From Oligella urethralis DSM 7531 (GTDB lineage Bacteria > Pseudomonadota > Gammaproteobacteria > Burkholderiales > Burkholderiaceae_B): a DNA stretch of 37,988 nucleotides. Positions 1-37,988 of this stretch are shown here, piece by piece (positions within the stretch are counted from its first letter, which is position 1; the number at the start of each line of letters is the position of its first letter). The translations under genes were made by a program, and so were the position numbers. Location of the stretch: NCBI RefSeq assembly GCF_000372065.1, contig NZ_AQVB01000019.1, forward strand, positions 1-37,988. The letters are read 5' to 3'. The notes under the pieces are model-generated. The model was not told the origin of the DNA and made no database searches. It saw nothing but the letters and a program-made list of their open reading frames with translations.

Positions 1-282
1 TACAAGTTGGCGTGGAACGGCGGATACCTCATCGCTGTGCCGCCGCAGAATACGAGCCGCAGCTGTCCGTGCTGCGGTCATGTGTCGGCTGAGAACCGCC
101 AGACGCAAGCCCGGTTCGAGTGCGTGGAATGCGGTTTCGAGGAAAACGCCGATCTCGTCGGCGCGATCAATGTTCTAAGGGCGGGACACGCCCGGTTCGC
201 CTGTGAAGTGAGCGGTGCAGTCATGCCGCCAGCAGCAGAAACCCACCGAAGCGATTCAGGTGCGGCTCAATGCCGCAGCTGA
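1..282 (+). CDS. tnpB: RNA-guided endonuclease TnpB (OrfB), C-terminal fragment
   Basis: The frame is open at the window edge, so only the last 93 codons are seen. They contain the OrfB zinc ribbon: a CPCCG pair and a CVECG pair of cysteines about 20 residues apart. These are followed by ENADLVGAINVL, which holds the third RuvC-type aspartate in the family's usual D-x3-A-x-N setting. TnpB proteins of IS200/IS605 elements are RNA-guided DNA nucleases that cut the empty donor site and so help to retain the element. The catalytic and zinc-binding residues in this part are intact and there is no frameshift. The RuvC residues further upstream cannot be checked. The tail after the ribbon is alanine- and serine-rich and poorly conserved in the family. 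Confidence 0.85.
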   Translation, partial: YKLAWNGGYLIAVPPQNTSRSCPCCGHVSAENRQTQARFECVECGFEENADLVGAINVLRAGHARFACEVSGAVMPPAAETHRSDSGAAQCRS

Positions 283-325
283 GCGCCGTAGGAATCTCCG
301 GCCTTCAGGCCGGGGAGGATGTCAA
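220..325 (+). ncRNA. Probable 3' part of the TnpB guide RNA (omega RNA / reRNA)
   Basis: In tnpB elements the guide RNA scaffold overlaps the 3' end of tnpB and runs to the element end, and the flanking DNA acts as guide. Here a strong hairpin (295-316, GGCCT/AGGCC core with extra G-C pairs and a TC loop) is followed by GGATGTCAA, the expected scaffold terminus. The guide would start near 326 and be antisense to the flanking monooxygenase mRNA. The 5' boundary given is a guess. Confidence 0.55.
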
Positions 326-1312
326 AAACTGCGCTAGTACCTTAGCACTACGCTGCAGTGACTCAAGCCGTGCATCAATATCAAAAATTCGGGCATGCAC
401 CATTAACTCATCCGTCGGCACATCATTTAAAAACTGCTCTAATTGCGCTGCGACCGTCGCCTCCGAGCCCACAAAAGAATAGCGCAAATGTGAATCCACG
501 GCATGACGCTCAGACACATTTAAGGACGCCTCATAGCCCTCGATCGGTGCCTGCAACTTCTGACTTTGATTACGGAATAAAGCCAAAACACTTTGTTGAT
601 GCGAACTAAACCAATACTTCGCCTCTTCATCCGTCTCGGCCACCACCATATTTACCGCAGGCATCGCATACGGCTCCGCTACCGCTTTAGAGGCCTTAAA
701 TTGCTGACGATACACCCTGAAGGCATCATGTAACATGGCTGGTGCAAAGTGTGAGGCAAAGGAGTACGGCAAACCTAAATACGCGGCTAATTGTGCCCCA
801 TACAAACTGGAGCCTAAGACCCATGGCTGCACTTGTGAATTCTGACCAGGAAAGGCCCGCACCTGCTGCCCCGCCTGCGGTTCCCCGAGGTACATTTGTA
901 ATTCTTGAATATCTTGAGGAAATGACTCAGCGGCTGCCCTGAGATCACGACGCATAGCTCTAGCGGTCGTCTGATCGGTGCCCGGCGCTCGACCCAAGCC
1001 CAAGTCCACCCGCCCTGGATACAGCGCATCCAAAGTACCATATTGCTCCGCAATTACTAAGGGCGAATGATTTGGCAACATCACCCCACCAGCACCAATG
1101 CGAATGGACTGGGTACCTGCCCCGATATAGGCTAAGGCAACCGCTGTCGCCGAACTGGCAATGGCCGGAAAATTATGATGCTCTGCCATCCAAAAACGGT
1201 GATAACCGTTGGCCTCAGCGGCTTGCGCCAACTGTAATGATTTGGCTAGGGCTTCACTCGCCCCCTCACCCTCAATAATGGTTGAAAAATCCAGTACCGA
1301 ATACGCTTGCAT
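305..1312 (-). CDS. Luciferase-like flavin-dependent monooxygenase, C-terminus replaced by IS sequence
   Basis: This is an LLM-class (bacterial luciferase-like) flavin oxidoreductase of 335 residues, close to the usual length of the MsnO8-like single-domain group. Such proteins are TIM barrels that oxidise organic substrates with FMNH2 supplied by a separate reductase. Family signs are an early SVLDFSTIIEGE strand, FWMAEHHN at about residue 43, GAGGVMLPNHSPL near 75, and a GRVDLGLGRAPGTD stretch near 105. I start at the ATG at 1312 because AGGGAG lies 6 bases upstream. An upstream in-frame GTG at 1327 sits beyond that site. The last codons (LTSSPA and the TGA stop at 305-307) lie inside the right end of the tnpB element, so the native C-terminus has been swapped for IS-encoded residues. 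It is 93 bases downstream of the DUF2149 gene on the same strand and may be read from the same transcript. Its substrate is unknown. Confidence 0.8.
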   Translation of the reverse strand: MQAYSVLDFSTIIEGEGASEALAKSLQLAQAAEANGYHRFWMAEHHNFPAIASSATAVALAYIGAGTQSIRIGAGGVMLPNHSPLVIAEQYGTLDALYPGRVDLGLGRAPGTDQTTARAMRRDLRAAAESFPQDIQELQMYLGEPQAGQQVRAFPGQNSQVQPWVLGSSLYGAQLAAYLGLPYSFASHFAPAMLHDAFRVYRQQFKASKAVAEPYAMPAVNMVVAETDEEAKYWFSSHQQSVLALFRNQSQKLQAPIEGYEASLNVSERHAVDSHLRYSFVGSEATVAAQLEQFLNDVPTDELMVHARIFDIDARLESLQRSAKVLAQFLTSSPA

Positions 1313-1405
1313 AAAAAACTCCCTCACTCATTAGCTCATGCATCTTTTTTATGTGGGGCGTATTGCTAGATTATCAATAGATCATATCTCTATCACTCAG
1401 CCGCC

Positions 1406-1708
1406 CTATTCAGGCACATAGATCATACGACCGTCATTTAAGCGATAGGTAACACCGGCGCGCAAGCCCTCACCCTCACCGATATGTTGCGTGGACTCAT
1501 ACTGTTGAATTTCCTCACCCTCTTTGATGGTGATGCGCATATGCTCCTCGCCGGGATTTTCTATCACAATCACCCTATCCTGCTGAAAAGGGCTTAAAGG
1601 ATTTTGTGCCATCATGATCATCAACACACCGATAATCACCAAAAAAAGATCAATTAAATTGACCACCGAGAGCATCGGATCGTTATCCTCTTCCGTGATA
1701 AATCGCAT
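1406..1708 (-). CDS. DUF2149 protein, ExbD-like partner of a proton channel
   Basis: The protein has 100 residues. An acidic N-terminus (EEDNDPMLSVVNLIDL) leads into one membrane helix (about residues 17-34), followed by a small soluble domain that ends in a DGRMIYVPE strand. This matches DUF2149, a family found beside CobN-like chelatases and MotA/TolQ/ExbB channels. The layout of short cytoplasmic tail, one helix and periplasmic domain is that of ExbD/TolR, and the aspartate at the mouth of the helix (NLIDLF) is placed like the protonatable ExbD aspartate. It starts 3 bases after the channel gene's stop, with GGAG 9 bases upstream of the ATG. Its role, energy transfer to the chelatase or the outer-membrane receptor, is inferred from context. 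In Bacteroidetes hmu loci the equivalent gene is one of the hmuTUV set. Confidence 0.75.
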   Translation of the reverse strand: MRFITEEDNDPMLSVVNLIDLFLVIIGVLMIMMAQNPLSPFQQDRVIVIENPGEEHMRITIKEGEEIQQYESTQHIGEGEGLRAGVTYRLNDGRMIYVPE

Positions 1709-1711
1709 GCT

Positions 1712-2191
1712 TTAGGACTCCTGCTTTGCACTTTCGACACGACGCAAATCTTCTAATAACCAGCGACGCCTAAAGCTGAAAATAAAAAAGCTAAGGCTCG
1801 CAGCTAGCAGGGCCAAAATCACAGAAGAAAAGGCGACAACCATATTACGCCCAACCGCCGCCGTATCATGCTGACCTAAAGCCAGTAAGGCCGGCCCCAT
1901 GGGAATCATGGTTGCAATTAAGCCCAACATGGGCGCTGTGCGCGAAATAATACGCAACCAATCCAGCGCTTTGATAATTTTCAATTCCAAATCATCGCTC
2001 TGAGAGCTCGCGCCATCACGCACAACAAAGGAACGGAATTGACCGCGTCGACGCTGCCACGCCTCCATTAAAAAAGCCCCAAAAGCAAATAGTGAATACA
2101 GCAAAGCCACCACGATTAATATCATCACCGGCACTAAAAAGAGTCGGGAGAAAGCATATAAAAAGCCTTCAAACTGTTGCATAACTTCCAT
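1712..2191 (-). CDS. MotA/TolQ/ExbB-family proton channel subunit
   Basis: The protein has 159 residues and three predicted membrane helices: about 11-42, then a pair near 85-108 and 115-139 within SRTAPMLGLIATMIPMGPALLALG and the following segment. The stretch TAPMLGLIATMIPMGPALLAL matches the conserved ExbB/TolQ core in which proline and threonine residues line the proton path. It is shorter than ExbB or TolQ (about 230), as is usual for the versions that travel with CobN-like genes. It starts 21 bases after the chelatase stop and ends 3 bases before the DUF2149 gene, so the three are almost surely one operon. The two membrane proteins probably form a small PMF-driven motor. Whether it drives the chelatase or the upstream TonB-dependent receptor is open. 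Confidence 0.8.
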   Translation of the reverse strand: MEVMQQFEGFLYAFSRLFLVPVMILIVVALLYSLFAFGAFLMEAWQRRRGQFRSFVVRDGASSQSDDLELKIIKALDWLRIISRTAPMLGLIATMIPMGPALLALGQHDTAAVGRNMVVAFSSVILALLAASLSFFIFSFRRRWLLEDLRRVESAKQES

Positions 2192-2212
2192 TTAAACACT
2201 CATCATTTATGG

Positions 2213-5200
2213 CTAAGGACGTTGTTGACGATATTGCCAAAAACCACCCAAAGCGATCCATAACATTAAAAACAACACGTAATACGCCGGGCGAGGGTCG
2301 ATAGCTTGCACCCTCACCCTTTCCAATACTTGTCCCTGTACCTGCTCTAATGGCGGTGCCTGCGAAGCGTCAGCTACCTCGTTCTGAGGCGGCTGTGCAG
2401 ACTCAGTTGCCAGCTCAGCAGCGCTATCTGGACGAGCTCCAGTTAAACCATAACCCGCAGCCATCTCAGCTAAAAACGTCTGACTGACAGCGGCAATATC
2501 CGTGATCTCATAGCGCGCATTCAAATCCTGCCAACGCTCGGCCAAAGCCGCTTTGGTACTAGCCGAGGCCTCCCAGTAACCGTGACGAATAGCCTCTGCC
2601 ATCCGCTCTAACAGTTGCGCCTCGGCATTGGGGTTATGCGCTTCAAACCATTGATTTAAACCGAGCTCATAGCGATCCATCACATAAGTATCAAACATGG
2701 CTTGCCATTGATCGTCTCGCACCGTGTTCTGATTCATCACTTGCCAACCAAATAAATTATTGGTGATATTCAGCATCGCTAGGGTCCCAGCATAGCCCTC
2801 TCCTTGCATCGCTTGAATCCACTGCGGATTCAGATAGCGTGAACGCAATTCCTGCGCTAAAAAATGTTCTAACGAGCTCGTATGAGGTGTCTGCTGACGC
2901 AAATCAGACACCAATAACTGCGGCGCAGCCCCATTTATCAACTCAATCGCAGCCGATAAGCCACCCAAAAACTCAAAGCCATGATCGGTGGACAAAACGC
3001 CGTGGACATGAGAAGAACGGCTCATAATCGCTGCATCTACGCCTGCTAATTGAGCTGACAACACCGCCTTAGCATTTTCTGCACTAAGCTGACTTAAGCC
3101 AGTACCGTTGCGATAAGGATAGGATTGACTTTGCATAAATTGCTGCGCCAACACCTCGGCATCATCCCACTGACTAGACTGCAAGGCCAAATGTGGTACG
3201 CCCGTGCCATAATGACCGGCATCATTCGAGAAAATGCGTAATTTTGCCTGCGCCAGTGCCGCTTCTGCTGATAGCGACAGACCCGCTGTCTGCCTCAAAC
3301 GTGCCGCCACGGCTTGACTATTCGCAGCAATGGGATTCATCGCCGGATCCTCATCCAAGGTCGCCAACTCGGCAATTGCCTGATTTAATAGCGTCATAAA
3401 ATGATCAAACTGATCACGATAGACGCCGGTCACCTGCACCACCACATCAATCCGTGCTCGCCCCAGTTCACTGAGTGGGATAATATCCAAGCGCTCTACC
3501 CGCCCACTCGGTCCCCAGACGGGGCGCAGACCCAAGGCATGTAGTAACTGCGCCTCGGTGACACCTAAATGACGAATCGCCTCTGACGACCACAAACTGA
3601 AAGCCAATTTCTTAGGTAATGCGCCCTGATGCGCAGCTTGATACGCCGCTACCAACTGCTTAAAGGCAAGCTCACCCGCCTCATAACTCTGCTTGGTTGG
3701 GATTTTAGTCGCCTCAAACGCGTATAGATTACGCCCGCTAATCAGACCAGGTTGACGTATCGGATCACCCCCATTACCCGGCAAGACATAACCACCAGCC
3801 AAGGCCCGAATTAAGGCTGCATTTTCTTCATTCTGCTGTAGGGCTTGATTAAAGCTTAATGCATCATCATAAAAACCGCTTAAGGCACTCATTGCCTCAG
3901 GCACCTCGGCGCCATTTAGCCAAGCGGCAATTTTAAGATAGGCCGGATGTTGTTGTACTGTCTCCGTATCACGTACTAAGCGCTCCTCTGCAGCTAAACC
4001 CATGGCATCATAAAAGGGCTCTCCCAATTGCTGCATCAGGGTCACCATACGCTCATGCTCGCTCGCCGGCTCACCGAAAGTATGTAAACCTAAAGGCATG
4101 GCCGCTTCGGCTATCTCATGCAAATAATCATGTAACGCTGCGCTAAAAGCCAAGCTATCTTGCTCTGCCGTCTCACGCGTCCACCCTAAATCCTCTAGGT
4201 AGTGATGCCGAGCTGCCAAATCAATCAACTGCGCAAGAGTTTGCTGCTTGACCATGCCCTCATCTAATTGACTTAAGGCATGAATTAAATCGTGCATTGT
4301 GCGCAACTGATCGTATAAACCGGCCGGCGCAAAGGCAGGCGTTTGATGACTAATCATCACGGCCCGTCCGCGGCGTTTTGCTTGAATCGCTTCACCGACG
4401 TTATCTTGAATGTAGGGATAAAATACCGGCAAATCACCCAAGGCCAACCAAGGATAATCCTCCACCGCCAAGCCTCTGTCCTTACCCGGCAGCCATTCCT
4501 GTGTACCATGCGTACCCAGATGAATTAAAGCGTGGGCGGCATACTGTTGTTGCAAATAAAGATAAGCTGCCATATAAAGATGATCGGGAATCTGCTGCAC
4601 ATCATGATAATGTGCATTCGGATCACCGGCTCGCGGCATTTGTGGCATCAATACTAGATTTGCTAAGCGTAAACGCGGCAGAACAAAATAGCGCTTACCG
4701 TCAACCTCTCGCAGCGCCCAATGGGCTTGAAGATCATGGTGACGCATCATGGCAGTCTGCACCGCTGGTGCTTGGATTTGCAACCATTGCATATAACGTT
4801 CGAGTGGCAACAAGGCATAGTGACGATACTCAAGCCGCTCTGCTGTTGGCACTTCCGCGGCAAGTAAGGCGTCCAGCTGCTCAGGCCTATAAATCGCACT
4901 CAACAAGGCCTGCAACTCAGTAATCAAAGTCTCTTCACTTAGCGTCTCACCCACCTCATAGGCGGCCGCTTGTAAAGCCTGTTGAATCGACAACACACTC
5001 CGCGGCACATTAAGATTAGAAGCACCGAGATTCTTTTCACCGGGTGGGTAGTTCCAAAACAATAACGCCAAACGCTTTTGTGGATTCGGCGTTTTTCTTA
5101 AGGCAATTAACTTCCTCAGTTTAGCCATCAAGGCATCCAACTGTTTTGGCATGAGGACATCACGCCCCTGACTACGCCCAGCTAACACAATCGGATCGCT

Positions 5201-6181
5201 TAAACCCCAGGTCTCGGGTAGCGCCAAAAACGTTGCCGCCACCGAGGCCGAGACCCCGCTACTTGCTTTGGACCACTGACGGATATCTGCCTCTCTAAAG
5301 CGCAAACTCTGAATCACCGGAATATCTAAAGCATCAAACTCACTGACTAAATCATGGCTATTTTGCAAGTGTGTCAAATTGACGAGGGCATCTAGCTGCG
5401 CCTCCTTAAATAGCGCTTGTAAGGCACCCGCTGGGGCATCATTTGCCAGCCAAAATACGATTGGCTGAATCCCCTTCAACTCCGCCGCAAGCATGATCTC
5501 ATCAATTATGTCGGTGACTAAATCTGACACCACGCTAGCCGAAATTAAAAAAGCCACACGTCCTTTAGGTACGACCACTGGCGCTTGAAAATGATTGCCA
5601 GCCTCTTGTAAATAGGACTGATGCCACGCCAAATAGGCATTTAAATCGCTAAACACCGTTGCTGCGGCAAAGTGATAAAAGCCGCTTTCCGGCAAAGTCT
5701 GCACGGTCGGCAAGTCATTGACCTCTAAAGTAGCCAATGCTTGCTGCTGAATCAACTCAAAGAAATGCTGAAAATTCTGCGCCCCACCCTGTGTGTACAA
5801 GGCAATCAAGTGCTTTGCCAAGGTCGCATCCATATGCTGCCAATGCGCTGGCCCAGCGCCCATCACTAATTGCTTTTTGTCCTGTACCTCAAAGGCCGTC
5901 AAAAAACGCGCTACACTCGCCCTATCACTGGGCCGAGGCACATCCAAAATTATCCAATCGGCATCCGCAATTAACTCCGCAGCACGGGCTGCAGGCGTAT
6001 TGATATTGAGCGATTGCAATACCACCTCATGCGCATCAGCAAAGCGCTGCAACACCTCGATTTTCTGCGTCGCCACAAAATCATTATGCACCACTAACAG
6101 CCGTGGTTGACTGTGCGCTGTTGGCATCGCCCCCATTAAGCAGACAATGAAACACAAGGCTTGTATAACTCGACACCACAT
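2213..6181 (-). CDS. CobN-like metallochelatase, exported and membrane-anchored
   Basis: The protein has 1322 residues and belongs to the CobN/BchH/ChlH large-subunit chelatase family, which insert or remove metals in tetrapyrroles. Family landmarks are HLGTHGTQEWLPGK near residue 553, followed by the PVFYPYIQDNVGEAIQAKRRG block, and, near 1054, SRSSHVHGVLSTDHGFEFLGG with the following LNITNNLFGWQVMN. Unlike cytoplasmic CobN it begins with a clear signal peptide (MWCRVIQALCFIVCLMGAMP, cleavage likely after AHS) and ends with one membrane helix (about 1297-1315) and a short basic tail, so the body should sit in the periplasm. No CobS/CobT or ChlI/ChlD ATPase partner lies nearby; a MotA/ExbB-like channel and DUF2149 gene follow instead. 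This architecture matches HmuS of Bacteroidetes hmu loci, reported to remove iron from heme. Metal and tetrapyrrole here are not determined. The ATG is 5 bases after the receptor's stop, so translation is probably coupled. Confidence 0.85.
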   Translation of the reverse strand: MWCRVIQALCFIVCLMGAMPTAHSQPRLLVVHNDFVATQKIEVLQRFADAHEVVLQSLNINTPAARAAELIADADWIILDVPRPSDRASVARFLTAFEVQDKKQLVMGAGPAHWQHMDATLAKHLIALYTQGGAQNFQHFFELIQQQALATLEVNDLPTVQTLPESGFYHFAAATVFSDLNAYLAWHQSYLQEAGNHFQAPVVVPKGRVAFLISASVVSDLVTDIIDEIMLAAELKGIQPIVFWLANDAPAGALQALFKEAQLDALVNLTHLQNSHDLVSEFDALDIPVIQSLRFREADIRQWSKASSGVSASVAATFLALPETWGLSDPIVLAGRSQGRDVLMPKQLDALMAKLRKLIALRKTPNPQKRLALLFWNYPPGEKNLGASNLNVPRSVLSIQQALQAAAYEVGETLSEETLITELQALLSAIYRPEQLDALLAAEVPTAERLEYRHYALLPLERYMQWLQIQAPAVQTAMMRHHDLQAHWALREVDGKRYFVLPRLRLANLVLMPQMPRAGDPNAHYHDVQQIPDHLYMAAYLYLQQQYAAHALIHLGTHGTQEWLPGKDRGLAVEDYPWLALGDLPVFYPYIQDNVGEAIQAKRRGRAVMISHQTPAFAPAGLYDQLRTMHDLIHALSQLDEGMVKQQTLAQLIDLAARHHYLEDLGWTRETAEQDSLAFSAALHDYLHEIAEAAMPLGLHTFGEPASEHERMVTLMQQLGEPFYDAMGLAAEERLVRDTETVQQHPAYLKIAAWLNGAEVPEAMSALSGFYDDALSFNQALQQNEENAALIRALAGGYVLPGNGGDPIRQPGLISGRNLYAFEATKIPTKQSYEAGELAFKQLVAAYQAAHQGALPKKLAFSLWSSEAIRHLGVTEAQLLHALGLRPVWGPSGRVERLDIIPLSELGRARIDVVVQVTGVYRDQFDHFMTLLNQAIAELATLDEDPAMNPIAANSQAVAARLRQTAGLSLSAEAALAQAKLRIFSNDAGHYGTGVPHLALQSSQWDDAEVLAQQFMQSQSYPYRNGTGLSQLSAENAKAVLSAQLAGVDAAIMSRSSHVHGVLSTDHGFEFLGGLSAAIELINGAAPQLLVSDLRQQTPHTSSLEHFLAQELRSRYLNPQWIQAMQGEGYAGTLAMLNITNNLFGWQVMNQNTVRDDQWQAMFDTYVMDRYELGLNQWFEAHNPNAEAQLLERMAEAIRHGYWEASASTKAALAERWQDLNARYEITDIAAVSQTFLAEMAAGYGLTGARPDSAAELATESAQPPQNEVADASQAPPLEQVQGQVLERVRVQAIDPRPAYYVLFLMLWIALGGFWQYRQQRP

Positions 6182-6186
6182 ACCGC

Positions 6187-8184
6187 TTAATACGCCAAAT
6201 TAAAACCTGCGTAAAAACGTCTACCCTCATCCGCCGCCTGATAAAGCTCGGGCTGCTCATTGGCTAAACGTTTATTGCTGATATTTTCTACCCCACCATA
6301 GAGTCTGAGCGATTTATTCAGCTCATAACTTATATCCCAGTGGATTAAGGCATAGCTTGGACGTTTAATTGATTGATTAGCGACGACGCCACTACCTAAC
6401 TGCGATCCCACATACTCATAACGCAACGTCGTCTCAAGCTGCGCCAATGGGCTCCAAGTTAAAGCCACATTCGCGCGATGACGCGAACGATCCAATAAGG
6501 GCTCATTTTTTAGGCGATCACGCGCACTTAAATAAGTGTAATTCGCACTGAGTGCCCAGTCCGTACTAATATCCCATTGCGCACTTAATTCCACCCCTTG
6601 TAGCCGTGTTTGATTAATATTTTGGTAATTTAGACAAACAAAGCCACGCTCATTGCACTTGGGTAAACGTACGGTGGTGATAAGATTTTTCACATGATTT
6701 TGAAATAAGGTCGCTGCCACCGACCAATCATCTGCACGATACGCAGCCCCTAATTCGTAGGAGGTATTTGTTTCTGCGGCCAAGTCCGGATTACCCCGAA
6801 CAATACCACGCCCTCCCATGGCCGCTCGGGACTCATAAGATGGTGACAATTGTTTTAAGGTTGGTGCTTTAAAACCCTTACCCACACCGGCTCTGAACGT
6901 CCAGTTATCAGTAGGTTTAAATAACAAATAACTGCGTGGGCTAAACTGCCAACCAAAGCGCTGATGCTTATCAAAACGCCCACCTATCACAGCCTCCCAC
7001 TGCTCGCCTAAACTAATTTCATCCTGTAAATAAACCGCAAAATGACTTTGCTTATCCTTTTGCTCTGCATTAATATTCGGATCTTCCACCTGTTCACGGC
7101 GCCATTCCACACCTAAGCTCAGACGCTGATAGGCTCCCACATCAATTTGCGTTTGCGCATCCCAAACCGTGTCCACAAAGCGGTTTGGTGCACTAATTTC
7201 CTTGGTATCGCTCCGCTCCACATCACGCTTTAAACGGCTTTGGTACCAGCGCAACTGCAACGATCCCCAAGCCCAATCACCACGGTAAGCCAAGCTATAG
7301 CGATGACGACGAATCAAGCTATCAATCTCATAGGGCGTGTTAGCCTTAGTCCGTCCAGCAGATGCTAAGCGCACCCCCGCTAATTCCTCTCGATTGATAT
7401 CAACCCCTAAATCAATGCGTTGATTCGTATCTGGCGTCCACGTCAATCCCACATGCAAGCTTTTTGCTTGTTGTTCATCGAGCGTACTAAGACGCCGATC
7501 CTGCGCATTTAATAAAGCTTGACGACGACGCAACTCACCCCATAGATTGATCCCCAGTGTATTTTCAATCAACGGTCCACCCGCATAAAAACCGCTTTTA
7601 TATAAATCCCCCTTTAAGCGCTTGGAGCCCAAGCGAAAAAGCTGATTAAAAGAGGCCTGCCATTGTTCAGTGGCTGCCCGCGTCACCACATTCACCACAC
7701 CGCCCAAAGACTCGGAACCATAAAGCGAGGACATCGGACCACGCACAATTTCAATACGCTCAATCGCTTCGGCAGGGACCCATGTTTGTTCCAAATTCGA
7801 GTGTGCAATGCTGCCTGCCGTATGATTGATCCGCTGCCCATCAATTAATATCAAGCTATGCTCTGAATCCATGCCACGAATGGATATACCGCGTCCGCCC
7901 CCAGCACCCACATACTCAGAAGCTATACCGACTTGATCGTGAATCATATCGAACAAATCATTATGCGGACGACGTCGCACCACAACACCATCGACCACGG
8001 ACACACTGGCCATGGCTCGCTCCAGCTCACGCGTGGACGCTGTGGTGGAAACCACCACATTAGGTAATTGCTGAATTTCCTCCAACGCTTGGGCCTGCAA
8101 CGCAGTGACTGGCACCAATGAATACATGGCAAAGACGATGCCTTTTATCGCTAAAGGCAGATAACACGGTTTAAATGGAATCAT
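6187..8184 (-). CDS. TonB-dependent outer-membrane receptor of the chelatase operon
   Basis: The protein has 665 residues: a signal peptide (cleaved near 33, VTALQAQA), a plug domain with GRGISIRGMDSEHSLILIDG near residue 93 and VRGPMSSLYGSESLGGVVNV near 147, and a 22-strand barrel ending in the aromatic terminus FNLAY. The barrel carries a FKAP motif and a GNPDLAAET motif, equivalents of FRAP and NPNL in heme receptors. The intervening loop, however, contains no histidine, which argues against a classical heme receptor. The overall style is closer to FepA/CirA/BtuB, and a Cys pair (PKCNERGFVC) probably closes a surface loop. It is the first gene of the operon with the CobN-like chelatase and the ExbB/DUF2149 pair, so the cargo is probably the chelatase substrate (heme, another metallo-tetrapyrrole, or cobalamin-like). 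The promoter region carries a nested inverted repeat (8212-8254). Confidence 0.85.
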   Translation of the reverse strand: MIPFKPCYLPLAIKGIVFAMYSLVPVTALQAQALEEIQQLPNVVVSTTASTRELERAMASVSVVDGVVVRRRPHNDLFDMIHDQVGIASEYVGAGGGRGISIRGMDSEHSLILIDGQRINHTAGSIAHSNLEQTWVPAEAIERIEIVRGPMSSLYGSESLGGVVNVVTRAATEQWQASFNQLFRLGSKRLKGDLYKSGFYAGGPLIENTLGINLWGELRRRQALLNAQDRRLSTLDEQQAKSLHVGLTWTPDTNQRIDLGVDINREELAGVRLASAGRTKANTPYEIDSLIRRHRYSLAYRGDWAWGSLQLRWYQSRLKRDVERSDTKEISAPNRFVDTVWDAQTQIDVGAYQRLSLGVEWRREQVEDPNINAEQKDKQSHFAVYLQDEISLGEQWEAVIGGRFDKHQRFGWQFSPRSYLLFKPTDNWTFRAGVGKGFKAPTLKQLSPSYESRAAMGGRGIVRGNPDLAAETNTSYELGAAYRADDWSVAATLFQNHVKNLITTVRLPKCNERGFVCLNYQNINQTRLQGVELSAQWDISTDWALSANYTYLSARDRLKNEPLLDRSRHRANVALTWSPLAQLETTLRYEYVGSQLGSGVVANQSIKRPSYALIHWDISYELNKSLRLYGGVENISNKRLANEQPELYQAADEGRRFYAGFNLAY

Positions 8185-8211
8185 TTTTAATCTTTTTATA
8201 CACTCTGAAAT

Positions 8212-8254
8212 ATACGATATAACATAACAAACATTATGTAACGATATATCGTAT
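8212..8254. promoter_or_regulatory. Nested inverted repeat upstream of the receptor-chelatase operon
   Basis: ATACGATAT (8212-8220) is matched by ATATCGTAT (8246-8254). Inside them ACATAA (8222-8227 region) pairs with TTATGT (8234-8239), and ACGATATATCGT (8241-8252) is itself a perfect 12-base palindrome. The unit ACGATAT occurs twice directly, 27 bases apart, and once inverted. It lies 28-70 bases upstream of the receptor ATG, where a dimeric repressor would be expected to act. I cannot name the regulator; the match to a Fur box is poor. Confidence 0.6.
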
Positions 8255-8303
8255 CATTTTATGCTGATGCATTGCAATGGTTGTGAATGATTCCCAACAC
8301 GAT

Positions 8304-9065
8304 TTAGGATAAATTATCGCTTGCTAGTTGTGCTAAAAATTTAAGATCAGCCTTAGAAAGGAGGCCTTTATCCCTAGCCTGTTGCAGTAGATCGGGACGA
8401 CGCTCTGCGGTCAGTTGAAGCGAGCGCTGACGGCGCCATTGCTTGATATTGGCATGATGCCCAGAGAGTAATACCGGCGGCACCGCGACCCCCTCAAACA
8501 CCTCCGGCCGAGTGTAATGCTCACAGTCCAAGAGCCCTGACAGCGTCGGATGAAAGGAGTCCTGCAAGGCCGATTGCTGGTCATTCAACACCCCGGGCAA
8601 CAAACGGATGGTGGCATCCAACACCGCTAAAGCGGCGATCTCACCCCCCGACAACACAAAGTCACCAAGCGAGATTTCCTCATCCACATAGTGCTCGATA
8701 AAGCGCTGATCAATGCCTTCATAACGACCACAGACAAAGGTCATGTGCGGTAATTGCGAGAGCCGCTCTGCCTGCGCCTGATTAAAAGGTACCCCCGCTG
8801 GGCTTAGTAAAATCACTGGGCCACTACTTTGCTGATGCTGCTTAATATCATTGAGCGCATCCAGTAAGGGCTGTGCTAGCATCACCATACCCGGGCCACC
8901 ACCATACGGACGATCATCGACCGTTTTATGGATATCATGCGTGTAGTGCCGAGGGTTCCATGTACTTAAGGACCAAATCCCTTGCTCATGCGCCCTACCC
9001 GCCACGCCCTGCGTGCTTAGCAGCTCGAACATCTGCGGGAATAGGCTAATGACATTAACTTGCAT
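8304..9065 (-). CDS. trmD: tRNA (guanine-N1-)-methyltransferase TrmD
   Basis: TrmD methylates G37 of tRNAs with a G36-G37 sequence, using S-adenosylmethionine, and prevents +1 frameshifting. The SPOUT-fold trefoil-knot motifs are present: [19 protein letters not shown] at the start, the [14 protein letters not shown] loop near 50, [32 protein letters not shown] near residues 110-140, and the [17 protein letters not shown]-terminal segment. At 253 residues the length is normal. I start at the ATG at 9065 ([11 protein letters not shown]); the longer frame from 9083 has no support. The ATG overlaps the rimM stop as TAATG, so translation is coupled. It is the last gene of rpsP-rimM-trmD; the usual rplS does not follow. 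Confidence 0.97.
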
Positions 9066-9736
9066 TAGAAATCCAAGGGCCAATCAACCTCAAGCCAGTT
9101 ATTTTCGAGGTCAACCTCTAACACATGGGCATCTACAAAAGGCACCAGACTTTGCTGCGGCTGCCCCTTGGCATTTAAGAGCGGTTGCGGCTCGCTATCG
9201 GGCTCGCCACTATCGATATAACGATCGATATGTAGCACGGCATGCACCCCATTATCCGATAGCTCACGTACACGACCTAGGAGTACATAGTCCTCATCAG
9301 CCACAGCTAACTCACGCACCGCCGCCTCATCAACGGTATAAACCCAGCAACCCACCAGATCGACCCAATAGAACTCATCCTCAGCCTGTACCGGAAAATC
9401 CGCTCGGGAAACCGAAATCACCATCCCTTTGAGATCTTCTGCTACATCACGATCGCTAATATCACTAAAGGCGGCAATTAAATGGTCCGCATGCCAGCGG
9501 CACTGACTCACCTCAAACAGCTGATGCGCTGCCGGCGCCACGCTAGCGGCCGTCTTGCCAGGCGCTAAACGGCGCTGTAACCACCAACGATCGACCTGCG
9601 GCAAAATGGACTCGGTAGAGTACGGCTTGATCTTGACCATACCACGCACCCCGAAGGCGCCGGTAATGTGACCTAATTCGACCAGATCATCTGGTGCTAT
9701 GGAAGGACTTTGCTGCTGTGAGTGAGCTTTTTTCAT
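9065..9736 (-). CDS. rimM: Ribosome maturation factor RimM
   Basis: RimM binds ribosomal protein uS19 and helps mature the 30S head. The N-terminal half shows the RimM barrel motif [18 protein letters not shown], and the PRC-barrel-like C-terminal half begins near [13 protein letters not shown] and ends at [23 protein letters not shown], the normal RimM ending. The start is uncertain: ATGs at 9736 (MKKAHSQQQ) and 9760 (MPIKKHN) are both possible, and neither has a good ribosome binding site. I exclude the longest frame (9796), because it would begin inside the terminator-like hairpin between rpsP and rimM. The region 9200-9260 encodes an acidic insertion-like loop ([10 protein letters not shown]). 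It is expected to be expressed far below rpsP, and the hairpin offers a mechanism. Confidence 0.93.
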
Positions 9737-9761
9737 AGAATTGTGCTTTTTTATAGGCATA

Positions 9762-9798
9762 AAAACAAGATTGACCGTCAAATAGTTGACGGTCAATC
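9762..9798 (-). terminator. Terminator-like attenuator between rpsP and rimM
   Basis: On the minus strand GATTGACCGTCAA and TTGACGGTCAATC form a perfect 13-base-pair stem with a 4-base loop (9769-9798), directly followed by TTGTTTTT (9761-9768). This has the form of an intrinsic terminator placed inside a ribosomal-protein operon, just before the rimM start. It would let rpsP be made in excess over rimM and trmD by partial termination. Confidence 0.75.
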
Positions 9799-9886
9799 AA
9801 ATCCACTAGGATCATCGCCTTTATGCTAATGAGTCAAAAGAACTACTCCGCCTCGACCAATCCCGGGCGCATAGCGATAAACTCAA

Positions 9887-10141
9887 TTAAGCAGCTTGCT
9901 GCTGAGCGTACTCTTTAGCTAAACGAGCAACGGTAGGAGATAACTGAGCGCCCTGACCCTTCCAGTACTCTAAACGATCCAAGGCAATACGTAAGGCCTC
10001 AGTGCCCTCAGGAGCTACTGGGTTATAAAAACCGATGCGCTCAATAAAGCGACCATCACGACGGTCACTACGATTAGCTGCAACAATTGTATAAAATGGA
10101 CGTTTTTTAGAGCCACCACGGGCTAAACGAATAACCACCAT
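9887..10141 (-). CDS. rpsP: 30S ribosomal protein S16 (bS16)
   Basis: The 84-residue protein begins [20 protein letters not shown], the nearly invariant start of bS16, and continues with RIGFYNPV and the [18 protein letters not shown] segment. It ends in a short alanine/glutamine tail. It binds 16S rRNA in the 5' domain and is needed for 30S assembly. GAGG lies about 11 bases upstream of the ATG. It heads rpsP-rimM-trmD, with a likely promoter near 10202-10231. Confidence 0.98.
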
Positions 10142-10201
10142 AGGTGTACTATCCTCATTAATTGGTAAATTGATATAAATATTGACAAAAATTAGCTAGA
10201 T

Positions 10202-10231
10202 AGTATAACAACTTATTAGCCCTGACCGCAA
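10202..10231 (-). promoter_or_regulatory. Candidate sigma-70 promoter of rpsP
   Basis: On the minus strand TTGCGG (10226-10231) and TATACT (10202-10207) are separated by 18 bases, about 60 bases upstream of the rpsP ATG. This is a good -10 with a moderate -35, identified by eye only. Confidence 0.4.
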
Positions 10232-10235
10232 CAAA

Positions 10236-10280
10236 GCTTCACAACTAGGGGAAAAAGTGTCGCCTTTTCCCCTATGAAGC
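10236..10280 (-). terminator. Hairpin between the DASS symporter gene and rpsP
   Basis: TAGGGGAAAA (10246-10255) pairs with TTTTCCCCTA (10265-10274), and an outer GCTTCA/TGAAGC pair extends it. It lies just after the symporter stop. There is no clear T-tract, so it may be a weak terminator or an mRNA 3'-end stabiliser. Confidence 0.45.
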
Positions 10281-10285
10281 AGCAC

Positions 10286-11683
10286 TTATCCTACAAAAAA
10301 GTAAACAAATAACGACACCGCTGCCACGCATAGTACGTTAAGCACCCTCCCGGCGCGGATCATTTCTCGCTGATGAATTAAACCACTACCAAACACAATC
10401 GCATTAGGCGGCGTAGCAACTGGCAGCATAAAGGCGCAAGAGGCACCAATACCGATCACCAACACCAAGACCTCTGGCGGCATATTCATCTGCGTTGCCA
10501 CACCAGCAAACACCGGCACTAGTAGCGCAGCCGAGGCCGTGTTACTTGTGAACTCAGTCAGCACAATAATAAAGGTACAAATCACAAAGATGACTAGCAG
10601 CGGATGAGCACCGCCAAAGGTATCCGCTACCAACTGACCAAGCACCTGAGAAGCGCCGGATTGCTGCATAACCTGACTGAGGGTGATACCACCACCAAAG
10701 AGTAATAACACCCCCCAGTCAGTATTATCCGCCACCTCCTTCCAGCTAGCACAACCTAAGACGACCACCATCACGGCCGCAAAGATCGCAATCAATGAGT
10801 CAGTACTGCTAGTACCTAATAGGGCCGTGATATTGCTACTGAAAATCCAGCAAAGCGCAATAAACACAAACAAGACCAAGGTCACCAAGCGGATCGGGGT
10901 CCACTCAATATGCTCTTTAATCGCTAAGCTACCAGTCTCACCCTTAAAATTAGGACGGAAAACCAACCATAAAACATAAATCATCAATGGTAATAAAATG
11001 ATCACCATTGGCAAGCCGATTTTCATCCAAGCAGCGAAATCCATACCCAGCTCACGTGCAGCAATGGCATTTGGCGGCGAGCCAACTAGGGTACCTAAAC
11101 CACCGATACTGGCACTATACGCCACACCCAATAAGACAAACACGTAGCTGTTACGGTTAGTATTGCGATCCAAATTGCTCATCACGCCCAAGGCTAAAGG
11201 CAACATCATGGCAGCCGTTGCGGTATTACTAATCCACATAGACATAAAGGCTGTCACCGCAAAAATCATCAAGGATGCGAGCAGTAAATTACCGCGTGAT
11301 AAAGACAGCAAATAATAGGCAATTTTGCGATCTAATTGCTGTATGTGCAAGGCAGTGGCTAAGGCAAAACCACCAAAGAAAATAAAGATCACGGGATCGG
11401 CAAAATTACTTAAGGCTGATTTAGTCGTGATCCCCTCAAAACCCAAGACCACCGCAATAATTGGCACCATCAAGGCCGTCACGGTAATGTGCACCGCTTC
11501 GGTAAACCATAAAATTGCGATAAACAAAAGCACCGCTAGGCCTTTGTTAACATCATTTTCAAAAGGCAAGAATAAATACAACAAATAAGCCAACACAAAG
11601 GCAAGCACAGCAACGGCCATCCCCTTGATACTGCCGCGAGGCATCAGACGTGTTAGTTGTTGATTCGATTGAGGCTCCGTCAT
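10286..11683 (-). CDS. DASS/SLC13-family anion (dicarboxylate) symporter
   Basis: The protein has 465 residues and about 11-12 membrane helices. The two SNT substrate-binding signatures of the divalent anion:sodium symporter family are clear: SNTATAAMMLPLALG near residue 151 and TSNTASAALLVPV near 383. Each is followed by the matching PPNA turn (LVGSPPNAIA and ATPPNAIVFGSG). Members of the family import C4-dicarboxylates, citrate, sulfate or similar anions with Na+. The sequence does not tell the substrate, though the style is nearest the bacterial di/tricarboxylate group. It stands between tusA and rpsP on the same strand, with a hairpin after its stop that probably separates it from rpsP. 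Confidence 0.88.
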   Translation of the reverse strand: MTEPQSNQQLTRLMPRGSIKGMAVAVLAFVLAYLLYLFLPFENDVNKGLAVLLFIAILWFTEAVHITVTALMVPIIAVVLGFEGITTKSALSNFADPVIFIFFGGFALATALHIQQLDRKIAYYLLSLSRGNLLLASLMIFAVTAFMSMWISNTATAAMMLPLALGVMSNLDRNTNRNSYVFVLLGVAYSASIGGLGTLVGSPPNAIAARELGMDFAAWMKIGLPMVIILLPLMIYVLWLVFRPNFKGETGSLAIKEHIEWTPIRLVTLVLFVFIALCWIFSSNITALLGTSSTDSLIAIFAAVMVVVLGCASWKEVADNTDWGVLLLFGGGITLSQVMQQSGASQVLGQLVADTFGGAHPLLVIFVICTFIIVLTEFTSNTASAALLVPVFAGVATQMNMPPEVLVLVIGIGASCAFMLPVATPPNAIVFGSGLIHQREMIRAGRVLNVLCVAAVSLFVYFFVG

Positions 11684-11749
11684 TAATACGCTCCATTAAG
11701 ATAGAAAATTCGATACTAGCTGTACTCATATCAGATTGAATAGCAGGCA

Positions 11750-11986
11750 CTAGCGACGCTGAATATAATGCTCGGTCGTCGCACCGAGATCGCGCTGAGC
11801 CAGTAATTCATTTTTAGATTGCGCACAAAAAGCCTGAAAATCCCCCATCGCCTTAGGATCGGTGGTAAGCACCTTAAGCACTTGCCCACTCTCCATCGTA
11901 GACAAGGCCTTTTTAGCTTTTAAAATAGGTAGTGGACAAAGTAAGTTTTGCGCCTCAACCACCTGATCAAAATGAACCTCAGTCAT
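11750..11986 (-). CDS. TusA-family sulfurtransferase
   Basis: This is a small 78-residue protein with the TusA signature: a central CPLPILKAKKAL with the reactive cysteine in C-P-x-P at about residue 17, a VLTTDPKAMGDF segment, and a C-terminal strand ending HYIQRR. TusA-type proteins carry persulfide sulfur, for tRNA thiolation or other sulfur transfers. I start at the ATG at 11986 (MTEVHFDQ), which has GGAG about 10 bases upstream; the longer frame to 12049 covers the hairpin after alaS. It could be TusA itself or a paralogue, so I give no symbol. Confidence 0.87.
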   Translation of the reverse strand: MTEVHFDQVVEAQNLLCPLPILKAKKALSTMESGQVLKVLTTDPKAMGDFQAFCAQSKNELLAQRDLGATTEHYIQRR

Positions 11987-12037
11987 ATCACATCGCTCCG
12001 CAGCAGAAATTAACATATACAACAAATCATAACGACA

Positions 12038-12064
12038 CTGCCCCGACACAATCCATCGGGGCAG
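12038..12064 (-). terminator. Hairpin after alaS
   Basis: CTGCCCCGA (12038-12046) and TCGGGGCAG (12056-12064) form a 9-base-pair GC-rich stem with a 9-base loop, between the alaS stop and the tusA-like gene. The bases after it on the minus strand are not a run of T, so Rho-independent termination would be weak. Confidence 0.45.
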
Positions 12065-12145
12065 TACTAAGTAGGCTAAATCAATTACAACATCAGTAAG
12101 ATGGCCATATCAAGCAATGGCGCTTAAGCCAAAGCAAAGGACCGT

Positions 12146-14764
12146 TTAACTTAATTTATCCTGTAGCCAAGGCATTACCGCATCCATGGCCGCCGGTAAA
12201 GCAGCCACATCGCTACCGCCACCCATCGCCATATCGGGGCGACCGCCCCCCTTACCACCGATGTTGGAGCACACCAAGGACACTAATTCACCCGCCTTAA
12301 TCCGCTCCGTGAGATCAGCAGTCACGCCCGCAGCAACGGATACCTTATCCGCCGAGGGTGCCGCTAAGACAATGACGGCAGACTTTAACTTATCCTTGAG
12401 CTGATCGATCATGCCACGTAAATCCTTGGCCTCAACTCCCTCAAGCGACTTGATGAGTACCTTAATACCGGCGACTTCAAGCGCTTCGGCGCTGAGATCG
12501 GCACTGGTCGCCGCAGCCAGCTTGGCCTTTGATTGGCTTAGCTCTTTTTCCAAGCCGCGTAGCTGCTCTTGGGTGGCTGTCACACGCTCAAGTAAATCAG
12601 CCGGATTGGCTTTAAGCACTGCTGCTGCTTGATGCAATTGCTGCGTGAGTGACTCCACCCAAGCAAGTGCATTGGTACCTGTGATCGCCTCTACCCGTCG
12701 AATCCCGGCAGCGATACCGCCTTCGGAAACAATTTTAAAAAGACCAATATCACCGGTGCGGGCAACGTGCGTACCACCGCAAAGCTCACGTGAGGTACCA
12801 ATATCCAATACTCGCACCTCATCCTCGTACTTCTCGCCAAATAACGCCATTGCACCACCAGCAACCGCCTCATCAAAACTCATCAATGCGGCTTGTACTG
12901 GCGTATTAGCAAGAATTTCTTGATTCACAATGGCCTCAACTGCAGCAATCTGCTCGTCCGTCATCGGTGCATCATGCGAAAAGTCGAAACGGGTCTTATC
13001 AGCATCCACCAACGAACCCTTTTGCTGCACATGCTCACCTAAGACCTCACGTAGAGCCTTGTGCATAATGTGAGTGACTGAGTGGTTACGTACTGTATTT
13101 TGACGCTGTTCAAGATCAATCCGAGCACTCAGCTGATCACCCAGCTTAATCGTGCCTAAACTCACAACCCCGTAATGACCAAAGACATGCGGCAGAATCT
13201 TTTGCGTATCCTCGACCTTAAAGCTGCTGCCGTAGCCGCTCAACACACCGGCATCACCCACCTGACCACCAGACTCGGCATAAAACGGCGTCTGATCCAA
13301 CACCACCACGCCCTCTTGCCCCTCGGCCAAGTGCTCCACCTGCGTACCCTCAAAATAGAGCGCTAACACCGTGGCCTCGGTCTCGGACTTATCATAGCCC
13401 TCAAAGCGCGTATCCTGACCCTCGTAGCTTAGCTGCTGCTTAACCTTAAACTTACCGCTGGCACGCGCCATCTCGCGCTGCTTCGTCATGGCAGCTTCAA
13501 AGCCTGCCTCATCCACCTCAATGCCATGCTCACGGCATACATCTGCGGTCAAATCAAAAGGAAAGCCGTAGGTATCATACAAGGTAAACGCCACCTGGCC
13601 ATCAAGCCGATCGCCCTGCTTTAGCTCGGCAAGGGCACGCCCTAGGATATCCATGCCGTTAGACAGGGTTTGTAAGAAGCGCTGCTCCTCTTGCAACAGG
13701 ACTTTTGTAATGCGCTCACTTTGCTCGTTCAAGGCCGGATACGCCTCACCCATCTCAAGCGCTAAATCAGCCACTAGCCGATGGAAAAACGGCGTCGTCT
13801 GACCTAAACGATAACCATGACGCAAGGCACGACGGATAATACGGCGTAACACATAGCCACGACCCTCATTACCCGGCACGATACCATCCACAATCATAAA
13901 ACTGCAAGCACGAATATGGTCAGCAATGACCTTAAGCGAGCTGTTACTCAAATCATCGGTCGCCGTCTCGCGCGCAGCCGCTTTAATTAACTGTTGGAAC
14001 AGATCAATCTCATAATTAGAATGCACATGCTGTAATACTGCAGCAATACGCTCTAAGCCCATCCCTGTATCCACACAAGGATTAGGCAGTGGGTGCAGCA
14101 CACCGTCCTCATCGCGGTTAAACTGCATAAAGACTAAATTCCAAATCTCGATATAGCGATCACCATCCTCCTCAGGTGAACCTGGAGGGCCTCCCCAGAC
14201 CTCGGGGCCGTGATCATAGAAGATTTCGGAACATGGTCCACAGGGACCCGTATCTGCCATTTGCCAAAAGTTATCCGAGGCGTAGCGAGCGCCCTTATTA
14301 TCACCGATACGGATAATGCGCTCTGCAGGCACACCGATTTGCTTTGCCCAAATATCGTATGCCTCGTCATCCTCCGCATACACGGTCACCCAAAGCTTTT
14401 CTGCGGGTAAATGATAAACCTCGGTCAACAACTCCCAGGCATAGCTAATTGCCTTTTCCTTAAAATAATCACCGAAACTGAAATTACCCAGCATCTCAAA
14501 AAAGGTGTGATGGCGTGCGGTGTAGCCGACATTTTCTAAGTCGTTATGCTTACCGCCGGCGCGCAAACAGCGCTGCGACGAAGTCGCACGCACATAAGGC
14601 CGCTTATCGTGCCCTGTAAACACATCTTTAAACTGCACCATGCCAGAGTTTGTAAATAACAACGTTGGGTCATTCGACGGCACTAAAGAGGAAGAAGGAA
14701 CGATCGTATGCGCTTTGGATTCAAAGAAGTTCAAAAACTTACTACGTATTTCAGATGCTTTCAT
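12146..14764 (-). CDS. alaS: Alanine--tRNA ligase
   Basis: AlaS charges tRNA-Ala and edits mischarged serine and glycine. The 872-residue protein has all domains: the class II catalytic core ([20 protein letters not shown] near residue 30, [14 protein letters not shown]-type motif near 94, and [17 protein letters not shown] near 290), the editing domain with zinc ligands in HSVTH (HxxxH, about 569) and CGGTH (about 670), and the C-Ala domain ending in [16 protein letters not shown] start at the ATG at 14764 ([10 protein letters not shown]); an upstream TTG two codons earlier is less likely. No clear Shine-Dalgarno sequence precedes it. It is transcribed toward tusA, with no riboswitch seen upstream. 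Confidence 0.98.
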
Positions 14765-14876
14765 GGGCAAAGGCTATAGAAATAAAATGATTAAGATTAA
14801 CCCTTAATTATAACGACTTCTATATACAAGCGGTGTCTTTTCAAGTAATTAGCACCTGAACAACAGCACAATAACA

Positions 14877-15260
14877 CTAACGATCTAAGTTAAAGCTCGC
14901 ATAGGCCTGCTCACCGGCTAAATTAAACTGCAATATCGGCCAATGATCTTTGATCACTAAATAGGGTAATTGACGATGATAGCTCAGCACCTGTCGCCGC
15001 CCCGCATGGTCAATACCAACAATCACCGGCAACTCACGCTGCGCCGGCCACTGCACCCATAGCTCATCTGAAGCGCTAAAAACCTGCTGCGGCGAGGCGT
15101 AGGCAGCGCCACTGATATGCCAATCAAAGCTGTAATCATGCACTTGCCGCGTTGAGTACTCCCAGCCGTGATACTGACGCTTGCGCTGTAACCAATCGGG
15201 CTGCGTACTGCAAGCGCTTAAAAATAGCAGCAAGAGAATAAAAGAAAGAGATTTGATCAT
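14877..15260 (-). CDS. Small lipoprotein of unknown function
   Basis: The 127-residue protein starts MIKSLSFILLLLFLSAC, a lipoprotein signal peptide with the lipobox LSAC and lipidated cysteine at residue 17. The ATG at 15260 has AAGGTGG upstream, a strong ribosome binding site, and is preferred over a GTG three codons earlier. The mature part has several tryptophans and tyrosines and probably forms a small beta-rich domain. I do not recognise the family. It lies between alaS and the DUF2818-like gene, all on the minus strand. The residue after the lipid cysteine is serine, which would predict outer-membrane sorting. Confidence 0.7.
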   Translation of the reverse strand: MIKSLSFILLLLFLSACSTQPDWLQRKRQYHGWEYSTRQVHDYSFDWHISGAAYASPQQVFSASDELWVQWPAQRELPVIVGIDHAGRRQVLSYHRQLPYLVIKDHWPILQFNLAGEQAYASFNLDR

Positions 15261-15354
15261 AAGTACCACCTTAAGGTTGAGATGGTACTTATTGTGAAGT
15301 AGGATTCAGACCGTGACCATACCCGCGACTACTTACATCAGCCGCAGCGCCACC

Positions 15355-15885
15355 CTACTCGTCATCGGCCAATTGAGTTTGGGCAATTAAGCGGCGGTTA
15401 AAACGGTTTCTAAATAAGTGGCGATACACAAAACCGGGATATGCCAACACAATATATAAGCACAGCGCAATCGCATAAAACTGCCATTGTTGGCTATGCG
15501 CATTAGCATAATAGCCCTCAATCACAAAGCCAATCGCCCCCACAAAGAAATAAAAGGCCAATAGCTCAAAAATACGCACAGCAAAGCTTTTAACCGGCAC
15601 CTGTCGACTAACGGTTAATAAGGGCAAGGCAAATAATAGCAAGCTGCCGCCAAAGGCGATTAATTGATAGCTATGCGCTGCGCTATTGGCCATGAGATAG
15701 GCCGCAACAATAATTAATATCCACTGCAAAAAGGCACGCACAGCAATCAGCCAAGCTGGTGTAGCGCTTGACTCGCCCTGTTGGCGCCAAGGCACAAAGA
15801 CAAAGGATTTTTCAGTAAAAAAAGGCAATAATGCGCTAAACGCTGCAATCGCAATAATCAACCAAAAGGACGACTCTGGAAACAT
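15355..15885 (-). CDS. DUF2818-like integral membrane protein with an internal insertion
   Basis: The protein has 176 residues and about five membrane helices. The C-terminal part (PVKSFAVRIFELLAFYFFVG, then QQWQFYAIALCLYIVLAYPG and FVYRHLFR) strongly recalls DUF2818, a membrane family of about 100 residues that I associate with Burkholderiales, often beside nuo genes. The N-terminus (a first helix ending near FFTEKSFVFVP) also fits the start of that family. Between them lie about 65 extra residues with two more helices (roughly 45-95). No nuo gene is nearby. The function is unknown. It is divergent from frmA, and the gap between them (15886-16119) must hold both promoters. Confidence 0.6.
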   Translation of the reverse strand: MFPESSFWLIIAIAAFSALLPFFTEKSFVFVPWRQQGESSATPAWLIAVRAFLQWILIIVAAYLMANSAAHSYQLIAFGGSLLLFALPLLTVSRQVPVKSFAVRIFELLAFYFFVGAIGFVIEGYYANAHSQQWQFYAIALCLYIVLAYPGFVYRHLFRNRFNRRLIAQTQLADDE

Positions 15886-16050
15886 AAAACAATCAGGTCC
15901 ATATAAAAAATGACACGACGGCCAAAAGGCTAGCAGACTATTTTAACTGAAGTCTTAACAACAAAGCTCTAACAAAGCAAGCCTTTAGAGTTTATCTCGC
16001 TAGATAAAGTTCAATTAGCCAAGCATAAACCCCGAAAAGTATCGGAAATA

Positions 16051-16080
16051 ATGACTCGCCGCATAAACTAAGGCTATAGT
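16051..16080 (+). promoter_or_regulatory. Candidate promoter of frmA-frmB
   Basis: TATAGT (16075-16080) forms a plausible -10, with ATGACT (16051-16056) as a weak -35 at an 18-base spacing. This leaves a leader of about 35 bases with AGGAG before the ATG. No frmR repressor gene is adjacent. Confidence 0.35.
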
Positions 16081-16119
16081 GGACCTTACATTATTCCTTT
16101 TAGTAGACAGGAGATCGTC

Positions 16120-17232
16120 ATGATTAAATCACGTGCCGCCGTTGCTTTTGCTCCGGGTCAACCACTAAAAATCGTCGAAATTGATGTGGCCCCACCCAAA
16201 AAGGACGAGGTATTAATTCGTTGTACGCATACCGGTGTTTGCCATACCGATGCATTTACCCTCTCGGGCGATGACCCTGAAGGCGTGTTCCCAGCGGTGC
16301 TAGGCCACGAAGGCGCTGGTATTGTGGTTGAGGTGGGCGAAGGGGTGACAAGTGTCAAACCGGGCGACCACGTGATCCCGCTTTATACTGCCGAATGTGG
16401 AGAATGTGAATTCTGTACCTCCGGTAAAACCAACCTCTGTGTTGCTGTGCGTGAGACCCAGGGCAAGGGCGTCATGCCTGATGGCACCACCCGCTTCTCT
16501 TATCAAGGTGAGCCCATCTATCACTATATGGGCTGCTCAACCTTTAGTGAATACACGGTGGTAGCCGAGGTTTCTCTCGCTAAAATCAACCCAGATGCTA
16601 ATCCAGAACATGTATGCCTACTAGGTTGTGGTATCACCACGGGTATCGGTGCCGTACACAATACTGCCAAGGTACAAGAGGGCGACTCAGTGGTCGTGTT
16701 CGGCCTAGGGGCCATTGGTTTAGCGGTGGTGCAAGGCGCGCGTCAAGCCAAAGCAGGTCGCATTATTGCTATCGATCTGAATTCAGATAAATTTGAACTG
16801 GCCAAACAATTTGGGGCAACTGATTGTATCAACCCTAAAGATCACGATAAACCCATCAAAGACGTTTTACTAGACATCAGCAAATGGGGCTTTGACCACA
16901 CCTTTGAGTGTATCGGCAATGTCAATGTGATGCGCGACGCACTCGAAACAGCCCATCGAGGCTGGGGACAATCCGTGATCATCGGTGTCGCTGGCGCTGG
17001 TCAAGAAATTTCCACGCGCCCGTTCCAGCTGGTAACCGGTCGCACGTGGAAAGGCACCGCTTTTGGAGGCGTTAAGGGCCGCAGTGAATTGCCCGGCATG
17101 GTAGAAGAAGCGATGAAGGGTGATATTGAATTAGCCCCTTTTGTCACACATACCATGCCACTCGATCAAATTAACGAGGCTTTTGACTTAATGCATGCAG
17201 GCAAGTCAATCCGCTCGGTGATTGTTTACTAA
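16120..17232 (+). CDS. frmA: S-(hydroxymethyl)glutathione dehydrogenase (class III alcohol dehydrogenase)
   Basis: The enzyme oxidises the glutathione-formaldehyde adduct to S-formylglutathione with NAD+. The 370-residue protein is a zinc-dependent medium-chain dehydrogenase. The catalytic zinc region includes [12 protein letters not shown] near residue 41 and GHEGAGIV with His63-Glu64, the structural zinc loop is [15 protein letters not shown] (near 94-108), and the Rossmann motif is GLGAIGLAV from residue 195. The class III signature [19 protein letters not shown] follows near 290. AGGAG is correctly spaced before the ATG. The esterase of the next step begins 12 bases after the stop, so the two form one operon. 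Confidence 0.96.
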
Positions 17233-17244
17233 TTTGGAGGCTTT

Positions 17245-18072
17245 ATGAAACAAAAAGAACAACACTTGGTTTTTGGTGGCTCGCAAGAGGTTTGGGAGCA
17301 TCAGTCCGAGCTTTTGTCTTGTCCAATGAACTTTGCGATTTACATCCCACCACAAGCCAAAGATAAAAAACTTCCTGTGCTTTATTGGCTCTCAGGTCTT
17401 ACCTGCAATGAGCAGAACTTTATTACAAAAGCTGGTTTTCAGCGCTATGCAGCCGAACAGGGACTGATTGTCGTCTGCCCGGACACTAGCCCTCGCGGTG
17501 AGGATGTGGCTGATGATGAGGGCTATGATTTAGGTCAAGGTGCTGGCTTTTACCTTAATGCCACCGAAGCGCCTTGGGCAAAGCACTACCGCATGTACGA
17601 TTATATTGTCGAAGAATTGCCGGCCTTGATCCGTGAGCATTTCCCCGTGAGTGATAAGCAATCCATTTGCGGCCATTCAATGGGTGGTCATGGCGCCTTA
17701 GTACTGGCACTTAAAAATCCCGAGTTTTATACTAGCGTATCTGCCTTTGCACCGATTGTCTCACCTACGCAAGTGCCTTGGGGTCACAAAGCCCTTGGCG
17801 CCTATTTAGGTGATGACAAGACGACCTGGCAACAATACGATGCGGTCAAACTCATTGAACATGGCGCTCGTGTACGCAGCTTATTAGTGGACCAGGGGCT
17901 TGCGGATACTTTCTACGAGGAGCAATTGCGCACACCGCTGCTAGAAAAAGCCTGTGCGGATGCTGGGATCGCTGCGGATATTCGCTATCACGAAGGCTAT
18001 GACCATAGCTACTACTTTATTGCTAGCTTTATCGCAGAGCATATTGCTTATCACGCAGAAAAACTACGATAA
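17245..18072 (+). CDS. frmB: S-formylglutathione hydrolase
   Basis: The enzyme hydrolyses S-formylglutathione to formate and glutathione, the second step of formaldehyde detoxification. The 275-residue protein is an esterase D-type alpha/beta hydrolase. The nucleophile elbow GHSMGGHGAL puts the serine at residue 145, the acid is in VDQGLADTFY and the catalytic histidine in HEGYDHSYYFI. The oxyanion segment SGLTCNEQNF is near 50, and CPDTSPRGEDVADDEGYDLG, typical of the family, is near 85. GGAGG precedes the ATG. It is translated right after frmA, and a hairpin with a T-rich tail (18101-18137) ends the operon. Confidence 0.96.
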   Translation: MKQKEQHLVFGGSQEVWEHQSELLSCPMNFAIYIPPQAKDKKLPVLYWLSGLTCNEQNFITKAGFQRYAAEQGLIVVCPDTSPRGEDVADDEGYDLGQGAGFYLNATEAPWAKHYRMYDYIVEELPALIREHFPVSDKQSICGHSMGGHGALVLALKNPEFYTSVSAFAPIVSPTQVPWGHKALGAYLGDDKTTWQQYDAVKLIEHGARVRSLLVDQGLADTFYEEQLRTPLLEKACADAGIAADIRYHEGYDHSYYFIASFIAEHIAYHAEKLR

Positions 18073-18100
18073 AACTAAAGCGTCAACAGCACAAGCAGCC

Positions 18101-18137
18101 GGGCCTTATTCAAACTGACTAAGGCCCTGATTTTATT
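18101..18137 (+). terminator. Terminator after frmB
   Basis: GGGCCTTA (18101-18108) pairs with TAAGGCCC (18120-18127), followed by TGATTTTATT. It lies between the convergent frmB and apbE-like genes. Confidence 0.7.
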
Positions 18138-18142
18138 CACCA

Positions 18143-19147
18143 CTAAGACAATTCAATCCACTGTCGATCCCGATCTAAAATCCATACCGAGACCTTTGAA
18201 ATCTGCTTTAAGGTGTTCTTAATCGACTCTATTGGCATTATCGAAAAGGCCGTTGCCAAAGCATCTGCTTGAGTTGCGGTTGGAGCAATTACTGTAACAC
18301 TTAAATAGCGCTCATCGGATTGTGAAGTTGCGGGATCAAAGATATGATTAATACTTTTTTCATAGCTTAGATAAGTGCCTCTAGAAGATGAGGTTGCCAT
18401 TGCTTGATTACCGAGTTCAAGCGTTTTTAAAATCAGACTAGCATCAAGCGGATCAGCTATCCCCAAGGACCAAGGTGCTTTGCCCAACGGTAATAAACCA
18501 CGAATTTCACCCATATTGATTAGGGCATGGTCTACTCCTCGTTGTTGCATTAGATCCGTGACTCTATCGGTAATAAAACCCTGAGCAATGCCATTGAGAG
18601 TAATACGCTGTCCCGGTTTTGCTAAGCGAATACGATTAGGCGTTAATTGAATACCGTCCCAACCTAGTAAGTGCCGCACTTCTGTTATTCTTGCCTTTAA
18701 CTCCTCCGGACTGGCCTGAGGATTCTCAATAAGATAATCTCTATAAGTTTCCCAAAGTATCTGAACAGTTGGGTCGAACACTCCGTGAGTTAATCTGACA
18801 TGCTCATCAGCTAAAGACATTAGCCAATAAAAATCATGAGAAAATCCGGAGACTTCACCCTCATTATTTAAGTGGCTAATAACACTATCATCTCGGTATA
18901 AACTAAACAAACGCTCTTGACGCTGAACCTCTTTTAATATGGCCTGAAGCAGGTGACGGGCCTCGTGCTTATCCTCGTGGTAGATTTTTAACTGTGCATC
19001 AGCGCCTAGCGCAATCCCACGCCACTCTAACAATTCCACCTCATTGGAATTAGCAAGTGACACCAGTGGCCATTGTGATAGCGCTACTGTGCTACAAAAC
19101 AAAGCAAGAATTTGTCGTCGCTTGGTCTTAAAAGGTTGCTTCATCAT
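18143..19147 (-). CDS. nosX: ApbE-family FMN transferase (NosX-type) of the nos cluster
   Basis: ApbE/NosX proteins attach FMN covalently to a threonine in exported flavoproteins; in nos clusters the target is NosR. The 334-residue protein starts with a twin-arginine-like signal (KTKRRQILAL, cleaved near SLANS). It shows the family blocks: ERLFSLYRDDSVISHLN near 93, GVFDPTVQILW near 140, LNGIAQGFITDRV near 190, GEIRGLLPLGK near 220, and SVTVIAPTATQADALATAFSI with the magnesium-binding threonine/aspartate region near 290. It is the last gene of nosRZDFYLX, 10 bases after nosL. The NosX assignment rests mainly on position. NosR here has the FMN-binding domain that would be its substrate. Confidence 0.85.
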   Translation of the reverse strand: MMKQPFKTKRRQILALFCSTVALSQWPLVSLANSNEVELLEWRGIALGADAQLKIYHEDKHEARHLLQAILKEVQRQERLFSLYRDDSVISHLNNEGEVSGFSHDFYWLMSLADEHVRLTHGVFDPTVQILWETYRDYLIENPQASPEELKARITEVRHLLGWDGIQLTPNRIRLAKPGQRITLNGIAQGFITDRVTDLMQQRGVDHALINMGEIRGLLPLGKAPWSLGIADPLDASLILKTLELGNQAMATSSSRGTYLSYEKSINHIFDPATSQSDERYLSVTVIAPTATQADALATAFSIMPIESIKNTLKQISKVSVWILDRDRQWIELS

Positions 19148-19157
19148 TTTTCACCAA

Positions 19158-19763
19158 TTAGTGATTATGGTGCGCATCATGGGCAGAATGCTCTGCTTTA
19201 GAACCATGATTATCATGAGCACCTTGTGTGCCATGTCCTGCATGCGATTGTGGAGGTTGCTGGAACACAAAAGACTTTGGCATTTCATCAAAGGTCACCA
19301 CACGTCCACCATGAGTGCTGGAATATTCTTCGGCCTTTGCGCGCTCTTTAAACGGTAAAGCATCTGAGCTACCCATCCCCCCGACAAAAGAACTTTCAAT
19401 CACATAAAAAGCGGTTTTTGCGTCTAGCCATTTTTTGTTTACGCTGTGGTCAGTCCAATCTTCTACATCTGTAGCGTCATTAACGTACATAGCGCTAATA
19501 TTTTTAGCCTCTTCTGGCAATAGACGGAAAGCAAAGAGCTGGTTTACCTCGGTAAACCAAATCGGATCCTCCTGATCTGTCAAGAATAAATGTGCTTTAG
19601 GACCATCGTGCTCAGACAAAAACATATGACAAAAATGCCCTGTTGAGTCATCACTGATTTGTGCAGCAAGAGGTACTTCTACAGACTCTGAACTTGGTTT
19701 ACAAGCAGTCAGGCTAAAACATAATAATAAAGAAGCTCCAATCACTTTAAATGTCATTTTCAT
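19158..19763 (-). CDS. nosL: NosL copper chaperone lipoprotein
   Basis: NosL delivers Cu(I) in the periplasm for assembly of the CuZ site of nitrous oxide reductase. The 201-residue protein has a lipoprotein signal with lipobox LTAC (Cys21). The core shows the NosL pattern: TGHFCHMFLSEHDGPKAHLF near residue 43, a FVGGMGSSDALPF block near 120, and a VVTFDEMP end. A histidine-rich tail (last 25 residues, many His and Gly) probably binds extra metal. I start at the ATG at 19763, with GGAG 8 bases upstream; the TTG at 19766 is too close to it. It lies 18 bases downstream of nosY. Confidence 0.93.
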   Translation of the reverse strand: MKMTFKVIGASLLLCFSLTACKPSSESVEVPLAAQISDDSTGHFCHMFLSEHDGPKAHLFLTDQEDPIWFTEVNQLFAFRLLPEEAKNISAMYVNDATDVEDWTDHSVNKKWLDAKTAFYVIESSFVGGMGSSDALPFKERAKAEEYSSTHGGRVVTFDEMPKSFVFQQPPQSHAGHGTQGAHDNHGSKAEHSAHDAHHNH

Positions 19764-19781
19764 CAAAATTTCTCCGATATG

Positions 19782-20609
19782 TTATAACTGCTTACGATTA
19801 AATACTGCTACAGCAAGAATAAAGGGCACCATTACCCATAAGCTTAAGGCGACATACAAAACACTGACTCGCAAATTCATTTGATCACTCAACCCCGCCA
19901 TTCCTGCAAAAACAGAAATATTTTCAGAGTCCACTAAATTCAGTAAACGGTAAATATCAGCTGGATTAAAGAGTAATATATAGTTCAGCGTATCAGCGGT
20001 AATCGTTTGCTGCGTATCGGCCACCAAAATACCGATCAGTGCGATATCAAAAATCACCACCATAAAGAGCCATACAAAAAGTGCTAAACCAGCAGCAGTG
20101 GCTCGCTCTTTAACCAGCGTACTCAGCAAATAGCCAAGACTTAAAAAACTCGCCCCCAAAAAAATACTTAAAGTAATCATTTTGGAGAAATCTATCCACG
20201 CCTCAGTGCTAGAACCGTAAATAAAATGCAATACGAGTCCGGCAATCCCATAACCCACGACGGTAGCAATCGCTAAAATAGCCACATGCCCAATAAACTT
20301 TCCAGCTAACACGTGCCAACGCGCAACTGGATAACTTAGCAACAAAGACATCGTGCCACGCTCAACCTCACCAACAATGGCGTCATAACTAAGCAATAAG
20401 GCAATCAGTGGAATTAAAAATATCGATAGACTGGACAAACTCACCAACGTCACGGTTAAAGGATCAACCTTGACCGTACCAGTCGGAGCTGTACCCAATA
20501 AACCAAGCACCAAAGCAAACACCACTAACAATAAAGTGGTTGCCAATACCCAGCGATTTCTTAAACCGTCACGGATTTCTTTTAGACTGATAGACAGGAT
20601 TTGCCTCAT
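19782..20609 (-). CDS. nosY: NosY ABC transporter permease
   Basis: The 275-residue membrane protein has six predicted helices and the ABC-2-type permease start (ILSISLKEIRDGLRNRW). Other typical stretches are DAIVGEVERGTMSLLLSYPV and GKFIGHVAILA. With NosF and NosD it forms the NosDFY transporter that provides sulfur and energy for CuZ maturation on periplasmic NosZ. The ATG overlaps the nosF stop as ATGA, so the two subunits are coupled in translation. Confidence 0.93.
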   Translation of the reverse strand: MRQILSISLKEIRDGLRNRWVLATTLLLVVFALVLGLLGTAPTGTVKVDPLTVTLVSLSSLSIFLIPLIALLLSYDAIVGEVERGTMSLLLSYPVARWHVLAGKFIGHVAILAIATVVGYGIAGLVLHFIYGSSTEAWIDFSKMITLSIFLGASFLSLGYLLSTLVKERATAAGLALFVWLFMVVIFDIALIGILVADTQQTITADTLNYILLFNPADIYRLLNLVDSENISVFAGMAGLSDQMNLRVSVLYVALSLWVMVPFILAVAVFNRKQL

Positions 20610-21508
20610 ACATCCTCTCTTCTTAAATAATGAGCATAGATTTCATCTAAACTCGGCGCATATGTATTCACATCCAAAACGTGGGGATTTTGTACTAGCG
20701 TACTGAGCAATGACATTTTTTCATTTTGTTCACAATTGAATCGATAAATATTAGCATCAATTCTCTGCCACTCGTGCCCCGTATCCGGTGGATTGTCTGT
20801 GACGGTTTTTATCTGAATACGATAGCTCAATCCACTGTCACTGCGTAAACTATCTAAACTACCATCAGCGACCTTAAGCCCTTGATTCATCACCACTACT
20901 CTATCAACATTACCTTCAAGCTCAGTCAAAGCGTGAGTGCATAATAAAATCGTTGCACCACGTTCACGAAGCTCACGAATGATGTCGTAAAATTGTTGTC
21001 GTGATGCCGGATCTAAACCTGTAGTCGGTTCATCAAATAATAAAATTTTAGGATCACCTAAAAGCGCCTGAGCCAAAGCCAAACGCTGTTTCATACCTTT
21101 AGAGTAAGTATTAACTCGTTGTTTAGCGGCATTAGCGATCCCGACTTTTGCCAATAACTCAGGATAAGACCTATCCTTGATTTGTTTTAGTTCAGCATAA
21201 AAATCTAGTGTTTCCCTGCCAGTCAAATTCGGGTACAAAGACACGACTTCGGGTAAGTAACCTATATCAAAGCGTAGCTTGACTGATTGACGAGCGGAAG
21301 CTTGGCGTCCGAGTAAGCGCACCTCCCCCTTGCTCGGACTAATTAGTCCCAGGATCAACTTCATTACCGTACTTTTACCAGCGCCGTTATGTCCAGCCAA
21401 AGCAACGCACTCACCTTCGTGTAAAACCATATCCAGAGAATGAATAACTGTCCGTTTACCGTAAGTCATTTCGACCTGTTCAAGACAAACCAACTCATTT
21501 GCGCTCAT
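20606..21508 (-). CDS. nosF: NosF ABC transporter ATPase
   Basis: The 300-residue nucleotide-binding subunit of NosDFY has Walker A GHNGAGKST near residue 39, signature YSKGMKQRLALAQ near 128, Walker B ILLFDEPTTGLD near 150, and the switch histidine in LLCTHALTE. I start at the ATG at 21508 because GGAG lies 7 bases upstream; the frame reaches 21532 but without such a site. The start overlaps the nosD end by 14 bases. A C-terminal domain of about 80 residues follows the ATPase core, as is normal for NosF. Confidence 0.94.
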   Translation of the reverse strand: MSANELVCLEQVEMTYGKRTVIHSLDMVLHEGECVALAGHNGAGKSTVMKLILGLISPSKGEVRLLGRQASARQSVKLRFDIGYLPEVVSLYPNLTGRETLDFYAELKQIKDRSYPELLAKVGIANAAKQRVNTYSKGMKQRLALAQALLGDPKILLFDEPTTGLDPASRQQFYDIIRELRERGATILLCTHALTELEGNVDRVVVMNQGLKVADGSLDSLRSDSGLSYRIQIKTVTDNPPDTGHEWQRIDANIYRFNCEQNEKMSLLSTLVQNPHVLDVNTYAPSLDEIYAHYLRREDV

Positions 21509-22802
21509 CCAACAACTCCTGTAGTTTTTCATAAGTCTGGGTTTGCGGCATCCGCATAATCGGTGAGCTATCCATCAGACCACCTGGTAATAAAGCAGGA
21601 AACTGTGATTGCGCCCAACGCACGACAGCGACAGCCGGACTATTTAATAAAATGCGGCTGCTGGGTGCCCGCCAAATGACTTGATCAATAATGTCATTAG
21701 GTCGATAGGCTGTATCCGAAATCCCATCGCCATCCAAATCAAAACCACTATGATCGCTCCAGTAGTTACCCCTGCCCTCATAAGCCCAGTCCTCATAACG
21801 AGTACCTACATACTTGACCTGAGTCTGGTTGTAAACAAAGGCATTATTAAAAATGACATTACCTTGAGCAGCGCCCGTATAATGAACACCAATCTCACAT
21901 TGTTCAAAATAATTATCTGTGATTTTATTGATATTGGCGTTATAGAAATAAACGCATTTCTCGGCTTTATGAACTGCATTAGCTATTACCGTAGAGTGAT
22001 TGGCGTAGTTCATCATCACACCCTGATCTCTACTATTAATTGATATATTGCGCAATACTTGGATGCGATCTGAAAACATAATCGCATAACCAATATCATT
22101 ATCTAAAGATATATTGTCCGACACCTCACTGTCATTGGTGTACATATAATGCACCCCATAACGTAAATTTCTAAAGGTATTACCGGAAAAGACATTTTCC
22201 CTACTCGTGTTAGAGAAAATGCCATCACGACCATTGAGAATGTCATTTTTTAAAACTTGACTGCCAGGAGAGTTCCAGACCGTCACCCCATTACCACGTT
22301 CTGACATACGTAATTTATTATTGCCGACGATATAATTTTCCCGGACCACCACATTATGCGGCCCCCAAAGATAAACGCCGACCAAATTGTCCAACACGCG
22401 ATTTTTTTCAATTAAAGCTCGGTGCGCTGTTTTATCCAGGAAAATGCCGGCATCCATCTGCGATAAACTCTGACCAGAATTCATGACCGTTAAAGAACGT
22501 ACCGTCACGTCTTCACTTTTAATCCAGAGAGTACGTCCTTCACGAGCTCCCTTAAGCACCGCGCTATGATCATCGGGGCCAATGAGTTTGAGATTGTTAA
22601 CATCAACAACAAACTGCCCTTCATATTGACCTGACTCAAGCTGAATCGTATCACCTGACTGTGCAGCGTTCAGGACGGCTTGTAAATCATCACCTTCCTG
22701 AACAACATGCACATCACTGTGGGCTGCTGAGTGCAGCATCAACGCACCAAACAACCCACTAGATGCTAGACTTATAAGACGTTGCCATCTAAATAAAGTC
22801 AT
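21495..22802 (-). CDS. nosD: NosD periplasmic maturation protein
   Basis: The 435-residue periplasmic protein has a signal peptide (cleaved near HSAAHS) and a right-handed parallel beta-helix made of about ten short repeats rich in N, G and V, such as NSPGSQVLKNDILNGRDGIF and ENVFSGNTFRNLRYGVHYMY. NosD docks on the NosFY transporter and works with NosL on copper-sulfide centre assembly in NosZ. It starts 10 bases after the nosZ stop. The ATG at 22802 is preferred over a GTG two codons upstream. Confidence 0.94.
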   Translation of the reverse strand: MTLFRWQRLISLASSGLFGALMLHSAAHSDVHVVQEGDDLQAVLNAAQSGDTIQLESGQYEGQFVVDVNNLKLIGPDDHSAVLKGAREGRTLWIKSEDVTVRSLTVMNSGQSLSQMDAGIFLDKTAHRALIEKNRVLDNLVGVYLWGPHNVVVRENYIVGNNKLRMSERGNGVTVWNSPGSQVLKNDILNGRDGIFSNTSRENVFSGNTFRNLRYGVHYMYTNDSEVSDNISLDNDIGYAIMFSDRIQVLRNISINSRDQGVMMNYANHSTVIANAVHKAEKCVYFYNANINKITDNYFEQCEIGVHYTGAAQGNVIFNNAFVYNQTQVKYVGTRYEDWAYEGRGNYWSDHSGFDLDGDGISDTAYRPNDIIDQVIWRAPSSRILLNSPAVAVVRWAQSQFPALLPGGLMDSSPIMRMPQTQTYEKLQELLDERK

Positions 22803-22812
22803 AGACACTCAA

Positions 22813-24750
22813 TTACACCTTTTTAGGGTGAACCAACATCTGACCAGACATCTCCATATGTAATGCATGGCAGAACCACTGGCAGTAGTACCACTGTACG
22901 CCAGGACGTGAGGCTTTAAAAGTTACTGAAGCAGTTTGACCCGGAGAAACCTCCATCGCAATACCATGACCTTCTAACGTAAAGCCGTGAGTCAAGTCTT
23001 CAATTACTTCCACGTTACTGACATACACAGTGACTTCATCACCTTGATTTACTTCAAACTGGCTTAAACCAAACTGAGGTGCAGTCGCCGTCATATAAAC
23101 ACGCACTTTATCACCATCTCTAATGACTGTGTTAGCTGTATCTAAATCAACACCATCGGCCTTGGCTTGTTGTCTTGCAGTTTCCCATTGCGGGTCATCG
23201 CGATCCCAGATATTTTTCGGATTAACGACGGAACGATGTACTAAAAGCATATCGTGCGGTTCAGCAAAACTTGGTACGTCAGCGACTAATTTCATCTCAT
23301 CACCCGAAATATCAATTAACTGATCGTTTTCAGGCTTTAATGGACCAACGTTAAGAAATCGGTCTTTAGAGAATTTATTCAGAGAAACTAACCACTTACC
23401 ATCAGCATCTTTCGTCTCACCCATGGTTGAGTGATTATGACCTGGCTGGTAGTGAACATCAAGTTTCTGAATAATTGGGTCAACATCTTCACCCTCGTAC
23501 TGACGTCTCGCTAAATCGATATTCCATTTCACTAATTGGCTATCAATAAAGAGTGTAGTGTAAGCATTACCACGACCATCGAAGGCAGTGTGTAGAGGAC
23601 CTAAACCTAACTGAGGCTCAGCCACCACACAATCACGCGGTTCGATCTTGTCATCAAACAAATCATCCAATCTGCGCACGTCAATTAAAGTGACAGTTGG
23701 GGAGACCTTACCATTAAGAGCAATGTGAATACCATCAGGAGCAGCGTTACAACCGTGCGGAGAGTTAGGGATCGGAATATAACGAGTGTATGGCGAACCA
23801 TGACGTCCATCAACCATCTTCACGCCGTTTAGTTCCTCATAATCACCTTTTTCAATCGCTTCTTCAATACGCTTAATATTAAAGACCACTACCCAGTCTT
23901 GCTCATTAGCAGAAGAACCTGCTAAATTAAGTGCTTGCTCAGAGTTATAACAAGTAGCAAAGGAGTATTTACCTTGGTAATCCGCATCACCGTTATCAAG
24001 GTTACCGTCAACCTTGACCTGCCATGCAATTTCCATGGTTTCACCGTCAACCGCAGTATAGACAGCAAAGAAATTCTCTTTTGGATTATCCATCACAGTA
24101 CCATCATTAGGCAGCGGGATAATATGTTCACCATTACAAAATACGTAACCAGTCTTAGGATAACGCTGTGGACGTAAACCGTGAACTGCTGCAACGTTAG
24201 GTAACTCAACAATCTTGTCGGTTTTCATTACATCACAGCGAATACGAGCAATACGGTTATTGGCCTTATCATTAATGTAAACATAACGACCGTCATAGGT
24301 TTGATCAGTGAAGGACATATGCGGGTGATGCGCGTCACCGTTAGGCAAGCAACGTAAGTTCTGATCTTCCAAGAACTGGCGAGTTTGTGGCGTAATATTC
24401 CCATTAAGTATCTCTAGGCTCTCATTGGTACGCCCCCAACCGGTAGCACTACACATATTAAAAACTGGGATACGCATAAGCTCACGCATAGAAGGTAAGC
24501 CTAGAATACGGATTTCACCAGACTGACCACCTGAGTTAAAGGCGTAGTACTCGTCCAATTCACCAGGACCTACATGATTATCCAAACCACCTTCAGCACC
24601 TTTAGCTTGAGCATGGGCGTTCTTAGCGCCAAAGACTTTAGGCAATCCGACGCCACCCGCAAAACCGGCAGCACCGGTAGCTGCTGCCGCACCTAAAAAG
24701 CGACGGCGCTTCATTTCAAGAATTGGCTTCTTGTCTGCATTATCTTTCAT
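22813..24750 (-). CDS. nosZ: Nitrous oxide reductase NosZ (clade I, Tat-exported)
   Basis: NosZ reduces N2O to N2 in the periplasm. The 645-residue precursor carries a twin-arginine signal ([14 protein letters not shown]), which marks clade I (typical) enzymes. The seven-bladed propeller supplies the CuZ histidines in [51 protein letters not shown] and AEPHDMLL. The C-terminal cupredoxin domain supplies CuA: Cys623, Trp625, Cys627, His631 and Met634 in [15 protein letters not shown] start at the ATG at 24750, preceded by GAGG 6 bases upstream; an ATG four codons earlier overlaps that site. All copper ligands I can recognise are present, so the enzyme should be active. Confidence 0.98.
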
Positions 24751-24814
24751 AGTAAACCTCATGGATTATTGTGCTTTTTCAAGCACGATGACTCAGAATA
24801 AATAGAACACCAAA

Positions 24815-27226
24815 CTATCTACCCTCTTTCTGCTTCTTGGGCTTTGCTTCAAAAGCAGTGGCATTAGGCATAAAGCGTAATACCTCTTCTGTAAACACCG
24901 GCTCCGGACTCGCTTTCGCACCAGGTGATGGACGACGACGTTTAGCCGAACGTTGAATTAATTCAGGACATTTTTTCTCATGTAAATACAACATCTGACA
25001 ATGTAAGCACTGGATACACTCATTAGGTTCAATAGGACCTTCCGGTGTAATCGCATCAACCGGACACTCCACCGCACAACGCTGACATGGGTCACCACAC
25101 ATTTTGTAACGGCGTAACCAGTCAAAAATTCGTAACCTAGCAGGAATCGCTAAGCCGGCACCAAGGGCACATAAATAGCGGCAATAAAAGCGTTCAATAA
25201 ATAGACCTGCAACAAGTAATAACACTGCAAAAGTAACAAACGGCCAACTGCGCAAGAACTTCAAGATAATTGCCGTCTTAAATGGTTCAACTTCAGCCAA
25301 TTTCTCGGCAAATGCCAGGCCATATAAAGAGAAGCCGAATAAAGCAATAAAAATGACGTATTTAATTGCAGCCGCCCGATGATGAATAGCATAAGGCACC
25401 TTGATCTGTTTAATGCCCAGCTTTTTAGCTACTTTATTCAATAGTTCCTGTAAGGAGCCAAAGGGACATAACCAGCCGCAGAATGCACCACGATTCCAGA
25501 AGATCATAGAGATCGCTGTGGCACACCAGAGAATAAAGACAACGGGATCCATCAGGAAGTATTCCCAATTAAACTCTGTCCGCAGTGAGGTGGTAAAGGT
25601 TAAGACGTTGACTACTGATAATTGTGCATTGGCGTACCAGCCGATATAAAACAGACTAAATAGTAAGAAAGCAGTGCGGAAGTAATTGTATAGCTTCTCG
25701 TGACGCGCCAAGGCATGCTGGAAGAAGAATACAAAGCCAAGCAATATCAGTGCAATAACAACCACGATAATCTGTGGCAATTTAGTTTTCCAAATAATCT
25801 GCCATAACGGTACGTCGTCCGCAAACATTTGCGCATGATCAGTGACTTGGTGATCAACAGGTCCAGCCGTTTCGGCTTGAGAAGGCGTCGCTACAGCTGC
25901 AGCGATGTCTGTCACCACCGGTGCAGAAGGATCATCCATGGTATAAATTTCTGGCAAATGATAATTTAGCTCGACTGGAATGAAAATTTTCTCATGCACG
26001 GTGATTTCACGCTGAACTAACAACTGCAGACGCCAAGGTTCAACCGGATTAAAGAAATCATAATCCTCAGATACAAAAAATAAACCAACTTCTTTAAAGC
26101 GAGGCGACCCCTCAGCCATCACATCATAAAGTCGCTTATGTTCCAAGTCGGTAAAACGGAAACTATGTTCGCCCTGAATAATATCGAAACGGTCAAAAAT
26201 GCCACCGCGCACATAACCTGAGCCTTTAAAAGAATAAATGCCATTACCGGCAATCAGGATCGCTTGCTGTCCTTCCTTTAGGCGAGACTGCATATAGTCA
26301 AACTCAGCCTCTCCTAAAAGACTACGACCAATGGATGGCACAGACACCACCGCCGCATACAAATCAATAAACTCAGCGTCAGGGTCCCCACCTATTTCTT
26401 TACGCCCAGCCCCGGGACGACCAGAGTCTATGAAGCGTTGATTAATCTCACCAACGTTGATGTTTAGATTAGCAACAGCGCCCTCTTCTAATAAAACATC
26501 CCAAGACTTTATCTCCAACAGGTCTTGATTAATTACTTTAGGTGTCGCCTTAGTGTCAGTCTCAGCTCTTGCTACGGTATCGGCAACGGGAGAGACCGCA
26601 TCTGGTGACATACCAATTTGATACGCTTGCCCCATAATTCTGGATGAACGCAAAATACTGTCACCAATAACCATCAATGTCACCGTAGCACCACTAATCA
26701 TATCGACTGGTGGCGGCGCGCCGACCGGTAATGGGTTTTTAATTAAGTTCATACCAATGTAGCCGTTAATGAAATCGACCATCTTGGTTTCAGGAATACC
26801 AATTAAAACAATTGGTTCGTGGTGTTCAACTAATTTAGCACCGACAATCTTACCCTCATTATCCAATGCCACTAAGGTATCAATAGGCTTACTAGAATAA
26901 CCACGCGTGTTCACAATATCCGTGGTCAGAAATACATAGCCCACAGCCTCCTGGCCTTTAAATACCTGAGCATAGGGCGGATTACCCTGAACGGCACCAT
27001 AACCATCAGCGTCAGGAAACACCTCAGAAGCTTGAACCGTAGCGAGAAACTCACCCAAGCGCGAGTTAGCCACAGCAGCTGAGCTAAAGAACATACAGCA
27101 AACAATGAGCATAAAGCTCAGCAGAAATGGTAGAAAGGATTTAGAAAAGGGGCATGCTAAGCACTCTAACTGAGTTGACCCAGAACTATCTGAAGGATTT
27201 ACTGGTATATTTTGTCGATATAGCAA
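24815..27226 (-). CDS. nosR: NosR flavo-iron-sulfur membrane protein
   Basis: NosR feeds electrons to NosZ and is needed for nos expression. The 803-residue protein has a membrane-directing N-terminus, a periplasmic FMN-binding domain (VGYVFLTTDIV near 80, then GATVTLMVIGDSILRSSR with the flavinylation-type threonine near 187), several membrane helices, and two transmembrane cysteine motifs (CGWLCPFGSLQELL and CRYLCALGAG). The end holds two [4Fe-4S] ferredoxin motifs (CGDPCQRCAVECPVDAI and CIQCLHCQMLYLHEKKCP). I start at the TTG at 27226 because AAGGAG lies 6 bases upstream; no ATG has comparable support. The N-terminus before the hydrophobic segment is then about 30 residues longer than usual. 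It is first in nosRZDFYLX, with a perfect FNR-type box about 155 bases upstream. Confidence 0.95.
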   Translation of the reverse strand: MLYRQNIPVNPSDSSGSTQLECLACPFSKSFLPFLLSFMLIVCCMFFSSAAVANSRLGEFLATVQASEVFPDADGYGAVQGNPPYAQVFKGQEAVGYVFLTTDIVNTRGYSSKPIDTLVALDNEGKIVGAKLVEHHEPIVLIGIPETKMVDFINGYIGMNLIKNPLPVGAPPPVDMISGATVTLMVIGDSILRSSRIMGQAYQIGMSPDAVSPVADTVARAETDTKATPKVINQDLLEIKSWDVLLEEGAVANLNINVGEINQRFIDSGRPGAGRKEIGGDPDAEFIDLYAAVVSVPSIGRSLLGEAEFDYMQSRLKEGQQAILIAGNGIYSFKGSGYVRGGIFDRFDIIQGEHSFRFTDLEHKRLYDVMAEGSPRFKEVGLFFVSEDYDFFNPVEPWRLQLLVQREITVHEKIFIPVELNYHLPEIYTMDDPSAPVVTDIAAAVATPSQAETAGPVDHQVTDHAQMFADDVPLWQIIWKTKLPQIIVVVIALILLGFVFFFQHALARHEKLYNYFRTAFLLFSLFYIGWYANAQLSVVNVLTFTTSLRTEFNWEYFLMDPVVFILWCATAISMIFWNRGAFCGWLCPFGSLQELLNKVAKKLGIKQIKVPYAIHHRAAAIKYVIFIALFGFSLYGLAFAEKLAEVEPFKTAIILKFLRSWPFVTFAVLLLVAGLFIERFYCRYLCALGAGLAIPARLRIFDWLRRYKMCGDPCQRCAVECPVDAITPEGPIEPNECIQCLHCQMLYLHEKKCPELIQRSAKRRRPSPGAKASPEPVFTEEVLRFMPNATAFEAKPKKQKEGR

Positions 27227-27303
27227 GATATTCTCCTTAGCTTTTCCTCTACCTACAGCCAAGAAAAGCTCTCTTAAGCTTTAATTTTTAACTTGAAAAA
27301 TAT

Positions 27304-27320
27304 ATGTATTTTAAATACAT
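27304..27320. repeat. Palindrome in the nosR leader
   Basis: ATGTATT (27304-27310) and AATACAT (27314-27320) form a perfect inverted repeat with a 3-base centre, between the FNR-type box and the nosR start. It could be an operator or a weak RNA stem; no regulator is recognised. Confidence 0.35.
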
Positions 27321-27379
27321 CTTTTGTAATGAATATTAACATGAAACTTCGCTAGCATTTAATCACTTATTGACAATTT

Positions 27380-27393
27380 TTGATTTTAATCAA
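27380..27393. promoter_or_regulatory. FNR/DNR-type box upstream of nosR
   Basis: TTGATTTTAATCAA is an exact match to the FNR/DNR/NNR consensus TTGAT-N4-ATCAA. It lies about 155 bases before the nosR start, so it fits an anaerobic activator acting at a nosR promoter near 27345, although the -10 there is weak. It is also only about 60 bases upstream of the divergent glycine-riboswitch promoter. Confidence 0.8.
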
Positions 27394-27446
27394 AATCTTT
27401 AATGAACTATTACACTTATTAATAAGATAACTAGGGCAAATCTTAA

Positions 27447-27474
27447 TTTACATTCATGCTTTCTAGCGTATAAT
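27447..27474 (+). promoter_or_regulatory. Promoter of the glycine riboswitch transcript
   Basis: TTTACA (27447-27452) and a perfect TATAAT (27469-27474) are 16 bases apart. Transcription would begin near 27481, exactly where the riboswitch fold begins. Confidence 0.75.
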
Positions 27475-27478
27475 CATG

Positions 27479-27653
27479 CTCTGTCGCAGGAGAGAGGTTT
27501 TCTACACCCGCCGAAGGCGCAAACTCCCATAAACGCTCAGGCTCATGTACTGCACATCGCAATTATCCGCCAACTGGAGAGTGGTTAGATGACTAACCCA
27601 CCGAAGGAGCAAGTAGCCTTAGCTATCAAAACTCTCAGGTACCAAGAACAGAG
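27479..27653 (+). ncRNA. Tandem glycine riboswitch
   Basis: Two glycine aptamers lie in a row. The first shows GGAGAG (27489-27494), CCGCCGAAGGCGCAA (27508-27522) and CTCAGGC (27536-27542). The second shows CTGGAGAG (27574-27581), CCACCGAAGGAGCAA (27598-27612) and ACTCTCAGGT (27631-27640). CTCTGT at 27479-27484 can pair with ACAGAG at 27648-27653 to close the whole unit, as expected when the leader forms the kink-turn with the linker. Only about 32 bases separate it from the start of the TRIC-type gene, and no terminator stem is apparent, so control is probably at translation initiation. Confidence 0.93.
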
Positions 27654-27685
27654 GGAGTGGCATCACAATCTAGTAGGTCTTGCCG

Positions 27686-28309
27686 ATGATGTTAAACTAT
27701 ATTTTTGTGATCGCTATTACTGCCGAAGCCATGTCCGGGGCACTAGCCGCTGGTCGTCGCAATATGGACTTATTCGGCGTTGCGCTGATTGCCTTTTTAA
27801 CTGCACTTGGTGGTGGTACCGTGCGTGATATGCTGCTCGGCAACTACCCCATCACTTGGACCCAACACCCACTCTATATTTATCTCACCATTGGTGCTGG
27901 CCTGTTTACCATTGTCATTGCCAAATACATGCGTAAACTCAATCAGATCTTCTTATTAGTGGATGCCATGGGTCTGGTTGCCTTTACCATTATTGGTTGC
28001 AATGTCGCGCTGAAACTGAACTATGCCCTACCCGTGGTAATTATGGCAGGGATTACGACGGGGATTTTCGGCGGCATACTCAGAGATATTATGTGTAATC
28101 GCACGCCCTTAGTGCTTCGCAAGGAGCTCTATGCGAGCGTGTCCTTTATTGTGGCAAATGTCTATCTGCTACTGATTTACTTTAAGTTTAATGAAAATAT
28201 CACCTTACTGGTACCTTTTGTACTGGGCCTCAGTATGCGCTTAGCCGCATTGAAATGGCAATGGTCACTGCCCGTTTTCTCCTACGATCCCGAGCGCTGG
28301 GATAATTAG
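27686..28309 (+). CDS. TRIC/UPF0126-family membrane protein, putative glycine transporter
   Basis: The 207-residue protein has seven predicted membrane helices arranged as two repeats. Each repeat holds the family's glycine-rich motif: TALGGGTVRDMLLGNYPI near residue 43 and TTGIFGGILRDIMCNRTP near 130. The family (UPF0126, related to TRIC cation channels) is annotated in Pfam as glycine transporter, partly because such genes often follow glycine riboswitches, as here. This supports a role in moving glycine (or a cation linked to it) across the inner membrane; the direction is not shown. ATGs at 27686 and 27689 and a TTG at 27680 are all possible starts, and I chose the first ATG. A strong terminator follows. 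Confidence 0.88.
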   Translation: MMLNYIFVIAITAEAMSGALAAGRRNMDLFGVALIAFLTALGGGTVRDMLLGNYPITWTQHPLYIYLTIGAGLFTIVIAKYMRKLNQIFLLVDAMGLVAFTIIGCNVALKLNYALPVVIMAGITTGIFGGILRDIMCNRTPLVLRKELYASVSFIVANVYLLLIYFKFNENITLLVPFVLGLSMRLAALKWQWSLPVFSYDPERWDN

Positions 28310-28342
28310 CCACCCTGCCCTCACTTCCCCTCATCAATACAA

Positions 28343-28373
28343 AGCCGTTCAGCGCATGAACGGCTGATTTTTT
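28343..28373 (+). terminator. Terminator after the glycine-riboswitch gene
   Basis: AGCCGTTCA (28343-28351) pairs with TGAACGGCT (28357-28365), followed by GATTTTTT. Confidence 0.9.
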
Positions 28374-28460
28374 ACTACCCTAGCCCAAGTCCTCTATCCC
28401 TTAACATTGTTGTAAAAAACTTACAGAAAATTAACAATTATTGCAAATACATTAAAATCT

Positions 28461-28489
28461 TTGCCTTTCTTAATAGCAATCATTATAAT
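28461..28489 (+). promoter_or_regulatory. Fur-controlled promoter of the siderophore receptor
   Basis: TTGCCT (28461-28466) and TATAAT (28484-28489) are 17 bases apart. Overlapping the -10 is AATAGCAATCATTAT (28472-28486), which matches 12 of 15 bases of the Fur-box core AATGATAATCATTAT. This is where Fur would block RNA polymerase in iron-replete cells. Confidence 0.7.
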
Positions 28490-28568
28490 TTGCATTAGTG
28501 TTCTTGACATAAATCAAGGGCTCCACTTTTTAACACTCAATTTTCCTCAGAGGGAAAGGGAAAAATTA

Positions 28569-30791
28569 ATGTCTACAAAGTTTGATTTAAATAAGCCGAT
28601 CACACAGACGGTGCTATTTTCTGCCATGTCTGCTGCCTTAGGCAGTGGTATTGCGCTGGCACAGGAGCAAGGGAATGTGCAACAGCTGCCGTCGCTCAAC
28701 GTTGAAGCGAGCGCAGCGAGCAACTACCAGGTAACGCGCGCCCAATCACGCAAAATGACGGCGCCATTAGTGGATACGCCGCGTACAGTGAATGTGGTGA
28801 CAGAAGAGCTGATGAAAGACAGAGCAGCCACTTCATTACAAGACGTATTAAGAACCACGCCGGGTGTGACCCTAGGCTCAGGTGAAGGTGGTACGCCCAC
28901 AGGTGACCGTCCATTTATTCGTGGTTACGAAGCCAGTACCGATATTTTTATTGATGGTGCACGTGACTATGCACGCGGTTCACACGAAACCTTTAACCTA
29001 GAATCGGTAGAAGTAGTAAAGGGCCCAAGTTCAGCCTATACAGGCCGTGGTGGTACCGGTGGTAGCATTAACCTCGTGACCAAGAAGCCTCACTTAAACA
29101 ATGCGATCGAAGGCGGTGTCACCTATGGTAACCGTGGTCAGCATCGTTTAACCTTTGATGGGAATGCAGTCTTAACCGATAGCATCGCCTTCCGCTTAAA
29201 TGCCATGCGTATGGGTGGTCAGGTGCCCGGTCGTGGTCCGGTCAAGTATGACCGCTGGGGTATTGCTCCGTCTATCGCCTTTGGTTTAGGCACACCAACA
29301 CGCGCTATCTTAAGCTACTCACATATTGAAAATAACGACACACCAGACTTTGGTATACCGTATCAAAATTTTCGCCAGCCTGATATGAGCGAGCCATTAA
29401 AACCTAACCGTAGTAATTACTACGGTCGTTATGGTGCGGACTTTAGAAAAAACATCTTTGATACGGCGACCATTGAATTAGAGCATGATATTAACGATAA
29501 CTTTACCGTACGTAACTTAACCCGCTACGGTCGTAGCTTAAATAAGTACCTCTATACTCGCCCAAGCTTTGATAACTGCGGTTCGATGCGTCGTGGTAAA
29601 TTAGCCCCAGGTCCAAAAGCCCATTTAGCAAGTTGTCGCTCGCTTGATGAGAACCTCATGTTCCGACGCGATGATCGTGCTCGTTGGCGCTTAGCAGAAT
29701 CGCTCATCAACCAGACCGATATTTATGGTGAATTTAACACAGGCTCCGTAATGCACAGCATTAATGCGGGCTTCGAATTTGCTAAAGAGGATATCTATAA
29801 CCGTGATACGAGCAAGGTAAAGATCGGCAGAAGTCATGATAACTTCTGGCAGCCTAACCCACACCAAGACTGGGGGCACGTCAACAAAAGCTTTGGTGAT
29901 AAAAGCAAAGCAGGTGATATCAGGACTAAATCAGTCTATTTATTTGATACCATCACGTTTAATCCAAACTGGTTAGTTAACGCCGGTGTTCGCTTCGATA
30001 ATTTCAGAGTGCACGATGCGCTTAACAATCAACGTGCCGATCACAATATCGTGAGTTGGCAAGCTGCCTTAATTTATAAACCTGTGGAGTACGGTTCTAT
30101 CTACTTCTCGTATGCTAGTTCTGCTAACCCGCCAGGTGAAAACTTAGGTCAGGCAGGTGGTGCAGACGGTCCAGCGGGCGCAGCTAAAATCTATGAGGAT
30201 CTAAAGCCTGAGCGCGCCCACAGCTATGAGTTAGGTACCAAGTGGGATCTACTGAATGAGCGCTTAAGCGTTGCTGCCGCTATCTTTGAGACCCGCAAAA
30301 ATAATGCCCGTTCATCTGACCTTGATGGTTCGGTACAAAATATCGGTAAGAACCGTGTACGCGGTGTGGAGCTATCGCTTAATGGCTCAATCACCGATAA
30401 GTGGAATATTGCGGCCGGTTGGACTTATTTAGATCCTAAGATCCTAGAATACCGTAACGGCAAAAACGTCTTTGATGGCAATCAAACGAAGTTTATCGCC
30501 AAACATAGCGCTAATGTATGGACCAGCTATCAGGTACACCCTGCGGTGACCGTCGGTACAGGTATCACCTATGTTGGTAAGCGCTATGTCGATGACGCCA
30601 ATACCAAAAAGCTACCATCGCATCTAGTATGGGATGCCATGGTACGCTGGGATGTGAACAAGCATGTTGAGCTCCAAGCCAATGTGAATAACATCACCGA
30701 TACCCGTGTCTATGATGCTTCACATGTGGGCATTTTTGCTAACGTCGGCCCTGGCCGTTCCTACACCTTAAATGCTAGATTTAAATATTAA
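28569..30791 (+). CDS. TonB-dependent siderophore receptor, Fiu/PiuA-like
   Basis: The 740-residue outer-membrane receptor has a signal peptide ending near GIALAQ and a TonB-box-like stretch in LPSLNVEAS. The plug carries PRTVNVVTEELMKDRAATSL near residue 75, a GEGGTPTGDRPFIRGYEAS segment, and VKGPSSAYTGRGGTGGSINL near 145, and the barrel ends at YTLNARFKY. The RPFIRGYEASTDIFIDGARD plug motif and the neighbouring piuC/ybiX gene point to the Fiu/PiuA/CirA group, which imports catecholate siderophores such as monomeric dihydroxybenzoyl compounds. I start at the ATG at 28569; the open frame back to 28461 runs through the promoter and Fur box. A terminator hairpin separates it from the next gene, so receptor expression probably exceeds that of the enzymes. 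Confidence 0.9.
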   Translation: MSTKFDLNKPITQTVLFSAMSAALGSGIALAQEQGNVQQLPSLNVEASAASNYQVTRAQSRKMTAPLVDTPRTVNVVTEELMKDRAATSLQDVLRTTPGVTLGSGEGGTPTGDRPFIRGYEASTDIFIDGARDYARGSHETFNLESVEVVKGPSSAYTGRGGTGGSINLVTKKPHLNNAIEGGVTYGNRGQHRLTFDGNAVLTDSIAFRLNAMRMGGQVPGRGPVKYDRWGIAPSIAFGLGTPTRAILSYSHIENNDTPDFGIPYQNFRQPDMSEPLKPNRSNYYGRYGADFRKNIFDTATIELEHDINDNFTVRNLTRYGRSLNKYLYTRPSFDNCGSMRRGKLAPGPKAHLASCRSLDENLMFRRDDRARWRLAESLINQTDIYGEFNTGSVMHSINAGFEFAKEDIYNRDTSKVKIGRSHDNFWQPNPHQDWGHVNKSFGDKSKAGDIRTKSVYLFDTITFNPNWLVNAGVRFDNFRVHDALNNQRADHNIVSWQAALIYKPVEYGSIYFSYASSANPPGENLGQAGGADGPAGAAKIYEDLKPERAHSYELGTKWDLLNERLSVAAAIFETRKNNARSSDLDGSVQNIGKNRVRGVELSLNGSITDKWNIAAGWTYLDPKILEYRNGKNVFDGNQTKFIAKHSANVWTSYQVHPAVTVGTGITYVGKRYVDDANTKKLPSHLVWDAMVRWDVNKHVELQANVNNITDTRVYDASHVGIFANVGPGRSYTLNARFKY

Positions 30792-30811
30792 TCCTTTTTA
30801 GCATTTAAGCT

Positions 30812-30850
30812 ACCACCCACTTTATTTATACTAGAGTGGGTGGTTTTTTT
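30812..30850 (+). terminator. Terminator between receptor and piuC-like gene
   Basis: ACCACCCACT (30812-30821) pairs with AGTGGGTGGT (30835-30844) and is followed by a run of T to 30850. It sits 13 bases before the piuC-like ATG, so downstream expression would depend on read-through. Confidence 0.88.
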
Positions 30851-30863
30851 ATGGGTTATACCA

Positions 30864-31544
30864 ATGATTATTGTAATTGAAAATCTACTATCAACCGATG
30901 AGCTGAGTATCATTCGACAGCGTTTAGAAAAGGCTAACTGGGAGGATGGTAAAAAAACAGCAGGTTTCCTGGCACAGGATGTTAAGCACAATCTACAACT
31001 CAACCCCCAAAGTGAATTAGCCTTAGAACTAGGTGATTTTTTAAGACAAGTCTTGCGTGCCAATCCTAGCTATATTGCCGCTGCCCTCCCCGCTAAAATT
31101 CTGCCACCACGCTTTAATCGCTATGAACATAGTGGCACCTACGGCAACCACATTGATAACTCCATTTTCAATCTACCCGAAGGCCAGCAAATGATGCGCA
31201 GCGATGTGTCTAGCACCATTTTTTTCAGTGAGCCAGATGAGTATGAGGGTGGTGAGCTGATCATAGAGGATAGCTACGGCAGCCATTCCGTCAAATTAAA
31301 AGCAGGTGATATGGTAGTGTATCCTGGCGACAGTTTACACCGCGTGGAACCGGTCACCTCTGGAGTGCGCTTTGCCTCATTTTTCTGGGCCCAAAGCATG
31401 ATTCGCCAAGCCCATCGTCGACGTTTACTGTGGCAATTGGATCAGAGTATTCAGCGACTATCCATGAGCCAAGATGGTAGAGCAGAAGCCATTGCACTCA
31501 GTGGCGTTTATCATAATCTGATTCGCGAATGGGCCGAGGTATAG
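30864..31544 (+). CDS. piuC: PKHD-type Fe(II)/2-oxoglutarate dioxygenase PiuC/YbiX
   Basis: The 226-residue protein is a 2-oxoglutarate-dependent hydroxylase. The iron ligands are visible as His96-x-Asp98 in HIDNSIFNLPEG and the distal His159 in LHRVEPV. The 2-oxoglutarate arginine follows in SGVRFASFFWAQSM, a highly conserved PiuC/YbiX segment. The family typically sits beside catecholate siderophore receptors (ybiX with fiu, piuC with piuA) and is thought to act on the imported siderophore or its products, though the substrate is not established. I start at the ATG at 30864 (MIIVIENLL); the longer frame begins inside the terminator stem. It ends one base before the next gene. Confidence 0.92.
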   Translation: MIIVIENLLSTDELSIIRQRLEKANWEDGKKTAGFLAQDVKHNLQLNPQSELALELGDFLRQVLRANPSYIAAALPAKILPPRFNRYEHSGTYGNHIDNSIFNLPEGQQMMRSDVSSTIFFSEPDEYEGGELIIEDSYGSHSVKLKAGDMVVYPGDSLHRVEPVTSGVRFASFFWAQSMIRQAHRRRLLWQLDQSIQRLSMSQDGRAEAIALSGVYHNLIREWAEV

Positions 31545-31545
31545 C

Positions 31546-32649
31546 ATGGCCTTAGCCCCCTTAAGCCAAATCCCAGCTGATGTCGTCGCAGTGGACGACT
31601 ATATTGAGCTGGCCAAAGCACGCATGTCACCACAAGCGTGGGCCTATTTTTCAGGCGGTGTAGCGGATGAGCGTTTATTAGTGGATAATATCCACGCTTG
31701 GCATCAATACAGCGTCATGCCCCGTGTATTAAGCGATTTTGATGGAGCCACCATCGCTTTTTCTTTACTTAATAAAACGCATCCCTTTCCGATTTTCTGT
31801 GCCCCCATCGCCTTTCAACGAATGGCCCATCCCGCTGGTGAAATCGCCTCTGCCCTTGCCGCAGCGGCAATGGAGACACCTTATATTATCAGCATGCAGA
31901 GCTCGACCCCACTAGAGCCACTATGTGAGCAGGCGCCGGGTACCAAGTGGTTGCAATGGTATTGGCAAACAGATGAGAGCGCCTCCCAAAAACTCTTGAG
32001 TAAAGCGCAAGCACTCGGCATTGAGGCCATTGTGTTAACCGTAGATGCTCCCGTAAATGGCCTTAGAAATCGTGAACAACGGGCTGGTTTTGCTTTACCA
32101 GATGACATTCAAGCAGTGCTACTGGAGGACTTTGATATGCCGCCGCTGCCGCAAGGCGCGCCCGGAGAAAGCCCCATCTTTGGTAGCGGTTTTTTAGCCA
32201 ATGCCCCTAATTGGGACAAGGTCCAGCAGTTTATAGAAAACTGTCCCTTACCCGTGATGCTTAAGGGCATATTACATCCCCTAGATGCGCAAAAAGCCCT
32301 TGAAATTGGTGCGAAGGGCATAATTGTGTCCAATCATGGCGCCAGAGTCTTGGATATCTTGCCCCCAACCGCAAGGGTCTTAAAAAGCATCTGTGATCTT
32401 ATTGACGGGCGCATACCCGTGTTGGTGGATGGCGGCATTCGACGCGGTAGCGACGTATTTATTGCATTGGCTTTAGGTGCCACCGCCGTCATGATCGGCC
32501 GTCCCTATCTATATGCCCTCGCCGCAGCTGGTGCTCCCGGTGTGGCGCATGTATTGCATATACTACGGACGGAATTAGAGGTCTGCATGGCACTCAGCGG
32601 TTGTACAACCCTAGCGCAAATTAAATCCATCGAGCTGCTTAGCCATTAA
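31546..32649 (+). CDS. FMN-dependent alpha-hydroxy-acid oxidase/dehydrogenase
   Basis: The 367-residue TIM-barrel flavoenzyme belongs to the lactate/glycolate oxidase family. The catalytic-base motif SNHGARVLD places the histidine at residue 264. The FMN phosphate site VDGGIRRGSDVFIALALGATAVMIGRP follows near 290-316, and the N-terminal YFSGGVADERLLVDN and APIAFQRMAHPAGE blocks are also typical. SNHGARVLD has Ala-Arg-Val where many members have Gly-Arg-Gln. It starts one base after the piuC-like stop, with GAGG upstream, and so is co-transcribed. This links a 2-hydroxy-acid oxidation to siderophore use, but the substrate (L-lactate, a hydroxy acid released from a siderophore, or another) cannot be told. 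Confidence 0.88.
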   Translation: MALAPLSQIPADVVAVDDYIELAKARMSPQAWAYFSGGVADERLLVDNIHAWHQYSVMPRVLSDFDGATIAFSLLNKTHPFPIFCAPIAFQRMAHPAGEIASALAAAAMETPYIISMQSSTPLEPLCEQAPGTKWLQWYWQTDESASQKLLSKAQALGIEAIVLTVDAPVNGLRNREQRAGFALPDDIQAVLLEDFDMPPLPQGAPGESPIFGSGFLANAPNWDKVQQFIENCPLPVMLKGILHPLDAQKALEIGAKGIIVSNHGARVLDILPPTARVLKSICDLIDGRIPVLVDGGIRRGSDVFIALALGATAVMIGRPYLYALAAAGAPGVAHVLHILRTELEVCMALSGCTTLAQIKSIELLSH

Positions 32650-32661
32650 GCACCAGCTGAT

Positions 32662-32691
32662 TTGGCACTTAGGCAATATAAAGCTTATAAT
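32662..32691 (+). promoter_or_regulatory. Promoter of the phnA-like gene
   Basis: TTGGCA (32662-32667) and TATAAT (32686-32691) are separated by 18 bases, giving a transcript start near 32698. Confidence 0.65.
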
Positions 32692-32714
32692 GCCTTATAT
32701 TTCGGCTAATTACA

Positions 32715-32733
32715 TTGATTTATTTTAAATCAA
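32715..32733. promoter_or_regulatory. Inverted repeat in the phnA-like leader
   Basis: TTGATTTA and TAAATCAA flank a 3-base centre (TTGATTTATTTTAAATCAA). This is wider than an FNR box. It lies just downstream of the predicted transcript start, where a repressor could bind. Confidence 0.45.
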
Positions 32734-32755
32734 AACTAGTTATAAGGAGATGATG

Positions 32756-33091
32756 ATGCCTTTTCCACCCTGTCCTCAATGTCAGTCTGAGTTAACGTAC
32801 CATGACGGTATGCAGCTCGTGTGCCCTGAATGTGCTCACGAATGGTTAGCGTCCGAGCCAGACGTTGAAGAGGACGATGGTTTGCAGGTCTTTGATGCGC
32901 ACGGCACGCGACTACAAGACGGTGATGATGTGGTGTTAATTAAGGATTTACGCGTCAAAGGCAGCTCCACCGTGATTAAGCAAGGCACGCGCGTAAAATC
33001 CATTCGCTTACAAGCAGGTGACCACAACTTCTCTGGCCGCGTCGATGGCCAATCCATGGATTTAAAATCTGAGTTTTTCAAGAAAACTTAA
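32756..33091 (+). CDS. PhnA/YjdM-family zinc-ribbon protein
   Basis: The 111-residue protein has an N-terminal zinc ribbon (CPQCQSELTYHDGMQLVCPECAHEW, two CxxC pairs) and a C-terminal PhnA domain with DGDDVVLIKDLRVKGSS and IRLQAGDHNFSGRVDGQSMDLKSEFFKK. This is the family named PhnA or YjdM. The name comes from the E. coli phn region, but the protein is not needed for phosphonate use, and its function is unclear. Of three ATGs in a row, the third (32756) has the proper 6-base spacing from AGGAG. It has its own promoter and a terminator behind it. Confidence 0.9.
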   Translation: MPFPPCPQCQSELTYHDGMQLVCPECAHEWLASEPDVEEDDGLQVFDAHGTRLQDGDDVVLIKDLRVKGSSTVIKQGTRVKSIRLQAGDHNFSGRVDGQSMDLKSEFFKKT

Positions 33092-33113
33092 GATTAACAG
33101 CCTAAACACATTC

Positions 33114-33155
33114 AAAGGACCGCTTCTCCCATGAGACCGGTCCTTTTGCTTTTTA
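33114..33155 (+). terminator. Terminator after the phnA-like gene
   Basis: AAAGGACCG (33114-33122) pairs with CGGTCCTTT (33138-33146), followed by TGCTTTTT. Confidence 0.85.
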
Positions 33156-33210
33156 ATTCAGAAAAACAATAACTAAACAAGGATTAATTATTATTAAAAC
33201 TTAGTAACAC

Positions 33211-33257
33211 TTGACTTACATCAAACCTCGAACAATAATGATAACGATTCTTATTAT
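33211..33257 (+). promoter_or_regulatory. Fur-controlled promoter of the heme-uptake operon
   Basis: TTGACT (33211-33216) and AATAAT (33234-33239) are 17 bases apart. The -10 lies inside AATAATGATAACGATTCT followed by TATTATG (33234-33257), a long match to the Fur box GATAATGATAATCATTATC. Iron repression is expected. Confidence 0.8.
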
Positions 33258-33283
33258 GATTAATATTAAGCATGAGGTTTTTG

Positions 33284-35377
33284 ATGCGTTTAAAATTACC
33301 GGTACTTATTATTACAGGTGCCATTACTCTTCCCGTCTACTCACAAGACACCACAACTAGCTCAACGCCTGTCATTGAATTGCATGGCATTAATCTACGC
33401 GCCACTTCTTACTATACTAATAGTGAAGTTCACGAAGACGATCTTCAGTTAAAAAATGCAGGCGATCCACAGCGTGTCTTGCGTGGGATACCAGGGGTCT
33501 TCACCAACCAATTAAGTAATCAACCTGGGATAGAGATTAGTATTCGTGGTTTAAGTGGTTATGGTCGTATTAACACCATGCTTGATGGCGTTCCGCAAAC
33601 CTTTAAAAACATTGCAAGTCATACCTCATCTGGGAATAGCTTAATCTATGTACATCCTGAACTGCTAGGTGGGATTAATGTGACTCGTGGTGTTGTTAAG
33701 GGTGCTCATGGCACTGGCGCACTAGCAGGTGCCGCTAACTTAACAACAATCACTGAGGATGACGTATTGGCTTTTGGTAATACCGGTGGCCTCACTCGAA
33801 TCCGTTTGGGTAATAATGGCATGCATGCCTCAGGTCTAGCTGCAGTAGGTCATCGTTTTACTGAGGTAGGTGGAGAGGATGGTACGCTCAGTATCATCGC
33901 AGCAGGTGCTTACAAAAATGAAGGTAACTATAAAACGGGTAATGGCACTAAATTAGACTCCGCCAATTCCTCAGCTAGCTCACCTAAAGGTGGTTTAGTT
34001 AAAATGCGCTTCAAACCTAATGAAAGACACCAGCTTGACTTAGGTACTGTTTGGTATAGAAATACATTTAGCAACTCTAACTACGAATGGGACGTAGATA
34101 ATACCACTGTCACTGCGGATTATGCCTACACTCCTAATAATCCACTAATCTCACTACAAGCACATGCCTACTACAATGAAACCGTGCTGGATTATGCCGA
34201 TCACATTGGCGGCACCTATGCCGGTAGACGTATTGATAATGAAACTTGGGGTATCAATGTCACCAATGACTCCCTCTTATCAGTGCTTGACCAATACGAC
34301 TTATTACTTAGCTATGGACTAGCATGGGATCATAATAGCTTTATTCCTAAGAAAAACCGTGGCGGCAACCATCCTGGAAAAATCGACAAAGGCAGTGTGT
34401 TTACTGATCTACAATGGAAAATTGGCCAAGCCACCTTATTAGCGGGTCTTCGCTATGACCACTATCGTCTCAATGGCTATCGACCTCCGTACAATGCCGG
34501 CATCGCTGGTTGTCCAGCTGGCGGTCCCACATGTGGAGATACTTGGGAGCACAACTCAGATGGTAAAGTACTGCCAAGCATTGGCTTCCAGTATGACTTA
34601 ACAGATAACTGGAGCTTATACGGTATGTACTCTCATACCTACCGTCCTCCAACCACACATGAAGTGTTCTATGCTGGAACACCTTTCGGTGATGGTATAG
34701 GTAATGGACAAAGTAATAACTTAGCACTTAAGGGTGAAACCAGTGATGGCTTTGACGTTGCTATTTCTTATCAAAATAACAATGTATTCCTAGACAAAGA
34801 TAGTCTGCACTTCCGCCTTGGTTATTTTAATAATAGAGTAAAGGATTATATCTTCAATGATTTTGGTCCAGTGGCAGGTCTACCTTATGACACCATTATG
34901 TGGGTCAACTCTAAAGAAGATGTTCGCATAAGAGGTGCAGAGATAACCTTAGGCTACGATGCGCGTGTAGCCTATATAAACTTTTCTTACTCTCATAGTA
35001 AATTAACTAACCAACCAATTGGTTTTGGTACAGGTATTAATGGTGGTGCTGCGAGCTTAGCGCCTGATACTTATTGGACCATTGACCTAGGCACACGACT
35101 ACTTAATGAGCGTCTTAACTTAGGTACTCAGATCCGCTATGTGAGCAGCAGTAAAGCAGCCGCTGGACAGTTTACTGATAATTCCTATTGGAGAGATTTA
35201 CCAGGCTATACACTAGTGGATCTCTATGCCAATTTCAAAGTTAACAAGCATCTCGATATCTTTGCGAATATTGACAACCTCACTGATAGAAACTATGGCT
35301 ACGCAGGTTCTATGAACTACGACACCTTATCCGGTCGTGGCCGAACCTTCAGCGCTGGTATTCAAGCTCGTTTCTAA
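33284..35377 (+). CDS. TonB-dependent heme/hemophore receptor, HasR-like
   Basis: The 697-residue outer-membrane receptor has a signal peptide cleaved near PVYSQ. The plug shows GDPQRVLRGIPGVFTNQL, then ISIRGLSGYGRINTMLDGVP near residue 87 and INVTRGVVKGAHGTGALAGA near 135, resembling HasR-type hemophore receptors. The barrel holds SHTYRPPTTHEVF (equivalent of FRAP, with a histidine just after it) and NNLALKGETSDGFD (equivalent of NPNL), the layout in which a loop histidine contacts heme. It ends in GIQARF. I start at the ATG at 33284, which has GAGG 8 bases upstream, not at 33272. The Fur box before it and the HugZ-like protein two genes downstream both support heme. Siderophore uptake is the main alternative. 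Confidence 0.85.
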   Translation: MRLKLPVLIITGAITLPVYSQDTTTSSTPVIELHGINLRATSYYTNSEVHEDDLQLKNAGDPQRVLRGIPGVFTNQLSNQPGIEISIRGLSGYGRINTMLDGVPQTFKNIASHTSSGNSLIYVHPELLGGINVTRGVVKGAHGTGALAGAANLTTITEDDVLAFGNTGGLTRIRLGNNGMHASGLAAVGHRFTEVGGEDGTLSIIAAGAYKNEGNYKTGNGTKLDSANSSASSPKGGLVKMRFKPNERHQLDLGTVWYRNTFSNSNYEWDVDNTTVTADYAYTPNNPLISLQAHAYYNETVLDYADHIGGTYAGRRIDNETWGINVTNDSLLSVLDQYDLLLSYGLAWDHNSFIPKKNRGGNHPGKIDKGSVFTDLQWKIGQATLLAGLRYDHYRLNGYRPPYNAGIAGCPAGGPTCGDTWEHNSDGKVLPSIGFQYDLTDNWSLYGMYSHTYRPPTTHEVFYAGTPFGDGIGNGQSNNLALKGETSDGFDVAISYQNNNVFLDKDSLHFRLGYFNNRVKDYIFNDFGPVAGLPYDTIMWVNSKEDVRIRGAEITLGYDARVAYINFSYSHSKLTNQPIGFGTGINGGAASLAPDTYWTIDLGTRLLNERLNLGTQIRYVSSSKAAAGQFTDNSYWRDLPGYTLVDLYANFKVNKHLDIFANIDNLTDRNYGYAGSMNYDTLSGRGRTFSAGIQARF

Positions 35378-35393
35378 GCTCTATTTAATATAC

Positions 35394-35429
35394 AGCCACT
35401 TTCAAGCATACGCTAGGAAGTGGCTTTTT
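35394..35429 (+). terminator. Terminator/attenuator after the heme receptor
   Basis: AGCCACTT (35394-35401) pairs with AAGTGGCT (35418-35425), followed by TTTTTC. It lies 22 bases before the ABC transporter ATG, so it would lower, but not necessarily stop, expression of the transporter and hugZ-like gene. Confidence 0.75.
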
Positions 35430-35451
35430 CTCTTTATTTATTAATAACTTT

Positions 35452-37191
35452 ATGCAACGCTTTTTTTATCCTTTTTTTAGACTAATGAGATTGTGCACAC
35501 AAAACAAAGCGGGTGTTTTTGGTATTGCACAATTCATTTTTGTCCTGCTGCTAAGCTTAGCTGGACTAGCCATTTCCATTCGTATGATTCGATGGAGTAA
35601 CGATTTTTATAATGCGCTTCAGGAAATTAATGGTGAAGAAATTGTTCATCAAATCGGTATTTTCGTCGTTCTTGTGCTATCTAGTGCAGCACTGCATCTC
35701 ATTGGCAAATACATACAAAATCTATTAGAAATACGCTGGCGGAAACTACTTACAACCTCAATCACTAACCGCTGGCTCAGTGGTCATAAGCATTGGTATC
35801 TCAAACTAGACTCAAATTCTGACATTGTAGATAACCCTGAACAACGTATTGCCGAAGACTGTAAGATTTTTATCAATCTGACTGTGACACAAGTACATGC
35901 ATTAATCATGGCCATCATCTCCGTCATATCGTACTTTTCTGTTTTATGGTCTTTATCTACTTTTGCTCTTTCTTTTAATGTCTTTGGCTATGTGGTAGAA
36001 ATTCCTCGTTATATGGTGTGGGCTGCACCACTTTATGTTTTGATTTCAAGTGGTGTTACGCATTTTCTCGGCTCCCCGTTAAGAAACTTAACAGTACAGC
36101 AACAGCGACGTGAAGGAGACTTTCGCTATGCTCTTACTCATGTACGTGACTCCAGTGAAGCTATCGCACTACAGCGTGGTGAAAAGCAAGAGCAAAAGCA
36201 TCTGCAAGCATTATTTAAAGCAATCGAAACAAATTGGCGTCAACTCAACGTGCGCAATCTGATTTTAGGTTGTTTTACACGACCCTATTATCAAACCGTA
36301 CTCAGAATTCCCATGTTCTTAGCTCTACCCGCATTTATTGCTGGAAAAGTAAGCTTAGGCGGTCTCATGCAATTGGCAAGTGCCTTCACCAATGTAGTAA
36401 CTACCTTGTCTTGGTTTATTTTCTCTTACCAAGATTTGGCCGAATTAGCGGCATCTACTCGCCGTCTTGATCAATTACTCAAAAAACTCAATCATAACAC
36501 GGTAAATGATTCAGACTATGCACACCAGGAGGATGGGTATTTATCAATTACAAACTTGCAACTATATACTCCAACGAAAGAACCCTTATTATTCGTAAAA
36601 TCTCTCAACGTCAAACCTGGTGAGCGCATTTGGCTACAAGGAAATTCCGGTATTGGCAAAAGTACCCTATTAAAGTCCATTGCCGGTTTATGGCCTTATA
36701 CCAAGGGTAATGTGCATTATCCAAGTCACCAGCAAAGTCTTTACCTACCCCAGACCCCCTATATTCCTAAACAAGGAATTCTCGCTGCTTTATGTTATCC
36801 CAACGCTAAAGAAAGTCTGAGTCTTGATGAAGCCAAGCAATTGCTAGATGCCGTTGGCCTCCCTCATCTGATCGAAAAACTTTCACTTTCGAAAGAAGAG
36901 CAACAAGCAACATTAAATGCCTTATCCGGTGGTGAACGACAACGTCTAGCCCTAGCAAGAGCAGTTTATCTAGCACCTAAATGGCTATTCCTCGACGAGG
37001 CAAGCAGCGCCCTAGATGCTGAAAGTGAAGCAAAAATACTGACTATGCTTAGCGAACAGCTCCTAGAGAGTGCCATTATTTTACTCTCGCACCATAAACC
37101 ACATGGCTTCGACTATGAACGCCATATTTTATTCCGTTCGGACTCCGCATCCTCTACAGAGTCTGTAACAGAAAGCCCAAATTATTGTTAA
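35452..37191 (+). CDS. Fused ABC transporter of the SbmA/YddA (ABC_membrane_2) type
   Basis: The 579-residue protein has an N-terminal membrane domain (about six helices, residues 20-320) with blocks typical of the SbmA/BacA/YddA/Rv1819c family: RWSNDFYNALQEINGEE near 43, LEIRWRKLLTTSITNRWLSG near 91, and DNPEQRIAEDCKIF near 127. The C-terminal ATPase has Walker A GNSGIGKST (from 397), signature LSGGERQRLALAR near 490, and Walker B WLFLDEASSALD near 511. Rv1819c of this family imports cobalamin and other hydrophilic molecules, and SbmA imports peptides. Placed between a heme receptor and a HugZ-like protein, it is a candidate inner-membrane transporter for heme or for a breakdown product. This cargo is inferred from position only. 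The ATG lacks a strong ribosome binding site. Confidence 0.85.
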   Translation: MQRFFYPFFRLMRLCTQNKAGVFGIAQFIFVLLLSLAGLAISIRMIRWSNDFYNALQEINGEEIVHQIGIFVVLVLSSAALHLIGKYIQNLLEIRWRKLLTTSITNRWLSGHKHWYLKLDSNSDIVDNPEQRIAEDCKIFINLTVTQVHALIMAIISVISYFSVLWSLSTFALSFNVFGYVVEIPRYMVWAAPLYVLISSGVTHFLGSPLRNLTVQQQRREGDFRYALTHVRDSSEAIALQRGEKQEQKHLQALFKAIETNWRQLNVRNLILGCFTRPYYQTVLRIPMFLALPAFIAGKVSLGGLMQLASAFTNVVTTLSWFIFSYQDLAELAASTRRLDQLLKKLNHNTVNDSDYAHQEDGYLSITNLQLYTPTKEPLLFVKSLNVKPGERIWLQGNSGIGKSTLLKSIAGLWPYTKGNVHYPSHQQSLYLPQTPYIPKQGILAALCYPNAKESLSLDEAKQLLDAVGLPHLIEKLSLSKEEQQATLNALSGGERQRLALARAVYLAPKWLFLDEASSALDAESEAKILTMLSEQLLESAIILLSHHKPHGFDYERHILFRSDSASSTESVTESPNYC

Positions 37192-37210
37192 ATTTTAAAA
37201 AGGATTATAA

Positions 37211-37696
37211 ATGTCTGAACAATCTGAATTACTAAAACATTTACAGCAATTACTACGTAGCAAACGCAGCGCCTCTTTTGCTACCCTGACCAACCAGGGA
37301 GAACCTTTTGTTTCTATGGTTCCTTTTGCAATTGACACACAACACGCACATTTTGTGATCCATATTAGTGAGTTTGCAGCTCATACACGTTATTTATTGC
37401 AGCGTCCAACGGCATCATTGATGTTATGCACTAGCGAAGAGGAAGATAAACCAGTCCATGATTTATCGCGAGTTACTTTTCAAGTTAATGCGATCGCCCA
37501 AGAACGTGGCACAACAAGTTGGGCGTATTATCGTGATGTGTATTTAAACCGCTTCCCTGATGTCGAGTTCATGACTCATTTTAAAGACTTCAATTTCTTT
37601 GCTTTAGAAATCACTCGAATCAGACAAGTGGCTGGTTTTGGAGCAGCAAAGACACTCGATGTTAGCGAAGTACAATCATTGATTAAAACGCTCTAA
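37211..37696 (+). CDS. HugZ/HutZ-like heme-utilisation protein
   Basis: The 161-residue split-barrel flavin-reductase-fold (PNPOx-like) protein has SFATLTNQGEPFVSMVPFAI near residue 20, ASLMLCTSEEE near 80, VTFQVNAIAQ near 100, and the C-terminal segment RQVAGFGAAKTL that recalls the heme-contacting tail of HutZ/HugZ. Members bind and degrade heme in place of HemO-type oxygenases. The heme-ligand histidines of HugZ and HutZ cannot be assigned with certainty here. AAGGA lies 8 bases before the ATG. It follows the ABC gene by 19 bases, and an IS66-family element begins one base after its stop codon. Confidence 0.78.
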   Translation: MSEQSELLKHLQQLLRSKRSASFATLTNQGEPFVSMVPFAIDTQHAHFVIHISEFAAHTRYLLQRPTASLMLCTSEEEDKPVHDLSRVTFQVNAIAQERGTTSWAYYRDVYLNRFPDVEFMTHFKDFNFFALEITRIRQVAGFGAAKTLDVSEVQSLIKTL

Positions 37697-37741
37697 CGTA
37701 AGCGTCCGGTGAACTCCGATTGACTTCCGTTTTTAAACGTT

Positions 37742-37768
37742 CAATGCCCCGATTTTGTCGGGGCATTG
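37742..37768. terminator. Strong hairpin at the IS66 end
   Basis: CAATGCCCCGA (37742-37752) and TCGGGGCATTG (37758-37768) form a perfect 11-base-pair stem with loop TTTTG, 2 bases outside the transposase stop. It may end transposase transcripts and also stop transcription arriving from the heme operon, though the T-tracts are poor. Confidence 0.6.
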
Positions 37769-37770
37769 TG

Positions 37771-37988
37771 TTAATTCTTGGTGTCGTTTGGCGCTTGCCA
37801 ACGATGAGGCAGAAGCTCAGTAATGTCCTTCGCTTTCTGTGTCGGCAATCGTTCCAACACATCCTTAAGGTAAGCATAAGGATCATGGCCATTGAGCTTA
37901 GCCGATTGAATTAACGACATCACAGCAGCCGCACGTCGACCCGCTTTCTCTGAACCTACAAAGAGCCAATTCTTGCGACCAATCGCGA
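37771..37988 (-). CDS. tnpC: IS66-family transposase TnpC, C-terminal part
   Basis: The minus-strand frame is open at the window edge and ends with TAA at 37771-37773; 72 codons are visible. It reads NWLFVGSEKAGRRAAAVMSL, then IQSAKLNGHDPYAYLKDVLE and a final ELLPHRWQ. This is the end of the IS66 DDE transposase core (the conserved glutamate lies beyond or near this part) plus the IS66 C-terminal domain. There are no frameshifts in the visible part. Confidence 0.9.
   Translation of the reverse strand, partial: AIGRKNWLFVGSEKAGRRAAAVMSLIQSAKLNGHDPYAYLKDVLERLPTQKAKDITELLPHRWQAPNDTKN

Follow-up and report, generated by a model that had tools for sequence, protein, structure and literature searches.

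The question raised by this locus is what a protein of the CobN family does in an operon that begins with a TonB-dependent receptor and continues with a proton-channel protein and a DUF2149 protein. The window, i.e. the whole stretch of 37,988 nucleotides from Oligella urethralis DSM 7531 that was analysed, carries the four genes tightly packed, as described in an earlier note, and all of them were recovered with Pfam support (Table 1); the gaps along the order receptor, CobN-like, ExbB-like and DUF2149 are 5, 21 and 3 bp. We lean narrowly towards a zinc-starvation system, in which an envelope de-chelatase would free zinc from an imported chelate, probably a tetrapyrrole, with the help of a proton-driven ExbB/DUF2149 motor. 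That the metal is zinc, that it is taken out and not put in, that its ligand is a tetrapyrrole and that the motor is coupled to this step are what we infer; predicted control of the operon by Zur, i.e. by zinc starvation, is strongly supported by promoter sequences.

Table 1 Features of the operon and its promoter (positions in the window)
Feature	Position	Strand	Details
Zur-like operator, predicted	8211..8233	minus	17.2 bits; 26 bp upstream of receptor start
Second, weaker Zur-like site, predicted	8233..8260	minus	10.0 and 9.5 bits, two overlapping registers
TonB-dependent receptor gene	6187-8184	minus	665 aa; barrel 215.7, plug 75 bits (Pfam)
CobN-like gene	2213-6181	minus	1322 aa; CobN-Mg_chel PF02514, 931 bits (Pfam)
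His271 codon	5369..5371	minus	aligns with HmuS His-254, head/neck axial ligand
His558 codon in HLGTHG	4508..4510	minus	aligns with catalytic HmuS His-538
His1067...Glu1070, LSTDHGFEFLGG	2972..2983	minus	aligns with HmuS His-1209/Glu-1212
Short MotA/TolQ/ExbB-family proton-channel gene	1712-2191	minus	159 aa; MotA_ExbB 34.4 bits (cut-off 22.9)
DUF2149 gene	1406-1708	minus	100 aa; Pfam DUF2149 96.2 bits (cut-off 27.1)

Promoters were scored using a Zur matrix trained on 26 zur-locus sites from relatives, the Oligella urethralis genome being left out. The stronger receptor-promoter site (17.2 bits) ranked third in 102,849 bases of its own genome, behind two znu/zur sites, and together with the weaker site it forms a pair like the double Zur box of another locus, L033; a good Fur site was not found in the receptor promoter scan. 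Near the receptor start, a match of at least 9 bits was present in 53 of 73 relatives, compared to 21 of 3327 windows elsewhere in these loci, which belong to the best 80 of at least 546 candidates; permuted matrices gave a mean of 0.5 of 73 near the receptor start of these loci, and seven loci with no receptor related to that of the window were left out of the count. Over whole loci, 63 of these best 80 of at least 546 candidates had a site scoring 12 bits or more, vs 4 of 80 for reversed sequence; in two related clades the counts were 0 of 9 and 0 of 12. The other 17 of the 80 loci had no such site, the maximum being −0.1 bits in L032 and L171. A search for the core Zur pattern in which one mismatch was allowed returned 15 matches vs 33 in the reversed control, the separation being achieved by the matrix only. 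Zur-like (Fur-family) or ZnuA-like genes lie within about 8 kb at 11 of the best 80 of at least 546 loci, and at L030 the operon is flanked by dksA-like and hslVU-like genes, which adjoin zur in the window genome (gene names assigned by eye).

The CobN-like protein is no cobaltochelatase of the ordinary kind. With CobN and ChlH/BchH it shares PF02514 and the overall fold, a class I chelatase fold in the predicted structure, but differs from them in being exported, in having no linked CobST or ChlID, in its active-site motif and in its pairing with ExbB and DUF2149. By hydropathy, with relatives drawn from the best 80 of at least 546 candidates, a signal-like N-terminus was found in 79 of the window clade's 83 rows vs 9 of 23 canonical CobN/BchH rows, and a C-terminal hydrophobic segment in 73 of 83 vs 0 of 23. 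This agrees with the export and C-terminal anchoring that had been read from the window protein, whose own C-terminal segment scores 1.75, slightly under the cut-off of 1.8. HmuS (9d26) was the top PDB sequence match (1.4e-111); comparison of the predicted fold did not single out HmuS. The NCBIfam equivalog NF004644 was matched with 1469 bits (cut-off 1248), and since it also covers the Fur-boxed relative L035 (1368 bits), its cobaltochelatase name is not diagnostic.

In alignments, the protein shows a putative active site of the HmuS type. As far as the available part of PMC12583661 describes HmuS, the likeness comprises the class I chelatase fold, the envelope anchor and equivalents of His-538, His-1209, Glu-1212 and His-254; turnover is abolished in HmuS H538A according to the same source. 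Among 84 clade rows (one identical pair, L030 and L178; relatives from the best 80 of at least 546 candidates), His558, which is common to the whole superfamily, was kept in all, His1067 and Glu1070 in 83, and His at position 271 in 81. The latter was also present in 3 of 3 HmuS-like rows and in 0 of 43 aligned rows of the F, long-CobN, CobN and BchH groups. The H1067/E1070 pair was not found in the aligned canonical CobN (mostly D..Q), BchH or long-CobN sequences, and the canonical CobN motif KHG ... D..Q is absent from the aligned window protein. L140, L141, L150 and L157, where a CobN-like stretch of 900 aa is absent, were excluded from the protein alignment, and alignment A5 holds CobN rows of 27 of the best 80 of at least 546 loci.

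The HmuS motifs are matched in part: Phe of HFG(T/A)HG is replaced by Leu in the window, and LSTDHGFEFLGG keeps H and E of LSLDHxxEFMGG with two other motif positions different. HmuS Met-79 is not kept, the position being Pro in 80 of 84 clade rows, followed by Arg in 81, and the methionine-rich insert of domain IV was not seen: the region spans 51 residues in the window protein and 49–83 residues, of which no more than 3 are Met, in the clade (relatives for both counts from the best 80 of at least 546 candidates), vs 84 residues (6 Met), 189 (30 Met) and 281 (8 Met) in three HmuS-like rows. Loss of Met-79 with retention of the His-254 equivalent would fit a five-coordinate zinc porphyrin rather than a six-coordinate heme. 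On the tree, the window's clade is separate from HmuS, and the HmuS-like residues switched state repeatedly (3 changes for H271, 4 for H/E); the H/E pair also occurs, in the absence of Zur sites, in two of the nine F-clade rows, so that the pair may have arisen by convergence and is not tied to zinc. The four-residue signature is carried by all 63 loci with a Zur site; it is broken at 4 loci (at most 2 lineages; best 80 of at least 546), none of which has a Zur site.

The two small proteins resemble ExbB/ExbD, TolQ/TolR and MotA/MotB in the MotA_ExbB domain and in the single TM helix of the DUF2149 protein with its invariant Asp; they differ in the very short ExbB, in the beta-rich part of DUF2149 (low-confidence model) and in having a chelatase as the presumed partner. 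In rows from the best 80 of at least 546 loci, P87, G90, T94 and P100 of the ExbB-like protein were invariant (42 of 42; alignment A4 with 41 of 70 clean ExbB rows), as was Asp20 in the one TM helix of the DUF2149 protein (43 of 43; alignment A3 with all 42 clean-length DUF2149 rows from the 80 loci). Asp20 aligns with the TolR-like Asp, and the Asp in the TM helix of ExbD is essential. The match of DUF2149 to the ExbD/TolR profile was weak (hhalign probability 23%, E 9e-4), and its predicted model, a small beta-rich domain after the TM helix at low confidence (pLDDT 67), gave no PDB match at E 0.001. Judged by motif, the DUF2149 protein looks like an ExbD/TolR-like protein.

The co-occurrence search and hmu comparison proposed in the earlier note were carried out, and all four genes were retained in 72 of 80 named alpha-, beta- and gammaproteobacterial relatives (best 80 of at least 546 candidates). 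Of 369 genomes drawn class-wide, 41 have a CobN-family gene and 20 of these also have DUF2149, vs 1 of the 328 lacking CobN, which argues for a four-gene set beyond chance; the lone match without CobN was under the Pfam cut-off and lay inside a TolR/ExbD-like gene. DUF2149 tracked the presence of CobN in this draw, not the receptor type. The supposed kinship with the Bacteroidetes hmu set is borne out by the active-site residues and by ExbB and DUF2149 genes, which also neighbour HmuS in Bacteroides and Prevotella hmu loci; the window operon differs in having neither HmuY nor a gene at the HmuT position between its four genes. An independent locus that groups with HmuS on the tree (L036; support 100) carries two Zur sites (23.8 and 20.3 bits), an ORF at the HmuT position, ExbB-like, DUF2149, ZnuA and DUF1007 genes, and a heme/hemoglobin-type receptor above cut-off; it is a single locus, with 0 of 399 genomes of its order matched at 1e-100.

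The window's receptor is nearest to the CirA type (CirA 332 bits, two 'ligand-gated channel' models 345–369 bits, TonB-hemin 208 bits, all below their cut-offs), with the colicin I receptor as top PDB match (7.9e-88), and scored far under the cut-offs of the BtuB and TonB-B12 models. As noted before, a histidine is missing between its FKAP and NPDL motifs. Elsewhere in the window lie a HutZ-like gene and a separate heme-type receptor gene, the latter with a Fur-like site; neither of the two reaches its NCBIfam cut-off.

On the zinc de-chelatase reading, low zinc would cause Zur to leave the receptor promoter and switch the operon on. The receptor would then carry an organic ligand loaded with zinc, for which a metallo-tetrapyrrole is the likeliest candidate, into the periplasm, where the exported CobN-like protein, held by its C-terminal helix, may capture it via His271 at the head/neck cleft before binding it in the central cleft. 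By analogy with the proposed action of HmuS on iron, His558 and His1067/Glu1070 could protonate the ring and release zinc. The ExbB-like protein, with DUF2149 in the place of ExbD, would use the proton gradient for loading or release, thereby taking the role of the CobS/CobT or ChlI/ChlD ATPases of cytoplasmic chelatases, and released zinc could pass to ZnuABC, which is encoded in the genome.

Several points count against this reading, among them the missing Met-79 and methionine-rich insert, the repeated changes and possible convergence of the HmuS-like residues, the single occurrence of L036, the 17 loci without a Zur site of 12 bits, L033 with its double Zur boxes and no catalytic His in CobN, and a fold comparison that does not favour HmuS. 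In addition, the receptor is CirA-like, not heme- or BtuB-like, and the absence of AAA+ partners stated in the earlier note holds for the window and not for the genome, in which an unlinked CobS-like/CobT-like pair lies on another contig. The CirA-type receptor and the Zur control would also suit uptake of free zinc or of a non-porphyrin zincophore, with the CobN-like protein as zinc relay or zinc releaser; a 2022 review, in its available part, suspects that PA1922-25 of Pseudomonas aeruginosa imports non-chelated zinc, and at L033 the double Zur boxes persist while CobN has no catalytic His. This explanation is regarded as unlikely, given the complete chelatase fold and active site and the porphyrin-type receptors of two loci with Zur sites, L036 (where the score exceeds the cut-off) and L033 (where it falls short). 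Somewhat less unlikely is that ExbB and DUF2149 energise the receptor, replacing or standing beside the TonB complex, and that the chelatase is motor-free. Such a role is given to HmuU/HmuV, which are described as powering import with HmuR in the available part of PMC12583661, and PA1924 is proposed to belong to a TonB pathway in that of PMC4542158, but the operon contains no TonB gene, and 19 of 20 class-wide DUF2149 matches have CobN, while receptors vary or none was found nearby.

Harvest of iron from heme by an HmuS-type system, which is closest to the earlier note, draws on HmuS as top PDB sequence match, on the shared H/H/E site and His-254 equivalent and on the hmu-like ExbB and DUF2149 neighbours. 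It appears improbable, considering the CirA-type receptor, the missing Met-79, the Zur rather than Fur promoter site and the separate Fur-linked heme-type receptor with HutZ-like gene; the system differs from HmuS also in its Zur, not heme/iron, context. The leaning towards iron and heme finds no support for this copy in view of the Zur sites, the missing good Fur site, the frequent Zur sites in its clade and the gene order of PA1922-PA1925, and plain heme harvest was rejected as main reading on account of the Zur sites in promoter and clade; the doubt already voiced that the substrate might not be plain heme is supported. Very improbable is a cobaltochelatase or a cobalt import used under zinc shortage, for which the CobN family name, Zur-linked cobalt ideas on PA1922-25 in the available literature and L148 speak, the one long-CobN locus tested, whose receptor comes closest to the B12 family, with 512 bits against a cut-off of 600. 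It is opposed by the export of the protein, by the missing KHG/D..Q motif, by the BtuB and TonB-B12 scores and by the Rfam search, in which no cobalamin riboswitch was found in the window at gathering thresholds. A role in cobalamin biosynthesis was rejected, active-site motifs, export and receptor type all being contrary.

The zinc de-chelatase reading connects to PA1922-PA1925 of P. aeruginosa, which is Zur-repressed, has a Zur site and is up 45–147 fold in a znuA mutant according to the available part of PMC4542158, where PA1924 is labelled ExbD and PA1925 hypothetical. Following this annotation, receptor, CobN-like, ExbB/ExbD-type and small protein occur in the same order and under Zur. 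P. delhiensis (L235) and Stutzerimonas loci fall within the window's clade (relatives from the best 80 of at least 546). The literature, as far as available, treats PA1922-PA1925 as cobalt-related or as free-zinc uptake, with no link to HmuS. With rather more doubt than trust, envelope de-chelatases may be seen as a general kit for stealing metal from tetrapyrroles, in which one chelatase-ExbB-DUF2149 core is combined with varied receptors and regulators; its members would be HmuS (heme iron), a clade with Fur-like boxes, the long-CobN clade with a B12-type receptor, and the window's clade, with Zur and a proton-driven removal of zinc from zinc tetrapyrroles.

For a large and widely distributed clade, the name 'cobaltochelatase CobN' is probably a misnomer. 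A Zur operon left unexplained in the P. aeruginosa work would be given a mechanism that can be tested, its catalytic residues being named, and HmuS chemistry would reach beyond the iron of gut anaerobes to zinc in numerous proteobacteria. If true, zinc-loaded tetrapyrroles would be a source of zinc, and a proton-driven motor would stand in place of the ATPases of class I chelatases.

Four minus-strand genes, separated by gaps of 5, 21 and 3 bp, are flanked by trmD and a luciferase-like monooxygenase gene. Gene calls and Pfam matches (TonB receptor; CobN-Mg_chel, 931 bits; MotA_ExbB, 34.4 bits; DUF2149, 96.2 bits) agreed with the earlier note, which had described tightly packed genes for a receptor, a CobN-like, an ExbB-like and a DUF2149 protein. 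The receptor was closest to CirA-type receptors (332–369 bits), followed by TonB-hemin (208 bits) and TonB-B12 (196 bits), all below the cut-offs. A genome search returned no second CobN-family gene. Coordinates, including those of separate observations, are collected in the table; L-numbers denote stretches from other genomes or from other contigs of the same genome.

Features of the window and of further stretches
Feature	Stretch	Position	Strand	Remarks
DUF2149 gene	window	1406–1708	−	
MotA/ExbB-like gene	window	1712–2191	−	
CobN-like gene	window	2213–6181	−	
Receptor gene	window	6187–8184	−	
Predicted Zur site	window	8211–8233		26 bp upstream of receptor start
C-terminal piece of TnpB/Cas12f-like protein	window	7–282	+	adjoins monooxygenase gene; similar piece there in congener L284
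Nitrous oxide reductase cluster	window	18143–27262	−	nosZ by Pfam; nosR/D/F/Y/L-like and ApbE-like neighbours by eye
Tandem glycine riboswitch aptamers	window	27476–27661	+	upstream of Gly_transporter gene
Gly_transporter (PF03458) gene	window	27680–28309		
Fiu-like siderophore receptor, then PKHD-type Fe2+ dioxygenase	window	28461–31544	+	
Candidate heme set, apart from operon	window	33240–37696	+	Fur-like site, receptor (TIGR01785 315.1, cut-off 316.85), ABC-type protein, HutZ-like gene (76.6, cut-off 225)
Zur-like site, 15.4 bits	L045 (own genome, another contig)	9019		upstream of apparent zinc-type alcohol dehydrogenase gene (by eye)
CobS-like/CobT-like pair	L282 (own genome)	3786–6483		sulfoacetaldehyde acetyltransferase-like gene nearby (by eye)
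CobN-like gene	L033	7324–11226	−	double Zur boxes; ExbB, DUF2149, ZnuA, DUF1007 and NicO neighbours
Copy with HmuS-like signature	L269 (Azospirillum brasilense plasmid)	7923–12654	+	nikR ~7 kb away; no Zur site found within the stretch

The operon is very probably under zinc control. In the own genome, a Fur-family gene read as zur and the znuCBA genes (named by eye) are transcribed away from each other; two Zur boxes lie between them, and CobW-, dksA- and hslVU-like genes adjoin the Fur-family gene. A 23-bp Zur matrix was built from the best site at the zur loci of 26 relatives (29 scanned), the own genome being excluded. Over 102,849 own-genome bases, the two znu/zur sites ranked highest (20.2 and 18.2 bits) and the predicted site at the receptor third (17.2 bits); a second predicted site in the window scored 10 bits. 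The short Zur core pattern was not enriched genome-wide (15 matches vs 33 for the reversed control). The best Fur match in the operon promoter was 12/19, compared with 14/19 upstream of the window's heme-type receptor.

A CobN-like match was present in 12 of 61 genomes (own, counted among the 12, plus 60 relatives) and in none of 7 congeners. Since trmD directly adjoins the monooxygenase gene in 5 of these 7, the whole operon was acquired here or disappeared from the others in one piece. Among 369 genomes drawn across the class, DUF2149 was found in 21 and PF02514 in 41, with DUF2149 in 20 of the 41 PF02514 genomes vs 1 of the 328 others. For 19 of the 20 DUF2149 matches outside the own genome, the fetched stretch held CobN-like and ExbB-like genes; the remaining match was below the Pfam cut-off, inside a TolR/ExbD-like gene. 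A single scan of a genome collection yielded 80 named loci (the best 80 of at least 546 candidates, as for all counts out of 80 below) from alpha-, beta- and gammaproteobacteria. By our criteria, 72/80 held all four genes, the co-occurrence across proteobacteria that the earlier note had proposed to look for; 7 lacked a window-related receptor beside cobN, a different receptor-like ORF being recognised in L188, and one was cut by a contig end.

Near the receptor start, sites of at least 9 bits were found in 53 of 73 of these best loci. Elsewhere in these loci, 21 of 3327 windows reached that score, and column-permuted matrices gave 0.5/73 on average. Whole-locus scores reached 12 bits in 63/80 loci, in 0/9 of clade F (three of its loci show Fur-like boxes by eye), in 0/12 of clade B (long CobN) and in 4/80 reversed sequences. 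The 17/80 loci below this score count against zinc control, as does the training of the matrix on one order only. Zur-like (Fur-family) or ZnuA-like genes lay within ~8 kb in 11/80 loci, or 19/80 when CobW-like genes were added. A Zur-family gene follows DUF2149 in L029, and dksA- and hslVU-like genes flank the operon in L030. Three Stutzerimonas loci (L190, L193, L220) carry Zur sites of 17–24 bits ~400 bp ahead of the receptor ORF; in L193, a CobW-like gene on the divergent side may be a further target of the site.

According to its published description, the P. aeruginosa operon PA1922–PA1925 appears identical in gene order; a 45–147 fold rise in a znuA mutant and a Zur site are reported (PMC4542158). 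A review calls this Zur control unique to P. aeruginosa, from 150 bp upstream (PMC10393844), a span outside which the Stutzerimonas sites fall. Later papers describe the operon as cobalt-related or as a free-zinc importer (PMC8531726, PMC13083405, PMC11761036, PMC8456098); PA1923 is listed as cobN2 (PMC7857532), and the portion covered of the Caulobacter Zur regulon holds no cobN (PMC4176598). The portions covered of PMC7857532, PMC12279742, PMC11870441 and PMC4176598 held nothing bearing on mechanism.

Within the long CobN clade (L146–L156, L041; ~1430–1495 aa where complete), ExbB and DUF2149 accompany proteins with mostly GRHS/NND motifs, and the sole receptor tested (L148) was B12-type; this clade possibly handles cobalt or corrinoid. 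The window clade (84 rows in an alignment of 133 proteins) was compared with HmuS, the Bacteroidota heme de-chelatase. According to the HmuS paper (PMC12583661), His-538 and His-1209 lie opposite one another in the cleft, with His-1209 held by Glu-1212; turnover is lost in H538A, and a second heme has Met-79 and His-254 as its ligands at the head/neck. Zinc is not mentioned in the parts of that paper covered, and no paper joining HmuS to Zur was found, judged by titles and abstract openings. By alignment, the equivalents of His-538, His-1209, Glu-1212 and His-254 appear common to HmuS and the window clade: H558 in 84/84 rows, H1067 and E1070 in 83/84, and H271 in 81/84. Met-79 is replaced by Pro-Arg, and the methionine-rich insert of HmuS was not seen in the aligned window clade. 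Canonical CobN has mostly D..Q at the H1067/E1070 positions, BchH and the long CobN clade end in D, and clade F has D..Q in 7/9 and H..E in 2/9 rows, with H271 absent from all nine.

Each of the 63 loci that have a Zur site carried the four-residue signature intact; the four loci lacking the signature had no such site (Fisher p 0.0015, representing only about two lineages). The window clade was well supported on trees with the motif columns removed. H271 requires 3 changes on the tree and H/E 4, so that convergence is possible. The chelatase model (residues 25–1215, pLDDT 82) predicts a class I chelatase fold, with fold scores that did not separate HmuS from CobN.

In L036, a locus of another family member, the CobN-like protein falls together with HmuS of Bacteroides and Prevotella (support 100), has Arg at the Met-79 position and keeps His-254. 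The locus holds two Zur sites (23.8 and 20.3 bits), ZnuA, DUF1007, ExbB-like and DUF2149 genes, an ORF without Pfam match at the HmuT position, and a divergent receptor above the cut-off for heme/hemoglobin families. This one locus thus shows that Zur sites can accompany an enzyme of the HmuS clade paired with a porphyrin-type receptor. L033 is a warning case: its CobN-like protein lacks both catalytic motifs and is possibly a binding-only form, with a receptor closest to the hemin family, below cut-off.

ExbD and MotB need an Asp in the TM helix; D20 in that of DUF2149 is kept in 43/43 rows, and P87, G90, T94 and P100 of the ExbB-like protein in 42/42. DUF2149 aligned weakly with a TolR/ExbD-like protein over the TM helix (hhalign probability 23%). 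Because co-occurrence is independent of receptor type, the pair would be coupled to the chelatase, and we lean towards a proton-driven motor. The earlier claim that AAA+ partners are missing held for the window but not for the genome, where an unlinked CobS-like/CobT-like pair occurs; cytoplasmic by family, this pair should not meet the exported CobN-like protein.

As zinc porphyrins usually bind a single axial ligand, the presence of His271 in the absence of Met-79 would suit such a substrate. On balance, the CobN-like protein is somewhat better read as a de-chelatase with a zinc chelate as substrate than otherwise, and the chances are about even that the ligand is a tetrapyrrole.
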